This document shows, piece after piece, positions 1 through 57,952 of a DNA stretch of 57,952 nucleotides. A program made the position numbers and the translations under genes. The stretch lies in the IMG/VR virus record IMGVR_UViG_3300005099_000473, positions 1 to 57,952 of that record; one strand, given 5' to 3'. The stretch's first letter is position 1. The number at the start of each line of letters is the position of its first letter. The DNA is from a virus. The notes under the pieces were generated by a model. It was not told the DNA's origin. It made no database searches and was given only the letters and a program-made list of their open reading frames with translations.

Positions 1-162
1 AATGAGTTTAATGGTGATACAGGGAGTGTCAATATTTATGAGGTTGGAATATTTAACAGTAAGATGGGCGGTCAGATGTTAATGAGGGTAGTGTTTGATT
101 CGCCAGAGTATAAGTCAAATACGATTGAAAAGACAATTGATGTAAAGTTGAAGTTATGGTGA
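1..162 (+). CDS. C-terminal end of a tail protein (partial)
   Basis: The reading frame is open from base 1 and ends at TGA 160-162, giving the last 53 residues of a gene that starts outside the window. The pattern EVGIFN...MLMRVVF followed by an Ile/Val-rich strand resembles the C-terminal end of phage tail-fibre or tail-collar proteins. It lies 6 bases before a lectin-like fibre gene, which supports a tail role. The family assignment rests on a short stretch and is tentative. Confidence 0.6.
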   Translation, partial: NEFNGDTGSVNIYEVGIFNSKMGGQMLMRVVFDSPEYKSNTIEKTIDVKLKLW

Positions 163-168
163 TGGTGT

Positions 169-1194
169 ATGACGTTGGATTGGATGAAGAGTGTTATTGA
201 TGGTGAGCCATTGTATAGTGGGCATTTGTTGGCATTATTGCAGGCTATTAGGGGAAGGTATGTAGTAAGTGGTTGTGATGTCGTGCCTGGTTCTGGATTG
301 GAGGTTATTGTTAATAGTGGTGTAGTGTATTATATGGGTGAGTTTCATGATGTTGAGCAGACTGCTTTGTCAATTGCAAGTAATAGTAGTGGACATGTAA
401 GGGGAGATTTAGTAGTTTGGAATTATGGTAGTAAGAGCTTATTGGTTAGGCAAGGAAGTGGGTATGCAGTAGTTGAAGGGTCTGAAGTTCCAGTATTTCC
501 AAGGCCAGAAGATGATGATATTCCGTTAGCATTGGTTGTGGTTGATGATGGAGCAACAGAGTTTGTTACTGATGACATTAAGGATATTAGGGTAAATGGT
601 GTTGGCAATTTTATGTTTGACCCGTTGTTGGTTTATGAAGATTTTAAGGTAAGTCCGACTGGAACATTGAAGGGGGATGCATATTATGATAATGAAAATG
701 ATTATTTGGTTTTGACGGAAGCTGTTGATGGTCAGAGTGGTCAGTTAGAGTATCAGATAAATCCAATGTCATGTTGGTTTGCAGAATTTGAGTATTATGC
801 TGGTCTTGGTGATGGTGCAGATGCAACGTATTTGTATGTATATTGTGAGAGCACGCCAACGACAGAGGATAGTGCAAGTGGTGGTTATGTTATTGCATTG
901 GATGAGTATCAGAATGAGATTCAGATACTGTATGATGGTAGTAAGATAACTGCAGTAACGCCAACGTATCAGATTGATGATGGGCAGTGGCATAAGGTTT
1001 TTATAGTTTTCGAAAAAAGAAGAATTAGAGTATGGGTAGATGGAGTGTTGCAGTTAGATTTTACTGATACGCAAAGAGATTTAAGTGGAATGTTAATGGG
1101 TGTTGGTGCAAGGACAGGTGGTAAGAATAATGAGCATAGAATAAGATATTTGAAGATAAGTAAGTTTGCTGGAATATTGCCTGTATATGTTTGA
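169..1194 (+). CDS. Tail fibre protein with concanavalin/LamG-like lectin domain
   Basis: The product is 341 aa. The N-terminal half is beta-rich and resembles phage tail-fibre attachment regions. The C-terminal half (about 150-335) has the layout of a concanavalin A/LamG-like jelly roll: DGQWHKVFIVFEKRRIRVWV, then a short VDGVLQLDF hairpin and a closing IRYLKIS strand. Such domains bind sugars on host surfaces. It lies between a tail protein end and two repeat fibre proteins. The ATG at 169 follows GGTGATGGTG. Family known; binding target unknown. Confidence 0.7.
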   Translation: MTLDWMKSVIDGEPLYSGHLLALLQAIRGRYVVSGCDVVPGSGLEVIVNSGVVYYMGEFHDVEQTALSIASNSSGHVRGDLVVWNYGSKSLLVRQGSGYAVVEGSEVPVFPRPEDDDIPLALVVVDDGATEFVTDDIKDIRVNGVGNFMFDPLLVYEDFKVSPTGTLKGDAYYDNENDYLVLTEAVDGQSGQLEYQINPMSCWFAEFEYYAGLGDGADATYLYVYCESTPTTEDSASGGYVIALDEYQNEIQILYDGSKITAVTPTYQIDDGQWHKVFIVFEKRRIRVWVDGVLQLDFTDTQRDLSGMLMGVGARTGGKNNEHRIRYLKISKFAGILPVYV

Positions 1195-1206
1195 AGGTGG
1201 TTGATA

Positions 1207-2172
1207 ATGGCGTTTACATGGTCAAGTTTGAATAAGGGTAATGTTCCCAAGAAGGCTGATATTGATGAGATTAAGAGTAAGATAAATCAGATATTGGATA
1301 GTCTTGATAAGGGTTTGTCAATGCCATATAGTGAATTTGCTCAGAGAGGAGGAATGTATGAGTATGATAAGTTTGTTGCATTGAGACAAGTTATTGATGA
1401 TTTGGATGCTATAAAATGTAATGATTGTGATAGTTATAATGCGTATGAGAAGAGTGCTGCTTGTCCATTAGCGAAAATGGGATATTGTTCAGCAGATTAT
1501 GAAGTTGCATTAGCTGTCGATAATGTAGGTGAAGATACGACATATAATGAGGCTTATAATGATAATGAATTGTCTGCAAATAATGATACAGTAGACGGAG
1601 TAGTTTATTCAGGTGAAAAATCAGGTTTTTATGATGCACATAATGGTATGGATGATGCTTCTGAGAATTATTCAGCAAATAATGGAGAAGACAATTCAGT
1701 ATATAGTGCGGATGGTGCTTGTAGTAGTGACGACGTAGGTGTTCATAGTGGATATAATAGTAGTGTTGATAGTGGGCATGATATTTCATATTGTAATACT
1801 GTTTATGATAGTCAGAATTCAACATATTATACTGGTGAAAAATCTGCTGATAATTCTGGTGTTGATGCCAATCATAATGTAACGTACTATGCTGGTGATG
1901 ATAATGGATATGATTCGAGTGTGAATTCAGGTAATTTGTTTGGTGATTATGATAGTCATTTTAATAATCAGTATTCTGTAGATGGTAGTTGTTCAGGTGA
2001 TAATAGTGGATATGATAGTACATATAGGTATGGTTATGATTCGACTTATTATAGTAGTGAAGATAAGCCACATGATAGTGGTGTGAATGATACGAATAGG
2101 TCTGGATATGATGGAACGTATGATAGTGGTGTTGATGGGACATATAATAGTGGAGTAAATTCGAGTAATTGA
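1207..2172 (+). CDS. Octad-repeat tail fibre protein 1
   Basis: The product is 321 aa. The first ~35 residues (MAFTWSSLNKG, then a helix) match the short N-terminal segment seen in many phage fibre proteins. The rest is low-complexity, made mostly of Asp, Asn, Ser, Gly, Tyr and Val, and near the C-terminus it falls into clear 8-residue units such as DGTYDSGV, DGTYNSGV and YDSTYYSS. Tyr or Val recurs at two fixed positions per unit, as expected for a beta-solenoid or fibrous stack. The next gene encodes a shorter paralogue, and two radical SAM genes follow. ATG 1207 is preferred over TTG 1201 because of the AAGGTGG spacing. Confidence 0.72.
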   Translation: MAFTWSSLNKGNVPKKADIDEIKSKINQILDSLDKGLSMPYSEFAQRGGMYEYDKFVALRQVIDDLDAIKCNDCDSYNAYEKSAACPLAKMGYCSADYEVALAVDNVGEDTTYNEAYNDNELSANNDTVDGVVYSGEKSGFYDAHNGMDDASENYSANNGEDNSVYSADGACSSDDVGVHSGYNSSVDSGHDISYCNTVYDSQNSTYYTGEKSADNSGVDANHNVTYYAGDDNGYDSSVNSGNLFGDYDSHFNNQYSVDGSCSGDNSGYDSTYRYGYDSTYYSSEDKPHDSGVNDTNRSGYDGTYDSGVDGTYNSGVNSSN

Positions 2173-2184
2173 GGTGGTCTGTAT

Positions 2185-2946
2185 ATGGGATTTACTTGGA
2201 GTACATTAAGGAGGGGTGATTTGATACAGAAGGCACATGTTGATGAGATGCGAGATAATGTAGATAGTATAGATAATACTAAGTGTACGGCTGATTATGC
2301 AACTTATAATAAATATGAACATTCGTTTGCGTATGGAGATTATTATTTGGATGATTTAAGTTCAGCACAGGCATCGTATTGTTTGTCATACAATTCTAGT
2401 GTTGATTCTAATGATAATGTAACGCATTATTCTGGTGATGATGGGGGATACAATAGTGATGTTTATTCAAGCGAATATACTGTGGTGGATAGTACAGAAA
2501 AAGTTTCGAATTTGCTTGGTCATGATAGCGCTATATATGGTACGAATGATGATGGTGATTATTCACAGGTATATGGTGCTGAAGACTCTGGGTTTAATTC
2601 ACAGAATTATGCTTTTGACAAGGAAGATAATGTATCGTATTATAGTGATGTTGATAGTTCAGATAATGAAACGTATTATGGTAGTGAGAATGTAAATGTG
2701 GATAGTGGGGCTAATGCTACATACTGCGGTGCGGATTATGGAGTATATTATAGCGGTGTAGATAAAAATGACCATGGAACTTATTATAATAATGAACATG
2801 GAACTTATAAATCTGGATATGATAGTTCAGTATATAGTGGTGAGGATGGAGTTTATTATAATGATGAACATAATGTGTACAATTATAATGAGCATAATAC
2901 GTATGAGAGTGGGCATGATAGTGGGGTATATAGTATATTTGCATAA
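2185..2946 (+). CDS. Octad-repeat tail fibre protein 2
   Basis: The product is 253 aa and paralogous to the preceding protein: MGFTWSTLRRGD aligns with MAFTWSSLNKGN, followed by the same kind of repeat region. At the C-terminus the Asp/His positions recur exactly every 8 residues, in units such as HGTYKSGY, DSSVYSGE, DGVYYNDE and HNTYESGH. There is no signal peptide and no recognisable enzyme motif. It directly precedes the first radical SAM gene. A structural fibre role is inferred from the N-terminus and location. Confidence 0.72.
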   Translation: MGFTWSTLRRGDLIQKAHVDEMRDNVDSIDNTKCTADYATYNKYEHSFAYGDYYLDDLSSAQASYCLSYNSSVDSNDNVTHYSGDDGGYNSDVYSSEYTVVDSTEKVSNLLGHDSAIYGTNDDGDYSQVYGAEDSGFNSQNYAFDKEDNVSYYSDVDSSDNETYYGSENVNVDSGANATYCGADYGVYYSGVDKNDHGTYYNNEHGTYKSGYDSSVYSGEDGVYYNDEHNVYNYNEHNTYESGHDSGVYSIFA

Positions 2947-2963
2947 TATGGGAGGTGTTAAGT

Positions 2964-3830
2964 ATGAAAAGTATGTTAGTTGCGAGTGAGGTTTTGACAT
3001 CTGGATGGTGTCCACTTCAATGTAGTTATTGTTATATTCCAAAAACGAAGGAAATGAAGGATTTGCATTTGGAGATTATTAAAGAGTTAAAGACAAGGAA
3101 TAGGATTGAAAGAATGAAAGAAATGAAAAAGAAATATGGAGTTAGGCTTGAACATTTGGGAGCTTGGGGAACTGAACCTTTATTGACAATGAGATATATT
3201 GATTTAAGGGAATGGAAAAAAGAATTTCCAGAGCTAAAGACGTTTGCATATTCAACAAGTATGATGTTAAAGCCTGTCCCAGTAATTGATGAAAAAGTTA
3301 AAGAGGCAAAGGATTTAAGAATATCAATAAAGAATCAGGTTAGTTTAGACGGCCCGAAGTGGATTACTGATAAAAATAGGGTTGGTGGTAGCACGGATGG
3401 GATTATTAAGAATACGAAGTGGTTAGTTGAGGAGTTGAATAAAATTGATTTTGATACATATTTTGAGATTAGTTTCAAGGCAACATGGAGTATAGACAAT
3501 ATTAGGCAAATGGTTGAACATCCAGAACTGATACATGAAGTGTTTGAGTTTTTTAGTAATTTAGTTAATGAATTGAGAAAGAAGAATAAAAAGAAGAATG
3601 TTGTGATAAGGGATTTTGCAGGCGGAACGTTAGTAGTGCCTGGCAAATATACAAGTGAAGACGGTAAGGTTTTGGCTAAGTTTTTTGAATATTTGTATAA
3701 GTTTGGGTATCCGAATAATTATACGTATAGATTGATGAGAATATTGGACTGGGGAAAGGAGTTGCATAAAGTAAGAATGTTCACATGTTCTGCAATGGAC
3801 AGTCAGTTTGGATTTGATGATGAAGGATGA
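2964..3830 (+). CDS. Radical SAM enzyme 1, N-terminal part (frame-disrupted gene)
   Basis: The product is 288 aa. Near residue 15 it has the radical SAM cluster motif C-x3-C-x2-C (CPLQCSYC), and a GGEP-like loop follows in LGAWGTEPLL. It ends in FTCSAMDSQFGFDDEG just before a stop. The next frame continues with AVHMCHRTYY, which aligns with the SPASM-like CHRTSY segment of the neighbouring radical SAM protein, so this is the front part of a longer enzyme. ATG 2964 is chosen for its GGAGGTG 7 bases upstream. Substrate unknown. The location next to the repeat fibres suggests peptide modification, by inference. Confidence 0.8.
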   Translation: MKSMLVASEVLTSGWCPLQCSYCYIPKTKEMKDLHLEIIKELKTRNRIERMKEMKKKYGVRLEHLGAWGTEPLLTMRYIDLREWKKEFPELKTFAYSTSMMLKPVPVIDEKVKEAKDLRISIKNQVSLDGPKWITDKNRVGGSTDGIIKNTKWLVEELNKIDFDTYFEISFKATWSIDNIRQMVEHPELIHEVFEFFSNLVNELRKKNKKKNVVIRDFAGGTLVVPGKYTSEDGKVLAKFFEYLYKFGYPNNYTYRLMRILDWGKELHKVRMFTCSAMDSQFGFDDEG

Positions 3831-4311
3831 AGGTGCAGTTCATATGTGTCATAGAACGTATTACTTCAATAAAGAGAAGTATATTAAGTCAGTAATGAGT
3901 ATGGATAAGTATAAGAATTGGGATGTTTCAGTAATGGAAGAGGGTAGGATGAGAGAAATCAATAAGTATTATATTGTTCCGTATGATGATGAGTTTGAAA
4001 TGTGGAGACTGTATTATGTAATGCGTGGATACCATGATTTTTGGAGATTTAGGGTTGGATATACTGTGAATATGATGAGGATGTTAGCATTGGCTGGTCA
4101 AGCAGAGGAAAGATTTTTGAAGAATAAAGATTATACAGTATTGTTTGCATATTTTATTAATTCAGCGTTCAGTTGTCCAATGGAGAATTTATTGAATACT
4201 GGTTGTGTACATTTGACACCAGTAAGTATATTGAGATATTTAGGCAATGGTGCTTTTGAGTGGATAGTAAGGGATGCATATAGGATATATAAGAGGAATG
4301 GGGTGTTGTAA
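3808..4311 (+). CDS. Radical SAM enzyme 1, C-terminal SPASM-like part (frame-disrupted)
   Basis: This open frame of up to 167 aa (ATG 3808, or ATG 3844) carries the back half of the radical SAM protein encoded upstream. It contains AVHMCHRTYY and a Cys pair in CPMENLLNTGC. These align with VPCHRTSY and CPIKEVCSKGC of the second radical SAM protein, whose Cys residues probably bind auxiliary iron-sulfur clusters. There is no good ribosome binding site at 3808. Deleting one copy of a 7-base duplication at 3819-3832 joins it to the upstream frame as one protein of about 446 aa, close to the 439 aa neighbour. Confidence 0.7.
   Translation: MDLMMKDEGAVHMCHRTYYFNKEKYIKSVMSMDKYKNWDVSVMEEGRMREINKYYIVPYDDEFEMWRLYYVMRGYHDFWRFRVGYTVNMMRMLALAGQAEERFLKNKDYTVLFAYFINSAFSCPMENLLNTGCVHLTPVSILRYLGNGAFEWIVRDAYRIYKRNGVL
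3819..3832 (+). repeat. 7-bp tandem duplication GATGAAG x2 breaking the radical SAM gene
   Basis: The heptamer GATGAAG occurs twice in direct tandem. With both copies the frame hits TGA at 3828-3830. With one copy the frame reads FDDEGAVHMCHRT without interruption. This could be a real slippage mutation, a phase switch or an assembly error. Confidence 0.9.
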
Positions 4312-5631
4312 ATGATAACGTTTCAGGAAGAGAATGATAAGTTTATGGAGATGTTTATTGAAAAGACGTTTATTGAAGGATATAAGAGAAGGTTTCCGAA
4401 CTGGGATAGATTGGAGTTAATGTTAGATACAAGTTGTACGTTAGGATGTAGATATTGTTATTACAATAATCCAAAACATGATAAGTATCTGTATCCAGTA
4501 AGGTTAAAGAGACCTGAGGAGTATGTTAAGAATGCTAAAATGTTATTTGAGTGGTTGTATTATGAGAAAGGTGTAGTGCCAAGAGGTATTGATATATTTG
4601 GGGGAGAAGTTACTGTAAAGCCAGAGTTTTATGGAATATTGGATGCTATTGATGACGTGTTTGGAAAAGATGCAGAAAGAATATCAGTTGTTGTTCCAAG
4701 TAATTATTCGTTTTTGTTAAGTGAATATTGGACTAATAAAATGGAAGAATACTTAAAGAAAAGTAAAGTTAGACTTGCTCTGAGTGCGAGTATAGATGGT
4801 AAGTATTTGGAGACTATGAATAGGCCGTTAATTGATAATCCAGAGAAAGACCCAAGGAATGATGAATGGTATGATAGATTATTTGAATTCAATAAGAAGT
4901 ATGGATTTGGATTTCACCCAATGATATATGCGAGTGGTATTGAGTTATGGAAGAAGAATTTCTTATGGTTTCAGTCAATGTTTGATAAGCATAAGATACC
5001 ATGGTGGAGTATATATTTGTTAGAAGTAAGAAATCCAGAATGGACAAAGGAACAGATAAGAATATTTGGAGATTTTGTTGAGTTTTTAGTAAAGTGGACA
5101 TTTAAGAATAGATTGAAAGAAGATGTGCGTAGGTATGTTCATTTTACGTTTAAGTTAAGGGGATATAATATATTGAATCCGTTTAGTGGTGTTGGTAGAG
5201 GTTTGGGCTGTAGTGTTCAGGCAATGTTATATGTTAGATTGTCTGATTTGGCAATAGTGCCTTGTCATAGAACAAGTTATGATGAGTTCGTATATGGTTA
5301 TTTCAAAACTGAGAATGATAAAATAATAGGGGTGAAAGCTAAGAATATAGAATTGTTGAATGCAGTATATAGTTTTGTGGCAGAAAACCAGCCATATTGT
5401 GAATATTGTCCAATTAAGGAAGTATGCAGTAAGGGATGTCTTGGAGCACAGTATGAATTTAATGGTGATTTGTTTACACCAATACCAACTGTATGTGCAT
5501 TAGAGCATGAGAAGATAAAAAGAATAATAAAGGCAACGAAAGATATTGGAGTATATGAATATATTGTTAATGAATTACATAGGGAAAGACAATTGGTTTG
5601 GAGAAGGATTGAGGAAGCTTTGGGGGTGTGA
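4312..5631 (+). CDS. Radical SAM/SPASM-type peptide-modifying enzyme 2
   Basis: The product is 439 aa and intact. It has the cluster-binding CTLGCRYC motif (C-x3-C-x2-C) near residue 45, the GGE loop in FGGEVTVKP, and a C-terminal Cys-rich SPASM-like region with GCSVQ, VPCHRT, YCEYCPIKEVCSKGC and PTVC. Enzymes of this layout use S-adenosylmethionine to modify peptides or proteins (thioether or C-C links, epimerisation and others). No leader peptide or RRE domain is obvious nearby. It starts right after the split homologue and follows two repeat fibre genes, which are its most likely substrates by inference. Confidence 0.88.
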   Translation: MITFQEENDKFMEMFIEKTFIEGYKRRFPNWDRLELMLDTSCTLGCRYCYYNNPKHDKYLYPVRLKRPEEYVKNAKMLFEWLYYEKGVVPRGIDIFGGEVTVKPEFYGILDAIDDVFGKDAERISVVVPSNYSFLLSEYWTNKMEEYLKKSKVRLALSASIDGKYLETMNRPLIDNPEKDPRNDEWYDRLFEFNKKYGFGFHPMIYASGIELWKKNFLWFQSMFDKHKIPWWSIYLLEVRNPEWTKEQIRIFGDFVEFLVKWTFKNRLKEDVRRYVHFTFKLRGYNILNPFSGVGRGLGCSVQAMLYVRLSDLAIVPCHRTSYDEFVYGYFKTENDKIIGVKAKNIELLNAVYSFVAENQPYCEYCPIKEVCSKGCLGAQYEFNGDLFTPIPTVCALEHEKIKRIIKATKDIGVYEYIVNELHRERQLVWRRIEEALGV

Positions 5632-5634
5632 TAT

Positions 5635-6183
5635 ATGGATAGGAATGAGTATTTGAAAATTAGAGGTATTGTATTAAAAATGTTAAATTCGCAAGATTTT
5701 AGAAGAGAGTTTGGTAAAGGTGAAAGGATTAAAGTTGCAGTAGATACAATGGTAAAGAGTTTAGATATAGTTGCTAAAGGCGGTAGGACTGGTGTTGGAC
5801 AGAATATGATGAGTAATGTAATGAATGGAACGAAGGTAGTAATGGAGTTTGTAATATATCATAGACTTGGAAAGTTTACAACAAGTTTTGCATTGGCTTA
5901 TGCAGACTTATTAACAGTCTTCAATAAAGAGCTTGCATACAATTTTGATTTTGATATAATGGCAGATGCTATTAGAGCAATAGTTCGAAGTCATTTAACA
6001 ATAATGGAAGCAATTGATGTAATGAGGAATTTATTGGATAGAGCAGAAAGGTATATGAAGTTAGAACCGCCTGCTTATGGTGTTAGTAGGCATTTTACTG
6101 AAATGGTTTGGAAGAAGCTTGAGAAAGGTGAAGAAGTAGGTGATTATCCAAATAAGGCTGTGGAGGTTAAGAAGAAAGAATGA
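5635..6183 (+). CDS. Helical protein of unknown function downstream of the radical SAM genes
   Basis: The product is 182 aa, predicted almost entirely alpha-helical, with no Cys and no recognised motif. A conserved-looking Gly/Asn-rich loop (GGRTGVGQNMMSNVMNGTK) sits near residues 50-70. It starts 3 bases after the second radical SAM gene with a GGGGGTGTG binding site, so the two are probably co-translated. It might be a partner or chaperone for that enzyme, but nothing in the sequence proves it. Confidence 0.7.
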   Translation: MDRNEYLKIRGIVLKMLNSQDFRREFGKGERIKVAVDTMVKSLDIVAKGGRTGVGQNMMSNVMNGTKVVMEFVIYHRLGKFTTSFALAYADLLTVFNKELAYNFDFDIMADAIRAIVRSHLTIMEAIDVMRNLLDRAERYMKLEPPAYGVSRHFTEMVWKKLEKGEEVGDYPNKAVEVKKKE

Positions 6184-6198
6184 TAAAGGTGGTAAATA

Positions 6199-6357
6199 TT
6201 GACTAAGATTGAGGTCGATATTGAAAAATTAGATTTTATAAGATATTTGGTTAAGAGAGCATACAATGAACAGATTAATAGTAATTATTACGAAGTCTTG
6301 GACATATTGTTTGAATTAAGAGAAATATTGGACGAAATAATGGGGGATGAAGAATGA
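6199..6357 (+). CDS. Small acidic helical protein (52 aa)
   Basis: It starts at TTG 6199 after AAAGGTGG and ends by overlapping the next ATG (ATGA at 6354-6357). The product is acidic and helical, ending in GDEE. The last codons (GGGGGATGAAGA) also act as the next gene's ribosome binding site. No family recognised. Confidence 0.6.
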   Translation: MTKIEVDIEKLDFIRYLVKRAYNEQINSNYYEVLDILFELREILDEIMGDEE

Positions 6358-6839
6358 AATGTTTGTTTAAGTTTTTCTTTAAAGTTTTCAATCGTGTAAG
6401 AATAAAGAATATTTATGAAATGGGGTGGTTTAGGCTCAGAGAAATGTTAAAACAGAGAAGTAGTATAAAGACAGTAGTGCTTTGGGATGGTGCGTATAAG
6501 TTTACTGATTTTGAAACAATGATGAGAATAATTAAATATGATATGGTCAAGTGGCATAAGTATAGATTAGAAGAATATGATTGTGACAATTTTGCGATGA
6601 CATTTGCAGGGTTAGTTCCATTTATGTATGGCATAAATAATGTTGGTATAGTAATTGGTAAAATAATTAGTGATAGTGGGAAAGTAGGATATCATGCCTG
6701 GAATGTTTTTATTGTAATGAAAAGTAATAATGAACCAGAGTTATATATGTATGAACCGCAGTTAGGTAAGTTTACAACGTATAGAAATGGTAGAATTGGT
6801 AATTGGAGGTATGAGCCAGAGTATGTGATTTGGGGGTGA
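6354..6839 (+). CDS. Cysteine-peptidase/transglutaminase-like protein
   Basis: The product is 161 aa. The segment YDCDNFAMTFAG, then YHAWNVFI, then LYMYEPQ gives Cys, His and acidic/Gln residues in the order and spacing typical of small papain- or transglutaminase-like domains found in phages. The first ~20 residues are basic and aromatic with no clear signal peptide. It sits in the run containing the radical SAM enzymes, so it could be a peptidase trimming a virion protein or a lysis enzyme. Fold assignment is moderate; role is inference. Confidence 0.5.
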   Translation: MKCLFKFFFKVFNRVRIKNIYEMGWFRLREMLKQRSSIKTVVLWDGAYKFTDFETMMRIIKYDMVKWHKYRLEEYDCDNFAMTFAGLVPFMYGINNVGIVIGKIISDSGKVGYHAWNVFIVMKSNNEPELYMYEPQLGKFTTYRNGRIGNWRYEPEYVIWG

Positions 6840-6894
6840 TGAAACAAAAATATTAAATTGATTGAGTATTAATTTTCAAATAGAGGTGATGATA

Positions 6895-7203
6895 TTGTTA
6901 TATGATGGTAAAGATGTTATCATTTACATACCAAAGGGTAAAAATAAGTTGTATATATGGAAGGAGAAGTCAAATCAAAGAAAAGGTGATACTGTTAAGT
7001 CAGATAAAATAGTATTTTGTATTAAGGGTTCAGATGTAGAGGCAAGAATAAAATTGGAAATTGAGGATGTGTTTTATATTACTGAAGTGTTAAGACATGA
7101 AGCTCTGAGAAGTTATGATGAAATGAGAGAGTTAAGTTTATTGTTAAAGCAAAAATTTTTAGAGAAGGAAAAAGCGAATGATGATGATAGGTCATACTTA
7201 TAG
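6895..7203 (+). CDS. Small alpha/beta protein of unknown function
   Basis: The product is 102 aa. TTG 6895 is preferred because GAGGTGATG at 6883-6891 is a well-placed binding site; GTG and ATG codons inside that site are too close. It shows beta strands (KIVFCIKG, ARIKLEIE) followed by a helix and a charged coiled C-terminus. It loosely resembles the two small proteins at 28517 and 28796. No family assigned. Confidence 0.55.
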   Translation: MLYDGKDVIIYIPKGKNKLYIWKEKSNQRKGDTVKSDKIVFCIKGSDVEARIKLEIEDVFYITEVLRHEALRSYDEMRELSLLLKQKFLEKEKANDDDRSYL

Positions 7204-7217
7204 TGGGGGTGAAGAAT

Positions 7218-9044
7218 ATGGGAGTTTTGGATTACTTTAAGAAGTCAAATAATGTTGGTTCAGACTCATTGAATAAGTTATTTTTAAGGCCAGTCGATGA
7301 GGGTTATGTTAAGACTGGAATTTTGGATGTAACAAGAATACCGTTTGTGCCGTTGGGTTTTAAGTATGTGGAGAATTTGTATTATAATAGTGATGTTTTG
7401 AGGACAGTTGTTAGAAGTTTAGTTTGGGAGACGTTTAGGAATGGAATTTATATTGAAGAAGCATTTCAGTTTAAATGTGTAAGGTGTAAGACTACTTTTG
7501 ATGAACCAGTTGAAGTCTGTCCAGTTTGTGGTTCTGCAGAGTTAAGACCGCCTAATAAGATGCAGAGGAAATTTTTAGAGCAATTATTGGAAAGAGCAAA
7601 TTTGAATGGGCAGTCATTTTTGGAAGTTTTACAGGATATTGATTTTGATTTGAACATTTTTGATAATGCGTATGTTATAGTAAGGAAAGAATATAAGTAT
7701 AATGAGGATGGTAGAATAATTGGAGCAACACCAATTGAAGTGGTTAAGGGTAGTGTTCATAATATTAGATTGGTTTTAAGTAATGATGGTAGGTTAGGTA
7801 TTAGTCCAGATGGAACGCATATGGTTTTTGTATGTCCAGAGCACAGGGAAAATGCAGAATTGATTCCAGTCGGTCAAGTTGACCCAAATAACCCACCTAA
7901 ATGTAAGAAATGTGGCAGAGAAATGATAGTTGCTCATGCAGAATATAGGAAGTCAAGTAAGAAAGTATATTTAGGTGCAGGTGAAGTATTACATGTAAAG
8001 AAATTTACGCATGGAATTGGTTATGGATATCCAATGCCTCTGACTCTGGCAATGAAGTTGTTGATTTTAATGAAAATGGACTATTATGTGTTAATGGCAT
8101 ATCATGTTCAAAGACCACCAAAGGGAATATTGATTTTAAGAGCAAATAGGGATGCAGTTGCTAAGGCTTGGCAAACTATTGAAGAAGCAAGTAGGGTTAA
8201 TCCATGGAGGATAATACCGTTAGTAATTGAAGGAACTGAAAGGTTAGGTGCTAAAAGGGTTGCAGAATGGATTGATATGTCGTTTAGAATGGATGAGACT
8301 GCAATGATGAGTTATAGAGATGAATTGAGAAGAAGTGTAGGTTCTGCTTATGGTGTCAGTCCGATATTTCAAGGTGATGTGTCAGTCGGTGCAGGTTTGG
8401 CTAATGAAGGTTTGCAGATTACAGTTACGAATAGGGCAGTTGAAAGGGAACAGTCAATATTTAATGAGAAGATTATTCCATGGATAGTTAAGCAATATGG
8501 TGTGACTGATTATGAAATTAAATTAAAGCCACATGAAGAGAAAGATATGACTGCCCAGTTACAGAGGGTGCAGATGAGAATACAAATTGCACAACAGTTA
8601 ATGCAAATGGGATATAAGGTTAAGTTAAAAGAAGGTGCTGATGGTATTGAGTTTGATGTTGAAGAAATGGATGTTAATGCCGAGTTAATGTTCATATTAA
8701 CACAGTGGTTGAAGCAAAATAATATTGAAATGAAGCCAGAGGAAGTTGTTCAGTTAGTGCAATTGGCTCAACAAGCTGGTGGTGTTCAGGCATTAATGCA
8801 AATGATACAGTCTCAGCAAGGAATGGTTGGTGGAATGCCAGTCCCAGCTGGTCAAGAAACTGGTAATGAATTAAGTCAAATGTTACAGGAAGTTTTTAGT
8901 GAAGGACAAGAAAGTCCATTACCAGAAGAAAAAAGAGAAAGTGTTGAAGAGAAAGAGCAAAGATTTGAAGGCGAACCTGCACATAGTAAGCCAAGGAAAA
9001 ACGAACAAAGGTTTGAAGGAGAACCAACTGGGGTGCGACGTTAG
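7218..9044 (+). CDS. Portal protein with two zinc ribbons
   Basis: The product is 608 aa. It has the general layout of HK97-type portal proteins: a mixed N-terminal region, a central GYGYPMPLTLAMKLL-type stem segment with PPKGILIL, and a helical C-terminal crown. The C-terminus is Gln-rich and ends in charged repeats (EQRFEGEP twice). Two Cys clusters are inserted: CVRCKTTF..CPVCG near 86-105 and CPEH..CKKCG near 205-232, probably zinc ribbons. It heads the head module. ATG 7218 follows GGGGGTGAAG; GTG 7203 lies inside that site. Confidence 0.8.
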   Translation: MGVLDYFKKSNNVGSDSLNKLFLRPVDEGYVKTGILDVTRIPFVPLGFKYVENLYYNSDVLRTVVRSLVWETFRNGIYIEEAFQFKCVRCKTTFDEPVEVCPVCGSAELRPPNKMQRKFLEQLLERANLNGQSFLEVLQDIDFDLNIFDNAYVIVRKEYKYNEDGRIIGATPIEVVKGSVHNIRLVLSNDGRLGISPDGTHMVFVCPEHRENAELIPVGQVDPNNPPKCKKCGREMIVAHAEYRKSSKKVYLGAGEVLHVKKFTHGIGYGYPMPLTLAMKLLILMKMDYYVLMAYHVQRPPKGILILRANRDAVAKAWQTIEEASRVNPWRIIPLVIEGTERLGAKRVAEWIDMSFRMDETAMMSYRDELRRSVGSAYGVSPIFQGDVSVGAGLANEGLQITVTNRAVEREQSIFNEKIIPWIVKQYGVTDYEIKLKPHEEKDMTAQLQRVQMRIQIAQQLMQMGYKVKLKEGADGIEFDVEEMDVNAELMFILTQWLKQNNIEMKPEEVVQLVQLAQQAGGVQALMQMIQSQQGMVGGMPVPAGQETGNELSQMLQEVFSEGQESPLPEEKRESVEEKEQRFEGEPAHSKPRKNEQRFEGEPTGVRR

Positions 9045-9057
9045 GGGGTGGTAAGAT

Positions 9058-10314
9058 TTGCTTGACTTTAAGAAAATTGAAGGTGAAGATGTAGTATTGG
9101 TAGTTGATACGAATTTGGGTTTGGAACATGCAAGACGTTTAGGTGCCGACGGTTATATGACTTATTATGCAGTAGTTCATGCAGACCCGTATCCAAGGTT
9201 AGAGGATGAAGTATGTGGTTTGGGATTTAATGAAGTTAAGAAGGTATGGGACTGGGGTGAAGGTTTAGAACAAGGGGCAAATATTATTGTATTTACTGAT
9301 AGTGGGTTTGGTGGTTTGGCAAATTGGCTTAGAAAAGAAGGATATTATGTATTTGGTGCTGATGCAATTTCAGAGAGATTAGAACTGGACAGGGTTTATG
9401 TTAGAAGAGTTTTGAAGAAGTTAGGTGTTGATGTGCCACCTGCAGATGTAGTTCAGGGAATTAATGCTGTGGTTGATGTTATTGCGAATAGTGGTGGTAA
9501 AAAGAGGTATGTTAAAGTCAGTAGATTTAGAGGTGGCGTTGAAACTTTTGGAACTTCAGACCCACATGAAGCCGAAATATTGTTAAAGCAAGGTGGTTTC
9601 AGTATAGTTGGTAATGATGCATGGTTTGTAGTTGAACAGAGTTTAGAAGGAATGGTTGAGATTGGAATTGATACATGGTTTAATGGAACAGAATTTCAAC
9701 CGATAGTGGCTGAAACTATTGAGATGAAAGGGGCAGGTAATGTTACAAAGTTTGTGAGGTATGAAAGTAGTGTATGGTATAATGTTTTAGAAAAGTTAAG
9801 ACCGTATTTGGCAAGGAATGGTTATAGGGGAATGTTCTGTTTAGAAGGATTTTATGACGGTAGTAAGATTTATGTAACTGATGTGACTCCGAGGTGGCCA
9901 TATATCTGTAGTTATGCATATCCTAAGATAATTAGGAATTTTAATGAATTGATAATTGGAACAGCTAAAGGCGAATTAGTTGAACCGCAAGTAATGCTTG
10001 AATATAGTGCCCAAATTGGCGTTTATACTGATGATATAGCAAAATGGAGGATAATTAGATATGGCAGAAATGATAATGAGTGGATAGCATACAGAAGAGT
10101 AATTAAGAAAGATGGTAATGTTTGGTTTGTGCCTGGGGATTATGTAGTTGCAGTTGGTATTAGTGAAAGTAATAGTTTGTTAAGGGCAATAAAATTAGCG
10201 ACAATAAGGGCTGAGGCAGTTTCAGCACCGAGTATTTATAGTCAGGGTAGAGAATTGTTAGCGTATATTGAAGAAACAAGAGAAAAGTTAGAACAGTTAG
10301 GTTATGTGTTCTAA
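9058..10314 (+). CDS. ATP-grasp protein related to PurD (phosphoribosylamine-glycine ligase)
   Basis: The product is 418 aa, starting at TTG 9058 after GGGGGTGG. The N-terminal third is Rossmann-like. The middle contains an ATP-grasp core with YVKVSRFRGGVETF (nucleotide-binding Lys region), an acidic strand WFVVEQSLEG, and YRGMFCLEGFYDG followed by VTDVTPRWP, which mirrors the PurD Y.G......G..vlE.N.RfGDPE region. ATP-grasp enzymes join an acid to an amine through an acyl phosphate. It sits between portal and MuF genes, an unusual place for purine synthesis, so it may act on a virion protein or a nucleotide. Substrate unknown. Confidence 0.7.
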   Translation: MLDFKKIEGEDVVLVVDTNLGLEHARRLGADGYMTYYAVVHADPYPRLEDEVCGLGFNEVKKVWDWGEGLEQGANIIVFTDSGFGGLANWLRKEGYYVFGADAISERLELDRVYVRRVLKKLGVDVPPADVVQGINAVVDVIANSGGKKRYVKVSRFRGGVETFGTSDPHEAEILLKQGGFSIVGNDAWFVVEQSLEGMVEIGIDTWFNGTEFQPIVAETIEMKGAGNVTKFVRYESSVWYNVLEKLRPYLARNGYRGMFCLEGFYDGSKIYVTDVTPRWPYICSYAYPKIIRNFNELIIGTAKGELVEPQVMLEYSAQIGVYTDDIAKWRIIRYGRNDNEWIAYRRVIKKDGNVWFVPGDYVVAVGISESNSLLRAIKLATIRAEAVSAPSIYSQGRELLAYIEETREKLEQLGYVF

Positions 10315-10327
10315 TGGAGGTGAGGTA

Positions 10328-11887
10328 ATGGAGTTCAGAAAGCAAGATGTCCCACCAGAGAGAAGGTTGTATATTTCAATTTATGATGTTCCAAAGTATC
10401 AGCAGCTTGGTGTTAGGGTGTATGTTGGGAGAAAAGGAGGGTTATATATTGATAAAATAGAGGCAAAGAAAAAAGGAGTAGATGTAGAGGCTGAGGAGAG
10501 AAAGAAGAAAGAACAATTTTCTGGTGTTGTTCAAGATTTGAGGACAGCGATTGAAGAAGTAGGTGTTGTTGGACAGATGAAGGAAGAATTGAAAGATTTA
10601 ATGTCGAATAATGATGAAGTTGCAGTTGAAGCATATTATAGGATTAGAGGAATAATGCGTAGAATGGAGAAAGAAGGTATAATAAAGAAAGATGTGAAAT
10701 ACCAATTGATTGAAAAGCTAAGAGAATATTTTCTTAGTAAGTTTGGTTATAGACCGTCAGAAGAGAAATTGAAAGAGTATGAGAGTATGCAAGAAGAGAA
10801 GGAAAAGAAAGAGGATAGTAAGTTGAAAGTTCAAGAAGATTTAGTTAGTGGATTGACTGAGTTGTTTAGAATTGCATCAAGTAAAGCCAAAGAGAAAGGA
10901 TATGAGTTTGATGGAGAGTACGTTTTGTATAAGGGTAAGAAAATTGCAAAGATTGAAGGAACAAAAATTGTTAATTTAAAGACAGGAGAGTATTTTGAGT
11001 TGCCAATTGAGTTTTTGAAATGGGTTGTTGAAAAAGAAAGGAAAGATGGTACAGGTTTTAATAAGTTTATAGATAATATTGATGCATATATTGTTAGGTG
11101 GCAAAGTTTAGGAATGCGTAAGATGAATGAAGAGTTGTTAAAGAATTATGAAGAACGTTTAAATGGAATTATTAAATTTGCTAATGAGTTTGAACCGGAG
11201 TATAGGGTTGTTGGTGAAGATTATGGGAAGTATTCGAAAAAAATGGGGTTGAAAGTTTGTACAAATAGTGAATTATTTGAAAAATATTTTACAGATTATT
11301 TGCCGTTAAGTAATGCGTGGTATAATGGAGATTTTGGATTGTTTGCGCCTTTGATTCCAGCTATCAAAGATATTTTGGACGGGAAAGAAGATATGAAAAA
11401 TATATTTGTACCACAACTGAATTTATTGATATCTGCATCAAGGATAGTTGCGGAAAGGTTTGGTTCAGAGTATGTGTATAGAGGAGAGACGAATATTGAA
11501 AGAGCACAAAGAATAATCAGAGAGTTGTTTGAGAGAGGCGAAAGTGAGTATGGTGATAGAATAGTTTCGTTTACAGAGAATGAGAATTTAGCACGCTGGT
11601 ATGCAGTAGTTCATGAACAAATGACGCCGCGTAGTGAAGTTACAGTTTCTAATGTTCTTGTTCGAGTGTCTAAATCAAAGTATTTAGACAGTGTAGTGTT
11701 TGATTATAGGGTAACACAAGACCCTTTGCATCCAGAGCAAGAGATTACATTAAGAATGAAAGGTATAAGATTGACAGTTGATGATGTTCTTGTATATTTA
11801 GAGAAGGAACGTAAATGGGTAACAGTTAAAGAATGTATAGAGAAAGGATACAAGTTTGAAGATATAGTCGGTCAAATGAAAAGGTGA
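10328..11887 (+). CDS. Head-associated modular protein with ADP-ribosyltransferase-like C-terminus
   Basis: The product is 519 aa. Residues ~7-42 form module A (DVPPERRLYI...GVRVYVGRKGGLYID). Residues ~66-150 form helical module B (ELKDLMSNND...AYYRIRGIMRRM...LREYFLSKFGYRP). Both recur in the next gene and at 16985. The C-terminal third has R-S-E ADP-ribosyltransferase features: Arg in YVYRGET (about 384), SFTEN (about 413) and EQEITLR (about 470). Start ATG 10328 follows GGAGGTGAGG. It is probably packaged in the head and released into the host; that is inference. No secretion signal. Confidence 0.65.
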   Translation: MEFRKQDVPPERRLYISIYDVPKYQQLGVRVYVGRKGGLYIDKIEAKKKGVDVEAEERKKKEQFSGVVQDLRTAIEEVGVVGQMKEELKDLMSNNDEVAVEAYYRIRGIMRRMEKEGIIKKDVKYQLIEKLREYFLSKFGYRPSEEKLKEYESMQEEKEKKEDSKLKVQEDLVSGLTELFRIASSKAKEKGYEFDGEYVLYKGKKIAKIEGTKIVNLKTGEYFELPIEFLKWVVEKERKDGTGFNKFIDNIDAYIVRWQSLGMRKMNEELLKNYEERLNGIIKFANEFEPEYRVVGEDYGKYSKKMGLKVCTNSELFEKYFTDYLPLSNAWYNGDFGLFAPLIPAIKDILDGKEDMKNIFVPQLNLLISASRIVAERFGSEYVYRGETNIERAQRIIRELFERGESEYGDRIVSFTENENLARWYAVVHEQMTPRSEVTVSNVLVRVSKSKYLDSVVFDYRVTQDPLHPEQEITLRMKGIRLTVDDVLVYLEKERKWVTVKECIEKGYKFEDIVGQMKR

Positions 11888-11892
11888 TGAGT

Positions 11893-14800
11893 ATGGTTGT
11901 TAGAATTGATATGGGAATAGATGAGCCAAATATAAAAAGATTGAATAAAAATGAACTTGTTCAGATGATTGAACAAATGGATGAAAATATAGCAAGTAAA
12001 GTTTTTGATTATAGTATTGAAAAATCATTAGTTAATGAGTTTGAGAATATTACAACTGTTGTTGATGATTATGATTTACAGTTGTTGGAGTTAGGCTTTC
12101 AGAAGATACAGAGAAGATTTGCTCGTTGGGCAAGAAAGTATCCAAAGTCAATGGTGTATCAAGCACTTATTGAAGGTGAAATGTGGAAGAATTATAAGGG
12201 TTTGTCTAAGAAGGATTGTGAAAAGATAAATGACATTTTGGTTAAGAGCATATTAGAAGGAAAATATACAAAGCCTGAATTGGTTGCTAAAAGAATTGAA
12301 AAAGAAGTTAGACTGCCATACAATAGGGCATTATTGATTGCTAAAACTGAACTGGCAAATATGGCAAATAAAGCAAGGGAATTGGCATATAAGTCAATGA
12401 CAAAAGTTCAGAAGTTTGTGTGGATTACAGAAAGAGATAGTAAAGTTTGTGAAAAGTGTAAAGAAGTAGCAAGGAGAAGTCAAAATGGTGTTAGTTTAGA
12501 AGAATTAAAGAGAATTATTAAGGAGGTTGCCCCAGATACTGCAAGAGAATTGTTAGTGCATCCAGGTTGTAGGTGTAGTGTATATAGATATTATCCAGAT
12601 AAGAGATATGTTAGATGGTGGGAAAAGGCAGATGTACCACCAGAAAGAAGAATATATATTAAGCCTGAAGAAGTGTCAGCATATCAGCAGGAAGGAATTA
12701 GAGTATATAGAGGTGTAAAAGGAGGATATTATATTGATAAAGAAGAGTTAAGGCAGAAAAAAGGAACTGAAGCAGAAAGGCAAATAGAAAGGAGAAGTGA
12801 ATTGGTTCAGCGTGCAGTTACGAATTTGGTTAGAAGGGTAGAGCGTTTAGGTTTAAGAGATAAGTTAGAAAGTGAGTTGAAAAATGTTTTTGAAGGTAAT
12901 GAAGAGGAAGCATTTGAATCATATTTTAAAGTAAGAGGAATATTTAGAAAGTTAAAGAAGAGTGGTGCGGTAGATAGAAGGGAATATAATGGTCTGACGA
13001 CTGGTTTAAGGGAAATATACAGAAGAAGGTTTGGATATTTGCCAGGTGTTAAAGCAATGAATGAAGTGATTAGTCAAGAAAAGGAGGAAGTTGAACGAAA
13101 GCCAAGGGAAATTAATATTAAAGAGTTTGTTCGTAATGTAAAAGAGATGTCGTATATGGATTGGATTGCTGAATATAAAGAGATGAGTAGTTTAATTAGG
13201 AAGGTTGGTGGGAATGACGCAAAAATTTTGTCTAATGTGCTTGATGTTGTAGATAAGTCTTTTGGTGGTAAATTGTATTTTAATGAAGGAGATGCATGGG
13301 TAGTATTGTCAGGTTTGTATATCTTTAAAAAATATGCAGAAAGTTTGAAAGATAGGAAACTTAAAAAAGAATTTGAGAAGAGATTAAATGCGATGTTAAG
13401 ATTAATGGGTTTGGATTTAAGTCAGTTAGATTATATGGCAGATAAGGTGTTAGTATTAGATGAAAAGAAAGTTTTAGATATAATTAATGAGATTAAGGTT
13501 GATAATGTTATAGCAAGGTTTGGTAATGAGTCAGTTTATCAGTTAAATAAATTTGTAAATGTAATAAAGTCTATAATGGGGAAGTATGGTTTGCCAATTA
13601 GTGGGAAAGTGTATTATCCTTATACGAATTTAAGAATAATGATAATGAGGAATATTAATTTTGCAGGGTTGGAGGATGAGGTTTTAGATGATTTGGTTGA
13701 AGGTAGTTTGGAAATATTGGATGATAATGATTTTGAGGAATATATTGGTGAATATCAGAATGTTTTGACAAGGATAGATAGAGTTTTTGGTTTAAGAATT
13801 ATGGATGATGTTCGGTCAGCATTTAGGGATATTGGAAAAATAAGACCATACCTGAAGCTTTTCAATAGAAATAATGCAAAAGATATTAATATTGATGACT
13901 TTGGTATAAATGCTAAACAGTTTGTTAAGTTAAGTAATATAATTAAAGCTTATGGAGATAAAGAGGATGTTTTGGGAAATAAAATAATGACGTTTCAGAA
14001 CTATGCAGAACGTTATGGAGAGGATAGATATATAGATGAGATTGTGGAGCGAAAACTTGGTGTGGCAGTTGGTATGGTATTTAGAATGGCTAAGTTTTTT
14101 GAGCATGTCGGTTTTGATAGAAAAACTGCAATGGCTTTAGCAAAAGGTTGGGAAGTTATGCGTTCATGGACATTATCAGATTTTAAGAAATATACTGGGC
14201 ATATTGAGGAGTATGTTCATAGAATAAGGGGCAATAGTAGACCAAAACGTGCCAAGCAGAGTATTGAGAAAGAATCGTTTAAGAAATTGTTTGAAGCTAC
14301 AGCGCCTGAAGAAGTTAGTTTGTATAGGAAGTTTACTGAAGATTTTGTTAGTGGATATTATGGTGATGAAGTTAAGGTGTATAGAGGAGTTTCAGATTTT
14401 GAATTTATACAGATAGTTAGGGCTATGTTTAAGCAGAAGACAAGGAATGTAAAGTTGAAAGCGACTCTGGTTTCGACATCATTGGCTGTTGATATAGCTG
14501 AGGAATTTGCATCTTGTAATACAATAATTAGAGCTAAAATCAGGCCAGAACAAGTTTGGGGTGGTTGGTGGAATGCCAGTCCAGCGTATGAACATGAAGA
14601 AGAATTTATTGTAGAATTTCCAGAGGAAGGCATGGATGTTGAGTTAGTAAGGACACTTGAAGATTTTGAAGAGGCATATGATTTGTATGCTTATGTATTT
14701 GAGGAGGGTGCTCTTATTTATAATAGTTCAGAATGGGAACATTATGTGTATGCAACTGCAGATGGGTTTAATCTTATTGGTGAGAAGGTTTTAAAGTCTT

Positions 14801-15054
14801 TGGAAATGGTTAAGAATAAAGAAATTTTTAAGCCAATAGTGAAAGATATAGTTGATGTTTGGTCAGATATTTATGACAAAATGGTTGAGAGTTTAAGGAA
14901 TTTAGAAGGAGTTTCTGAAGATAGTAAAGATAGATTTTTCACAAGGTTTGAAGCAATTTTGATAGATTTAAATGGGGAGTTTGGTGATATTGAAGGTGTT
15001 AAAGAGTTTTATGAGAAAGTCAAGAAAGATAAAAAAGAATTTTTAGGAGGATGA
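11893..15054 (+). CDS. MuF-like minor head protein fused to ADP-ribosyltransferase domain
   Basis: The product is 1053 aa. Residues ~85-230 carry the MuF (Mu gpF) pattern: ITERDSKVCEKCKE ... LLVHPGCRCSVYRYYP. Module A follows (DVPPERRIYIKPEE...GIRVYRGVKGGYYID, ~245-285), then helical module B (~300-385), a long helical middle, and a C-terminal ADP-ribosyltransferase-like domain with Arg in VKVYRGVS (~829), TLVSTSLA (~861) and EHEEEFIVEF (~900, the E-x-E region). MuF proteins sit inside the capsid next to the portal, and MuF fusions to toxin domains are known. The start uses ATG 11893 after AAGGTGATG, overlapping no other start. Confidence 0.75.
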   Translation: MVVRIDMGIDEPNIKRLNKNELVQMIEQMDENIASKVFDYSIEKSLVNEFENITTVVDDYDLQLLELGFQKIQRRFARWARKYPKSMVYQALIEGEMWKNYKGLSKKDCEKINDILVKSILEGKYTKPELVAKRIEKEVRLPYNRALLIAKTELANMANKARELAYKSMTKVQKFVWITERDSKVCEKCKEVARRSQNGVSLEELKRIIKEVAPDTARELLVHPGCRCSVYRYYPDKRYVRWWEKADVPPERRIYIKPEEVSAYQQEGIRVYRGVKGGYYIDKEELRQKKGTEAERQIERRSELVQRAVTNLVRRVERLGLRDKLESELKNVFEGNEEEAFESYFKVRGIFRKLKKSGAVDRREYNGLTTGLREIYRRRFGYLPGVKAMNEVISQEKEEVERKPREINIKEFVRNVKEMSYMDWIAEYKEMSSLIRKVGGNDAKILSNVLDVVDKSFGGKLYFNEGDAWVVLSGLYIFKKYAESLKDRKLKKEFEKRLNAMLRLMGLDLSQLDYMADKVLVLDEKKVLDIINEIKVDNVIARFGNESVYQLNKFVNVIKSIMGKYGLPISGKVYYPYTNLRIMIMRNINFAGLEDEVLDDLVEGSLEILDDNDFEEYIGEYQNVLTRIDRVFGLRIMDDVRSAFRDIGKIRPYLKLFNRNNAKDINIDDFGINAKQFVKLSNIIKAYGDKEDVLGNKIMTFQNYAERYGEDRYIDEIVERKLGVAVGMVFRMAKFFEHVGFDRKTAMALAKGWEVMRSWTLSDFKKYTGHIEEYVHRIRGNSRPKRAKQSIEKESFKKLFEATAPEEVSLYRKFTEDFVSGYYGDEVKVYRGVSDFEFIQIVRAMFKQKTRNVKLKATLVSTSLAVDIAEEFASCNTIIRAKIRPEQVWGGWWNASPAYEHEEEFIVEFPEEGMDVELVRTLEDFEEAYDLYAYVFEEGALIYNSSEWEHYVYATADGFNLIGEKVLKSLEMVKNKEIFKPIVKDIVDVWSDIYDKMVESLRNLEGVSEDSKDRFFTRFEAILIDLNGEFGDIEGVKEFYEKVKKDKKEFLGG

Positions 15055-15058
15055 TAAA

Positions 15059-15334
15059 ATGGAGATAGTTCCGTATGAGTATTATGTTGATGGCAGTTTA
15101 GATTGGTTAAGGGTAGTTAGAAGAATAAGGGAAGCTATTGATGGTAGTAGTATTCCAAGGTCAAGAAGGTTATATGTAAAGAGTAAAATGGTAATTGCAG
15201 TATTGCCGTTAGATGTAAGGTTGTATAAAGATGAGAATGGTAAATTGTTTGTGGATGAGAAAGATATAAGTAATTGGGATGGTTTTGATGAATATGAAAG
15301 AATGTTTGATAAAGTATCGAAAAATATAAAATAA
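15059..15334 (+). CDS. Small protein with a module-A-like segment
   Basis: The product is 91 aa. The segment IPRSRRLYVK...DVRLYKDENGKLFVDE matches module A of the flanking large proteins (P..RR-Y-K...V-Y...G..-Y/F-D), without the helical module B or an enzymatic domain. It starts 4 bases after the MuF gene with TTAGGAGG. It may be a stand-alone head protein or a remnant of a larger modular gene. Confidence 0.65.
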   Translation: MEIVPYEYYVDGSLDWLRVVRRIREAIDGSSIPRSRRLYVKSKMVIAVLPLDVRLYKDENGKLFVDEKDISNWDGFDEYERMFDKVSKNIK

Positions 15335-15339
15335 ATGGG

Positions 15340-15357
15340 ACAATAAAATTTAAATAA
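15340..15357 (+). promoter_or_regulatory. Possible archaeal promoter before protease gene
   Basis: The short gap after the preceding stop holds CAATAAAATTTAAATAAT, an A-rich stretch with a TATA-like core, just before the GGGGGTGAAG binding site. Weak evidence, by composition only. Confidence 0.3.
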
Positions 15358-15372
15358 TGGGGGTGAAGTAAA

Positions 15373-16956
15373 ATGGAACTTGTTGAAATTAATAAGCAGT
15401 TAGATAAAGAATTTAAGCTCAGTGTGGTTAATGAGGATGAGCGATTGATTGCAGGATGGGCAAGTGTTGAAGTTATTGATAAACAGGGTCAGTATGTTGA
15501 TGTTGATACTTTGGCTAAGGCAATGTTAAAGTTTATGGATAGAGGTGGTTTTGTAAATTACGGTCATGAAAATAAACCAATTGGTAAAGTATTGCAATGG
15601 GAAATTAGAAAGCATCCGAATACGGGGCAGTTAGGAGTTTGGATTATTGCAAAGATAAATAAGGGATATAAGTTAGATGATATTGTTTGGAATTTGATTA
15701 AGTCAGGAAAGTTAAAGGGGTTCAGTATTGCAGGGCTTGGTAATTTAGAAAAAAGAATTATGAAGTCAGATGATGGTCAAGAAAGAGAAGTTGAGGTTTT
15801 GAAAGATGTTGAATTGACTGAGATTAGTATTGTTGATGAACCAGCCAACCCGTATGCACTTATTGAAGAAGTAAGTGTTTTTGCTAAGGGTTCAGTTAAA
15901 GAGATTATGAAAACTGATTATGTTCAGGGTTTGGTTGATGTTTTGTGGGAAAGAATTGATGACATTTTAAGAAAGTATAATATTAGTAAGTCACAAGTTA
16001 TTGCGGATGAAATAGCAGATGAAGTTGAAAAGCATTTTGAAGAGTATGTTAGTTATGTTCAGAAATTCTTTAAGAAAGAAGATGATTTAGAGCATGTTAG
16101 GGATAAGGGTAGGTTGATTGCAACGTTTGATAATAAGGCTGAGGCAGAGAGTTATGCTAAAGAGAAAGGATATGAAGTATTTGAGACAAAGTCTGGTAGA
16201 TGGGCAGTTGTTGAAGTTCAGAAGGCCGAAGGTGCGATTACTACAGAGACTGAGGGTATGATGAATCCGACGTATGGTGATAAAGTTGAAAAACCAAAAG
16301 AAAAGAAAAAAGAAGATGAAGAAGAGGATGTTGAGAAGAAGTATGTAATAAGGGATTTAGAAGGTTTAGAAAGGTTAGAAGTAATGAAATCTGAAGACGG
16401 TTATATTGTTAAAGACTTAAAGACAGGTGAAGAAGTTAAAGTATTTGAAAAGGTATTGACCGAGTTTAAGAAACCAGAAGATTTAAGACCGCCTAAGGAA
16501 TGGTGGGAGAGATGTGTTGAAGAAACAGGCAGGCCAGGGCTTTGTGGTTGGGTGTATTATCATCATTTGAAACCAGAGAAGCCAGCAGGAAAGAAGGATA
16601 AGCCACATACCAGAACGGCAAGACAAAGAAAGAAGAAATGGTTAAAGGAGAAAAAGTCAGGTGAAGTTAAACTCAAAATTGAAGAGTTAAGAAAAACAGT
16701 TAAAGAATTAAAGAAGGCGTTAAATATTGAAGGTACAGTTGAAATAAGAAAGCCATTTGCAGGATTTAAGGATTGGGATGATTGTATAAAGAAAATGAAG
16801 GAACAAGGGTATAGTGAAGAAAGTGCAAAGAGAATTTGTGGTAAGTTAAAAGCAGAGTATGAAAAGGCGCTAATAAGAAAGAGAATGACAAAAACAAAGA
16901 GAATACTAAAGGGAATTGAAATAAAGAAGAAAATAAAAAGACTTTTGAAGAATTAA
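15373..16956 (+). CDS. Prohead serine protease (XkdF-like) with extended C-terminus
   Basis: The product is 527 aa. Residues ~1-170 match XkdF-like prohead proteases: AGWASVEVIDKQGQ, VNYGHENKPIG with the likely catalytic His, GKLKGFSIAGLG with the likely catalytic Ser, and LTEISIVDEPANP. It would cleave capsid and scaffold during maturation. The long C-terminus is charged and contains two small Trp/Cys segments, EWWERCVEETGRPGLCGWVYY and DWDDCIKKMKEQGYSE followed by AKRICGKL, of types found at the ends of phage structural genes. ATG 15373 follows GGGGGTGAAG. Neighbouring scaffold and capsid genes support the role. Confidence 0.8.
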   Translation: MELVEINKQLDKEFKLSVVNEDERLIAGWASVEVIDKQGQYVDVDTLAKAMLKFMDRGGFVNYGHENKPIGKVLQWEIRKHPNTGQLGVWIIAKINKGYKLDDIVWNLIKSGKLKGFSIAGLGNLEKRIMKSDDGQEREVEVLKDVELTEISIVDEPANPYALIEEVSVFAKGSVKEIMKTDYVQGLVDVLWERIDDILRKYNISKSQVIADEIADEVEKHFEEYVSYVQKFFKKEDDLEHVRDKGRLIATFDNKAEAESYAKEKGYEVFETKSGRWAVVEVQKAEGAITTETEGMMNPTYGDKVEKPKEKKKEDEEEDVEKKYVIRDLEGLERLEVMKSEDGYIVKDLKTGEEVKVFEKVLTEFKKPEDLRPPKEWWERCVEETGRPGLCGWVYYHHLKPEKPAGKKDKPHTRTARQRKKKWLKEKKSGEVKLKIEELRKTVKELKKALNIEGTVEIRKPFAGFKDWDDCIKKMKEQGYSEESAKRICGKLKAEYEKALIRKRMTKTKRILKGIEIKKKIKRLLKN

Positions 16957-16984
16957 TCTAAATTAACTATAGAGGTGATGAAAA

Positions 16985-18427
16985 TTGGATAAGCTGAAGG
17001 TAGACAAGGTTATATTGAAAGCATTGAATTTGAGTAATAAGATTGAATTAATAAAGGATGGTTGGAGATACATTAAGCCAGAAGATGTTCCAAAGTATAA
17101 GGCAAGGGGTTATATAGTCGAAAGAGGCCCCAGAGGAGGTTGGAGAGTTAAAGTAAGTGATTCAGGCCGTCCAGTTAAAGAAGGAAAGAAACCAAGTGGA
17201 ATAACGTTCGACCGTAGTATTCAGAACTTTATAAGAAGTGCAGAATTGTTTGGCGTTAAAGATAAGTTAGTAAATGAGCTTAAGGATTTTATGTCTGATA
17301 ATGAGGATAAGTCAAATGAGGCGTACTTTAGGATACGCCAAATGCTTAGGGACATGAAAAGGGAAGGTCATATTGATAGTAAACAGTATAATCGTTTGGC
17401 AAATGGTATAAGAGATGCATATAAGAGAAAGTTTGGAGAATTACCAGCAAAGAAAAAGTTAAAAGAAGCGAAAGAGAAAATAAAACCAAAAGAAGAGAAA
17501 AAACCAAAGAAAAAAATTGATTGGTCAGATTGGGGTAAGTATGATAGAGGTGATTCGTATGATAAAGTATATAGTGAGTTTATTAATTTTGTAGAAGATT
17601 TGCTTAAAGAAGATGCGGAGTCATATACTCTAGAAGGCGATAAGTTTACGTGTAGAGTATTTGAAGTTGGCGGTAAAGAGTTTAGGGTAGTAAAATCAAG
17701 AACGAGTCAAGGTTGGACTGATTATTGGATTGAGTCAGAAGATATGCATGATGAAGATTTACCGTTTAGTCATATAATTATTGCAAGAATTGGACATCCG
17801 TTAGGATGGAGAGGTGGCGGAGGAGGTGCGTTATATTGGCGTGGATATCCAGAGCTATTTAGGAAAATAAAGGAGTTATATTATCAAAAGGGAGAATCAA
17901 AAGAGTTAAAGTTAGATTCTTGGCAAAAAGAAGAGGAAGAAATTAAAAGATTAAAAGATTCAGTTAAGTGGCCAGGTGACCCAATAACGTATGATAGGTA
18001 TGTTCAAGAGAAAGTTTACAAGTATTATGAAGAGAAGTATCCGGGCAAAGGTGAATTTAAATCGTTAGAAGATTTCAAGAGCGCAATAAAGCAAAGTTCA
18101 GATAGATTCAGGAAGATACATAACAGATACTGGACAGGAGAGTTTGATACTACATTTACGATAGTGCAGGTTGGTAATAGAAAGTTTGGTGTGTTTTATA
18201 ATGATGGTAAATATAGAGGAGATAGATATATTGAGTTGTTTGTGGCGAATGAGAATGGGCAGAAAGTTTATTCGATAAAAATGATTAACAATAAAGTAGA
18301 TGAGAAAGGTAGTAATAATTTGGCTTCGTATATTGTTAGAAAGATATTGGACGGTGAAGCGAAAGTTCTGAAGAATGAAATGAATCGTGTTAATCCAAAA
18401 TCAGGCGGTATATATGCAGTTGTTTGA
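16985..18427 (+). CDS. Third modular head-region protein, unknown C-terminal domain
   Basis: The product is 480 aa from TTG 16985 after GAGGTGATG. Residues ~20-55 are module A (WRYIKPEDVPKYKARGY...RGPRGGWRV). Residues ~75-155 are module B (LVNELKDFMSDNE...AYFRIRQMLRDM...AYKRKFGELP). After a Lys-rich linker comes a ~300-residue C-terminal region unlike the transferase domains of the two paralogues, with FTCRVFEVGGKEFRVV, a Gly-rich turn RGGGGGALYWRGYP and KFGVFYNDGKYRGDRYIEL. The shared front part suggests the same delivery or packaging route. C-terminal function not recognised. Confidence 0.65.
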   Translation: MDKLKVDKVILKALNLSNKIELIKDGWRYIKPEDVPKYKARGYIVERGPRGGWRVKVSDSGRPVKEGKKPSGITFDRSIQNFIRSAELFGVKDKLVNELKDFMSDNEDKSNEAYFRIRQMLRDMKREGHIDSKQYNRLANGIRDAYKRKFGELPAKKKLKEAKEKIKPKEEKKPKKKIDWSDWGKYDRGDSYDKVYSEFINFVEDLLKEDAESYTLEGDKFTCRVFEVGGKEFRVVKSRTSQGWTDYWIESEDMHDEDLPFSHIIIARIGHPLGWRGGGGGALYWRGYPELFRKIKELYYQKGESKELKLDSWQKEEEEIKRLKDSVKWPGDPITYDRYVQEKVYKYYEEKYPGKGEFKSLEDFKSAIKQSSDRFRKIHNRYWTGEFDTTFTIVQVGNRKFGVFYNDGKYRGDRYIELFVANENGQKVYSIKMINNKVDEKGSNNLASYIVRKILDGEAKVLKNEMNRVNPKSGGIYAVV

Positions 18428-18460
18428 GGTAGTTTATTGTGAAAGTTTTGCTTAAATGGT

Positions 18461-18478
18461 CGAAAAATATATAAATAG
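18461..18478 (+). promoter_or_regulatory. TATA/BRE promoter for scaffold and capsid genes
   Basis: CGAAAAATATATAAATAG has an A-rich BRE-like start and a TATATAAAT box, in the 112-base gap before the scaffold gene. Transcription would start near 18500, giving a ~40-base leader. This is the clearest archaeal promoter in the head module and fits high capsid expression. Confidence 0.65.
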
Positions 18479-18539
18479 TCGTTAAGAAAAATAATATAGG
18501 ATAGCTGATTTGTTTGGTTAAATAAGGGGGTGTTTAAAT

Positions 18540-19100
18540 ATGGTTGAGAAAGAAGTTAAGAAACAAGAAGAGATTAGAGATGAGCCTGCCGTGCCAGAAG
18601 AGCCTGTTCCAGAAGAGCCAGTTCCGGAGAATGATACTGCAAGTCTTATTGATGAACTTCAAGATATTCTTGCCGAATTAACTGATATTGTTGCTCAGCT
18701 TGCATCACAAGTTAAAGCTACTTCAGAGATTAGAGAAGGAATTGCTGAGAGTTTGAAAGGGTTTAAGGAAGAGGTAATTAAAGAAGTTAGAGAAGTAGTT
18801 AAAGAAAGTTTAGCTAAGCCTGAGGATGAAGATAAGAAGAGAGAGGCAGAATGGGAGAAGAATCCAAAGAGTGTTAAGCCAAGTGGTGTTGGTGAAGAAG
18901 TTAAAGTTCCAGAGAGTAAAGTTAATGAAATGCAGCCAGGAGTACAGACACTTCAAGAGGCAATGAATGTAGCTAAGGCTGAAAGGCCAGTCGAAGTTAA
19001 AAAGGCAGTTGAAGAGGATGACATGGCAAACATTATTGACGCTATTCTAAAAGGTGAAGTTAAGGGAACTGCCGATTTAAGGAGGTTTAGAAAGGTTTAA
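18540..19100 (+). CDS. Scaffold-like protein
   Basis: The product is 186 aa, acidic and charged. A Pro/Glu repeat near the N-terminus (PEEPVPEEPVPEN) is followed by a helical coiled region (about 35-95) and a basic C-terminal end. No enzymatic motif. Position between the protease and the major capsid gene, size and composition all match phage scaffolding proteins. ATG 18540 follows AAGGGGGTG. Confidence 0.6.
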   Translation: MVEKEVKKQEEIRDEPAVPEEPVPEEPVPENDTASLIDELQDILAELTDIVAQLASQVKATSEIREGIAESLKGFKEEVIKEVREVVKESLAKPEDEDKKREAEWEKNPKSVKPSGVGEEVKVPESKVNEMQPGVQTLQEAMNVAKAERPVEVKKAVEEDDMANIIDAILKGEVKGTADLRRFRKV

Positions 19101-19116
19101 ATAAGGTGGTGGTAAA

Positions 19117-20295
19117 ATGAGTTGGTTTAGATTAACTATGGCTGATATTGAGGCATTCTATAAGGGACTTGGCGGACATCCGTTCTTTACAATAGAAGAC
19201 CTTTATGAGTTTGCTAAAGCTCAAGGTTCAATAACCAGTACAACTACAGGATATAGAAATCCGATTTACGGTGCATTGATTTGGAGACAATTGAATACAG
19301 AAGCTAATGTGTTCGGTGCATTACCAAAGACAAATTGGCCAAGGTCAGGATGGCGTGTAAAGACTGGCTGGTCTGTTAATGCAGCTTCTGACTTATCGAT
19401 AGCTGAGACTGGAACATTGCCAGAGACAGTTTACCCACCAATAACTACAGTTAAGGCAACACCAAAAGTATTGACAATTAACTTTGAGATTTCAGAAGTA
19501 ATGGAAGCATTGGCTGAAGTCAGTAAGGATGATATATGGGGTGCAGTTGACCAAGTTAGGGCTGACATTGGTGTGGAATTCATTAAAATGATTAACAAAC
19601 AATTATTGACTAAAGCTATTGGTAGAAATGATGGTGAATCAAGTTCAAGTGATGGAATTAATTTGACTGCACTTGATAGAATAGTTTCAAGTACTGCTGA
19701 AGTTACTGCATTTTCAGTTACTGCGGGTTCTGAGGACATTTATGATATTGACAGAAGTGCTGCATCATGGTCTCAGCCAGTTGTAAAATATGCAGCTGAT
19801 GGTCAAGAATTAACTGATGAACTTATAAGAAATACGCTTGCAGATGCAAGAGAAAAAGGTGCTAATACGAACATAATAATTACTGGTTATGATACTTATG
19901 CTAAGATACAGGGTCTGTATATGAACTTCATAAGGTATGTGCCACTTGCAGAGACAAAAGTTCAGTTCGGTATTAATGGTATAGAATCAGCAGTAGGTAT
20001 GGACTTAGGTATTAATGTATCTGCATTGTATGGTATTCCAGTTATTCAGGCGGTTGATACGCCCGGCGATGGCGATGGGTATGTAAGTAGAATTTATATG
20101 CTTGATGCAAGTGACCCAGAAGGATATGGTATTCCAAGACTTAGTATGTCTGTACTTAGACCAGTTGAGTACTTTGAGACAAGAGATTATGCATTGCTCC
20201 AGAAGTTTGCAGTTAGAGGTGTGTACAGATTTGCAGGTGAAGTTACAGCCAGATACTTGCCAGGACAAGCCAAGATTAGAGACATACTTGCTTGA
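19117..20295 (+). CDS. Major capsid protein (HK97-fold type)
   Basis: The product is 392 aa. It has the features of an HK97-like capsid protein: a helical N-terminal arm, an E-loop-like segment with GWSVNAASDLSIAETG, a spine-helix region near VMEALAEVSKDDIW followed by VDQVRADIG, and C-terminal A-domain strands with GIPVIQAVDTPGDGDG. Codon use here includes more C-ending codons (TTC, GAC, TAC) than most neighbours, as expected for a highly expressed gene. It lies after the scaffold gene and before a decoration-like protein. AAGGTGGTGG precedes the ATG. Confidence 0.8.
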   Translation: MSWFRLTMADIEAFYKGLGGHPFFTIEDLYEFAKAQGSITSTTTGYRNPIYGALIWRQLNTEANVFGALPKTNWPRSGWRVKTGWSVNAASDLSIAETGTLPETVYPPITTVKATPKVLTINFEISEVMEALAEVSKDDIWGAVDQVRADIGVEFIKMINKQLLTKAIGRNDGESSSSDGINLTALDRIVSSTAEVTAFSVTAGSEDIYDIDRSAASWSQPVVKYAADGQELTDELIRNTLADAREKGANTNIIITGYDTYAKIQGLYMNFIRYVPLAETKVQFGINGIESAVGMDLGINVSALYGIPVIQAVDTPGDGDGYVSRIYMLDASDPEGYGIPRLSMSVLRPVEYFETRDYALLQKFAVRGVYRFAGEVTARYLPGQAKIRDILA

Positions 20296-20320
20296 AGTCT
20301 TTAATTTTCTTTATTTCAAA
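20296..20320 (+). terminator. T-rich stretch after the capsid gene
   Basis: The gap after the capsid gene starts with a pyrimidine/T-rich run (CTTTAATTTTCTTTATTTC), unusual on this purine-rich strand and like archaeal T-tract terminators. It may reduce read-through into the next gene. Confidence 0.35.
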
Positions 20321-20337
20321 AATAAGGGGGTGTTGAT

Positions 20338-20610
20338 ATGGTTACTCCGGATTTGCCATCACTTAAGAAAATAACTGGCAGTCAAACAGTCAGTTCTGTA
20401 GATGCTGGTGCAAGTAAGGATGCTACGGTTACATTGTCAAGTAATTATGTTATTGTGGGTGTTCCAGAAGTTAGTACAGATACTGAGAATGCAGACGTTG
20501 TATTGATTAGTGGTGGTAAGAATTCGTTTAAGGTAAGGGCAACAAATAATGCGGGGTCTGCTCAAGATATTGTAGTTGATTATACAGTTTATGTAATTGC
20601 AGATATCTGA
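20338..20610 (+). CDS. Small beta-rich protein, possible capsid decoration protein
   Basis: The product is 90 aa, predicted as a beta sandwich (VTLSSNYVIVGVP, DVVLISGGKNSFKVRA, DIVVDYTVYVIADI) with no Cys and few charged residues. Position right after the major capsid gene and its small size match decoration or head-fibre proteins. No sequence family recognised. Confidence 0.55.
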   Translation: MVTPDLPSLKKITGSQTVSSVDAGASKDATVTLSSNYVIVGVPEVSTDTENADVVLISGGKNSFKVRATNNAGSAQDIVVDYTVYVIADI

Positions 20611-20642
20611 TGCTTTTCAATATTTTCCAGGAGGTGCGAGTG

Positions 20643-21026
20643 TTGGGTGAAAAGCGCATTGCCGAGTTAGAGCAACGTGTAGCAGTATTAGAATCAAGAA
20701 TGAATGACGGATTTAAAAGTTTGGAATTATTGTTAGATACGAAGTTTCAGCATATTGAGGATATTATTGATAGTTTGACAAGTTCAGTTGATAATTTGAG
20801 GTATGAAGTTCAGGAGTTAAGTGGGAGACTGGATGTAAGTCAGGTAAAGTATAATGGTTATTCTGAAAAGTTTGCTACAAAGCTTGAGTTGAGTGAAGTT
20901 CGTAGTGAGGTTGAGCAAATTAAAGCTAAAGACCAGGGTGTAATGGCATTTTTGAATAAATGGGGAACAGTTCTTGCAATAATATGGTCGGCAGTTGCGA
21001 TTTTGGTTGCGTTTGGTGTTATGTAG
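20643..21026 (+). CDS. Coiled-coil protein with C-terminal membrane helix
   Basis: The product is about 127 aa. TTG 20643 sits 6 bases after GGAGGTG at 20630-20636; GTG 20640 is the alternative, while ATG 20610 upstream lacks a site. A long heptad coiled coil (residues ~5-95) is followed by one membrane helix (TVLAIIWSAVAILVAFGVM) at the very end. A spanin-, tether- or holin-like role is possible. Function unknown. Confidence 0.65.
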   Translation: MGEKRIAELEQRVAVLESRMNDGFKSLELLLDTKFQHIEDIIDSLTSSVDNLRYEVQELSGRLDVSQVKYNGYSEKFATKLELSEVRSEVEQIKAKDQGVMAFLNKWGTVLAIIWSAVAILVAFGVM

Positions 21027-21050
21027 TGTTTATTTTTATTTTTAATTTTG
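21027..21050 (+). terminator. T-rich terminator-like stretch
   Basis: The gap after the coiled-coil gene contains TTTATTTTTATTTTTAATTT, a strong T-tract of the kind that ends archaeal transcripts. It separates this gene from the connector gene. Confidence 0.5.
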
Positions 21051-21075
21051 AGGATACAGTAGGAGGTGTGAGTCA

Positions 21076-21729
21076 GTGGTTGATTTGAATAAGTTATATG
21101 TCACAGCTCAAGAAATAAGGAATTATCTTGGTGTTGAACAGGAGAAATATTCTGATACTTTTCTACAGTCGCTGATAATAGAGAAAATGGAGTATGTGGA
21201 TAGATTGTCAAATACAACTTGGAATGGAAGAGTAAAGAGAGCAAGAATAAAGCACGATGCCACAAGATGGAAAGGTGGTTTTTGGTATGGTGCAGGTATT
21301 CCAGTTACTTTAGGTCATGCATACATTAGGCAAGTTGAAAGCATTGAAGTTCAGTGGTTAGGTGGAACAGAAGATTGGGTTCAGACTAAGACTGAAGGAC
21401 GTAATACTGGAAGTTATTGGGTTGATTATGATAATGGTGTTTTGTATTTACAGTCATGGGTGATATATCAAGGTGGTAAGGAAGTTACAGTTACATACAC
21501 ATATGGTAGGGATGATTTGCCAAGTACGATTAAGGAGTTGACAAGATTATTGGTGATTAGGGATTTGATTGCTAATGAACGTAGGTTGTTTGCATTACCA
21601 GAAGGTGGTTCGGGTATTAGTTTTTCAGAGTATATGAAGTATTTGGATGAAAGAATTGAAATGTTAGAAGAGTTGCACAGAGCAATAAAACCGGCGTTTA
21701 CTGTTGTTAGAGAATTGGGAGAGGTATAA
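21076..21729 (+). CDS. Head-tail connector-like protein
   Basis: The product is 217 aa starting with GTG 21076 after AGGAGGTG. The N-terminal helices (VTAQEIRNYLGV...SLIIEKMEYVDRLS) resemble the start of gp6-type head-tail connectors. A beta-rich middle (YIRQVESIEVQWLGG...VLYLQS...EVTVTYTYG) and C-terminal helices (LPSTIKELTRLLVIRDLIAN) also fit that family. It is the last visible structural gene before the replication module. Confidence 0.6.
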   Translation: MVDLNKLYVTAQEIRNYLGVEQEKYSDTFLQSLIIEKMEYVDRLSNTTWNGRVKRARIKHDATRWKGGFWYGAGIPVTLGHAYIRQVESIEVQWLGGTEDWVQTKTEGRNTGSYWVDYDNGVLYLQSWVIYQGGKEVTVTYTYGRDDLPSTIKELTRLLVIRDLIANERRLFALPEGGSGISFSEYMKYLDERIEMLEELHRAIKPAFTVVRELGEV

Positions 21730-21732
21730 TGA

Positions 21733-21749
21733 CCAAAAACTTTAAAAAT
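21733..21749 (+). promoter_or_regulatory. Promoter before the replication module
   Basis: CCAAAAACTTTAAAAAT is a variant of the recurring promoter seen at 44593, 50288, 54066 and 54842. It lies ~45 bases before ATG 21796 and probably starts the replication operon. Confidence 0.55.
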
Positions 21750-21795
21750 AAAGAAACGTAAAAATATAATGACAAATATGGAGGGGGAATGGAAA

Positions 21796-22929
21796 ATGGT
21801 TGGTTGGAAGGTTAAGAAAGTAGGAGAAAAGGTTTTAGTAAAGCCTATTTTGGCAGGCAATGCGAAGGGAAATGTTTGGTTCAAGAAAGTAAAAGAGATT
21901 GACTGGAGTAAAGATAATGGATATGCTTTTATTGGTGAGTTTATGCCATGGTGGTTGTGGTCAGAGGTAGTAGATGGTGATATTGTTTTGTATGTAGATA
22001 AAAGGACAGGAGAAGCTCAAGTGTATAAGTTTGAAAATGAGAAAATGAATTTGGTTGGTAGGTATGATTATAAGTCAGCTTTTGAAATGTTAAGAAAAGG
22101 AATTGATAGAATATTGACTGGGGGTGAGGTTGAAGTTAAAGAGGAAGTTCAAGAAGTTAATGAAGATGAAGTTGAGAAATTAGTAGTTGAATTCGGAGTT
22201 GAAAAGACAGTTAAGCATGAATATGGGTATGCAGAAAAGTATCTAAAGTTCAGAGGAGAGAAAATACCATACAAAGCAATATTAAAGAATGGAAGTTTAT
22301 TGGCTATAGTTAGTAGAGGATACCATTTGGTTGAGAATGAAAGGTTAGAAGAGATAGTTAGGAAGTATGCTAATGAGAAAGGATATTTGGCTGATGTAGT
22401 CTGGAAGTCATTAAGAAGAATTCATATGTTTGTAAAGCCAAATGAAGAATCTGATATAGCGGCAGTTATCCATAATAGTGTTGATGGTTCTATGGCACTT
22501 CGTATAGACCTGGCAATTAAGTTAAATGGAGTTTATACTGTTTTTAAGGTTAGAAGGTTTCAGCAAGTCTATAAGAGGCATACGAAGAATGTGGAGAAGT
22601 TTATTAATGAATTGACAAATGCTATTGATGTAATATTGGGAGAAGCAGAGGAGTATAAGAAGTTTATTGAACAGTTAGGCAATTTTAAGATTAAGGATAT
22701 GGAGCAGGATGTCAGAGATTTTATTGAGGCAGGATTTCCAAAGAAACATTGGGAACCAGTCTGGTATAAGTATAAGAAGGGTGAAGTTATGACATTGAAA
22801 CAGATGTATGAAGAATTAGCAAAGAAGGTTTGGCAAGATAATAGATTAGATTTTAAGACGAAAGTTGATAGGTTTGATAAGTTGAATGAAATAATGGTGA
22901 TATTGAGCAGATATAGTGGTGAGCTTTAA
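21796..22929 (+). CDS. DUF932-like protein
   Basis: The product is 377 aa. The segment from about 150 on (LLAIVSRGYHLVENERLEEI, then MFVKP, then DGSMALRIDLAIKLNGVYTVFKVRRFQQVYKRH) resembles DUF932 (phage/plasmid-like) proteins, which occur beside replication genes and lack a firm biochemical role. The N-terminal ~120 residues are an extra charged alpha/beta region. ATG 21796 is chosen because GGAGGGGG ends 8 bases upstream. First gene of the replication block, so an early role is likely. Confidence 0.55.
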   Translation: MVGWKVKKVGEKVLVKPILAGNAKGNVWFKKVKEIDWSKDNGYAFIGEFMPWWLWSEVVDGDIVLYVDKRTGEAQVYKFENEKMNLVGRYDYKSAFEMLRKGIDRILTGGEVEVKEEVQEVNEDEVEKLVVEFGVEKTVKHEYGYAEKYLKFRGEKIPYKAILKNGSLLAIVSRGYHLVENERLEEIVRKYANEKGYLADVVWKSLRRIHMFVKPNEESDIAAVIHNSVDGSMALRIDLAIKLNGVYTVFKVRRFQQVYKRHTKNVEKFINELTNAIDVILGEAEEYKKFIEQLGNFKIKDMEQDVRDFIEAGFPKKHWEPVWYKYKKGEVMTLKQMYEELAKKVWQDNRLDFKTKVDRFDKLNEIMVILSRYSGEL

Positions 22930-22961
22930 TCATTTTAGTTTTTGAATAAGGGGGTGAATGA

Positions 22962-23300
22962 ATGAGGTATGTATTAGTGCCTTGCTTTGTTAAATTTGAT
23001 GTTAGTAAGGAAGTTTCTGTAACGTTTGATGATGGTGAGCCATTTGAGATAGTTTGGATGGCAGATAATGTAATTACGAATTATGCAAGTGCACCGCAGA
23101 TTGTAGCTTTAAAGGAGAAAGTAAATGAAAGGATTGCTGAATTAATGAGTAGATTGACTGAGGATGATGAAATATATTTGATTACGAGTGGGTCAGCATT
23201 TCATAATGCATTGGTAAGTAGAATGTTAGTTGAGGCAGGTGTTCCGTTTAAGTTTTTGGTTTATGAACGTAGAATTAAGAAGTATGCGATTGTGGGGTGA
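22962..23300 (+). CDS. Small alpha/beta protein of unknown function
   Basis: The product is 112 aa. The C-terminal half (DEIYLITSGSAFHNALVSRM, then FKFLVYERR) looks like a Rossmann-type strand-helix-strand with an S/G-rich turn. AAGGGGGTG precedes the ATG. It is followed 4 bases later by another small gene in the same operon. No family recognised. Confidence 0.6.
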   Translation: MRYVLVPCFVKFDVSKEVSVTFDDGEPFEIVWMADNVITNYASAPQIVALKEKVNERIAELMSRLTEDDEIYLITSGSAFHNALVSRMLVEAGVPFKFLVYERRIKKYAIVG

Positions 23301-23304
23301 TTAA

Positions 23305-23571
23305 ATGGAAATGCCAGAAAATATTGATTTTGTTGAAGTTCAGTTTGTTGCGGAAAAATTATTGAGTTTATATTCTATTGTTGGTAAGTATGGTGGTGTT
23401 GCAGTTCTATATGCTAATGGTGATAATGTTTATATGGGTTATGTGCCTACAAAGGAAGCTTTAAATGATTTGGTTAAGAAGGTTGAGACTGAAGCGGAAT
23501 GGGCAGATTTAGAAAAAATGGAGGAAGATGTTAAAGAGGTTGAAAGTAAGTTAAATGAAGTGTTTAAGTAG
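23305..23571 (+). CDS. Small acidic protein of unknown function
   Basis: The product is 88 aa: mixed strands (GGVAVLYANGDNVYMGYV) then an acidic helical C-terminus rich in Glu and Lys. It sits between the small alpha/beta protein and the RadA-like ATPase gene. No recognised family. Confidence 0.55.
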   Translation: MEMPENIDFVEVQFVAEKLLSLYSIVGKYGGVAVLYANGDNVYMGYVPTKEALNDLVKKVETEAEWADLEKMEEDVKEVESKLNEVFK

Positions 23572-23583
23572 GTAGGGAGGCAA

Positions 23584-24765
23584 ATGGGGAAGGATAAAGA
23601 AATAAATGTAAGGGAATTGTATTTATTGCCATATCATGGTATGGTAAGTGCGGTAGTTCAGGGTAGTCAAGGTCTGTATATGACAGTGTATGATTATTGG
23701 CATGATGAAGGATATTGTGATTGTATTGGATTTAGGGTATATAAGAGATGTAAACATTTAAAATGGTTAAAATCAGAAGTTGATAGGAGGTGGAATGATT
23801 TGGCGATTTCAATAGGGGAGACTGAAAGTGTGTTTAGAGAGTTTCCAAGTAGTTTAGAATGTTTGAATGAAATGTTCGGTGGCAGTCCGTATAGTTCTGG
23901 TGAGTTATTTGCAATTTACAGTCCGCCGAATCGTGGTAAGACGTTATTTTCTGTTCAGGAGACAGTATACTTGATAAGTCAAGGATATAAAGTGTTGTAT
24001 GTTGAAACTGAGGGTTCAGGCGAAAAAATGATTAGAAAATGGGCTCCGATTTTTGCTAAGCGGTTTGGAGCTAATTTGAAAGACTTGTATTTTGAAAGTA
24101 GAAGAACGTTAGAGACATTGGCTCAGTATCTTGGTTTTGAAGTTAAGTTTGTTACAAAGCAAGTTAGTGAGGAAGAATTACAGCCAGAGGCATTAGTGAA
24201 GGAAGGTAAGAAAAAGAAGAAAAAGAAAAAAGAGAAAGGGGCTAAAATAGAAGTCATATATAGGCCGTTGGATTTATCGTTAATTGAACAAGATATTCAG
24301 AAATATAAGATTGACTTTATAATTTTGGACAGTTTAAGTAATCCGATAAGAAGTGCATTTCCGCCTGACCAGCAAAATAATCCAGCTAAGAGTTTTATTG
24401 AGGGTAGAATTTTACAGAAGTTAATTGAACTGCAAGAGAAGTATAGAGTTGGAGTGTTGATTGTTTTGCATGCAAGTTTTAATCCAGCTAATCCGTATGA
24501 AACTCAGATTGGATTTAGAGGTGGTTTGTCAGTTGCACATAATGTTAAGAGAGTAGTATATATTGCTCAAAGGGGAGGTGCTGATTGGATTGCATATAGA
24601 AAGTTTTGGTTAATAAGAAGTGAAGATGCAGTACCATGGAGTAAATATGCAGTTGCTAAGATTAATGAAATGGGATTTATTGATGTTCCTAAAGAAGAAT
24701 GGCAGAATGTCTTGACAGATTCAGAATTAAAGAGATTAAAGAAGTTACAGGAGGAGCAAGAATGA
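23584..24765 (+). CDS. RadA/RecA-fold ATPase with N-terminal SWIM zinc finger
   Basis: The product is 393 aa. Near residues 40-60 there is a SWIM-type zinc motif (YCDCIGF...KRCKH, CxC...CxH), which binds nucleic acid or protein. The RecA-like core has Walker A PPNRGKT (~113-119), a Walker B strand IDFIILDSLSNP, and LIVLHAS followed by GFRGGLSVAHNVKR typical of RadA/KaiC-like enzymes. A poly-Lys insertion (about 202-214) is unusual. It probably loads on single-stranded DNA for recombination-driven replication. Its stop overlaps the start of the primase gene (ATGA). Confidence 0.72.
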   Translation: MGKDKEINVRELYLLPYHGMVSAVVQGSQGLYMTVYDYWHDEGYCDCIGFRVYKRCKHLKWLKSEVDRRWNDLAISIGETESVFREFPSSLECLNEMFGGSPYSSGELFAIYSPPNRGKTLFSVQETVYLISQGYKVLYVETEGSGEKMIRKWAPIFAKRFGANLKDLYFESRRTLETLAQYLGFEVKFVTKQVSEEELQPEALVKEGKKKKKKKKEKGAKIEVIYRPLDLSLIEQDIQKYKIDFIILDSLSNPIRSAFPPDQQNNPAKSFIEGRILQKLIELQEKYRVGVLIVLHASFNPANPYETQIGFRGGLSVAHNVKRVVYIAQRGGADWIAYRKFWLIRSEDAVPWSKYAVAKINEMGFIDVPKEEWQNVLTDSELKRLKKLQEEQE

Positions 24766-25847
24766 TATTAGAAGATGAGATAGATATATGGTTAAGAGCA
24801 AATACGTTAGGTAGAATATTTCCAAGGGAAGTTAATTTAAGGAGGTATGTTGTTAAGGATGAAGTAGAGTTTTATGATTATTTGTTTACGAATAAGTGGA
24901 CTGATGTATATGCTAATGTATTTGCACAGTGGCAGAAGTCATATAGTAAGTTTGATACAGTTTTTGTAGATATTGATATTCATGAAGGAAATGAATATTG
25001 GAGCCAGATAGAGGAAAGTTATGAAGAAATGCAGAAAGTTAGAGATGTTCTGGAGAAAGAAGGATTGGCTGGTAGATGGTATTTTACAGGCAGATGTTTT
25101 CATGTTTATATTGATTTTCCAGTAACGCATTTGGAGTATTATTCAGATATTATTAGATATCAATGGGCAGTGGATGTTTTCAGAAATATTGATAGTATTG
25201 ATACAAGGGTAGTTGGTGATAAGAATAGAATGGCTCGAATTGTTGGAAGTATTCATGGTAAGACTAAGTTACATATGATTAGGATTGAACCTGAATGGGA
25301 GTTAGATAAGATAGTGATAAATAGTATGGATAAAAAGTTTGAGGCAGAAGTTCAGAATTGGATTGTTAATAATACATGGTTTGCCGAGTTTTTAAAGGAA
25401 ATGGATAAGGAGTATATTGAGAGGGTGCAACAATCAAATGAATATGTGGTAAGTGATGAAAGACAGAAGTTAGTATATGAATTTGTTAAGGAACATTCGA
25501 ATAGTTTTGATTTGTTACCGCCCTGTATTAAGAAAGGAATTGATTTGATTCTGGAGACTGGAGAATTGTTTCATGAGTGGAGGTTTCATTTAGCAACGTA
25601 TTTATTGAGGGTTTGGGATAAGGCAAGTGTTGAACAGTTGTTTAGTTTGGCAAACGATTATAATCCAAGTCTGACTGAGTATCAGTTAAATTACATTTTG
25701 AAAAGGGGTATGTATCCGTATAGTTGTAAGAAAGCCAAATTGTATGGAATATGTCAGTTTGATGACCAAAGGAAATGTCCGTTTCATGAATTACTATGGG
25801 GATGGATTGGCGGGATTTTTAAGGACATTGAGAAAGGAGGTGTTTAA
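24762..25847 (+). CDS. Primase: AEP catalytic domain fused to PriL-like C-terminus
   Basis: The product is 361 aa. TVFVDIDIHEG supplies the acidic metal ligands of archaeo-eukaryotic primases. TGRCFHVYIDFP and RIVGSIHGKTKLH match the later AEP motifs with the conserved His/Lys. The C-terminal part (LPPCIKKGIDLIL, then C at SCKKAKLYGIC and KCPFHE) resembles the iron-sulfur PriL-like domain with four Cys, as in small archaeal plasmid and virus primases. ATG 24762 overlaps the upstream stop after AGGAGGAGC. It would make primers for the DNA polymerase encoded next. Confidence 0.75.
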   Translation: MILEDEIDIWLRANTLGRIFPREVNLRRYVVKDEVEFYDYLFTNKWTDVYANVFAQWQKSYSKFDTVFVDIDIHEGNEYWSQIEESYEEMQKVRDVLEKEGLAGRWYFTGRCFHVYIDFPVTHLEYYSDIIRYQWAVDVFRNIDSIDTRVVGDKNRMARIVGSIHGKTKLHMIRIEPEWELDKIVINSMDKKFEAEVQNWIVNNTWFAEFLKEMDKEYIERVQQSNEYVVSDERQKLVYEFVKEHSNSFDLLPPCIKKGIDLILETGELFHEWRFHLATYLLRVWDKASVEQLFSLANDYNPSLTEYQLNYILKRGMYPYSCKKAKLYGICQFDDQRKCPFHELLWGWIGGIFKDIEKGGV

Positions 25848-28478
25848 ATGTCATATTCAGTTCAGGGAATAGTTCGTTATGATTTTGATAATGTAGGTCA
25901 GTTAATTTTGAAAGGAATAATAAATGGAAGATTACAAACTGTTCTGTCGCCTGCATATCCTTATGCGTTTGTTGAACGAAAATCGGGGGTTGTAAATGTT
26001 CTGTCAAGTATAGAAGAAGTTATTAATTGGGAAGAAGTAGATTTGAAAGCTTCTGATACTGGAATGGAGGTAATTAAGTTTTTTACGAAAAGCCCGAAGC
26101 ATATACCAGTAGTAAGAGAGAAGTTAAATGATGCTGGATATAAGACGTATGAGTCTGATATTCCGTTTATTAGAAGATTATTGCATGATAAGAAGTTAAT
26201 AATTGATTATGATAGGTCAAATATTGCATATCTGGATATTGAGGTTGATGATAGTAAAAGTTTTCCGTCTGAGTATGGTAAGTATGAGATTGTTTCAGTT
26301 GCAGTTTATGATGGAAATGGAAATGGAGAGTGGTTTTTTATAGACAATTATAATGACGAAGTGGAAATGTTAGGTGATATGGTTGCATACTTAATGGAAA
26401 AGGAAATGACAGTTATTGTTGGTTGGAATGTTCAGTTTGACTATAACCATTTGTTAGAAAGGTTAAGAATGAAAAAGATGTTTTGGGAATTGGAATGGTT
26501 AAGGCATTGTAACGTTATTGATTTAATGCACGAGTATATGTTTGCTGTTAAGGGTTTAAGTAGTTATAGTTTGGAAGAGGTTAGTCGGCATGAGGGTTGG
26601 AAAATCAAACATAAGAGTAAGGCAATTCATGAAATGAGAAAAATGCCAAAAGAACTTGAAGAGTATAATATGTATGATTCTGAATTATTGTATATGATTG
26701 ATAAGAAGTATGGTTTTACAGATGTTAAGTTTGAGATTGCTCGACAGACAAATTTGACGCTTGACATATTGACACAGTCAAGAATAGGTGATGCACTTAT
26801 AATATGGAGACTTAGAGAATTAGGTTATGTTGCGATTGATAAGGTGAAGAAACAAAAGGAAAAGTATAAAGGGGCATTTGTTATTGAACCAGAGCCAGGA
26901 TTGTATAAGTATGTTGGATATTATGATGTTAATAGTCTGTATCCGAATGTAATAATTCATAAGAATATTGACATTGATGGCTTTAATGGTGAAGTAATGC
27001 CATACATTGAAAGGCAGTTGTTAGAGGACAGGGCAAAGTATAAAAAGTTGTATAAAGAGACTAAAAATCCAAAGTATAATGTTATGCAAAATGCAAAGAA
27101 AATATTGGCTAATGGTTTGTATGGTTTGTTTGGTTCGCCCAGTTTCAGATATTATAATAGAGAAAAGGCAGAGGCAATAACGACTGGGGGAAGAGAAGTA
27201 CTAATGAGAATGAAAACATTTATAGAGAATGATTTGGCTTTAAAAGTGTTGTATGGCGATAGTGTAACAAAGGATACAAGAGTTAGATATTATACGTTGT
27301 CAGGAAATGAACGAGTAGAGGCAATTGAAGACTTGTGGAATAGATATAGTAAGTATGCTAAAGTTAGACCAGATGGGAAAGAAGAAATATATCTAAAAAA
27401 TATGCATTTATTGACTTATGCAGTTAGTGATGATTTGAAGGTTGGTTTAAAAGAGATTGTTCGTGTGGTTAGGCATAAAGTAAAGAAAAAAATATATGAG
27501 ATTATTACAGAATCAGGGAAGTCAGTTAAAGTTACAGAAGACCATTCAGTTATGGTTTTGTCAAATGATGGCCAAAGATTAGTAATTAAAAGACCAAAAG
27601 ATTTGAGTATAAATGTAGATATGTTGTTAGTTAAAAGTAATAACGGAAGGGGTAGTAGTTCGTTTGAACGTGTCGTCAAAGTCAAAGAGGTTACAGACTA
27701 CATTGGATATGTTTATGACTTAGAAGTTGAAGAATATCATACGTTTTTTGCAAATGATATTTTAGTGCATAATACTGACTCTATGTTCTGTCATTTAGGT
27801 ATTGCTTTTGATAATGAAATTGAGCCTGATATTGATGCCGTGGTTCAGTTTGCAGAATTCGTTAAGGATGAAATAAATAAGGAGATTGCACCGTTTCAGG
27901 TAAAGCTTGAATGTGTCTTAACAGGAATGCTGTTTTTGAAAGGAGGTGATAGGGGTGGAGCAAAGAAAAGATATGTAGGTTTAAAGACAACTGGTGAATA
28001 TATTGTAAGAGGTTTGGAAGTAAGACGGTCTGATTGGTCTGAGCTTAGTAAAGAAGTTTTATGGAAAGTTATTGATTTGATTTTGAAGGAGGGTAAAACA
28101 AAGAAGGATGTAATGAAATATTTAGGTGAAGTTAAGAGGAAGTTATATAGTGGAGAATATAATGATAAGATTGTTATGGCAAAGTCGTTAAGTAAAAGAA
28201 TTTCAGAATATAGTAATGCTCCGCCTCATGTAAGGGCGTATGTTAAGGCAAAGGAAAAAGGGTATGATTTTGCAGGTCAGAAAGTTACGTTTGTCTGGGT
28301 AAAAGGAGGTGATGTTGAGCCAGTCTATCCAGGAGTTGATTTAAGTAAGATTCCAGTAGATTATGATGCGATTTGGGAAAAACAGATAATGGCGCCAGTA
28401 AAAAGAATCTTGGATAGTATTGGGGCAGGTAGAAATATGAAGTTAGATGTTTTCTTTAAGATGAATAAAAAATCTTAA
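25848..28478 (+). CDS. Family B DNA polymerase containing a mini-intein
   Basis: The precursor is 876 aa, about 705 aa after splicing, which is short for the family. Exonuclease motifs are present: YLDIEVDD (~128), GWNVQFDYN (~192) and YNMYDSELLYM (~273). Polymerase motif A is YYDVNSLYPNVI (~358), motif B is KKILANGLYGLFG (~417) and motif C YGDTDS is split by the intein. It is the main replicative polymerase of the virus and should proofread. GGAGGTGTTTAA precedes ATG 25848. Codon use is like that of its neighbours, also inside the intein. Confidence 0.9.
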   Translation: MSYSVQGIVRYDFDNVGQLILKGIINGRLQTVLSPAYPYAFVERKSGVVNVLSSIEEVINWEEVDLKASDTGMEVIKFFTKSPKHIPVVREKLNDAGYKTYESDIPFIRRLLHDKKLIIDYDRSNIAYLDIEVDDSKSFPSEYGKYEIVSVAVYDGNGNGEWFFIDNYNDEVEMLGDMVAYLMEKEMTVIVGWNVQFDYNHLLERLRMKKMFWELEWLRHCNVIDLMHEYMFAVKGLSSYSLEEVSRHEGWKIKHKSKAIHEMRKMPKELEEYNMYDSELLYMIDKKYGFTDVKFEIARQTNLTLDILTQSRIGDALIIWRLRELGYVAIDKVKKQKEKYKGAFVIEPEPGLYKYVGYYDVNSLYPNVIIHKNIDIDGFNGEVMPYIERQLLEDRAKYKKLYKETKNPKYNVMQNAKKILANGLYGLFGSPSFRYYNREKAEAITTGGREVLMRMKTFIENDLALKVLYGDSVTKDTRVRYYTLSGNERVEAIEDLWNRYSKYAKVRPDGKEEIYLKNMHLLTYAVSDDLKVGLKEIVRVVRHKVKKKIYEIITESGKSVKVTEDHSVMVLSNDGQRLVIKRPKDLSINVDMLLVKSNNGRGSSSFERVVKVKEVTDYIGYVYDLEVEEYHTFFANDILVHNTDSMFCHLGIAFDNEIEPDIDAVVQFAEFVKDEINKEIAPFQVKLECVLTGMLFLKGGDRGGAKKRYVGLKTTGEYIVRGLEVRRSDWSELSKEVLWKVIDLILKEGKTKKDVMKYLGEVKRKLYSGEYNDKIVMAKSLSKRISEYSNAPPHVRAYVKAKEKGYDFAGQKVTFVWVKGGDVEPVYPGVDLSKIPVDYDAIWEKQIMAPVKRILDSIGAGRNMKLDVFFKMNKKS
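27261..27773 (+). other. Mini-intein (171 aa) in the DNA polymerase active site
   Basis: It is inserted between the Asp and Thr of YGD-TDS. The first residue is Ser (SVTKDTRVRYYTLSGNE), block B is VTEDHSVMV with T-x-x-H, and the end is GYVYDLEVEEYHTFFANDIL, then VHN followed by Thr+1. These are the splice junction residues expected for a class 1 intein with Ser nucleophile. No LAGLIDADG endonuclease fits in 171 residues, so it can splice but not home by itself. The same site is used by inteins in other archaeal PolB enzymes. Confidence 0.88.
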
Positions 28479-28516
28479 AAATTTTGGAGTAAAAAACATT
28501 AAAGGGGTGTGTGAAA

Positions 28517-28771
28517 ATGGCAAAATCGTTTGGTGAATATAGTTTTGGAAAGAAGCTGACTGAGATTAGAAGATTTGGAAAAGATGATGGTTCGTATAAG
28601 ATAATGGAAGTGTCTGTAGATGAGAATGCAATATATATTGTGATTAGTATAGGTAAGAAAGGTGCTGAAAGAACAAGAGGAGTTTTCAAGTTGAGTATTA
28701 ATGAGGCTCTGGAACTTGAAAAGGTTTTGCATGAAGCAGCAACGTATCTTGTTAGAAATAAAATGCGTTGA
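28517..28771 (+). CDS. Small alpha/beta protein, possible nucleic-acid binder
   Basis: The product is 84 aa: several strands (YKIMEVSVDENAIYIVISIG) then a helix (INEALELEKVLHEAATYLV). The layout loosely recalls PC4-type single-strand binders, and the next gene encodes a shorter relative. ATG 28517 is chosen after AAGGGGTGTG. It is placed between polymerase and RPA-like genes. The assignment is weak. Confidence 0.55.
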   Translation: MAKSFGEYSFGKKLTEIRRFGKDDGSYKIMEVSVDENAIYIVISIGKKGAERTRGVFKLSINEALELEKVLHEAATYLVRNKMR

Positions 28772-28795
28772 AAGTAATGTTTAGAGGTGAAATTA

Positions 28796-28981
28796 ATGTC
28801 AGTTTTGGGAATTGGGGGATGCGATAGTTTTGGTAATGACGCAAAGTTAATAGTGGAAAGGGGTCAGGAAGGGGCTTCTTTCCGTATTTTGATTTTTGGA
28901 GAGAAAGGAGTGGAGTATGATATTTCTATGAGGATTGATGATGAAGACGTTAAGAAATTGGTAAAGTTTTTAATGGGGTGA
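28796..28981 (+). CDS. Small paralogue of the preceding protein
   Basis: The product is 61 aa with strand-strand-strand-helix order (AKLIVERG, SFRILIFG, ISMRIDDEDVKKLVKFL) similar to the C-terminal part of the protein at 28517. ATG 28796 follows GAGGTG. Function unknown. Confidence 0.5.
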   Translation: MSVLGIGGCDSFGNDAKLIVERGQEGASFRILIFGEKGVEYDISMRIDDEDVKKLVKFLMG

Positions 28982-28985
28982 TAGA

Positions 28986-29144
28986 ATGAAGTTGATATGG
29001 TATTATGCACATGTAAGTACGACGAATGGAGAAGAATATCTATTAGGTTGCGATGAGGATGGTGGAACTGGAGATGTTCATGTTTTAAAAATTAGTAAAG
29101 ATTTTGGCTATAAGGAGGTGTTTAAAAATGAAAGAGCCAACTGA
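28986..29144 (+). CDS. Small protein (52 aa) overlapping the RPA-like gene
   Basis: ATG 28986 follows GGGGTGATAG. The frame runs through the next gene's ribosome binding site and stops at 29142-29144. The product is mixed strand/turn (WYYAHVSTTNGEEYLLGCDED). No family; the tight spacing supports it as real. Confidence 0.5.
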   Translation: MKLIWYYAHVSTTNGEEYLLGCDEDGGTGDVHVLKISKDFGYKEVFKNERAN

Positions 29145-29916
29145 GGAAGAATTGAGAAAATTTATGAAAGAAAATTATGGAAGCGAGTGGGAAGACAAAT
29201 TGGAATTGGCTAAATTGCTCTGGCAAAAGAGGTATGGAGGACGATATGTTGTAGATTCTAATGAATACCCAAAGGTAAAGATATGTGATTTACAGAGAGG
29301 TGCGAGGTTTTCAATTGAAGGAATTGTTATTAATGTTGAAAAGTCTCAGTATCAGGGTTGTCCGATATGTAAGCGTTCGGTAAGAAATCCATGTGAACAT
29401 ATTAAGAATAAGCAGACAAGTCCAGTGTTTTTGACAAGGTTGGTATTTACTGTTTCTGATGGAACTGGCGAAGTGAAGGTCGATGGAGTATTTACTGATG
29501 ATGCTCCAGATGTTCAGTTAGGTGATTTGGTTCTGGTAAAGGGGTTTGTATCAACAAGGGCGTTAGATATGAGAATGGTATATAATGGTCATGATTTAAA
29601 GAAGAGGATAGAAAGTAATGGGTCTTCAGAGAATAATGTTCAAGAGGTGGTAGTTCAAAATGAAGTAAGAAAAGTAGACCTTTTGGATGATTTTGGTTGG
29701 TCATCTGAGAATGATTCTGGAGTTGTTATGTCTCAGAAAGTTTACAATATTTTGCAGTTTATTAAGAGGGTTGGTAGTATGGCAGAAAGTCCATTAAAAA
29801 GAATGGCAAAGCATGAAGGTATTGAATGGGATGAACTGGTAGAATATTTAGAGGTTAATGATGGTAAGTATAAAGTAAAGTCTGATATAGATTTAAATAA
29901 GGTTAAATTGAGGTGA
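29128..29916 (+). CDS. RPA-like single-stranded DNA-binding protein with zinc site
   Basis: The product is 262 aa. Residues ~55-160 form an OB-fold like those of RPA (ARFSIEGIVINVEKS, VFTVSDGTGEVKVDGV, QLGDLVLVKGFV), with an inserted Cys/His site CPICKRSVRNPCEHI (C-x2-C-x8-C-x2-H) likely to bind zinc. The C-terminal ~90 residues look like a winged-helix domain (YNILQFIKRVGSM...LVEYLEVND), as in RPA32-type proteins. It would coat single-stranded DNA during replication. ATG 29128 follows AAGGAGGTG. Confidence 0.7.
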   Translation: MKEPTEEELRKFMKENYGSEWEDKLELAKLLWQKRYGGRYVVDSNEYPKVKICDLQRGARFSIEGIVINVEKSQYQGCPICKRSVRNPCEHIKNKQTSPVFLTRLVFTVSDGTGEVKVDGVFTDDAPDVQLGDLVLVKGFVSTRALDMRMVYNGHDLKKRIESNGSSENNVQEVVVQNEVRKVDLLDDFGWSSENDSGVVMSQKVYNILQFIKRVGSMAESPLKRMAKHEGIEWDELVEYLEVNDGKYKVKSDIDLNKVKLR

Positions 29917-29920
29917 TAAT

Positions 29921-30751
29921 TTGTCTGGTTTAGGTAAATTCATAGAGAAAAGATACATTGATAGACTGTTTGATGAAATAAGTGGTTCAGATAGGTCAGG
30001 AATTCATGTTACGGATTTGGTTTCGCCTTGTCTTCGGCAAATTTTTTATAATTTGAAAATGAAGGAAATGTCGAATGGTCAAGAGAGGGATTTAACATTA
30101 GAGCAAGCACATACGTTTTGGTTAGGGCACAAGTATCATTCAATTATTGTTAGTAATGTTGCAATTAATGAGAATGGCTGGTTTGTAATACCTGATTTAA
30201 GGGATGTTAGAATTGAGAAAGGTGAGGATGATAAGTATTATGTTTTTGATAAAAATGATATGATGTTAGGTGTGCTTGGGTATGAATTGCCAATTGAACA
30301 TTACGGTATAAAGGGTCAGATAGATGAAATTGTTGAGTATAATGGAGAAGTTGCTATAGTAGATAAGAAAAGTACGAGTTATATTCCTTCACAGCCGTAT
30401 GGTAATCATGTAAGGCAAGTTGAGATGTATTCAGTATTGTTTTGGCGAGAGTATGGAATTGTTCCGAAGTATGGTTCAGTTTTGTATATTTTAAAGCAAC
30501 ATGAGAAAGATAAAGATGGTAAGAAGAAGTTTAAAGTTAAAGCATATGTCTGGGAGTTAAGACCGTTGGAAGAAATTGAGAAAGAAATGCTGGATAGGTT
30601 AGAAAAAATTAAGACTGCTTTGGAAAAGAATGAACTGCCACCTGCAACGCCAAATGCCTTGTGCAAATGGTGTTTATGGAAAGATTTATGCAGAGACAAT
30701 TTGGCAGAAATAAAGGTTAAGCGTCAGATAAAGTTAGATTTTTGGTGGTGA
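29921..30751 (+). CDS. Cas4-like RecB-family nuclease
   Basis: The product is 276 aa from TTG 29921. It has a PD-(D/E)xK core (His in FWLGHKYH, GQIDEIVEY, AIVDKKST, then QVEMYSVLFW) and four Cys arranged as in Cas4: one early (SPCLRQ, ~30) and three at the end (CKWCLWKDLC), probably holding an iron-sulfur cluster. Such enzymes resect DNA ends. No cas1/cas2 or CRISPR array is nearby, so it acts in viral replication or recombination, as in other archaeal viruses. Confidence 0.8.
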   Translation: MSGLGKFIEKRYIDRLFDEISGSDRSGIHVTDLVSPCLRQIFYNLKMKEMSNGQERDLTLEQAHTFWLGHKYHSIIVSNVAINENGWFVIPDLRDVRIEKGEDDKYYVFDKNDMMLGVLGYELPIEHYGIKGQIDEIVEYNGEVAIVDKKSTSYIPSQPYGNHVRQVEMYSVLFWREYGIVPKYGSVLYILKQHEKDKDGKKKFKVKAYVWELRPLEEIEKEMLDRLEKIKTALEKNELPPATPNALCKWCLWKDLCRDNLAEIKVKRQIKLDFWW

Positions 30752-30755
30752 TGTA

Positions 30756-31490
30756 ATGTTAATTATTGATAATAGTGAGTACAATGCGTTTAAGCGTGCA
30801 TTATCAAGGCGAAAGAAAAATAGTATATTGGAAAAGTTAAACGAATTGATTGACAGAGTAGAAGATATTGGAGTTGACTTCATTATTATTGGTAATCAGA
30901 GAATATATGTTATTGAGAGAAAGACATTGACTGATATGTTGAATAGTATTCATGGTCAAGAAAGTAAGGCTGGTGGTAGGTTTTGGAAACAGTTAGATAG
31001 AGTTAAGTTAGTTGCAGAGGATTTGTCTAATCAGTATGATGTTCCCGCATACGGGTTAGTCATTTTGGAGGGTAGTGTTTTTCAGAGGTATAAGGCAAGA
31101 TATGCTAAGTTAAGACCACAGCAATGGTTTGGTATTCAGGCTGAGATTGCAGAGAAAGGAATTGGTTTAATCAGAACATGGAATAGAAATGAGACTGTTT
31201 TGGCGTTAGAAAGATTGAAGGATAGGGCAGGTAAAGAAAAGCAGAAGTTAATGCCAATGGCAATCAAGAAAGAATTAAGAACTGAAAAAGAAGAAGCAAT
31301 GCATATGTTGTTCGCTGTGTCTGGCATAGGACTGAAAAAAGCAGCTAAAGTACTTGATAAATATGGTTCAGTTAAGGCGGTAATTAATTTAAGTGAAGAT
31401 AGGTTGATTTCAGAATTGGGGCAGAAGATTGGTAAGCATTTTTATGAGATTGTAAGTAAAGATTGGAGAAAAGAGAAGGTGTTTGAATGA
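30756..31490 (+). CDS. XPF/Mus81-family structure-specific endonuclease
   Basis: The product is 244 aa. The nuclease core shows IDNSEYN, then IIIGNQRIYVIERKTLTDML with the ERK catalytic motif of ERCC4 nucleases. The C-terminal part has a helix-hairpin-helix pair (LFAVSGIGLKKAAKVLDKYG, then LGQKIGKHF). Archaeal XPF enzymes cut branched DNA and 3-prime flaps, so a role in resolving replication forks is likely. It starts 4 bases after the Cas4-like gene. Confidence 0.85.
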   Translation: MLIIDNSEYNAFKRALSRRKKNSILEKLNELIDRVEDIGVDFIIIGNQRIYVIERKTLTDMLNSIHGQESKAGGRFWKQLDRVKLVAEDLSNQYDVPAYGLVILEGSVFQRYKARYAKLRPQQWFGIQAEIAEKGIGLIRTWNRNETVLALERLKDRAGKEKQKLMPMAIKKELRTEKEEAMHMLFAVSGIGLKKAAKVLDKYGSVKAVINLSEDRLISELGQKIGKHFYEIVSKDWRKEKVFE

Positions 31491-31765
31491 GCGATAGGTT
31501 AGAAGATTTGGCTGAAATTTTGAATTCGTATAAGAATGACATTTCGAAAATAATTCAGCAGTATTATAGTGAAATGGGGAATGACATTAAAGAGGTTATT
31601 GATTTGGATGTTAGGTCAAGGGAGTTTGGTCAAATGGTCAGACAAGTTGATAGTAAATATGAGCAGATAGTGTTATTGAGGAAGGCAATGTTAAAGATTG
31701 ATGAAATTTTTAAGGAGATGATGTTTGTGGAAGATGTGTTAAAGAAAATGGAGGTGGAGAGATAA
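31487..31765 (+). CDS. Helical protein of unknown function
   Basis: The product is 92 aa, nearly all alpha-helical and acidic, with two long helices. It overlaps the nuclease gene by 4 bases (ATGA) and the next gene by 1 base, so it is translationally coupled to both. No family recognised. Confidence 0.6.
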   Translation: MSDRLEDLAEILNSYKNDISKIIQQYYSEMGNDIKEVIDLDVRSREFGQMVRQVDSKYEQIVLLRKAMLKIDEIFKEMMFVEDVLKKMEVER

Positions 31766-32079
31766 TGGATAGTAAAGCTAAGATAAATTTGAATTTGGGT
31801 TGGTTAGGTTTGTTAGTAATTGCATTTGCCTTAATTGAAGCATGGAAGTTAGGAGTGCCGTGGTATGTTGGTCTGGGTGTAGGATTGTTGGCAGTAGTAT
31901 TTGCATTGTTAGGAATGGTGCCAATTGTTGGGCAAGCGGTATATTATATTGGATTTAAGTGGTTGTTAGTATCTAAGATTGGAGTATGGATGGCCTGGAC
32001 GTTCTGGTTAGGATTTGTAGTTTCAGTAGTAGTTTCAATAGTAATAGGGTTAATGTTGTTAATAGTGTTGAGTAGATAA
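31765..32079 (+). CDS. Membrane protein with three to four helices
   Basis: The product is 104 aa with hydrophobic segments at about 11-27, 30-50, 55-75 and 78-103. The size and topology would suit a holin, but no family match is visible and its position between nuclease and QueE genes does not favour lysis. Confidence 0.65.
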   Translation: MDSKAKINLNLGWLGLLVIAFALIEAWKLGVPWYVGLGVGLLAVVFALLGMVPIVGQAVYYIGFKWLLVSKIGVWMAWTFWLGFVVSVVVSIVIGLMLLIVLSR

Positions 32080-32096
32080 AAGGAGGTAGGAAAGTA

Positions 32097-32798
32097 ATGA
32101 ATGAAAGGATAAAAGATAAAATTCCAGTAGTTGAAATATTTGAAAGCTTTCAAGGTGAAGGAAGGTTTATGGGACAAAGGGCTTTGTTTGTTAGGTTTGC
32201 AGGATGTAATTTGGTCGGTAAATGTAAATATTGTGATACTGATTTCAGAGTAAGAAAGTTAATGACAGTAAATGAAATTACAGTTGAAGTATTGAAGTAT
32301 TTGGCAAGCAATGGTAAGTTAGTAGTATTTACTGGCGGAGAGCCAATGATATACCAAGATGTGATGATAGAAATAATGAGGAAGTTAGAAGGGACTGGTA
32401 AGGGTCTGTTTCAGATTGAGACGAATGGAACAATAAAGCCCATGCCAGATTTTTTATTGAAGATTGATAAAATTGTGGTAAGTCCTAAAAGAGGATATGA
32501 AAAGAAGGCATATAAGAATTTTGTAAATAATGAATTGGTTGACTGGAAATATGTAGTTGGAGATGTTCCAGAGGACAGTGCGTTTTGGTCGTATGATAGA
32601 ATAAGACCTGAAGTTAGATGGTTAGTTGAAGTATATGGAGTATCACAGAATAATATTTGGCTAATGCCGTATGGTGCAACTAAAGAGGAACTTGAAAAGA
32701 ATGCAGTTAAAGTTTGGCAGTTAGCTAAGGAATTGGGAGTGAATGTTTCCGACCGTCTTCATGTTCGGGTATTTGGGAAAAGTATGATGGGAGTGTGA
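32097..32798 (+). CDS. queE: QueE, 7-carboxy-7-deazaguanine synthase
   Basis: The product is 233 aa. The N-terminus has the QueE signature EIFESFQGEGRFMGQRALFV, then FAGCNLVGKCKYCDTDF holding the radical SAM cluster Cys residues (C-x5-C-x2-C here), and VFTGGEPMI. QueE is a radical SAM enzyme that converts 6-carboxy-tetrahydropterin to 7-carboxy-7-deazaguanine. FolE, QueD and QueC genes lie within 8 kb and complete the preQ0 route. AAGGAGG precedes ATG 32097. Confidence 0.9.
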   Translation: MNERIKDKIPVVEIFESFQGEGRFMGQRALFVRFAGCNLVGKCKYCDTDFRVRKLMTVNEITVEVLKYLASNGKLVVFTGGEPMIYQDVMIEIMRKLEGTGKGLFQIETNGTIKPMPDFLLKIDKIVVSPKRGYEKKAYKNFVNNELVDWKYVVGDVPEDSAFWSYDRIRPEVRWLVEVYGVSQNNIWLMPYGATKEELEKNAVKVWQLAKELGVNVSDRLHVRVFGKSMMGV

Positions 32799-32802
32799 GC
32801 AA

Positions 32803-32949
32803 GTGGACGTTGTCTTAATGAAGTTTATAGTGTTGTATATATTGGTAGTAATAGTTTTGTATGTGATGTTATCAAGTATTATGGATTTGGAAGAAAGTGA
32901 ATTAGAAAAGACGTTAAGAAAGCTTTCGGATAGGATGTGGAAAAGTTAA
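32803..32949 (+). CDS. Small single-span membrane protein (48 aa)
   Basis: GTG 32803 starts a frame with one hydrophobic helix (FIVLYILVVIVLYVML) followed by a charged tail. It fills the gap between queE and the next gene, and the binding site GGGAGTGTGAG overlaps the queE end. Unknown role. Confidence 0.5.
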   Translation: MDVVLMKFIVLYILVVIVLYVMLSSIMDLEESELEKTLRKLSDRMWKS

Positions 32950-32961
32950 GGGGTGGTATGT

Positions 32962-33189
32962 ATGGAAAAGTTTTGGAAATTGATTATTGTTGATAAAGGT
33001 AGAACGCAAGTGTATGAAGGTAAGGAATGGAATATTGTAGTTGCAAGTGTAAGGAGAATAAAGAAAGGTGTATTAAGAGGTTTTATTTTTGATGCATATG
33101 AAAATTATTCAAGTATGTCAGATGATGAATTAATTAAGAAATTTGGGGATGAGATAGTATTGAGGGTGCATGAATGGAAGGAGGATTGA
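32962..33189 (+). CDS. Small alpha/beta protein of unknown function
   Basis: The product is 75 aa. ATG 32962 is preferred because AAGGGGTGG precedes it at the usual distance. Strands and a C-terminal helix are predicted (FWKLIIVDKG, IVVASVRRI). No family recognised. Confidence 0.55.
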   Translation: MEKFWKLIIVDKGRTQVYEGKEWNIVVASVRRIKKGVLRGFIFDAYENYSSMSDDELIKKFGDEIVLRVHEWKED

Positions 33190-33194
33190 TAAAA

Positions 33195-33509
33195 ATGTTT
33201 GGGTTTGGAAAAAGAAAATGGAAGTCATCTGTAGAGAAATGGTATAAGGATATGGTTAGAAAGTATAATATTACGGAAGAGGAAGAGTTAGAATATTTAA
33301 ATGAGTTGGCAGATGAATTGAACAAGACACCATTGTCTGCGTCAGCTTTGTTAGTGTTTTTGGTATTGTTAGGGTTAGTGCTATTGTCAGCAGGAATTGG
33401 AATATTAATACTATTGTTTGCTTTTTGGTGGGCATCAAAAATGGATAAGGATAGGGCAAATGAGGCTGAGAAGAAGTTTTTAATGTGGAGAATGTCAAGG
33501 AGGGGTTGA
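33195..33509 (+). CDS. Membrane protein with helical hairpin
   Basis: The product is 104 aa. A charged N-terminal ~45 residues is followed by a long hydrophobic stretch (about 50-78, broken by GLVLLSAGIG) that could form two membrane helices, then a basic tail. ATG 33195 follows GGAGGATTG. Unknown function. Confidence 0.6.
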   Translation: MFGFGKRKWKSSVEKWYKDMVRKYNITEEEELEYLNELADELNKTPLSASALLVFLVLLGLVLLSAGIGILILLFAFWWASKMDKDRANEAEKKFLMWRMSRRG

Positions 33510-33511
33510 AA

Positions 33512-33817
33512 ATGATATTGGATGTTTTGAAGTTGAAGGATGAAGTTAAAGAATTAAAAGATGAGATTAAGAAAATGAAAGAGGAAATGGTTTATTTAAA
33601 AGGTGTTACGAAAGAACTTTTGGAAAGGTATAACAGATTATTAGATGAGCATGCAAGACACATTAGTGCATATTATGCGTCTGCAAGTGATATGTTTGGT
33701 ATAGTACTTCTTGATACAAAAAATAAAATTGTTTTTATTGATAAAGACAAGATGTTCAAGGATTGGAAAGTATATTATTTGTCAAAGAAACCTGAGGATG
33801 AAGAAATAAATGAATGA
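33512..33817 (+). CDS. Coiled-coil protein
   Basis: The product is 101 aa. ATG 33512 follows GGAGGGGTTG. Residues ~5-50 form a heptad coiled coil (LKDEVKELKDEIKKMKEEM), followed by a short alpha/beta domain (GIVLLDTKNKIVFIDKD). Adjacent to a membrane protein gene, with which it may interact. Confidence 0.6.
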   Translation: MILDVLKLKDEVKELKDEIKKMKEEMVYLKGVTKELLERYNRLLDEHARHISAYYASASDMFGIVLLDTKNKIVFIDKDKMFKDWKVYYLSKKPEDEEINE

Positions 33818-33845
33818 TATTAAATAGTTTAAGGAGTGATGTAGT

Positions 33846-34004
33846 ATGGAGGTTGATGAGAAGATTATTAGGTATGTAGCTGATTTAATTAGAGACGTTG
33901 AAGGAGAAATTTATGAGAAGCAATTAGCAGATAAATTGGATGAATATGATAAACTTGTTGAGGTATTAATGATATTAGATGGTTTAGGGGGTGATGAAGA
34001 ATGA
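33846..34004 (+). CDS. Small acidic helical protein (52 aa)
   Basis: ATG 33846 begins an acidic helical product ending in GGDEE, similar in size and end to the one at 6199. Its final codons serve as the ribosome site of the next gene and the two overlap by 4 bases. The start site AAGGAGTGATG supports it. Confidence 0.55.
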   Translation: MEVDEKIIRYVADLIRDVEGEIYEKQLADKLDEYDKLVEVLMILDGLGGDEE

Positions 34005-34234
34005 AAGAGTTAAAGATAGGTGATAAAGTATATGTAGAGGCTGAATATATTGGTTTGTCTCCAGAAGGTTTGAAAAAGTTTTATGTAATAACTGGGACAG
34101 GAATTAAAGTTGAAGTAAGATGTAAAGAAGGATACTATTTCAGTAAGGAAGAAGTTTGTGAGGAATTAGTTAAGAAATTAAAGCCAAAGAAGAAAGTAAG
34201 GAGAAGAAAGAAAAAGGAAGGTGAAGAAAAATGA
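34001..34234 (+). CDS. Small protein with basic tail
   Basis: The product is 77 aa: an SH3-like strand region (IGDKVYVEAEYIGL) and a C-terminal tail rich in Lys/Arg (KPKKKVRRRKKKEGEEK) that could bind nucleic acid. It overlaps queD by 4 bases. Function unknown. Confidence 0.6.
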   Translation: MKELKIGDKVYVEAEYIGLSPEGLKKFYVITGTGIKVEVRCKEGYYFSKEEVCEELVKKLKPKKKVRRRKKKEGEEK

Positions 34235-34692
34235 GGGTTTGGAGAGTAAAAAGAAAAATATATTGGTCTGATAGTTTTGACAGTGCTCATTTTTTAATTT
34301 TGCCGTATAGTAGTAAATGCTTGAACATTCATGGGCATGAGTATAAAGTAGAGGTGGAGATAGAAGGACAGTTAGATGATAATGGAATGATTTTTGACTT
34401 TAATCATTTAAAGACAATAGTTAAGAAGTTAGACCATGCTGTTATTGTACCAAAGGATGCAATAAAGTTTGAACAGGGGTTGGTTGAGGTTGAAACGTTA
34501 AATGGTAGTAAAATGATTTTGAATAAAGGGCAGTATATAGTTATTGAGGGTAATGCAACAGCTGAAAATATTGCAGAATATATTGCTGGTCAGATAGTTA
34601 AGAATGCAAATGATAATATTGAGAAAGTTAAAGTTAAGGTATGGGAAGATTCAAGAAGTTATGCAGAAATTGAGTTAAATAACAACCATTAG
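34231..34692 (+). CDS. queD: QueD, 6-carboxy-tetrahydropterin synthase
   Basis: The product is 153 aa of the PTPS/QueD family. Zinc ligands are visible in FDSAHFL and NIHGHEYKVEV. The catalytic Cys is in SSKCLNIHGH, and the C-terminal Glu is in VKVWEDSRSYAEIE. IFDFNHLK and LDHAVI are also conserved. It makes 6-carboxy-tetrahydropterin from the FolE product and feeds QueE. It overlaps the preceding gene. Confidence 0.88.
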   Translation: MRVWRVKRKIYWSDSFDSAHFLILPYSSKCLNIHGHEYKVEVEIEGQLDDNGMIFDFNHLKTIVKKLDHAVIVPKDAIKFEQGLVEVETLNGSKMILNKGQYIVIEGNATAENIAEYIAGQIVKNANDNIEKVKVKVWEDSRSYAEIELNNNH

Positions 34693-34701
34693 AAAATTCG
34701 A

Positions 34702-34748
34702 GGTTATTATTCATAAAACAACCATTAAGATTTTCAACAGTTGTTTTA
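34702..34748 (+). promoter_or_regulatory. Possible structured leader upstream of folE
   Basis: TAAAACAAC (34714-34722) and GTTGTTTTA (34740-34748) form a perfect 9-bp hairpin with a 17-base loop. A shorter GGTT/AACC pairing (34702-34705 with 34720-34723) would exclude it. AACAACCATTA also occurs twice directly (34681 and 34717). This could be a terminator, operator or RNA switch; nothing decides between them. Confidence 0.35.
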
Positions 34749-34781
34749 CAAAAGGCTGTATGATTACTTGAGGTGATAATA

Positions 34782-35375
34782 ATGGTGAGTTGGAGTAAAA
34801 TTGAGGATAAGATTCAAGAACTGATTGAAATATTGCATGATGAATTGGGTTGGTTTAATGAGGAAGAATTAGAGAATACTGCAAGTAGAATAGTAAAGTT
34901 TTATGAGGAATGGCATGAGAATAGTCAGTATGATAGGTTTACGTTATTTGATAATGGTGGTGATAGAGGAACAGTTTATAAGTATGACCAGTTAGTAATA
35001 TTAAAGAATATAACGTTGCATAGTATGTGCAGTCATCATATGTTGCCGTTTTTTGGAGTAGCTCATATTGTATATTTGCCAGGTGAAAAGGTGATTGGAG
35101 TAAGTAAATTGGCAAGGGTAGTTAGAAAGTTTGCGAGTAAACCTCAGATTCAGGAACAGTTAACAGAAGAAATAGCGGACTATTTGTTTAAAGTTTTAAG
35201 ACCAAGATTTTTAATGGTTGTTATTGAGGCAAGGCATACTTGTATGATAATTAGGGGAGTTAGAGAACATGAAAGTACAATGGTTACAAGTGCGATAAGG
35301 TATGATAAACAAAGTTTTGAAAAAGGTATTGGTAGTTTAAAAGATGAGGCTTTGAGGTTGATTTATGGGAGGTGA
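34782..35375 (+). CDS. folE: GTP cyclohydrolase I (FolE type)
   Basis: The product is 197 aa. MCSHHMLPFFG carries the zinc-binding Cys and His, VIGVSKLARVVRKFA is the conserved substrate-side segment, and ARHTCMIIRGVR supplies the second zinc Cys. It converts GTP to dihydroneopterin triphosphate, the first step toward preQ0. This type IA enzyme is unusual in archaea, which mostly use other enzymes, so it was probably acquired. ATG 34782 follows GAGGTGATAAT. Confidence 0.9.
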   Translation: MVSWSKIEDKIQELIEILHDELGWFNEEELENTASRIVKFYEEWHENSQYDRFTLFDNGGDRGTVYKYDQLVILKNITLHSMCSHHMLPFFGVAHIVYLPGEKVIGVSKLARVVRKFASKPQIQEQLTEEIADYLFKVLRPRFLMVVIEARHTCMIIRGVREHESTMVTSAIRYDKQSFEKGIGSLKDEALRLIYGR

Positions 35376-35380
35376 TGAGA

Positions 35381-35713
35381 ATGTTTGAAAAGATTAATAT
35401 TGGAGATTATAAGAAAATTATAGTAAAATTGAATGATGGAATTGGATATATGATAACAAAGTTTGAGAACCATGGAGATAAAGTAGTATTGTATAAGAGG
35501 AATGAAGTAATTGATGAAATAGTTAAAAAGTATTTGCAATCAGATAGTAAATGGGAAGAGGTTATGGAAATGACAGTGGAGAAAGCAAATGAAATTTTGG
35601 AAGGATATATGGATGTGGCAAAGAGAATGAAGCAAGTAGTAGGAGAAAAGGCAAGTATTAAGTTTGAAGAAAAGGACAATAATTTGTATATTGTGTTGGA
35701 TGTGGAAAGGTGA
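35381..35713 (+). CDS. Small protein of unknown function
   Basis: The product is 110 aa. ATG 35381 follows GGGAGGTGATG. It has an N-terminal alpha/beta part and a long helix (VEKANEILEGYMDVAKRMKQ) before a final strand. It lies between folE and the phosphoesterase. No family recognised. Confidence 0.6.
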   Translation: MFEKINIGDYKKIIVKLNDGIGYMITKFENHGDKVVLYKRNEVIDEIVKKYLQSDSKWEEVMEMTVEKANEILEGYMDVAKRMKQVVGEKASIKFEEKDNNLYIVLDVER

Positions 35714-35718
35714 TAAGG

Positions 35719-36399
35719 GTGGTCAGAGTACTATTTGTCAGTGATTTACATATTGAAGAAGATAATAAATATGGTCAGTTAAATTGGTTAAAAGCGTTAG
35801 TTAGAAAGTATAGGCCAGATATGTTGTTATGTGCTGGTGATAGTGGAGAATTAAGACCAGAAGATATTGAAGGTTTGGAAGTTCAGTTTTATACAATTTA
35901 TGGTAATCATGATAGGCCAGAGTTTGTTCAGTCCGATAAAGCATTAAGTAAGTATTGGTTGGCAGACGGTTTGCATGTGTTTTATAATGGGTTGAGAATA
36001 TTGGTATGGAATGGCATTTTTGGATTTAGAACAGATAGAAAGAGGAAATGGTATCATAGAAGTTTGGATGATGCAGTTCGTTTGGCTTTCAAGCATCAGA
36101 GGTCAAAAGTAGATATTTTTATAAGTCATGAAGTGCCATGGTATCAGTTTGGTAAGAAAAGAACGCAAGAGTATTTGGCAGTAATGAATTTTATTGTTAA
36201 AATGGTTAAACCAAAGGTTTGGTTGAATGGACATATGCATTTGCCTGAGCCAGTTACGTATGATGTGAAAACATTTAAACCAACAGTTTATGTAAGAGTT
36301 GATAGTAGAGTATGTAGTCATGGTTATGCAGTTATTGATTTTAAAGGGGATGATTTTAAGGTTAAGTTAGGAGGTGTTAAGCAATGTTCATTGTTTTGA
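35719..36399 (+). CDS. Calcineurin-like metallophosphoesterase
   Basis: The product is 226 aa. All metal-site motifs are visible: FVSDLHIEE (D-x-H), LLCAGDSGEL (GD), IYGNHDRPEF (GNHD), ISHEVPWY (H) and WLNGHMHLPE (GHxH). It hydrolyses phosphate esters in nucleotides or DNA, but the substrate is not clear. GTG 35719 is chosen for spacing to AAGGTGAT; GTG 35710 is the alternative. It sits within the deazaguanine gene run. Confidence 0.82.
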   Translation: MVRVLFVSDLHIEEDNKYGQLNWLKALVRKYRPDMLLCAGDSGELRPEDIEGLEVQFYTIYGNHDRPEFVQSDKALSKYWLADGLHVFYNGLRILVWNGIFGFRTDRKRKWYHRSLDDAVRLAFKHQRSKVDIFISHEVPWYQFGKKRTQEYLAVMNFIVKMVKPKVWLNGHMHLPEPVTYDVKTFKPTVYVRVDSRVCSHGYAVIDFKGDDFKVKLGGVKQCSLF

Positions 36400-36596
36400 A
36401 AGGAAATTTTCTGCATTTCATAATGGAGAGACCAGAACTGATTGATGTTATTAAGTTTGATAATATGGCCGATGTAGAGAAGTGGATAGAGGATGAGCAT
36501 TGGAATGTCATTAAGAAAATTGAAGTTGAAGGTAAAGTATTGTATGTAGTTAATGATGGCTTTAATGAGTTTGAAGTTTTAGTGTTGGAGGTTTGA
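36384..36596 (+). CDS. Small alpha/beta protein (70 aa)
   Basis: ATG 36384 lies within the end of the phosphoesterase gene after GGAGGTG. Product: strand, helix (FDNMADVEKWIEDEHW), strands (VLYVVNDGFNEFEVLVLEV). Unknown function. Confidence 0.55.
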   Translation: MFIVLKGNFLHFIMERPELIDVIKFDNMADVEKWIEDEHWNVIKKIEVEGKVLYVVNDGFNEFEVLVLEV

Positions 36597-36598
36597 GT

Positions 36599-36841
36599 AT
36601 GCCAGTGGTAATTGTTGAATATGCGCTTAAGTTTAGTAGTGAGGAAGAGTATTATGAGTTTAGAGATATGATTGAAGCTTTAAAGAAGTTAGGAGTGTTT
36701 GATTTTGAAAAGTGCGTAATAGGGAAGAAAGTCCATGTTAGAGAGGATGGTGGTTTTGAGTCTCAGGTAAATAGTTTTCCGCCTGCGTATGATAGTACAG
36801 AGTGGAAATGGAAATGGACAACTGAGGGGTGGCCAAGATGA
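36599..36841 (+). CDS. Small protein of unknown function (80 aa)
   Basis: ATG 36599 follows GGAGGTTTG. The first half is strand-helix (VIVEYALKFSSEEEYYEFRDMI), and the Trp-rich C-terminus (TEWKWKWTTEGWP) is unusual. It overlaps the next small gene by 4 bases. Confidence 0.55.
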   Translation: MPVVIVEYALKFSSEEEYYEFRDMIEALKKLGVFDFEKCVIGKKVHVREDGGFESQVNSFPPAYDSTEWKWKWTTEGWPR

Positions 36842-36984
36842 AAATATACTTAAATAGGAGTAAGATTGAAATAAAGAAGGAGATTGAGAGACTGAAGAAA
36901 GTTTTGGAGAATGAGAATGTGCCGATAGTTAGAGTGTATATTAAAAGTAAGATTGAAGAGTTAGAGAAGGAGTTAGTAAGATAA
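36838..36984 (+). CDS. Small charged helical protein (48 aa)
   Basis: The frame ATG 36838 to TAA 36984 overlaps the preceding stop. The product is mostly Lys/Glu helix with a short central strand (VPIVRVYI). No family. Coupling to the upstream gene supports translation. Confidence 0.5.
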   Translation: MKIYLNRSKIEIKKEIERLKKVLENENVPIVRVYIKSKIEELEKELVR

Positions 36985-36994
36985 GTAAAATTAA

Positions 36995-37010
36995 CAAAAC
37001 TTTATAAAGG
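36995..37010 (+). promoter_or_regulatory. Promoter before the first DpdA-like gene
   Basis: CAAAACTTTATAAAGG resembles the recurring promoter of this genome, with a TTTATAAA box. It lies ~24 bases before TTG 37034, so the transcript would have almost no leader. Confidence 0.5.
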
Positions 37011-37033
37011 ATTTATATAGGAGGTTGATGCTA

Positions 37034-38104
37034 TTGAGTGATTTGGTTTTGTTTTATTCAGGGTTTGACAGTACTGACAGGTTAAAGAGATTGATAGAGG
37101 TAATGGAGAATGGGTTTAATGTTTCAGGAGTTTTGGTGACGTTTATTGGTCTTGAAGGTAGTGTGATGAAATATTTAAAGTTATTGAAGAAAGAGTATGA
37201 TGTTAAGTTAATGTTGGATAGTGGTGCGTTTAGTTTTAATAAAGCGTTATGGTGGATGAATGGAATAGTGAAGTTTGAGCCTTCTGAGAAAGTTTTACAA
37301 ATTATGAAGTATAAGAGATATGACTGGTATTTTAGAAAATATCTAAGATTTTTAAAGAGAAATATTGATTTGTTTGATGTTTATGCTGAGTTAGATTTAC
37401 AGTTAGTTGTTGGAACAGAGAAAGTTAATGAGTGGAGAGAGATGTTCATTAAAGAAGGTCTGGAGCCTGTTTTGGTTTGGCATGGGGAAAATGAAAAAGG
37501 AGTAATTGAAATGTTGCAGTATGGGGATAAGTTTGGATTTCCTTGGAAACAGTTAGATAAAAGACCAGAGGATATAATGCAGTTAGTTAGGTTTGTTAAG
37601 AAGAATGGTGCAAAATGGATACATTGGTTTGGTATGACTCGTTGGAATGTTTTGAGACAGTTATCATTGGAGAAAATATTGAATAGTGCTGATAGTACTG
37701 CTTGGGCATCTGCTCAGAGATATGGTGTTGTATATGTTATAGATGGGGAAAGTCAAGTAAGAAGTCTTCAGATTTCGTTTAATAGTAAGAGAGGTACAGA
37801 TGATAAGAAGAAGGTTGTGGCAAGTCAGTATAGAAAGTTTTTAGAACAAAATAAAGAAAAGATAATTGAGCTTGGGTTAGATTATGAGAAAATATTTGGT
37901 TTGAAAGACTGGAGAGAAGTGTCTTTTATGAATTTATTGGTATTTCAATGGGGTTTAGAAGAATTAAATAAGGAGCTTAAATCTGGCAAAAGGTTTAAAT
38001 ATTTGGATTTAGAAAAACATATGAGGAATGGGGATGGAGTATTTGATAATATAAGATTAAAGCCAAAAAGAAAAGATATTGATTTGGGGAGGTGGTTGAG
38101 TTGA
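37034..38104 (+). CDS. DpdA-like DNA guanine transglycosylase 1
   Basis: The product is 356 aa from TTG 37034 after GGAGGTTGATG. TGT-like features: MLDSGAFSFN (Asp of the active site), YAELDLQ, PVLVWHGEN, KWIHWFGMT and SADSTAWASAQRYG, a TIM-barrel order seen in DpdA proteins that exchange guanine in DNA for preQ0. Zinc-binding Cys of tRNA enzymes are absent, as in DpdA. A second, diverged copy lies at 39653. With FolE, QueD, QueE and QueC nearby, DNA modification is the likely role. Confidence 0.75.
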   Translation: MSDLVLFYSGFDSTDRLKRLIEVMENGFNVSGVLVTFIGLEGSVMKYLKLLKKEYDVKLMLDSGAFSFNKALWWMNGIVKFEPSEKVLQIMKYKRYDWYFRKYLRFLKRNIDLFDVYAELDLQLVVGTEKVNEWREMFIKEGLEPVLVWHGENEKGVIEMLQYGDKFGFPWKQLDKRPEDIMQLVRFVKKNGAKWIHWFGMTRWNVLRQLSLEKILNSADSTAWASAQRYGVVYVIDGESQVRSLQISFNSKRGTDDKKKVVASQYRKFLEQNKEKIIELGLDYEKIFGLKDWREVSFMNLLVFQWGLEELNKELKSGKRFKYLDLEKHMRNGDGVFDNIRLKPKRKDIDLGRWLS

Positions 38105-38547
38105 AAGTTACATATTTGGATTATGGGAAAGTGTATGAAATGCTTCTGCAATTGGAAGGTATTGATAAATATGATAGAATTGTTGGTATTGGAAGAGCAG
38201 GAATTATTCTGGCTGGAATGCTTGCAACGATGCACGATAAGAGATTGTCCTATGTTGTTTTGGGAAAGGAGAATGGGGTATATCCAGTTCCTGATAAGTC
38301 AGAGAAAATATTGTTAGTAGATGATGTGCTTGCAACTGGTAAGACAATGAAAATTGTTGAGGAAATGTTCAAGGGATATGATTATGACATTTATGTTATT
38401 GTTGATGGTATTGATAGGGCAAAATATAGACCGGAGAAGTATATGTGTTCGATAGTAGCAGAGGAAAGTAATTGGATATTGTTTCCTTGGGATTTGATAG
38501 ATTTTGTTATAGGAGAAAGAAAAAGTTATTCAAGGTGGAGAGTATGA
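38101..38547 (+). CDS. Phosphoribosyltransferase
   Basis: The product is 148 aa from TTG 38101, overlapping the DpdA-like gene stop. It has the PRPP-binding motif ILLVDDVLATGKTM and an upstream loop RIVGIGRAGIILAGML. It is short and resembles purine (xanthine/guanine-type) phosphoribosyltransferases. Between a base-exchange enzyme and QueC, it may recycle released guanine or handle preQ0; that is inference. Confidence 0.8.
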   Translation: MKVTYLDYGKVYEMLLQLEGIDKYDRIVGIGRAGIILAGMLATMHDKRLSYVVLGKENGVYPVPDKSEKILLVDDVLATGKTMKIVEEMFKGYDYDIYVIVDGIDRAKYRPEKYMCSIVAEESNWILFPWDLIDFVIGERKSYSRWRV

Positions 38548-38852
38548 GGGAAAGAAAGATTTATGCTTTTGATTTAGATGGTGTGCTCTGTGAAGAAGGT
38601 GATTGGAGACCAGGAGGAATGATAAAGAGAAAACCAATTAAAGAAAATATTGAGAAAGTAAATAAGTTGTTTGATATGGGTAACATTATTGTAATATTTA
38701 CTGCCCGTCTTGAGGAAGACCGTCCAGTAACTGAAGCTTGGTTAAAGTTGAATGGTGTAAAGTATGATTATCTAATAATGGGAAAGCCAAGATTTGATGT
38801 GTATGTGGATGAAAGAAGGAAAGTGATAGGAATTGAGGATTTGGAGGTGTGA
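38544..38852 (+). CDS. HAD-family phosphatase
   Basis: The product is 102 aa. IYAFDLDGVLCEEGD holds the nucleophile Asp and the D+2 Asp. IVIFTARLEEDRPVTEAWL is motif II. The C-terminal part (IMGKPRFDVYVDERRKVI) carries the Lys and acidic metal site. This minimal HAD lacks a cap and resembles small nucleotide or sugar phosphatases. It overlaps the phosphoribosyltransferase stop (ATGA), so they are coupled. Confidence 0.78.
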   Translation: MRERKIYAFDLDGVLCEEGDWRPGGMIKRKPIKENIEKVNKLFDMGNIIVIFTARLEEDRPVTEAWLKLNGVKYDYLIMGKPRFDVYVDERRKVIGIEDLEV

Positions 38853-38855
38853 TGT

Positions 38856-39656
38856 ATGAGTATTTGGGAACATACTGTTCCGTATAAAAGGTATAAGCTT
38901 GCCATAATGTGGTCAGGAGGTATGGATACGACAATTGCTTGGTTTTATGCTATGAAGAATGAATATAAGCCCGAGGATGTAGTTATGATACATTTGGCGA
39001 TTGGTGAGCCATATGAGGAGAAGCAACAGAAAGCGATTAAGATGTTAAGTCCGTATATTGAGAGTGATATTTTAATGTTTGATTTTGACCTTTTGAGAAA
39101 AGAAATTGGGAATGTTCCGACGCCAGATAAACAGATTGTTCCAGGCAGAAATTTATTGATTGCATATCTTGGAGCATTTTTTGCGGATAGGGTCTGGTTA
39201 GGAGCTTTGGATGGTGAAATGCATAGATATATGCCTGATAAGAATATGGTGTTTTTCCAATTGACAAGTGGAATATTGTCGTATATTATGGATAAAGATA
39301 TTGTGGTTGAAACTCCGTTTGCTACAATGAGTAAGTCGGAAGTTTTGAAATGGATGGTTGATATGTATGGAAAAGAATATACTGAGGAAGTTATTTCTAA
39401 GACTGTTACTTGTTATGACCCTGATGAATGGGCATGTGGAAAGTGTTCGACTTGTTTCAAGAGATGGATAGCGTATGTTAATGCAGGTTTGGATTGGAGT
39501 AAGTATTGGAAAGTTAATCCAGCTGAGAGTGAGGTAGCTAAGAGTTTAGTGAGGAAGTATAAAGAGGCTGAAAGAAAAGGAGAATATAGTCATTACAGTA
39601 GAAAAAGAATAAGAGAGACGTTTGAAGCATTAAGAAAAATGGGGGTTGAGATATGA
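38856..39656 (+). CDS. queC: QueC, 7-cyano-7-deazaguanine (preQ0) synthase
   Basis: The product is 266 aa. The PP-loop ATPase motif is MWSGGMDTT, with VPGRNLLIAYLGAFFAD and the zinc site CYDPDEW..CGKCSTCFKRW typical of QueC. It converts 7-carboxy-7-deazaguanine and ammonia to preQ0 using ATP. The protein lacks an attached glutaminase (GAT) domain, so this gene alone predicts preQ0 rather than archaeosine. It overlaps the second DpdA-like gene by 4 bases. Confidence 0.9.
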   Translation: MSIWEHTVPYKRYKLAIMWSGGMDTTIAWFYAMKNEYKPEDVVMIHLAIGEPYEEKQQKAIKMLSPYIESDILMFDFDLLRKEIGNVPTPDKQIVPGRNLLIAYLGAFFADRVWLGALDGEMHRYMPDKNMVFFQLTSGILSYIMDKDIVVETPFATMSKSEVLKWMVDMYGKEYTEEVISKTVTCYDPDEWACGKCSTCFKRWIAYVNAGLDWSKYWKVNPAESEVAKSLVRKYKEAERKGEYSHYSRKRIRETFEALRKMGVEI

Positions 39657-40846
39657 AGGTGTTTTTGGCAGGTGCTGAGTCTTTTATTGATTTGGTAAAG
39701 AAAGTTCAGCCAAAGTATGTTCTTATGTCTTTTTATTATTTGAAAGAAAAGAATATTGATATCAGTGATTTGTATGATTTGGGAGTTAGTATTTTTATTG
39801 ATAGTGGTGGTTTTACGTTCAGGACAAAACATAAAGTAGATTCTGTTCCAATGACATATATTGATGAGTATGCTCAGTGGTTGCTTGAGAATGAAAAGTA
39901 TTTATTTGCGTATGCTAATGTTGATGTTTTAGATGTAAATGAAACTAAAAGAAATCAAGAATATTTAGAGGATGAATATGGGTTAAGGCCTGTCCCTGTC
40001 TGGCATTATGGAGAAAGTGATGATATTATGAGAGAGTATGTTGAAGTTTATGATTATGTTGCTTTTGGTGGTTTTGCCGGTGGAAATGATAAAGTTTTTG
40101 TAAGAGATAGGGTTTTGAATTCGTTAAGAAAAGCTAAGAGGTTTAATGAGGATGTTAAAGTTCATGTGTTTGGATATGCGGGTGATTTGAGAAGTATAGC
40201 TGGTTTGGCATATAGTTGTGATGTTACTTCTTGGATTGCAGGGAGATATGGTAAAGTTAGTTTGTTCAGAAACAATATTGTTGAAATGGTACATTGGAAA
40301 GAGGGTCAGATAATTTTAAAGAGTAAAGCTGAAGAGTATGGTTTTGATTTTGAAAAGATTAAGAAAGGAGATTATCATGTTCTGAATGAACTGTCTATGT
40401 GGGAGTGGAAGAAAGCTCAAGAGTTTTATGAGGATTATGAGGTGAATATTGGTATGGCGCAGTCAGATATAGATGATTTAATTGAGCAAATTAAGATAAA
40501 ATATGGTGTAAGTCTTGAAATAGAAGAAATAATGAGGTTTTTAATAGATGAAAAGTTTAAACGATATGTATTTGCAAGGAAGTTAGAAGAGCAACAGGGA
40601 ATTATTGATAGGTCAGTAACGCAGTTAGAGGATAGTCTGGCTCAGTTAATTGAGAAGTATATGAAGATAAAGTATCCAGAAAGGTTTAGAACTGTTCGTA
40701 TTAGAGAAGAGAAAGTAAATGAAGAAAAAGAAGCATACTTATGGGAAGAAAAGCTTCAGAGAATTGAAAAGATATTTGCTCGGTCTGTTTCTGAGGAAGA
40801 GGAAGAGGATGAGGAAAGTAAAGTTCCAGTTGTGGTTGAGGAGTAA
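39653..40846 (+). CDS. DpdA-like DNA guanine transglycosylase 2
   Basis: The product is 397 aa. VFLAGAES at the start, IFIDSGGFTFR, FAYANVDVLD, PVPVWHYGES, YVAFGGFAGG, VHVFGYAG and SCDVTSWIAGRYG follow the TGT/DpdA barrel order. It is closer to phage DpdA than copy 1 and also has a helical C-terminal extension (about 270-397), ending in a Glu-rich tail. Coupled to queC by a 4-base overlap. Having two versions suggests two partners or two target contexts. Confidence 0.8.
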   Translation: MKVFLAGAESFIDLVKKVQPKYVLMSFYYLKEKNIDISDLYDLGVSIFIDSGGFTFRTKHKVDSVPMTYIDEYAQWLLENEKYLFAYANVDVLDVNETKRNQEYLEDEYGLRPVPVWHYGESDDIMREYVEVYDYVAFGGFAGGNDKVFVRDRVLNSLRKAKRFNEDVKVHVFGYAGDLRSIAGLAYSCDVTSWIAGRYGKVSLFRNNIVEMVHWKEGQIILKSKAEEYGFDFEKIKKGDYHVLNELSMWEWKKAQEFYEDYEVNIGMAQSDIDDLIEQIKIKYGVSLEIEEIMRFLIDEKFKRYVFARKLEEQQGIIDRSVTQLEDSLAQLIEKYMKIKYPERFRTVRIREEKVNEEKEAYLWEEKLQRIEKIFARSVSEEEEEDEESKVPVVVEE

Positions 40847-40857
40847 GGTGGTGAAAT

Positions 40858-42243
40858 GTGAATATTGAATATGTTAAAGAAAAGTTAAGAGAATTGAGTA
40901 AGAAGTATCCGATTGGTTTTGCTGAGTGGATTAGTGGATTTAAATTGTTTCCGTATCAGAGAAAGTTTTTGGCTGACCAGAGTAAGAGGTTGATATTTGT
41001 TGCAGGGCGTCAGATTGGAAAAAGTACGATTGTTGCATTAAAGGCTCTGTGGAGAGCTTGGACACATGAAAATCAAGTGATTTTAGTAATTGCTCCGACA
41101 TTTAGACAATCAAAAATATTGTTCGATAAAATAAGGAGTTTTTTGATGAATGAGGATTTGATAATGAATGATGTGGTAAGATTGACAATGCATGATATTG
41201 TTTTTAAGAATGGAAGTAGTATTCATTGTTTGCCTGCGGTTCAGGAGAATATTCGTGGTTATACTGCTGATATGATAATTGTTGATGAGGCCGCGTATGT
41301 TCCAGATGAGGTTTTTACAGCAATTGAACCGTCTCTGGCAGTTAAAGATGGGACATTGATATTATTGGGCAGTCCATATACGCCTAGTGGATATTTCTAT
41401 AGAGCATGGACAAGTTCAGACTGGAGTAAGTATCATGTTAGTTCGTATAAGAATCCATTGATTAGAAAAGAATGGATTGAAAAGTATAGGGCAAGTCATA
41501 CAGAAATTGAATTCAGACGTGAGATTTTAGGTGAGTTTGTTGAAGAGACTGAAGAAGGATTGTTCAGTTTGGATGCAGTTCGTAGGGCAATGAAGTTAAA
41601 GAGAACTGGCAGTCCTGTTCCGGGGTATCGTTATTTTATGGGAGTTGATTTGGCAAGATTCGGTAAAGATATGACTGCGGTTGTTCTTATTGGTGTTAAA
41701 GAAGGTGATGAGGAAGCTCCGTTTGAGATGCATGCTTTGTATTATAGACAGAAAAGACCGTTAAATGAGACAATTGGTTGGTTATTGGATTTGAATATGA
41801 AATGGAAACCAGAAAAGATTTTTGTTGATGCGAATGGACTTGGAGCCGGTGTTTATGATGTATTGGTTGAGAAATTGGGAAGTATGGTTAATGATGTAAA
41901 AGTAAGTGGCAGGGAAAGAGTAGAAATGTATATGACAACAAAGAGGTTGCTTGAAGAAGGCAAATTATTGTTGATAAATGATAGTAAGTTATTGGAGCAT
42001 TTCTTGAATTACGAAGTTAAGTATACAAGTAGTGGTAAGATTAGAGTAATAAAGAAGCCAGAAGGTCATGATGATATTTCAGATGCGACAGTTTATGCAG
42101 TTTATGGTGCAGTTATGACGTTAGGTTATGGTCAGAGAGTATATGCAGCCAGTTTTGATTTAGATGAATTAACTGATAAGATTACAGAGATTGAAACGAA
42201 AGCTTATGGTGATGTTGGTTACGAAAGATATTGGGGGTGGTGA
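40858..42243 (+). CDS. terL: Terminase large subunit
   Basis: The product is 461 aa from GTG 40858. ATPase: Walker A AGRQIGKST (~48), Walker B MIIVDEAAY, coupling motif LLGSPYTPSG. Nuclease: MGVDLARFGKD (first Asp), KIFVDANGLGAGVYDVL and HDDISDATVYAVYGA (last Asp). It packages DNA into the prohead. It is placed more than 30 kb downstream of the portal gene, directly after the DNA-modification genes, which is unusual. Confidence 0.9.
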   Translation: MNIEYVKEKLRELSKKYPIGFAEWISGFKLFPYQRKFLADQSKRLIFVAGRQIGKSTIVALKALWRAWTHENQVILVIAPTFRQSKILFDKIRSFLMNEDLIMNDVVRLTMHDIVFKNGSSIHCLPAVQENIRGYTADMIIVDEAAYVPDEVFTAIEPSLAVKDGTLILLGSPYTPSGYFYRAWTSSDWSKYHVSSYKNPLIRKEWIEKYRASHTEIEFRREILGEFVEETEEGLFSLDAVRRAMKLKRTGSPVPGYRYFMGVDLARFGKDMTAVVLIGVKEGDEEAPFEMHALYYRQKRPLNETIGWLLDLNMKWKPEKIFVDANGLGAGVYDVLVEKLGSMVNDVKVSGRERVEMYMTTKRLLEEGKLLLINDSKLLEHFLNYEVKYTSSGKIRVIKKPEGHDDISDATVYAVYGAVMTLGYGQRVYAASFDLDELTDKITEIETKAYGDVGYERYWGW

Positions 42244-42244
42244 A

Positions 42245-42559
42245 ATGGCAGTTTTAGTTAAAGTAAAAAGATATTATAATGATGATTATGGTAGAGAACG
42301 TGATGATGAGTTTGAAGTAAGTATTACAGTATTTGGGTTAGATGAAATTATAGTTAATGACATTTTGAATGACATGGACTTTGAGTATATTGTGGGTTAT
42401 GACGAATGGAGAATTACTGGCGATGATGGTATGGAGTATGTGGTTGAAGTTGAGGAAATAGATGAAAGTGATACAGTTTTGGTTGGAGATGAAAAGGCAG
42501 TCTTAATGATGTTAGAAGGGTTAATTAAGAAGTTAATTTCTGAAGAGTGGGATGAGTAA
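42245..42559 (+). CDS. Small acidic protein of unknown function
   Basis: The product is 104 aa, rich in Asp/Glu, with strands (VLVKVKRYYNDD, FEVSITVFGLDE) and a C-terminal helix. It starts 1 base after the terminase stop with GGGGGTGGTG. A small terminase role cannot be shown. Confidence 0.6.
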   Translation: MAVLVKVKRYYNDDYGRERDDEFEVSITVFGLDEIIVNDILNDMDFEYIVGYDEWRITGDDGMEYVVEVEEIDESDTVLVGDEKAVLMMLEGLIKKLISEEWDE

Positions 42560-42569
42560 GGTGATAGTT

Positions 42570-42803
42570 ATGTCATATGAATTGATTTTAAAGATTTTTA
42601 CGTATGTTGGTTTTGTAGTAGTTAGTGCAGTACTGTTATTGTTAGCAAGTTTTATGTGTTGGTTGGCATTTGAAATGTTCAAAACAGTATTTGAAAGGAC
42701 AAAGATATATAAGACAGTGATTGAATTTGCCAAAGAGAATGAGGAATATATTTATGAATGGAAAGAAAGAAAAAGAAAGGAGCGTGATAATCATGGAGAA
42801 TAG
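42570..42803 (+). CDS. Single-span membrane protein
   Basis: The product is 77 aa from ATG 42570 after AAGGTGATAG. One or two N-terminal hydrophobic helices (FVVVSAVLLLLASFMCWLAF) and a basic tail (EWKERKRKERDN). Unknown role. Confidence 0.6.
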   Translation: MSYELILKIFTYVGFVVVSAVLLLLASFMCWLAFEMFKTVFERTKIYKTVIEFAKENEEYIYEWKERKRKERDNHGE

Positions 42804-43104
42804 ATTTGAAGGTTGTAAAGTTTTGTGGGGAAAGAGATATAGGGGAACAGTTTCAAGAGTTATTAGATATGCAGAAGCAGTTATTGAAACAAAAGATGGA
42901 AAACTTTATTATGTCGATGCGAGTCTTGACTTTGGCGAATGGGAAGTTGATGTTTCAGTGAATGTTCATTTGGTTGAGAAGTTTGATAAAGAAACGAAGC
43001 AAGTTAAGAGAAAAAGAGGTTTTGTCGCAATCAATTCGAAAGAGTGGGAGTATCTTGAAAAATTGTTATTAAGTGAGTGTGATAGTAATGCCCAAGATAG
43101 CTGA
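42793..43104 (+). CDS. Small beta-rich protein of unknown function
   Basis: The product is 103 aa. Strands such as GTVSRVIRYAEAVIETKDG and WEVDVSVNVHLVEK suggest a beta barrel or SH3-like fold. ATG 42793 lies in the end of the membrane protein gene after AAAGGAGCG. No family recognised. Confidence 0.6.
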   Translation: MENRFEGCKVLWGKRYRGTVSRVIRYAEAVIETKDGKLYYVDASLDFGEWEVDVSVNVHLVEKFDKETKQVKRKRGFVAINSKEWEYLEKLLLSECDSNAQDS

Positions 43105-43447
43105 AGAAAAAAGAAAAATAAAGACGTTTTATTGGAGTAGTACAGAGCAGGGTTTGTTAGATGAAGTCAGGGATTTATTGATAAAAATAGACAAGGAAAA
43201 GTATGGCTGGAAATATGTAAAGGCTGAACTGGACAAGAAAAATAAAGGAAAATACTCTGACAGTATGATAATGAGGTTTATAATAGAAAAGGCTGGCGGA
43301 TTGACGTTAAAGATGTTAAGTGAGGAATTGGAAAGTTTAAGAAAAGGCAAAAAGAAGAAAAAGCCGGAGAAAACCCCAAATCCGATAGAACGGATTGTAA
43401 AGGACGTTAGCGACAGAAGTGACTTATATTGGTTGCAGGCGGAATAA
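43088..43447 (+). CDS. Basic helical protein, possible DNA binder
   Basis: The product is 119 aa. It has a helical N-terminal half, a segment YSDSMIMRFIIEKAGG that could be a helix-turn-helix, and a Lys-rich C-terminus (RKGKKKKKPEKTPNP). ATG 43088 overlaps the upstream gene end. A small terminase subunit or regulator is conceivable; neither is shown. Confidence 0.55.
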   Translation: MPKIAEEKRKIKTFYWSSTEQGLLDEVRDLLIKIDKEKYGWKYVKAELDKKNKGKYSDSMIMRFIIEKAGGLTLKMLSEELESLRKGKKKKKPEKTPNPIERIVKDVSDRSDLYWLQAE

Positions 43448-43470
43448 TAAAAATAAAAAGGTGAATGAAC

Positions 43471-43851
43471 ATGAATCTGGAAAAGGAAAGAAAAAGAAAG
43501 TTAAGATTGAGATTAAGACCATTTGACATAACTGATGATAGAAGAAGTAGAATTGGGAATAAAATGTGTATATTCTGTGGAACAACTGACCTACTGGATA
43601 CAGCCAGAGGATTTTATTTATGTGATGACCATTTTAGGAGACTGCCCTCTTATATTGGAGTAAAGGCAAAACCGATAATTCCATTAGGCTCTGAGAAATG
43701 CATTGTCTGTGGCAAGTTATTATGGACTGACTTCATAACTAAATACAAGTATGGCTGGTATATTATTGAAGCTCCGGTATGTATAAGATGTATGTGGCGT
43801 ATATTGGGAAGACAAAGAAAGCCATTAAAGGCCAATGACGAAAGGATATGA
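43471..43851 (+). CDS. Zinc-finger protein
   Basis: The product is 126 aa with two Cys/His clusters: CIFCGTTD...LCDDHF (C-x2-C, C-x2-H) and CIVCGKLLW...VCIRCMW (C-x2-C, C-x2-C). The N-terminus is strongly basic. Probably binds nucleic acid. ATG 43471 is preferred over 43465 because AAGGTG precedes it by 7 bases. It contains more C-rich codons than the left part of the window. Confidence 0.65.
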   Translation: MNLEKERKRKLRLRLRPFDITDDRRSRIGNKMCIFCGTTDLLDTARGFYLCDDHFRRLPSYIGVKAKPIIPLGSEKCIVCGKLLWTDFITKYKYGWYIIEAPVCIRCMWRILGRQRKPLKANDERI

Positions 43852-44130
43852 ATTTGTGTCAAATAGGCCACCTATTTTAAGGCAAATTGGACTGAAAAAT
43901 GAAACCCAGTGTAAATGGACTGCTCTAAAGGCTTGTATAAACGAAAAGAACTGCTCTGAATCCAGATTTAAAATACTCTGTCTCCTTTCTGGTTTTTTGA
44001 AAAGAAAGCCTCTAAACTGCCCTTTCAGGAATATTGTCTGGAAAATGCCTATACTGGACTGGAAATTCTGATATATTAATATAAGAATACAATATATGAA
44101 TATGAGAATATGATTTTATGGTATGTATTT
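43852..44130 (+). other. Non-coding or weakly coding gap with shifted composition
   Basis: Together with the repeat block this is the only gap over 300 bases. The first ~200 bases have much more C (many CTG, CTGG and CC) than the surrounding strand. A 78-codon frame is open here (43835-44071, Cys-rich product), but it starts inside the upstream gene without a ribosome binding site. The last 60 bases are very A/T-rich. An RNA gene or an origin flank is possible; I see no tRNA. Confidence 0.4.
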
Positions 44131-44244
44131 TTATTAAGTTGTAAACTAAACTATTTTTATGATAGAACTTAAAAACAAAAAATTTATTAAGTTATAAACT
44201 AAAAAAGACATAAAGAATTGTAAGTTATTAAGTTGTATCCTAAA
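44131..44244 (+). repeat. Three operator/iteron-like direct repeats
   Basis: TTATTAAGTTGTAAACTAAA occurs at 44131-44150, with close copies at 44184-44203 (GTTATAAACT) and 44225-44244 (GTTGTATCCT). Each has a central near-palindrome AGTT-n3-AACT, degraded in copy 3. Copy 3 ends just before the AAAGAGGTGG site of the ribbon-helix-helix gene. The surroundings are A/T-rich. Likely binding sites of that protein, for autoregulation, partition or replication. Confidence 0.7.
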
Positions 44245-44259
44245 AAAGAGGTGGTAATA

Positions 44260-44613
44260 ATGAAAAGGATAGTTGCTATAGTTAATAAGGCCAATATTGA
44301 TATGGTAAGAAAAGAACTGGGCAGGAAAAGAATACCAAGTAAGCTTTGGGAGGATATATTGGTTGATTGGTCGGTTAGTCGGGTTGATGAAAGTAAGAAG
44401 TATGAGCCAGTTCAGGTGATTATTCAGGTTAATGATGATGTTTATGAGATTTTCAAGGAAGCAGTTAGGTATGTTTATGGGAATAAAAAGGGTTCAGTCA
44501 GCAAGGCAGTCCAGGAGGCTTTATTGAAGTATTTAAATGATAAAGTAAAGACAAATGAGAATAAGAAAAAGGCTGTTAAAGAATATTTTGAACAAAAAAC
44601 TTTTAAAGGATGA
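44260..44613 (+). CDS. Ribbon-helix-helix DNA-binding protein
   Basis: The product is 117 aa. The segment VQVIIQVNDDVYEIFKEAV then GSVSKAVQEALLKYLND has the strand-helix-helix order of RHH repressors, preceded by a ~45-residue N-terminal domain. ATG 44260 follows GAGGTGGTAATA, just after three direct repeats that probably are its operators. Such proteins act as repressors or as centromere-binding partition proteins. The last codons overlap a promoter for the next gene. Confidence 0.65.
   Translation: MKRIVAIVNKANIDMVRKELGRKRIPSKLWEDILVDWSVSRVDESKKYEPVQVIIQVNDDVYEIFKEAVRYVYGNKKGSVSKAVQEALLKYLNDKVKTNENKKKAVKEYFEQKTFKG
44593..44608 (+). promoter_or_regulatory. Recurring promoter, copy 1
   Basis: CAAAAAACTTTTAAAG is identical to the copies at 50288 and 54842. 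It lies inside the final codons of the ribbon-helix-helix gene and ~46 bases before ATG 44654. An A-rich BRE-like part is followed by the TTTTAAA box. Confidence 0.65.
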
Positions 44614-44653
44614 AAACGAATTGCATATTGAGGAATTTAAGGAGGGAATTGAG

Positions 44654-44833
44654 ATGAGAAAAGTAAGAAAAATTGGGAAAGGCAGGAAGAAAGTCAAAGT
44701 GGAGATTTTATTAAGTCCTGATGGAGGATACGAAGTGTACGTGGAAGGGAACAGGGTAATGAACGAGTATATTGAGAATGAAATTGTATGGCTTGTTAAG
44801 GAAAGTAATGAAGGAAAGCCCTATTTTGACTGA
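44654..44833 (+). CDS. Small basic protein (59 aa)
   Basis: ATG 44654 follows AAGGAGGG. Basic N-terminus (MRKVRKIGKGRKKVKVEI), then strands. Possible nucleic-acid binder. No family. Confidence 0.55.
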   Translation: MRKVRKIGKGRKKVKVEILLSPDGGYEVYVEGNRVMNEYIENEIVWLVKESNEGKPYFD

Positions 44834-44849
44834 GGAGGGGGAAAAAGAA

Positions 44850-45242
44850 ATGAAAGTCAGGAAGATTAAGAAGGATGGTTGGGTTGGCAAGGAAGTTATG
44901 ATTGTCAAGCCCTATAAGAGGTTTAGTAATTTTAAGAAGGCAGTCAAACAGGCAGTCAGAGCAGTTTTTGATGGTTATGATGATTTATTGTGGATTGTGG
45001 TTAGTGCTTTTGATTTGGGCTATAGAAGGGTAGGCGAGGAAAGTCAAGTATTGAGTTTGTCCAATGATGCAATTAAGGAGTTTAAAGGGATGGGTGAAAT
45101 GACACTTGGGGAAGTTATTGATAAGTTTGGTGAAGTCAGTTTCAGTTGGGGAGGTAAGGATTGGAAACAGGGAATAGATGTAAAGTTTGATGACTTGTCC
45201 AGTAGGATTTATGTGTATGACATGTGGAGGGATGAAGAATGA
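44850..45242 (+). CDS. Hypothetical protein (130 aa)
   Basis: ATG 44850 follows GAGGAGGGGG. The N-terminus is basic (KVRKIKKDGWVGKEVMIVKP), resembling the previous small protein. A helical middle and a beta-rich C-terminus follow (VSFSWGGKDW, IDVKFDDLSSRIYVYD). No family recognised. Confidence 0.6.
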   Translation: MKVRKIKKDGWVGKEVMIVKPYKRFSNFKKAVKQAVRAVFDGYDDLLWIVVSAFDLGYRRVGEESQVLSLSNDAIKEFKGMGEMTLGEVIDKFGEVSFSWGGKDWKQGIDVKFDDLSSRIYVYDMWRDEE

Positions 45243-45418
45243 AGGAGATAAGAGGAAAGAAGTATAAGGTTGGATGGATAGTTTGGGACTGTATTGCCCA
45301 GAAGCCAGCAACAGGGATTTTTGAATTTAAGAAAACTGCCCAGAAATGGATAAATGACTGTTTTGACGAGGAAATGAAAAGCACGTTTCAGGTTGTAAAG
45401 GTGTTATTGGAGGTATGA
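45239..45418 (+). CDS. Small protein (59 aa)
   Basis: The frame ATG 45239-TGA 45418 overlaps the upstream stop by 4 bases. Product GKKYKVGWIVWDC...FEFKKTAQKWINDCF has a strand-helix-strand pattern. Coupled translation supports it. Unknown function. Confidence 0.5.
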   Translation: MKEIRGKKYKVGWIVWDCIAQKPATGIFEFKKTAQKWINDCFDEEMKSTFQVVKVLLEV

Positions 45419-45421
45419 AGA

Positions 45422-45550
45422 ATGAAGTTTGTAGTATTGTTTAGAAAAGGAGGAAGTCTCTTTAAGAAGGTTGTAAAGGCGAATGGCTATAAGAGTGCGG
45501 AGTGTAAGATTGAAGGAAAGATAATATTGATAAGGAGGGTTGAGGCATGA
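45422..45550 (+). CDS. Very small basic protein (42 aa)
   Basis: ATG 45422 after TTGGAGGTATG, ending at TGA 45550 with a 4-base overlap to the next start. Mostly strands with Lys. Unknown function; supported only by context. Confidence 0.4.
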   Translation: MKFVVLFRKGGSLFKKVVKANGYKSAECKIEGKIILIRRVEA

Positions 45551-45717
45551 AATGTTTTGTTCAGGTCGGAAATAAGAAGGTGGAAGTACCGGATTGGCTC
45601 TTGGATAGTATGCTCGACATGGGAATTGAACTTTTGGAGAATGAGATTGAAGAGGGAAAAGATTTTGGTAAGTTAAGAAAAGCTCTCAGTGAGTTAAGGA
45701 GGGTTTTGAATGAATGA
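45547..45717 (+). CDS. Small protein (56 aa)
   Basis: ATG 45547 overlaps the stop of the preceding gene and follows AAGGAGGGTTG. A short strand region (KCFVQVGNKKVEVPDW) is followed by a helix with Leu and Glu. Its C-terminus overlaps the next gene. Unknown. Confidence 0.5.
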   Translation: MKCFVQVGNKKVEVPDWLLDSMLDMGIELLENEIEEGKDFGKLRKALSELRRVLNE

Positions 45718-46036
45718 AGTTCAGGAATTGTATTTGGAACTGGTCAAGAAGTCAAGGGTTGGGGAAGTAGTTGCCAAGGATTTGTTAAAGCACAAAGACC
45801 TTTGGGATTCAGTGTTTATGATGCCGACTGGAGTAACGCTCAGGGACATTCCAAAGGGCATTAATAATGTGGACACGTTGTACATACTGACTGACAAAAA
45901 GAGACTGCCCAAGTTAAAGGAAGTGGCAAAGGAATGGGATTATGACCTGTTTGAAGTAATTGAAGACATAGAGGCTTTATTGTTTCTGGGTCAGTCAACA
46001 GAGGATGAGGTTGTTGTAGTAATATGGTGGGATTGA
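45710..46036 (+). CDS. Hypothetical protein (108 aa)
   Basis: ATG 45710 follows AAGGAGGG. N-terminal helix (VQELYLELVKKSRVGEVVAKDLL), alternating strands and helices after (VDTLYILTDKKRLPKLKEVA), ending in an acidic strand (DEVVVVIWW). Rossmann-like in outline, but no family recognised. Confidence 0.6.
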   Translation: MNEVQELYLELVKKSRVGEVVAKDLLKHKDLWDSVFMMPTGVTLRDIPKGINNVDTLYILTDKKRLPKLKEVAKEWDYDLFEVIEDIEALLFLGQSTEDEVVVVIWWD

Positions 46037-46038
46037 CC

Positions 46039-46359
46039 ATGAATGAGGTAGTCAGTATTAAGTTGATTGTAGATGAGTTAGTAAAACTGGCATTTGATGA
46101 AGAATACAGTAAAGCAAGGAGTGTTGCATTCAAGGTTGTAATGGGATATAGGGTCAGTAAGGATGAGATTGAACAGGCCTTCAGTTACTTATGGCAGTTA
46201 AAGGGTAGGCTCACAGGATACAAGTTAAGGTTAGAGTCATTGACTTATGATAAGGGACTGTCAAAGTATGTCAGGAGAAATGCAGTTAGGTTAAAGTCAG
46301 ATGTAGAATTGGAGATTTTGGATATTGATGACTACTTGGAGATGCTCAGAAATGAATGA
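46039..46359 (+). CDS. Helical protein (106 aa)
   Basis: ATG 46039 after GGTGGG; ATG 46024 is the alternative. Nearly all helix with several Arg/Lys pairs (LRLESLTYDKGLSKYVRRNA). Overlaps the next small gene. Unknown. Confidence 0.55.
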   Translation: MNEVVSIKLIVDELVKLAFDEEYSKARSVAFKVVMGYRVSKDEIEQAFSYLWQLKGRLTGYKLRLESLTYDKGLSKYVRRNAVRLKSDVELEILDIDDYLEMLRNE

Positions 46360-46465
46360 GATAGTAAGCACAGTATTATTGACGTTGTTTGTAATGAGTC
46401 CAGCAATAGTGTTAGAATTAGTTTGTGATTATGTTATGTGGAAAGAAAGGAGGTGTAGAAATTGA
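46352..46465 (+). CDS. Very small membrane protein (37 aa)
   Basis: ATG 46352 to TGA 46465 encodes a single hydrophobic helix (VLLTLFVMSPAIVLELVC) and a basic end. It overlaps both neighbours by a few bases. Plausible but short. Confidence 0.4.
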   Translation: MNEIVSTVLLTLFVMSPAIVLELVCDYVMWKERRCRN

Positions 46466-46776
46466 ATGTTTTTGAACTCTGGGGTATAATTGGGAATGCA
46501 ACTATTGAGGAGGAAATTGTCAATGAGGAGGGAGAGTTCAGGAGTAATGACCATTGGGCAGTAGTAAGAACAAGAAATTATGTGGTTAGTGTAATTTGGC
46601 AGACTTTTGACAAGGCAATATTGGCAGTGGGTAAGAAAGGTGATGAATTGCCAATAGTCGTTTATGAACTGTTCAAATATGGAGAGTTAGAGGAAGTTAA
46701 GGAGCTGGTTTCTGGGCGAGTGAATATTGGGGAAGTAATTAATGAGGTCAAGGGGGTTTTGAATGGTAATTGTTAA
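46462..46776 (+). CDS. Hypothetical protein (104 aa)
   Basis: TTG 46462 follows AAGGAGGTG. Strands (WAVVRTRNYVVSVIWQTFDKA) and a C-terminal helix. In outline it resembles the small paralogues further right. Unknown function. Confidence 0.58.
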   Translation: MNVFELWGIIGNATIEEEIVNEEGEFRSNDHWAVVRTRNYVVSVIWQTFDKAILAVGKKGDELPIVVYELFKYGELEEVKELVSGRVNIGEVINEVKGVLNGNC

Positions 46777-47317
46777 AACTGACTACTTAAGTCATTGGCG
46801 ATACAATAAGGAGAAGGATACTAACTTGTTATATGTTGGTTATGTATGGAAGAAAGCCCGTAATGGGTTCTGGATACCGCACAGTAAGAGTATAAGACTC
46901 AGTTCAATAGAGTTTTACAGGGAGTTTAGCCTCAAGATATTAAGACCACAAGTTTTGGTAACTATTAGGGAATTAATGGAATTGGACAAGGATGAAGTAC
47001 TGTATATTGTATGTGATGAAAAGGAAGAGAATGGCTGTTCAAGGCAGTATTATGCGAATTATTTTGACAACATATTGAACACAAGAAAATTAACTGGGGA
47101 TGCGGAAAGGCTAATAAAGAAAATGACAGAACTCAAGGAAAAGAGTAATGGAAGGCATGCGTTTGTTGTGGTTGGTAATAGGGTTGTGGTTAAGGATTAT
47201 GAGACTAAGAAGATTGCAGAGTATAAGGTTGTAGGTAGTAAGATTTACAAGCTTTATGATTGGGGGTTAAGTGAGGAAGAATTGGTAAACATTTTATTGG
47301 ATTTACTGGTGGGTTGA
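46763..47317 (+). CDS. Hypothetical protein (184 aa)
   Basis: ATG 46763 overlaps the upstream gene and follows AAGGGGG. Alpha/beta with a single Cys pair (YIVCDEKEENGCSR) and a C-terminal segment (AFVVVGNRVVVKDYETKKIAEYKVV) of strands. No family recognised. Confidence 0.58.
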   Translation: MVIVKTDYLSHWRYNKEKDTNLLYVGYVWKKARNGFWIPHSKSIRLSSIEFYREFSLKILRPQVLVTIRELMELDKDEVLYIVCDEKEENGCSRQYYANYFDNILNTRKLTGDAERLIKKMTELKEKSNGRHAFVVVGNRVVVKDYETKKIAEYKVVGSKIYKLYDWGLSEEELVNILLDLLVG

Positions 47318-47318
47318 A

Positions 47319-47747
47319 ATGGACGGTATTGATGATTATGTCTGGATTTATAATAGGGCATTGACTGATGAAGAGATTTATGGAATGTACAGTAAGTTTT
47401 GTATGGACTTTTGGCAGGTTGGAACTCAGGTCAGGGACGGCATAAAGGCAGAGCTAATAGAATTGTTTGTAAAGAAGTTAGACCACAGGGGTTTGAGAAT
47501 TGGAAAGTTCAGGGTGGTTAAGGTTCTTGGCGATATTTATTGGATGACTGAGAATTATGGAATGACTGAATTAGTAATGACAATGAGGATTGACATTGTA
47601 AAGACAAAAAAGAAGAAAATGGCAATAATTAATGTGGCTTATGTTAATGGATATAGGGTGGCAAAGTTATTGGAGACAGTTCCAGGTTTGATAATGGAGA
47701 AGGTAGTAGATATAATAATTGATTCTGCGGTTGAACAGGTGGTTTGA
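47319..47747 (+). CDS. Array paralogue 1 with lectin-tail-like N-terminus
   Basis: The product is 142 aa. The first ~25 residues (DDYVWIYNRALTDEEIYGMY) match the C-terminal end of LamG/concanavalin-like lectin domains, although no lectin domain precedes it. The rest (VRDGIKAELIELFVKKL, strands, MRIDIVKTKKKKMAIINVAYV, helix) belongs to the paralogous array that runs to 50301. ATG 47319 after GGTGGGTTG. Function unknown. Confidence 0.6.
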   Translation: MDGIDDYVWIYNRALTDEEIYGMYSKFCMDFWQVGTQVRDGIKAELIELFVKKLDHRGLRIGKFRVVKVLGDIYWMTENYGMTELVMTMRIDIVKTKKKKMAIINVAYVNGYRVAKLLETVPGLIMEKVVDIIIDSAVEQVV

Positions 47748-47748
47748 G

Positions 47749-48051
47749 TTGCTAAGTCAGTTAGATGAAATACTGGCTGAGTTTAGGAAGAATGCGGTTT
47801 ATGTTGAAGTAACTAGTGGGGAAATGGAGTTAATTAGGCTGTTAATGAGTAAGTTATCAAATGGAGAACCAAGAAGGTTTGGTAGGGATGTCTGTATGAA
47901 ATGGAGGAACCAAATTATAATAATGTATGGCCATAAGGCTGATATTGTATTGGTGGAGGATGGTAAGTTGTATATAGTGCCGTTAGCATATAGTGTTCAG
48001 GAGATAAAGGAAAAGTTAATTGATTATGCCCTGGAAGTTATTAGGGGGTGA
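47749..48051 (+). CDS. Array paralogue 2
   Basis: The product is 100 aa from TTG 47749 after GGTGGTTTGAG, overlapping nothing. Same layout as the neighbours: helix with E..LIRLLMSKL, strands (NQIIIMYGHKADIVLV), closing helix (IKEKLIDYALEVI). Function unknown. Confidence 0.58.
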   Translation: MLSQLDEILAEFRKNAVYVEVTSGEMELIRLLMSKLSNGEPRRFGRDVCMKWRNQIIIMYGHKADIVLVEDGKLYIVPLAYSVQEIKEKLIDYALEVIRG

Positions 48052-48057
48052 TGTGGA

Positions 48058-48423
48058 ATGGACTGGATGAGGATGAGAATGGAGGAGGTTTTAGGGAATT
48101 TTAATGGTAAATGGGATTATGGTATTCAGGTCAGGAATGAAATGGAAATTGAATTACTGGAGTTATTCAAGGAAGGTGTGGATGGTTATGGTAATGATTG
48201 GTATAGATTTAAGCGGGTTGGCGAAAATATTGGATTGTTCTTTAAGTTCGGTTATAATCCAGTATTGATAATGCGGATTAATATTGTGAATACAGGAAAA
48301 AAGAAGGTTGCAGTATTGAACATTAAGATGATTGACATAAGGTATGACATTGGCAATATAAAGAGGTTTCTTAATAGTTTAATTGACTGGATTATTGAAA
48401 ACATGGTGGTGAAAGGTGACTAA
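48058..48423 (+). CDS. Array paralogue 3
   Basis: The product is 121 aa after GGGGGTGATG. IQVRNEMEIELLELFKEG, then VLIMRINIVNTGKKKVAVLNI, then a C-terminal helix closely follow paralogue 1 (TMRIDIVKTKKKKMAIIN). This is the clearest pair in the array. Confidence 0.62.
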   Translation: MDWMRMRMEEVLGNFNGKWDYGIQVRNEMEIELLELFKEGVDGYGNDWYRFKRVGENIGLFFKFGYNPVLIMRINIVNTGKKKVAVLNIKMIDIRYDIGNIKRFLNSLIDWIIENMVVKGD

Positions 48424-48748
48424 ATGGGACAAGGAAATCCAAATTAAGGACAGTGTGGAGGTTGAGATATTGGAGATGTTTTTCAGTAAGTTAGAGAAAA
48501 GAAGAATGGTTGTTGGTAGAAGTAAAGAAGTAAAGAAGTTGTTCGATGTGGATTACTTGGGTTTTGAAGAGAATTTTGGTATTGTGGATGTGTTTGCCCG
48601 TTGTGAGTATTCATGGTTATGGTTTCCGTTGTTTAGAATAATGTTAAAGGATGATAAGTTAAGAATAAAGAAGTATGGTGATTATGATGTAAAGGATAAG
48701 GAATTATTGGAGTGTTTACTTGAAATGGCAATAGAAGTGGCATTATAG
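48416..48748 (+). CDS. Array paralogue 4
   Basis: The product is 110 aa from GTG 48416, overlapping the previous gene. IQIKDSVEVEILEMFFSKLE aligns with the start of paralogue 3. The middle is diverged, and the C-terminal helix is LLECLLEMAIEVAL. Unknown function. Confidence 0.6.
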   Translation: MTKWDKEIQIKDSVEVEILEMFFSKLEKRRMVVGRSKEVKKLFDVDYLGFEENFGIVDVFARCEYSWLWFPLFRIMLKDDKLRIKKYGDYDVKDKELLECLLEMAIEVAL

Positions 48749-48781
48749 TTTTATACATTATGGATTTATGGAGGTAAGGAA

Positions 48782-49249
48782 ATGAGGAATGTTAAGGAGT
48801 TTGTAAGGTCAATGAGTTGGGTTATAGGACTGTTAGTAGTTCTGGTATGTACTGTAATGTCATGTTTTGTGGGATGGTATGTGTTTGTGTTTAATTTGAT
48901 GATTTTCATAGTTACTTTGGTGTTTGTTAAGAAAATGTTAGGCGGTTTGAGGATTATTGTGTTCAGGTATGATAATGCGGATGAGGTGTATGACTTTATT
49001 GAAGTAGGAAGTAAAAAGGAAATGTGGGCAGGTGCTTGGCATTTAGGAACTGATTGTAATGGTAAGCCGTATGTTGTTTATGACATGTTTTATGTTGATA
49101 AAACAATAGGAGAAATGTATGTTTACAATATAATGTCATTTGGAGGTTGGTTAGTATTTTGGACTTTGGACGGTAATAAAGCAGCCGAAGTAATGAAGAA
49201 TAATTTAAGTGATTTATTGAATAAGATTCTGGAGGTGATAGTATTATAG
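48782..49249 (+). CDS. Membrane-anchored protein
   Basis: The product is 155 aa. Two hydrophobic helices at ~13-32 and ~35-50, then a soluble domain (IIVFRYDNADEVYDFIEVGSK...WAGAWHLGTDCNGKPY). It is embedded in the paralogue array. The preceding gap has a T-rich start (TTTTATACATTATGG) and AGGTAAGG before ATG. Unknown. Confidence 0.6.
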   Translation: MRNVKEFVRSMSWVIGLLVVLVCTVMSCFVGWYVFVFNLMIFIVTLVFVKKMLGGLRIIVFRYDNADEVYDFIEVGSKKEMWAGAWHLGTDCNGKPYVVYDMFYVDKTIGEMYVYNIMSFGGWLVFWTLDGNKAAEVMKNNLSDLLNKILEVIVL

Positions 49250-49584
49250 GGAAAGGATTTGGTTATGCCAGTGCAAGTACAGTAGTTAGGGATGAGAAGG
49301 TAATTGAGTTATTGAAGTTAGTAGCTAAGGCTGTTAGTGAAAAGGAGTATATAATGTATGGTAGTATTAAGTTAGTAAATGTTTGTATGGCAGGTCAGCA
49401 GATAATCAGGTGGAAAGTCAAAGGGTATAATGTGATGGATATGCAGATTGAAGCTCTTAATGATGGTTCTGTGATTGTCAAAATTGAAGGATTGTTCAGT
49501 AATGTGAATGAAGCTCAGGAGTATGTTAAGAGGTTTATAGAGATTATGGAGGATATTGCAATAAATGTGATTGTGGGAGGTTGA
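49243..49584 (+). CDS. Array paralogue 5, probable non-canonical ATT start
   Basis: The family-typical front (VVRDEKVIELLKLVAKAV) lies upstream of the first normal start codon (TTG 49312), in an open frame. GGAGGTGAT at 49231-49239 places the start at ATT 49243 (or ATA 49246), overlapping the TAG of the membrane protein gene. The product would be 113 aa. Strand core LVNVCMAGQQIIRWKVKG and a closing helix fit the array. The start codon is inferred. Confidence 0.5.
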   Translation: MIGKGFGYASASTVVRDEKVIELLKLVAKAVSEKEYIMYGSIKLVNVCMAGQQIIRWKVKGYNVMDMQIEALNDGSVIVKIEGLFSNVNEAQEYVKRFIEIMEDIAINVIVGG

Positions 49585-49587
49585 GGA

Positions 49588-49983
49588 ATGGCCGGTAAAC
49601 CATTATTAATTACTGATACTGAGGTTGATATGTTGGAGTTGTTTTTAGAGAAGTTACGTCAAAAGCAGGTGATATGGCATGGGAACTACATGTTTATATT
49701 TAGTGGTTTGAGTAAGATACTGATTATGTATATATGTAGTTCTGAGTGTAATGCGAATAATGTCGCAAGTCCAGATGTTGTTGCTAATATTAAATTTGAG
49801 ATTGTTCCAGCTCAAGTAATCGGAAAGGAAAAGGCTAAGTTGATTATAATAAAGGAGATTCAGTTACAGTGGCCGTATTATGTTTTCTTTAAGGATAGTT
49901 TAGAGCCTACGAAAGAGTTTTTGCCAGGGAGAGTTATGGAAGTTATTCAGGAAATAGTTCTGGATATATTAGTGGAGGAATGA
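49588..49983 (+). CDS. Array paralogue 6
   Basis: The product is 131 aa after GGGAGGTTGAG. LITDTEVDMLELFLEKLRQK, strands (MFIFSGLSKILIMYICSS, NIKFEIVPAQVIG) and the closing helix VMEVIQEIVLDIL match the array. Function unknown. Confidence 0.6.
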   Translation: MAGKPLLITDTEVDMLELFLEKLRQKQVIWHGNYMFIFSGLSKILIMYICSSECNANNVASPDVVANIKFEIVPAQVIGKEKAKLIIIKEIQLQWPYYVFFKDSLEPTKEFLPGRVMEVIQEIVLDILVEE

Positions 49984-49986
49984 GAG

Positions 49987-50301
49987 ATGAAAGAAATAAA
50001 GTTTACAGGTGTAAGACTTGAATTGTTTGATTTGTTTTTGAGAATGTTAAAAAATGAATGGTATTTGAGTTTAGGGAATTATACTTTTGCGCTTGCGGAA
50101 AATAGATTGCTTGTTATGTTATGGAATGGCAATATGGTGCTTGGTCAGCTTGAGTTTGATATTGTCCCAGTTGGTAAAGAGAATGTGGTTGCGAAAGTAT
50201 TAGTATTAAAGAAAAAGGTTAGTTATGGGAGATTTAATATTGAAGATATGATAAAGACAATTGAAGAGTTTGCTTTGGATAATTTAACAAAAAACTTTTA
50301 A
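49987..50301 (+). CDS. Array paralogue 7
   Basis: The product is 104 aa. FTGVRLELFDLFLRMLKNE, then NYTFALAENRLLVMLWNG and QLEFDIVPVGKEN follow paralogue 6 closely (NYMFIFSGLSKILIMYI, KFEIVPAQVIGKE). Its final codons overlap the promoter at 50288. Function unknown. Confidence 0.62.
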   Translation: MKEIKFTGVRLELFDLFLRMLKNEWYLSLGNYTFALAENRLLVMLWNGNMVLGQLEFDIVPVGKENVVAKVLVLKKKVSYGRFNIEDMIKTIEEFALDNLTKNF

Positions 50302-50303
50302 AG
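50288..50303 (+). promoter_or_regulatory. Recurring promoter, copy 2
   Basis: CAAAAAACTTTTAAAG overlaps the TAA stop of the upstream gene and ends 37 bases before ATG 50340. Identical to the copies at 44593 and 54842. Confidence 0.7.
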
Positions 50304-50339
50304 ATTAAATTCGAAAAACAAAATGGAGGGATGTTAGGG

Positions 50340-50696
50340 ATGTCTGACCCGTATATGGAGATTGATATTAATGACAGTAGGTTTGAGGATTTAGTTTGGG
50401 AATGGTTACAGAAAGAATGTAATGCGAAAATGGTGTTATATTCACTTATGGACGAATACTGGGAAGATGTTGAGAATGAAGTAGTTAGTGTAATTAGGGG
50501 TAATTTTGATGATTATGCAAGTTTTGAGTTCAGTAAGGAGATTAATAAATATGTTACTGACAATATTGGTTTTATTATGGAAGATATAAAGAGAAGTAAT
50601 AAAGTGTTATATAAGGAATTTTTGGAAAAGGTATTGGAATTGGAGTATGAGAAAGTTCTGGAGTTTGTATTGAACAAGATTAGTGGAGGTAGGTAA
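50340..50696 (+). CDS. Acidic helical protein (118 aa)
   Basis: ATG 50340 is chosen because GGAGGG ends 9 bases upstream; ATG 50331 is too close. Helical, rich in Glu and aromatic residues (WEWLQKECNAKMVLYSLMDE). First gene after a promoter. Unknown. Confidence 0.58.
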   Translation: MSDPYMEIDINDSRFEDLVWEWLQKECNAKMVLYSLMDEYWEDVENEVVSVIRGNFDDYASFEFSKEINKYVTDNIGFIMEDIKRSNKVLYKEFLEKVLELEYEKVLEFVLNKISGGR

Positions 50697-50698
50697 AG

Positions 50699-50920
50699 AT
50701 GTTGTATGAGATTGATAGGGAAATTGTAATGGCGTTTGCTGATAGGATTGGCAATGGGATGTGGATAGTGTATGGTAAGGAGGCTAGTGTTGGATATGTA
50801 ATGATGTTTGATACTAAGGAAGACAAGTTTACGTTTATAGTTGTTGAAAGTTCAGAAGATGTCGATAAGCTAATAAAAGGATTTGAAAAATTAAAGGAGA
50901 GAATGGAGGTAAATGAATGA
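50699..50920 (+). CDS. Small alpha/beta protein (73 aa)
   Basis: Helix (IDREIVMAFADRIG), strands (MWIVYGKEASVGYVMMF, FTFIVVE), then a closing helix, as in the paralogue array but shorter. Overlaps the next gene by 4 bases. Confidence 0.55.
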   Translation: MLYEIDREIVMAFADRIGNGMWIVYGKEASVGYVMMFDTKEDKFTFIVVESSEDVDKLIKGFEKLKERMEVNE

Positions 50921-51453
50921 TTGTATATAGAATAATGTCAGAAAAAGAGTATATGAACTGGAAAAATAATGGCGTTAGGGGATTGTTTAGTAAAAATGGG
51001 AGGACAAAAAGGATGGTTTGGTTTGCAACTGACATTGCGTACATTGGGACAATATTAATGAGGAAGGTGTATAATAATAGGCCAGTTGGGGAAGCATACA
51101 CTAAGGTTGTAATGTTTGATTTAACGTTAAGTCAGGAGGTTGAAGTAAAGTTAAAGCCGGAGAATGGGTTTGTGAATATTGGAATTAAGGCAAAATACAT
51201 GGATATGGTAAAGTTAAAGGAATTAGGATGTTGTGAAATTGATTTTCATATAAAGTTGTGTTTGAAAAGGGAAATTAGGCCGTTAATGTATTATTGGAAT
51301 AGGGAAGGTAAGGGTCTGGAAGTGGTAAGGAAGAAAGATGTTAAGAATTTGATTTGGAATGGTAATTTGAGGAAAAGGGCATGGTTTATGAGGGCAGATG
51401 TGTATGGGCTGTATATGAAAATGATTAACGAAAAGGTGATAGATTATGGTTGA
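50917..51453 (+). CDS. Hypothetical protein, possible ART-like fold
   Basis: The product is 178 aa. The start IVYRIMSEKEYMNWKNNG, the later VWFATDIAYIGTIL and VMFDLTLSQEVEVKLK recall the Arg, aromatic/Thr and Glu regions of ADP-ribosyl- or phosphotransferase-like folds (YR...E, FA/ST, E-x-E). The match is weak. The C-terminal half is basic (RKKDVKNLIWNGNLRKRAWF). Function not established. Confidence 0.5.
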   Translation: MIVYRIMSEKEYMNWKNNGVRGLFSKNGRTKRMVWFATDIAYIGTILMRKVYNNRPVGEAYTKVVMFDLTLSQEVEVKLKPENGFVNIGIKAKYMDMVKLKELGCCEIDFHIKLCLKREIRPLMYYWNREGKGLEVVRKKDVKNLIWNGNLRKRAWFMRADVYGLYMKMINEKVIDYG

Positions 51454-51757
51454 AATTGGCAATAGAGTATATTGGGTTGAGTTTGACAAAGTCCGAAGTG
51501 GAGTTATTGTTAAAAAGAGTTGGTTAAGGAAGAAAGTGTGGATTAAAACTGATGATTCTGATTTTGTTTTTGAAGTTCCAGCAAGTAGCATAGAATATAG
51601 ATATTTTACAACGAAAGAAGATGCAATTAAGAAGATAATTGAGATATTGAAGAATGAACTGTTTTTTGCAGAGCACGAATGCGAAAGAATTCAAGGAATT
51701 AAGGAAGCAATTTCATATTGGAAAATGAAATTAAAGGAGTGTGATGACCGTGGCTGA
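51446..51757 (+). CDS. Hypothetical protein (103 aa)
   Basis: N-terminal SH3-like strands (VEIGNRVYWVEFDKVRSGVIVKK) and a C-terminal helix with Cys and Glu (FFAEHECERIQGIKEAISYW). Overlaps the genes on both sides. Unknown. Confidence 0.55.
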   Translation: MVEIGNRVYWVEFDKVRSGVIVKKSWLRKKVWIKTDDSDFVFEVPASSIEYRYFTTKEDAIKKIIEILKNELFFAEHECERIQGIKEAISYWKMKLKECDDRG

Positions 51758-51902
51758 AGATAAAATTATTGTCTTGAAGGAAGGAGAACACATCTACGTA
51801 GAGATAGATAACCCATATCGCCAGACAAAGAAGGTATATCGCATCGAGAACGTCGAAGGAAAGTTAGAGTATGTCGAAGTTGGGAAAGTCAGAAAGTTGT
51901 AA
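51744..51902 (+). CDS. Small beta-rich protein with foreign codon use (52 aa)
   Basis: ATG 51744 follows AAGGAGTGTG. The product is mostly strands (KIIVLKEGEHIYVEIDNPY, KVYRIENVEGKLEYVEVG). It uses CAC, ATC, TAC, AAC, GTC and CGC, codons rare in the neighbours, so it was probably acquired recently. Function unknown. Confidence 0.6.
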   Translation: MTVAEDKIIVLKEGEHIYVEIDNPYRQTKKVYRIENVEGKLEYVEVGKVRKL

Positions 51903-51921
51903 AACAGGAGCGTAATGAAAA

Positions 51922-52182
51922 ATGTTTAAGGGGTTAGAGCAGTATATTTGGGGTTTGTATAATTATTTTGATAAGAAGAGGAAAAGGAAGTTTACAAGAA
52001 TCAAAGAGTATTGGTTGGAAATTGAGTATTATGACAATGGTGGGGCATGGATTGGAATGGGGAAAGATGTAATATTGTTAGAGGTTTTGGTTAGTAAGGA
52101 TAAGATTGAGTATGTTTGTATTAGTGATTGGGAGAAGTTTAAGGAGATGTATAAAGAAACCAGGAAGGAGGTATGGGATTGA
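51922..52182 (+). CDS. Hypothetical protein (86 aa)
   Basis: ATG 51922 follows AGGAGCG. Basic helix (YFDKKRKRKFTRIKEYWLEI) then strands. Unknown. Overlaps the next start (TTGA). Confidence 0.55.
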   Translation: MFKGLEQYIWGLYNYFDKKRKRKFTRIKEYWLEIEYYDNGGAWIGMGKDVILLEVLVSKDKIEYVCISDWEKFKEMYKETRKEVWD

Positions 52183-52382
52183 GTATGTATAAGTTAAAGT
52201 ATTCGTTAGATGAAGTTGAGAAAATGATAAATGAATGGGAAGTAAGAGGTTGGAGTATGTATGTAGTTTATGTTCAATTGGTTTTGGCTGAGGCAGAAAT
52301 TAAAGGGAAAGATATATACCTTGCAGAAGATACAGCAAATGAGTTGGAAGAATTTCTTAAAAGTATTGAAATTATGAGGTGA
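52179..52382 (+). CDS. Small helical protein (67 aa)
   Basis: TTG 52179 is preferred (AAGGAGGT 6-7 bases upstream, TTGA overlap); ATG 52173 is too close to the site. Product: helices with Glu and Tyr. Unknown. Confidence 0.5.
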   Translation: MSMYKLKYSLDEVEKMINEWEVRGWSMYVVYVQLVLAEAEIKGKDIYLAEDTANELEEFLKSIEIMR

Positions 52383-52387
52383 TGAAT

Positions 52388-52630
52388 ATGGCTAATGCGG
52401 TAATAAAGGATATGTTTAAGATTGGTAAGTTTAGGATTGAGGTTAAGTATAATGTGATTGATGATACATGGAGGTTTGGTTTTATTCCGACGGAAGAGTA
52501 TGAGTTTAAGGGGGATGATGGTAGGAGAGTGTATTACATGTTGTGGAGAATGGAGTGCCTACAAGATGAAATTGAAAAATTGTATAGTGAGATTGAAGAA
52601 GTAAGAAAAAATAATGAAAGGGAGTGGTAA
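52388..52630 (+). CDS. Small alpha/beta protein (80 aa)
   Basis: ATG 52388 after GAGGTGATG. Strands (KFRIEVKYNVIDDTWRFGFIP) then a helix (YYMLWRMECLQDEIEKLYSEI). Unknown. Confidence 0.55.
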   Translation: MANAVIKDMFKIGKFRIEVKYNVIDDTWRFGFIPTEEYEFKGDDGRRVYYMLWRMECLQDEIEKLYSEIEEVRKNNEREW

Positions 52631-52632
52631 GA

Positions 52633-52950
52633 ATGGCGGTAAGATGTTGGAGAAGGAATTGTAAGTTTAATAAAGGAGGTTGGTGCGAATTAACTTATTG
52701 GGAGATTGATGAGGATGGCGTATGTACTGAGTTTGAACCTAAGCCAAATGATGTAATAATGGTTAGAGAAGTGCCATATAAAGAAGCAAAAAGAATGGTA
52801 ATGGACTATATTGCTAAAAAGATTGGTGAAGTGATATGGTCAGATGAGATTGCAGATAAATTGCGATTGCCGTATGAGCAGGTTCATATGATAATTTTAG
52901 ACCTTATTGATGAAGGAAAAATTGAAATTGTTAGGGGTGAAATGAAATGA
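52633..52950 (+). CDS. Zinc-binding protein with winged-helix C-terminus
   Basis: The product is 105 aa. Four Cys in CWRRNCKFNKGGWCELTY and DGVC resemble DUF1540-type zinc sites. The C-terminal half (AKKIGEVIWSDEIADKLRLP then HMIILDLIDEGKIEIVRG) looks like a winged helix. A DNA-binding regulator is likely. ATG 52633 after GGGAGTGG. Overlaps the next gene by 4 bases. Confidence 0.6.
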   Translation: MAVRCWRRNCKFNKGGWCELTYWEIDEDGVCTEFEPKPNDVIMVREVPYKEAKRMVMDYIAKKIGEVIWSDEIADKLRLPYEQVHMIILDLIDEGKIEIVRGEMK

Positions 52951-53153
52951 AGGAGAATGAATTATTGTGTTTTGTGTTGAAGGAGGATGGAATTTGGGTT
53001 AGAACAAATATGGTAGAAATATTGAATATGGACAGTAAAGATTTTTATGAATTATTGGAGAATATTGAATATGCAAAGTTTAGGCTTATGAGGTTAAGGT
53101 TTTCAAAAGAAAATGAAAGTGTTGGCAAATGCTTTAAAGTTCAGAGGAAATGA
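52947..53153 (+). CDS. Small protein (68 aa)
   Basis: Overlaps the zinc protein gene by 4 bases. ELLCFVLKEDGIWVRTNMVE, then helix and basic end. Unknown; coupling suggests a partner of the upstream protein. Confidence 0.5.
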   Translation: MKENELLCFVLKEDGIWVRTNMVEILNMDSKDFYELLENIEYAKFRLMRLRFSKENESVGKCFKVQRK

Positions 53154-53184
53154 GAATGTTAATGTCAAGTGAGGTGAAGAAAAA

Positions 53185-53820
53185 ATGGTTGGAATAAGTG
53201 GAATTAAAGACAGGCAAATTCAGTTGTTTAAGGATAAGTATGGTAATGATGTTATTGTGTTTGGTGGTTGGGAGAACTGGGAGAAATATTATGAGAAATA
53301 TTTAGACCAGAAGTTATTTCCGAATGAACAATGGCAGTGGAAACAGAATTATCCAGAATTAGTAGTTGAAGATTTAGTTGAAATATTTGGAACTTCATTG
53401 TACGATTGGTGGAGTGAAGAAGATATAAGAGATATAGGATATGCAGAATTGTTAAAGAGAGGAGTGAACAAGTGGTTGTTTGTTAGGTATATGCTAATAA
53501 GATACAAGAAGTTAGTTGCAGACTGGAGGAATGGTGCATGGGATAGGTATATAAGATGGAAAAGTTTATATGATATGGCATATCCGAGAAGATTTGAAAT
53601 GTCAGCTAATGAATGGGGAAGAATTAATTATATGAAGGGATACTGGAAAGGATATTATGACGCAATGCGAAAAGTTAGGGCAGACTTGAAAACGTTATGT
53701 TGCAGTCCGAGGTATGTAGTGTGGAATGGTTCAAGACCTGGTTTTGTTGTAGATAAAAAGGTTAGTAAAGGTTGGTTGAGGTTAATTCAGGAATTGTATG
53801 ATGTAAGGTTTGAAAAATGA
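53185..53820 (+). CDS. Aromatic-rich helical protein (211 aa)
   Basis: ATG 53185 after GAGGTGAAG. Very rich in Trp and Tyr (WENWEKYYEKYL, INYMKGYWKGYYDAMRKVR). Helical throughout, with a single CC pair. No family recognised. Confidence 0.58.
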   Translation: MVGISGIKDRQIQLFKDKYGNDVIVFGGWENWEKYYEKYLDQKLFPNEQWQWKQNYPELVVEDLVEIFGTSLYDWWSEEDIRDIGYAELLKRGVNKWLFVRYMLIRYKKLVADWRNGAWDRYIRWKSLYDMAYPRRFEMSANEWGRINYMKGYWKGYYDAMRKVRADLKTLCCSPRYVVWNGSRPGFVVDKKVSKGWLRLIQELYDVRFEK

Positions 53821-53831
53821 GGTGAGGTAGA

Positions 53832-54065
53832 ATGAGAAGACAGCCAGTAGTAATTAGGGATTATGGTGATAAGTTGATTGTACCATATGAGGATTACTTT
53901 ACAGTAGTTGATAAGGTTGTAATTATTTTGGATGATAATAGGAAGATTGAAATTGTAAATGGTGGTATAACGAAAGTAAAATTAATGGATAAGAGTAAGA
54001 AAAGTCCAGATGTTAAATTGATTTCGGATGGTAATATTGTTCATTTGTTTTTTAAGAATGAGTAA
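53832..54065 (+). CDS. Small beta-rich protein (77 aa)
   Basis: ATG 53832 after GAGGTGAGG. Mostly strands (PVVIRDYGDKLIVPYEDYFTVV, KVVIILDDNRKIEIVNGGI). Unknown. A promoter follows directly. Confidence 0.55.
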   Translation: MRRQPVVIRDYGDKLIVPYEDYFTVVDKVVIILDDNRKIEIVNGGITKVKLMDKSKKSPDVKLISDGNIVHLFFKNE

Positions 54066-54081
54066 CAAAAGACTTTTAAAG
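54066..54081 (+). promoter_or_regulatory. Recurring promoter, variant copy 3
   Basis: CAAAAGACTTTTAAAG differs by one base from the consensus and ends 38 bases before ATG 54119. Confidence 0.65.
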
Positions 54082-54118
54082 ATTGAAACGAATTTACAAA
54101 TGAGAGGTGGTGTTAAAT

Positions 54119-54502
54119 ATGGGATTAAGGGGAAGGTTGGTATGTCCAGATTGTGGAAAGGTAATGATTGTAGTAAAGAATGGAGTTGTAGTTAGAATGG
54201 GAGGATACAGTGGGTATTTTAAGGCAGATTTGTTTCAATGCCCAAAATGTGGAAAGCAGATTTTGGCTGGATTTGGGTCAGAGTTTTTTGAGTATGATGG
54301 AAAGGTTGATTATAACTTTAAGGAGGGAAGAAAAATGAGAGGTTTGAATGAGGTAATGGTGTTTATGACTTTTAGGAAGATTGGTGGTAAGTGTCCGTTT
54401 TGTGGCAAGCAGTTAATGAAGGGTCAGAATGGGTTTTACTGTAGTTGCGCAAAGTGGAATTCAGTGCAGGAGGAAGCATATAGAGAGGGTCTGATAGACT
54501 GA
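54119..54502 (+). CDS. Protein with two zinc ribbons
   Basis: The product is 127 aa. First ribbon CPDCGK with CPKCGKQ (about 9-50), second CPFCGKQ with CSCAKW near the end. Possibly a transcription or RNA-binding factor. ATG 54119 follows GAGGTGGTG. Confidence 0.68.
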   Translation: MGLRGRLVCPDCGKVMIVVKNGVVVRMGGYSGYFKADLFQCPKCGKQILAGFGSEFFEYDGKVDYNFKEGRKMRGLNEVMVFMTFRKIGGKCPFCGKQLMKGQNGFYCSCAKWNSVQEEAYREGLID

Positions 54503-54513
54503 GGTGAGGAATA

Positions 54514-54837
54514 ATGTTAGGTTTGTTTAAAAGAAAAAAGATAAAGTTTAAGCATGATGAAAGGTGTATGAATGTAGCTTTGGGAATAAGTAATGAACGT
54601 GCAATTGAGTTAGCAAAATTGGTTAGTCTTGAATGGAGTAATTTTGTAAATAGTAATGATATGAGAATAAGTCAGGTTTTAGAGAATAGTTTAAGGCATG
54701 CAAAGAATGATGCTGAAGTAGTTTATGTTTCGTTTGTAATTGGACAGTTATCAGAAAATTATCGAATTGGAATAGAAATATTAAGTGCGGTTGCGGAGAA
54801 TATTAATAATGTAGAGACTGATAGAGGAATTGGGTAA
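54514..54837 (+). CDS. Helical protein (107 aa)
   Basis: Basic start (LFKRKKIKFKHDERC), then helices (AIELAKLVSLEWSNFV). A short Gly-rich end. After GAGGTGAGG. Unknown. Confidence 0.55.
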   Translation: MLGLFKRKKIKFKHDERCMNVALGISNERAIELAKLVSLEWSNFVNSNDMRISQVLENSLRHAKNDAEVVYVSFVIGQLSENYRIGIEILSAVAENINNVETDRGIG

Positions 54838-54841
54838 AAAA

Positions 54842-54857
54842 CAAAAAACTTTTAAAG
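54842..54857 (+). promoter_or_regulatory. Recurring promoter, copy 4
   Basis: CAAAAAACTTTTAAAG right after the TAA of the upstream gene and 34 bases before ATG 54891. Identical to the copies at 44593 and 50288. Confidence 0.7.
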
Positions 54858-54890
54858 TATGAATTCCAAAAGTATATTGAGGTGGTTTGA

Positions 54891-55100
54891 ATGTCAAGGG
54901 AGGAGTATATTGAGTTGTTTTCGGAAGCAAGTAAGAAGTTTAAAGAATTAAAGAAGTCTGGTAAAGATGAGGAAGCAAGTAAATTGGCTGAAGTTATGAA
55001 TAAGTCAACAGAGTTATTTAGGAGTGGAAAGGTTAGTAAAGCAGTTAAGGTATTGAAAGGTGTGTTAAGGAATAAAGGTTTGGAGGGGTGGTTAAAATGA
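54891..55100 (+). CDS. Small helical protein (69 aa)
   Basis: Lys/Glu-rich helices with a TPR-like spacing (EEASKLAEVMNKSTELFRSG, KAVKVLKGVL). After GAGGTGGTTTG. Overlaps the next gene by 4 bases. Unknown. Confidence 0.55.
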   Translation: MSREEYIELFSEASKKFKELKKSGKDEEASKLAEVMNKSTELFRSGKVSKAVKVLKGVLRNKGLEGWLK

Positions 55101-55261
55101 CAAGTTTATTGGCAAAGATAAGGCAGTTTGATGACGAAGAATTGGCGTTAGTCATTAATGTTAAGAATTCAATGGAAGAAGTTCAGTTTTTATCGGAGTT
55201 AGATGAATTATTGAATAAGCATGGTAAGGAGGTTAAGGTTGTTAGGGTTGTGGAGTTCTGA
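55097..55261 (+). CDS. Small protein (54 aa)
   Basis: Frame ATG 55097-TGA 55261, after GGAGGGGTGG. Helix-strand-helix-strand (LALVINVKNSMEEVQFLSEL, VKVVRVVEF). Unknown. Confidence 0.5.
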   Translation: MTSLLAKIRQFDDEELALVINVKNSMEEVQFLSELDELLNKHGKEVKVVRVVEF

Positions 55262-55272
55262 GGTGGTTTTCA

Positions 55273-55650
55273 GTGGAAATAGTTAAGGATGAGATTGATT
55301 TTCAGTCAGTGTATAGATTGGTGATTAATGATGAAGTTAAAGAGAAGTTTGACTATTTGGCGCTAAAGTCTCAGAATCAGGAAATATTGTATTTTAATGG
55401 TTTGTTTGCAGTTAAATTTTTTAAGAATTATAAGACAATGACAGTTTTTGTGTGGAAAGGCAAACAGATTATGCGATTTGGAATGGATAAAATGTCTGGA
55501 GAATGGTGCATAATTAATCCTTGGGCAATTGAAAATTACAGTTTAATGAAAGAGGCTTTGGAGACAGTAGTTAGCGATATTGACTATATTGTATGTCAAG
55601 TAATGTTTGAAGAATATGTGATTCCAGGGAGGGATATAAGAAATGAATGA
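55273..55650 (+). CDS. Alpha/beta protein (125 aa)
   Basis: GTG 55273 after GAGGTGG. Strands (FNGLFAVKFFKNYKTMTVFV) and a closing helix as in the paralogue array at 47-50 kb, but no convincing alignment. Overlaps the next gene. Confidence 0.55.
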   Translation: MEIVKDEIDFQSVYRLVINDEVKEKFDYLALKSQNQEILYFNGLFAVKFFKNYKTMTVFVWKGKQIMRFGMDKMSGEWCIINPWAIENYSLMKEALETVVSDIDYIVCQVMFEEYVIPGRDIRNE

Positions 55651-56560
55651 AAACGATTTGCCTTTTGAGTATAGTTTGAGGAATGAGTGGATTGGAGGAG
55701 TGCCATATGTAGATTTTGTTGTTGATGTTTTTGTAGGGAAAATGAATATAGGAAGTTTGACTTTTCCAGTTTTTGTTAAGGCGAAAGGCAGTGGTTGTCT
55801 TGATAGTTTACGTTATTACGATATAAGAGTTTATGTGTATGATGGTATTGAAGAAATATTAATGGGTCGGTTACCGCCAAGTTTTTCGTTTTCGGAAATA
55901 GGGTTAGAAGAGGTTTTAGATAATGTTTTAGAAAAGGTTAGTAATGCTCAAAAGCAATGGTATGAAAAGTTGTTAAAAGAGATAGAGACTGGGTTTAATG
56001 TAAAAGTTAGTGATTTGACTAAGGAGTATATAGTTAAGTATGGTAGTTTTAGAAGAAAAGTTAAGGTATATGAGTTTGGTTTTGAGAAAGATGGTTGGCA
56101 GTATAATTATGTTTTGAAAGATGATGAAATACGGAGTACATTGGAGGTAAAGAATCAAGATGGAGTGGAGTTTGAGATTAGAAATAGGTCATCAAGACCA
56201 TTAGAGAGGTTGTCAATTATTGATACGATAAAAATTGGGATGTTTGTAATTGAAAATTACATTAACAAAAGAAGAGAGTTTGGTATTGATTTGGATGAGA
56301 TTAGAAATGATTTGAAAATAATCGAAAAGATTACTGAAGGACTTGATGATGTTTACAGAATTAAAGATTCTGTTAATGTTATTATGGATGATTGGAGAAT
56401 TAAGGTAATGTGGGATAGATTGGAGATTGATGGTAGGGGAATTAATATTAAAGTTCCTGGTGTTTTAAATGAGACTGGTCAAATAGCTAATGATATTTTG
56501 AAGTTTGTTAGTGAATTAGAAGAATTTGTTAAAAACTTGATTTTTGGTGGTGAGGTATGA
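55643..56560 (+). CDS. Three-unit alpha/beta protein (305 aa)
   Basis: The protein seems to hold three strand-rich blocks, each closed by a helix (LEEVLDNVLEKVSNAQ, IIDTIKIGMFVIENYI, IANDILKFVSELEEFV). This recalls the single-unit array proteins, so it may be a fused triplication. No family recognised. Ends overlapping the next gene. Confidence 0.58.
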   Translation: MNENDLPFEYSLRNEWIGGVPYVDFVVDVFVGKMNIGSLTFPVFVKAKGSGCLDSLRYYDIRVYVYDGIEEILMGRLPPSFSFSEIGLEEVLDNVLEKVSNAQKQWYEKLLKEIETGFNVKVSDLTKEYIVKYGSFRRKVKVYEFGFEKDGWQYNYVLKDDEIRSTLEVKNQDGVEFEIRNRSSRPLERLSIIDTIKIGMFVIENYINKRREFGIDLDEIRNDLKIIEKITEGLDDVYRIKDSVNVIMDDWRIKVMWDRLEIDGRGINIKVPGVLNETGQIANDILKFVSELEEFVKNLIFGGEV

Positions 56561-56724
56561 AGGTAGTAGTAATATATTTAGATGATGACGGTATTGAGTG
56601 TTACAGAGAAGTGTTGAATGAGAAGGAAGCAAGAAAGATATATGGTAATTTTATTGACAAAATGGTGAAGGCAGGAAAATGGTATGATATGGTAGGTGAT
56701 AAAGTAATAATGTTGGAAAGGTGA
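56557..56724 (+). CDS. Small protein (55 aa)
   Basis: ATG 56557 after GGTGGTGAGG, ending TGA 56724. Strand VVVIYLDDDGIECY, helix with Lys/Glu, final strand VGDKVIMLE. Unknown. Confidence 0.5.
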   Translation: MKVVVIYLDDDGIECYREVLNEKEARKIYGNFIDKMVKAGKWYDMVGDKVIMLER

Positions 56725-56729
56725 TAAAT

Positions 56730-56909
56730 ATGACTGTTAGTGAAGCAACTTTAGTTAAAATGGAAAAATATGGCGGTTCATTTGTAAGAAATTTGGCAGT
56801 GTTGTATAGAGTTGCGGATTGGCAAAATAAGAAAAAGATTGAGAAAGTTTTCAAGGAGTATTTTGATAGGTATGAGAAGTTTAATGAAAGAGTAATATTA
56901 AAGGGGTGA
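56730..56909 (+). CDS. Small phage-type conserved protein (59 aa)
   Basis: SFVRNLAVLYRVADWQNKKKI and FKEYFDRYEKF match a short helical protein found in many phages, of unknown role. ATG 56730 after AAAGGTGAT. Confidence 0.58.
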   Translation: MTVSEATLVKMEKYGGSFVRNLAVLYRVADWQNKKKIEKVFKEYFDRYEKFNERVILKG

Positions 56910-56915
56910 TGTAAT

Positions 56916-57113
56916 TTGCCGATATGTCCATATTGTGGAAAGTATCATAAGAAAAGTCATCATAGAAGGCATGTTAGGACTTGCATATATTGGGATAATC
57001 CAGCGTTAGAGCATTTGATTAAGAGTAAAGGTACTGGTGCAAAGGATTATAAGGCTAAGCAGGCACAGTTGAAAAAGGAAAGATTAAAGAAACTTGGAAT
57101 TGTGAGGGATTGA
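56916..57113 (+). CDS. Small zinc-finger protein (65 aa)
   Basis: TTG 56916 after GGGGTGATG. CPYCGKYHKKSHHRRHVRTC gives a C-x2-C...H...C finger. The C-terminus is basic helix. Probably binds nucleic acid. Confidence 0.6.
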   Translation: MPICPYCGKYHKKSHHRRHVRTCIYWDNPALEHLIKSKGTGAKDYKAKQAQLKKERLKKLGIVRD

Positions 57114-57116
57114 TAA

Positions 57117-57446
57117 ATGAAGGATATAGTAGTTCAGGCATTGACTGAGGAAGAAGTTAAGAAAGTATTTAAGGAGGAGTTTGCAAAAGAGTTAATTGAA
57201 GAAACAGGTTGGTGGTTTAGTGATGGTAGAATTTTAATTATTGACCAGAAAAATGAGTTAGAGAATGCAAAAGTAATGATTCATGAGGTTGTTGAATATA
57301 TTGTAGAAATGATTTTAGGATTAAGTCATAAGGATGCGCATGAAATAGCTAATGCTGTTGAAAGAGAGTTTGAAATAATGATAAAAGCTAAAGGGGTGGT
57401 AAGTAATGAAGAAATATCGTGTAAGGAAAGGAAATTGGAATATTGA
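57117..57446 (+). CDS. Possible metallohydrolase-like protein (109 aa)
   Basis: VMIHEVVEYIVEMILGLSHK then DAHEIANAVEREFE resembles small phage proteins with an HExxE helix followed by AH.IA..VE, which may bind metal. Activity unproven. Its end overlaps the next gene in another frame. Confidence 0.5.
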   Translation: MKDIVVQALTEEEVKKVFKEEFAKELIEETGWWFSDGRILIIDQKNELENAKVMIHEVVEYIVEMILGLSHKDAHEIANAVEREFEIMIKAKGVVSNEEISCKERKLEY

Positions 57447-57660
57447 TATTGAAAAGATTTTTGAGGCAGAAGCAATAGCGTTACTTGAGATAGTTATTGA
57501 TAAGAATGAGGCGTTAGATAAAGACAATATTATTGAATTGGCAGATGCTTTAGAGTTTAGAACGTTTGTTAGATTAGTTCAAGAGAATGATAAGTGGTGG
57601 AGGAAATATATTGAATTAGTTGAAGACTGGTTTGAAGAAGTTTCAGTTGAAGATATTTAG
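57406..57660 (+). CDS. Acidic helical protein (84 aa)
   Basis: ATG 57406 after GGGGTGGTAAG. Short strand start, then helices with many Glu/Asp. Unknown. Confidence 0.55.
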   Translation: MKKYRVRKGNWNIDIEKIFEAEAIALLEIVIDKNEALDKDNIIELADALEFRTFVRLVQENDKWWRKYIELVEDWFEEVSVEDI

Positions 57661-57670
57661 GGGTGGTAAA

Positions 57671-57952
57671 ATGGCAATGAAGTTTAAGTTAAAGAATGGT
57701 ACAGGAGTTTGGACTTGGATAGTTCCAGAAGAGTATGAAGAGTTTGTTAAGTGGATGATTAAGAGAGGATATAGTGCTCAGTCGGCATATGCAGCGGTAA
57801 CTGGTTTGGAGCATGTTAAGAAAGGAATACCAGTTGAAAGTTACTACATTAGGCGTAAGATTAATTATGGTTTGAGGAAGTGGAATGAGTTTTTAAGAGA
57901 TTATTGTAAGGAGTGTGAGGTAAATGGGGGTGGAGTATTTTTTAGTGGTTAA
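57671..57952 (+). CDS. Small protein at the right edge (93 aa)
   Basis: ATG 57671 after GGGGTGG. Segment VWTWIVPEEYEEFVKWMIKRG, then YSAQSAYAAVTGL recalls the N-terminal SAM-like domain of integrases, but there is no catalytic part. The TAA is the last triplet of the window. Confidence 0.5.
   Translation: MAMKFKLKNGTGVWTWIVPEEYEEFVKWMIKRGYSAQSAYAAVTGLEHVKKGIPVESYYIRRKINYGLRKWNEFLRDYCKECEVNGGGVFFSG

Follow-up and report, generated by a model that had tools for sequence, protein, structure and literature searches.

Genes of the preQ0 island

The window, i.e. the whole stretch of 57,952 bases from an IMG/VR record that was analysed, has almost all of its large ORFs on the + strand. Between an ERCC4-type nuclease (30756..31490, +; PF02732, 2e-8) and the terminase large subunit, TerL (40858..42243, +; phrog_2, 1e-55), which form the left-hand and right-hand borders, lies an island of preQ0-related genes. 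FolE, QueD, QueE and QueC constitute the established route from GTP to preQ0. A previous sequence-only reading of this DNA had placed the four genes at 32097-40846 and claimed a complete pathway; profile searches confirmed all of them, on the + strand, and with them the pathway. The QueE-like radical SAM 7-carboxy-7-deazaguanine synthase (32097..32798, +) matched phrog_2076 (6e-42) and TIGR03963 (2e-21), QueE models matching at 2e-21 or weaker, under the NCBIfam cut-offs. It contains the radical-SAM Cys cluster and the TGGEP motif, aligned with QueE of the haloarchaeal virus HVTV-1 and of G026, a relative of the window whose major capsid protein is 54% identical. The QueD-like 6-carboxytetrahydropterin synthase (34231..34692, +; PF01242, 2e-28) has the CxxxHGH motif and matched TIGR03367 at 2e-21, slightly below that model's cut-off. 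FolE, a GTP cyclohydrolase I (34773..35375, +; PF01227, 2e-51), scored above the cut-off of NF006826; its identification as QueF was rejected, as the weak QueF matches (26-30 bits, below cut-off) reflect shared T-fold homology. The preQ0 synthase QueC (38856..39656, +; PF06508, 1e-20) shows the PP-loop SGGMD and the Cys cluster and, in the profile search, is without a fused amidotransferase domain.

Two DpdA-like transglycosylases are encoded in the same island: DpdA-a (37025..38104, +; phrog_887, 9e-20) and DpdA-b (39653..40846, +; phrog_887, 6e-39), the latter directly upstream of TerL. With FolE, QueD, QueE, QueC and DpdA together in the window, the gene set of a viral preQ0 DNA-modification system is complete. 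Between the two DpdA genes we also observed two genes missing from the earlier gene list, encoding a xanthine/guanine-type phosphoribosyltransferase (PRT; 38092..38547, +; PF00156, 1e-8) and a small HAD-like, PNKP-phosphatase-like protein (38544..38852, +; phrog_1238, 5e-19, and phrog_415, 1e-16, both obtained on the longer ORF 38472-38852). The start of the HAD gene, inferred from the ORF translation, overlaps the PRT stop codon (ATGA). A metallophosphoesterase (35710..36399, +; PF00149, 8e-14), likewise missing from that list, is located within an extra 2.7-kb stretch (35372-38104).

Profile searches of the window genes, with DpdL/M/N-type profiles outside the set and small ORFs unassigned, found no QueF, ArcS or amidotransferase, in agreement with the earlier statement that GAT-fused QueC, ArcS-like and QueF-like proteins are missing. 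For this reason 2'-deoxy-preQ0 is the best-supported predicted product. The gene-level claim is sound, and preQ0, also named earlier as the likeliest base, is our best guess for the base itself. A 2023 paper reportedly describes further phage deazaguanines and the enzymes DpdL/M/N.

FolE, QueD, QueE, QueC and DpdA are likewise found in the dPreQ0 phages CAjan and Rosebush, where one DpdA and the preQ0 genes give dPreQ0, and in the dG+ phage 9g (Hutinet 2019, PMC6884629). The window resembles these tailed viruses in the DpdA family and in the conservation of His196; it differs in its probable archaeal, heat-loving host lineage, in the second DpdA, in the PRT and HAD genes, and in a DpdA-b with a C-terminal extension adjoining TerL.

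Two DpdA-like proteins with intact catalytic residues

The sequence-only reading had described two diverged DpdA-like proteins, and this holds: both belong to phrog_887, they are about 23% identical to each other, and chance is excluded as an explanation. The gene of DpdA-a stands as described except for its start, 37034 being slightly internal and 37025 (TTG) or 37028 (ATG) taking its place. All residues that are invariant in 52 viral DpdAs are kept in DpdA-a (D65, Y106, D124, H200, S221 and D223) as well as in DpdA-b (D50, Y73, D91, H171, S188 and D190). These comprise the catalytic Asp pair and the base-recognition Asp (D65/D124/D223 and D50/D91/D190, respectively), together with H200 and H171, which align with the His of the KVHGFG motif (His196) of phage 9g DpdA, a residue absent from DpdA2 proteins (PMC6884629).

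AlphaFold models of DpdA-a and DpdA-b (pLDDT 83 and 85, respectively) both gave a TGT-type TIM barrel with TGT structures as best matches. All five top PDB matches of the DpdA-a AF2 model are TGTs. The DpdA-b AF2 model, whose core has a pLDDT of about 97, matched 7ovs and 7ui4; its top PDB match is a chain of the heterodimeric murine TGT, and 7ui4, the solved DNA preQ0 insertase, ranks third. The catalytic fold is common to tRNA and DNA enzymes and archaeal hosts use preQ0 at tRNA G15, as would suit an island that modifies tRNA, by supplying archaeosine or queuosine precursor, rather than viral DNA. However, both proteins fall in phrog_887 and can be aligned with the DpdA of phage 9g, neither has a Pfam tRNA-TGT match, and a DNA insertase is among the top structural matches of DpdA-b; a tRNA target thus appears extremely unlikely, and the two enzymes are predicted to be of the DNA type, as had been proposed.

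The earlier suggestion of a TGT-style heteromer was not supported in that form. An obligatory heteromer resembling QTRT1/QTRT2, which has one catalytically degenerate subunit, would agree with two divergent DpdAs sharing one operon and with the murine heterodimer chain as best match of DpdA-b, but the catalytic residues are intact in both proteins, the cassette of G026 has DpdA-b without DpdA-a, and almost every virus sampled has a single DpdA, so that we regard this arrangement as quite unlikely. Among the other viral loci sampled, only 4 have two full DpdAs (L028, L038, L050 and L090). The doubling is therefore rare among the sampled loci and, because the tree positions are scattered, probably arose more than once. 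The two DpdAs are explained as a core and an accessory enzyme rather than as a heteromer: DpdA-a would most likely be an additional active insertase that differs in sequence preference or substrate, and it is possible that the two proteins serve two sequence contexts.

The base-pocket loop of DpdA-a is altered, without the usual Gly-Gly, and differs from the DpdA-b loop. Some viruses with preQ0 genes and only a single DpdA observed next to them also miss the first Gly, yet keep the catalytic set, so the loss in DpdA-a is not evidence of inactivity. This loop belongs to the 7-substituent pocket, and its divergence would be compatible with one DpdA inserting preQ0 and the other taking a different deazaguanine from the host pool, with two DNA bases as the outcome; no second biosynthetic branch (QueF, ArcS, GAT) is encoded, however, and we consider this very unlikely.

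At its C-terminus DpdA-b is extended by a helical region (about residues 255-397) homologous to the extension of the DpdA of locus L016 (Z 10.5). The C-terminal part of phrog_887 spans the extension in locus L029 and a separate gene that follows DpdA in gut phages. The adjacency of DpdA and TerL in the window, L016, L029 and G026 prompted the idea that the extension is a fused TerS; this was rejected, the comparison with the putative TerS of a sister virus giving a hhalign probability of 0.4% and a pairwise p of 0.014 only.

A phosphoribosyltransferase in viral DpdA loci

The PRT of the window has a PRPP loop, LLVDDVLATGKT, and a WILFPWD hood. Compared through a profile built on viral homologs, its nearest solved counterparts were Pyrococcus purine PRTase, at 7e-26, and E. 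coli XGPRT, at 3e-17; the standalone viral PRT matched E. coli XGPRT at 5e-15. The hallmarks of XGPRT, that is the PRPP-binding loop and the C-terminal WxxxPW(D/E), are present, and core residues are invariant across 9 viral PRTs. The viral protein therefore shares the 6-oxopurine PRTase PRPP loop and the WxxxPW hood with E. coli XGPRT (1a95 group) and the Pyrococcus enzyme (1vdm), from which it differs in being encoded in preQ0 operons and in occurring in a shortened version that is often fused to FolE.

The occurrence of PRT was scored in 132 non-redundant loci obtained from 160 IMG/VR DpdA loci. These loci were picked for DpdA, so the frequencies apply among DpdA loci and are no comparison against all phages. 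FolE or PRT was nearby in 93 of the 132; in these, the PRT domain was fused N-terminally to FolE in 36, separate in 13 and not detectable in 44. Roughly every second one of the comparable viral gene sets examined thus has a PRT, in many cases as a FolE fusion. The PRPP loop is retained in all counted PRTs and the tryptophan/PW hood in most. In locus L028, Pfam detected PRT and FolE in one protein. The standalone PRT query matched only 25 of 50,697 phage records; the fusion was matched over >80% of its length by 33 phage records, and the annotated ones among the matches listed are called GTP cyclohydrolase. In the MMDA13 paper a copy of the fusion is labelled FolE, and the word 'phosphoribosyl' is absent from its text, as it is from that of Hutinet 2019 (PMC6884629).

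Isolated phages also carry the gene, fused to FolE in those of the PaMx25 or NP1 type, for instance. In Flavobacterium phage immuto, PRT lies between QueE and FolE, close to DpdA; in Brevundimonas phage MaInes it adjoins FolE. Both are like the window in carrying PRT, there beside FolE, and immuto also in having DpdA; unlike the window, immuto has QueF, and MaInes shows the FolE-PRT pair downstream of ribonucleotide reductase genes. PRT-type genes are present in Campylobacter phages such as CP220 too.

In the accepted model of phage DpdA, guanine is swapped for preQ0 and released (PMC6884629). One guanine would be freed per exchange; the XGPRT-like PRT would convert it to GMP, host kinases would take GMP to GTP, and FolE would use the GTP again. 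The PRT-FolE fusion fits this recycling, because FolE consumes GTP. The PRT might instead phosphoribosylate preQ0 or another deazaguanine, with a reductase and kinases leading to a dNTP for PolB and the DpdAs adding or editing. PreQ0 is itself a 6-oxopurine analogue, and the position of the MaInes pair after ribonucleotide reductase genes points the same way, as does the PRT-type gene of CP220, which belongs to a Campylobacter phage group reported to have dADG, with insertion thought to be DpdA-independent (PMC6884629). On the other hand, PRT is common in loci possessing DpdA, and its frequent fusion to the GTP-consuming first step better fits recycling than a step after QueC. We therefore judge the dNTP route unlikely, though not negligible, and favour guanine recycling. 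A predicted guanine PRTase recurring in viral deazaguanine operons is the most interesting outcome of this analysis.

The island in related viruses and its probable function

The slot between ERCC4 and TerL was compared among relatives. ERCC4 homologs border it in G015, G026 and L210, and TerL homologs are present in G015 and G026. In G026 the slot runs, in this order, QueE, QueD, FolE, PRT, HAD, QueC and DpdA-b, followed by TerL, so that the PRT and HAD genes keep the order seen in the window, with identities to the window of 65% for QueC, 65% for HAD, 49% for PRT and 47% for DpdA-b. DpdA-a is missing, as is the whole 2.7-kb stretch, without any metallophosphoesterase counterpart between FolE and PRT. 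In the sister G015/G016, many of whose structural and replication genes are homologous to those of the window, the slot instead holds a methyltransferase, an aminotransferase, a nucleotide-sugar epimerase and a 167-aa ORF; in L210 it holds neither the preQ0 cassette nor the sugar-type gene set. Since the content of the slot differs among these viruses, the cassette is an accessory, swappable island, and since G026 has DpdA-b only, we take DpdA-b to be the core insertase and regard DpdA-a, along with the 2.7 kb around it, as an addition. The base composition of the island is the same as that of the rest of the genome which, together with the lack of GATC, indicates that it is not a very recent import.

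The window has no GATC site (0 vs. 56 expected) and the cassette-free G015 almost none (1 vs. 167 expected); HVTV-1 has 0 vs. 421 expected. Its absence despite the cassette, and near absence without it, indicates that the modification does not replace or remove GATC avoidance; protection by modification, if real, would be partial or aimed at other sites or functions. Avoidance of GTAC is weaker in the window (56/101) than in G015 (13/102). The DNA of phage 9g is protected at sites that contain GATC, e.g. those of BamHI and BglII, and is cut at GTAC; too much should therefore not be made of the difference in GTAC.

The window belongs to a tailed virus whose host is probably a heat-loving archaeon. 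Its portal is homologous to that of the haloarchaeal Druskaviridae, head genes are present, and it also encodes an intein-containing PolB, a primase large subunit of the archaeal/eukaryal type and the ERCC4 nuclease. The amino-acid composition (IVYWREL 0.45; (E+K)/(Q+H) 4.7) suggests a hyperthermophilic host, the formula giving about 88 C as a rough estimate; with the same formula, the L178 part of the relative G015 came out at 96 C, part of phage 9g at 37 C and part of HVTV-1 at 58 C. The Druskaviridae, archaeal tailed viruses with dPreQ1, share with the window the portal homology and FolE, QueD, QueE and QueC. HVTV-1, however, is from a mesophilic halophile, has QueF and has no detectable DpdA; HVTV1_69, TGT-like by eye, was rejected as the missing DpdA (0.3% probability in profile comparison). 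No host relative was found in genome contigs searched by MCP and QueC alignments, and no relative when IMG/VR was scanned with DpdA-b, TerL and PolB as single proteins. A G-quadruplex link of the G-rich strand was rejected (G3 motifs 0 vs. about 1 expected, no excess), as was the cassette as the cause of the GC skew: the skew is 0.44-0.47 in G015, with no cassette detected, and 0.03 in L210, likewise without a cassette between ERCC4 and TerL.

The gene identities, intact catalytic residues, fold, synteny and PRT recurrence make it likely that the island is a virus-encoded preQ0 DNA-modification system, with guanine recycled by PRT, DpdA-b as core and DpdA-a as a later addition; from these observations we infer the product, the DNA target, the PRT substrate and the division of labour between the DpdAs. 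FolE, QueD, QueE and QueC would convert GTP to preQ0, and DpdA-b, probably with DpdA-a, would replace guanine in viral DNA with preQ0 by TGT-type base exchange. In this lineage the island would originally have had DpdA-b as its insertase, with DpdA-a joining later. Against this explanation stand the 44 of 93 loci with no detectable PRT, the CP220-type PRT, which fits another role, the persisting GATC pressure and the missing Gly-Gly loop of DpdA-a. More tentatively, with the doubts weighing slightly heavier, PRT may represent an unrecognised guanine-recycling module of viral 7-deazaguanine modification, found here in the swappable island of a hyperthermophile virus with a recruited second insertase.

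With this locus, the range of the complete preQ0 and DpdA system comes to include a tailed virus that probably infects a hyperthermophilic archaeon; there a 7-deaza base, having no N7, could in principle, as a speculation, also lower heat-driven depurination. Within one virus lineage, G026, the window and G015 have one, two and no DpdA, respectively, and so lend themselves to a natural comparison. Each base inserted by exchange leaves one guanine to dispose of, and each preQ0 costs one GTP. The recurring XGPRT domain, mostly joined to the enzyme that consumes GTP, would account for the way in which these viruses keep the guanine/GTP balance.

Strand composition and short palindromes

The window (1-57952) displayed an extreme strand asymmetry that was uniform along its length, with a GC skew of 0.55. 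Its base content was 7.7% C and 26.7% G, and at third codon positions C fell to 3.4%. The asymmetry was also present in relatives of this virus (GC skew 0.60 in G026, which carries the same preQ0 island, 0.50 in L209 and 0.45 in the cassette-less sister G015); L210, a relative with no cassette in the slot, did not share the strand asymmetry of the window (GC skew 0.03). Among short palindromes, the window lacked GATC entirely, although about 56 sites would be expected, and was almost devoid of CTAG (5 sites against an expectation of 41). Avoidance of GATC and CTAG was strong too in the haloarchaeal tailed virus HVTV-1, in G015 and in the BS162P1 region.

DpdA architecture and apparently interrupted genes

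In four viral loci (window 39653-40846, L016, L029 and G026), TerL lies directly downstream of a DpdA with a long C-terminal extension. The counterpart of this extension domain is a gene of its own, placed after DpdA, in the gut phages L003 and L005, and is fused to DpdA in Streptomyces phage BRock. The L005 DpdA (7950-10148) also contains an apparent intein at the catalytic aspartate motif (SSDS...HN-TTWLGG). In locus L158 (7692-8498), DpdA is found as two half ORFs, N-terminal and C-terminal, possibly representing an interrupted or split gene. Outside DpdA, an intein splicing domain is present in the PolB of the window (25848-28478). The TerL ORF of G026 (L215/L216, 13352-15703, minus strand) encodes 784 aa, about 320 aa more than that of the window, and possibly contains an intein.

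Island slot, other radical SAM genes and FolE fusions

In the sister virus G016/G015, the slot of the preQ0 island before TerL (L201, 3926-7224) is occupied by genes for a methyltransferase, a DegT-like aminotransferase and a nucleotide-sugar epimerase, and by a 167-aa ORF. Two further radical SAM proteins are encoded close to the left end of the window contig (2955-3830 and 4312-5631). In L019, L028, L036 and 33 further loci, and likewise in phages PaMx25, VpKK5 and MMDA13, the protein with the annotation or score of a GTP cyclohydrolase I is a PRTase-FolE fusion.
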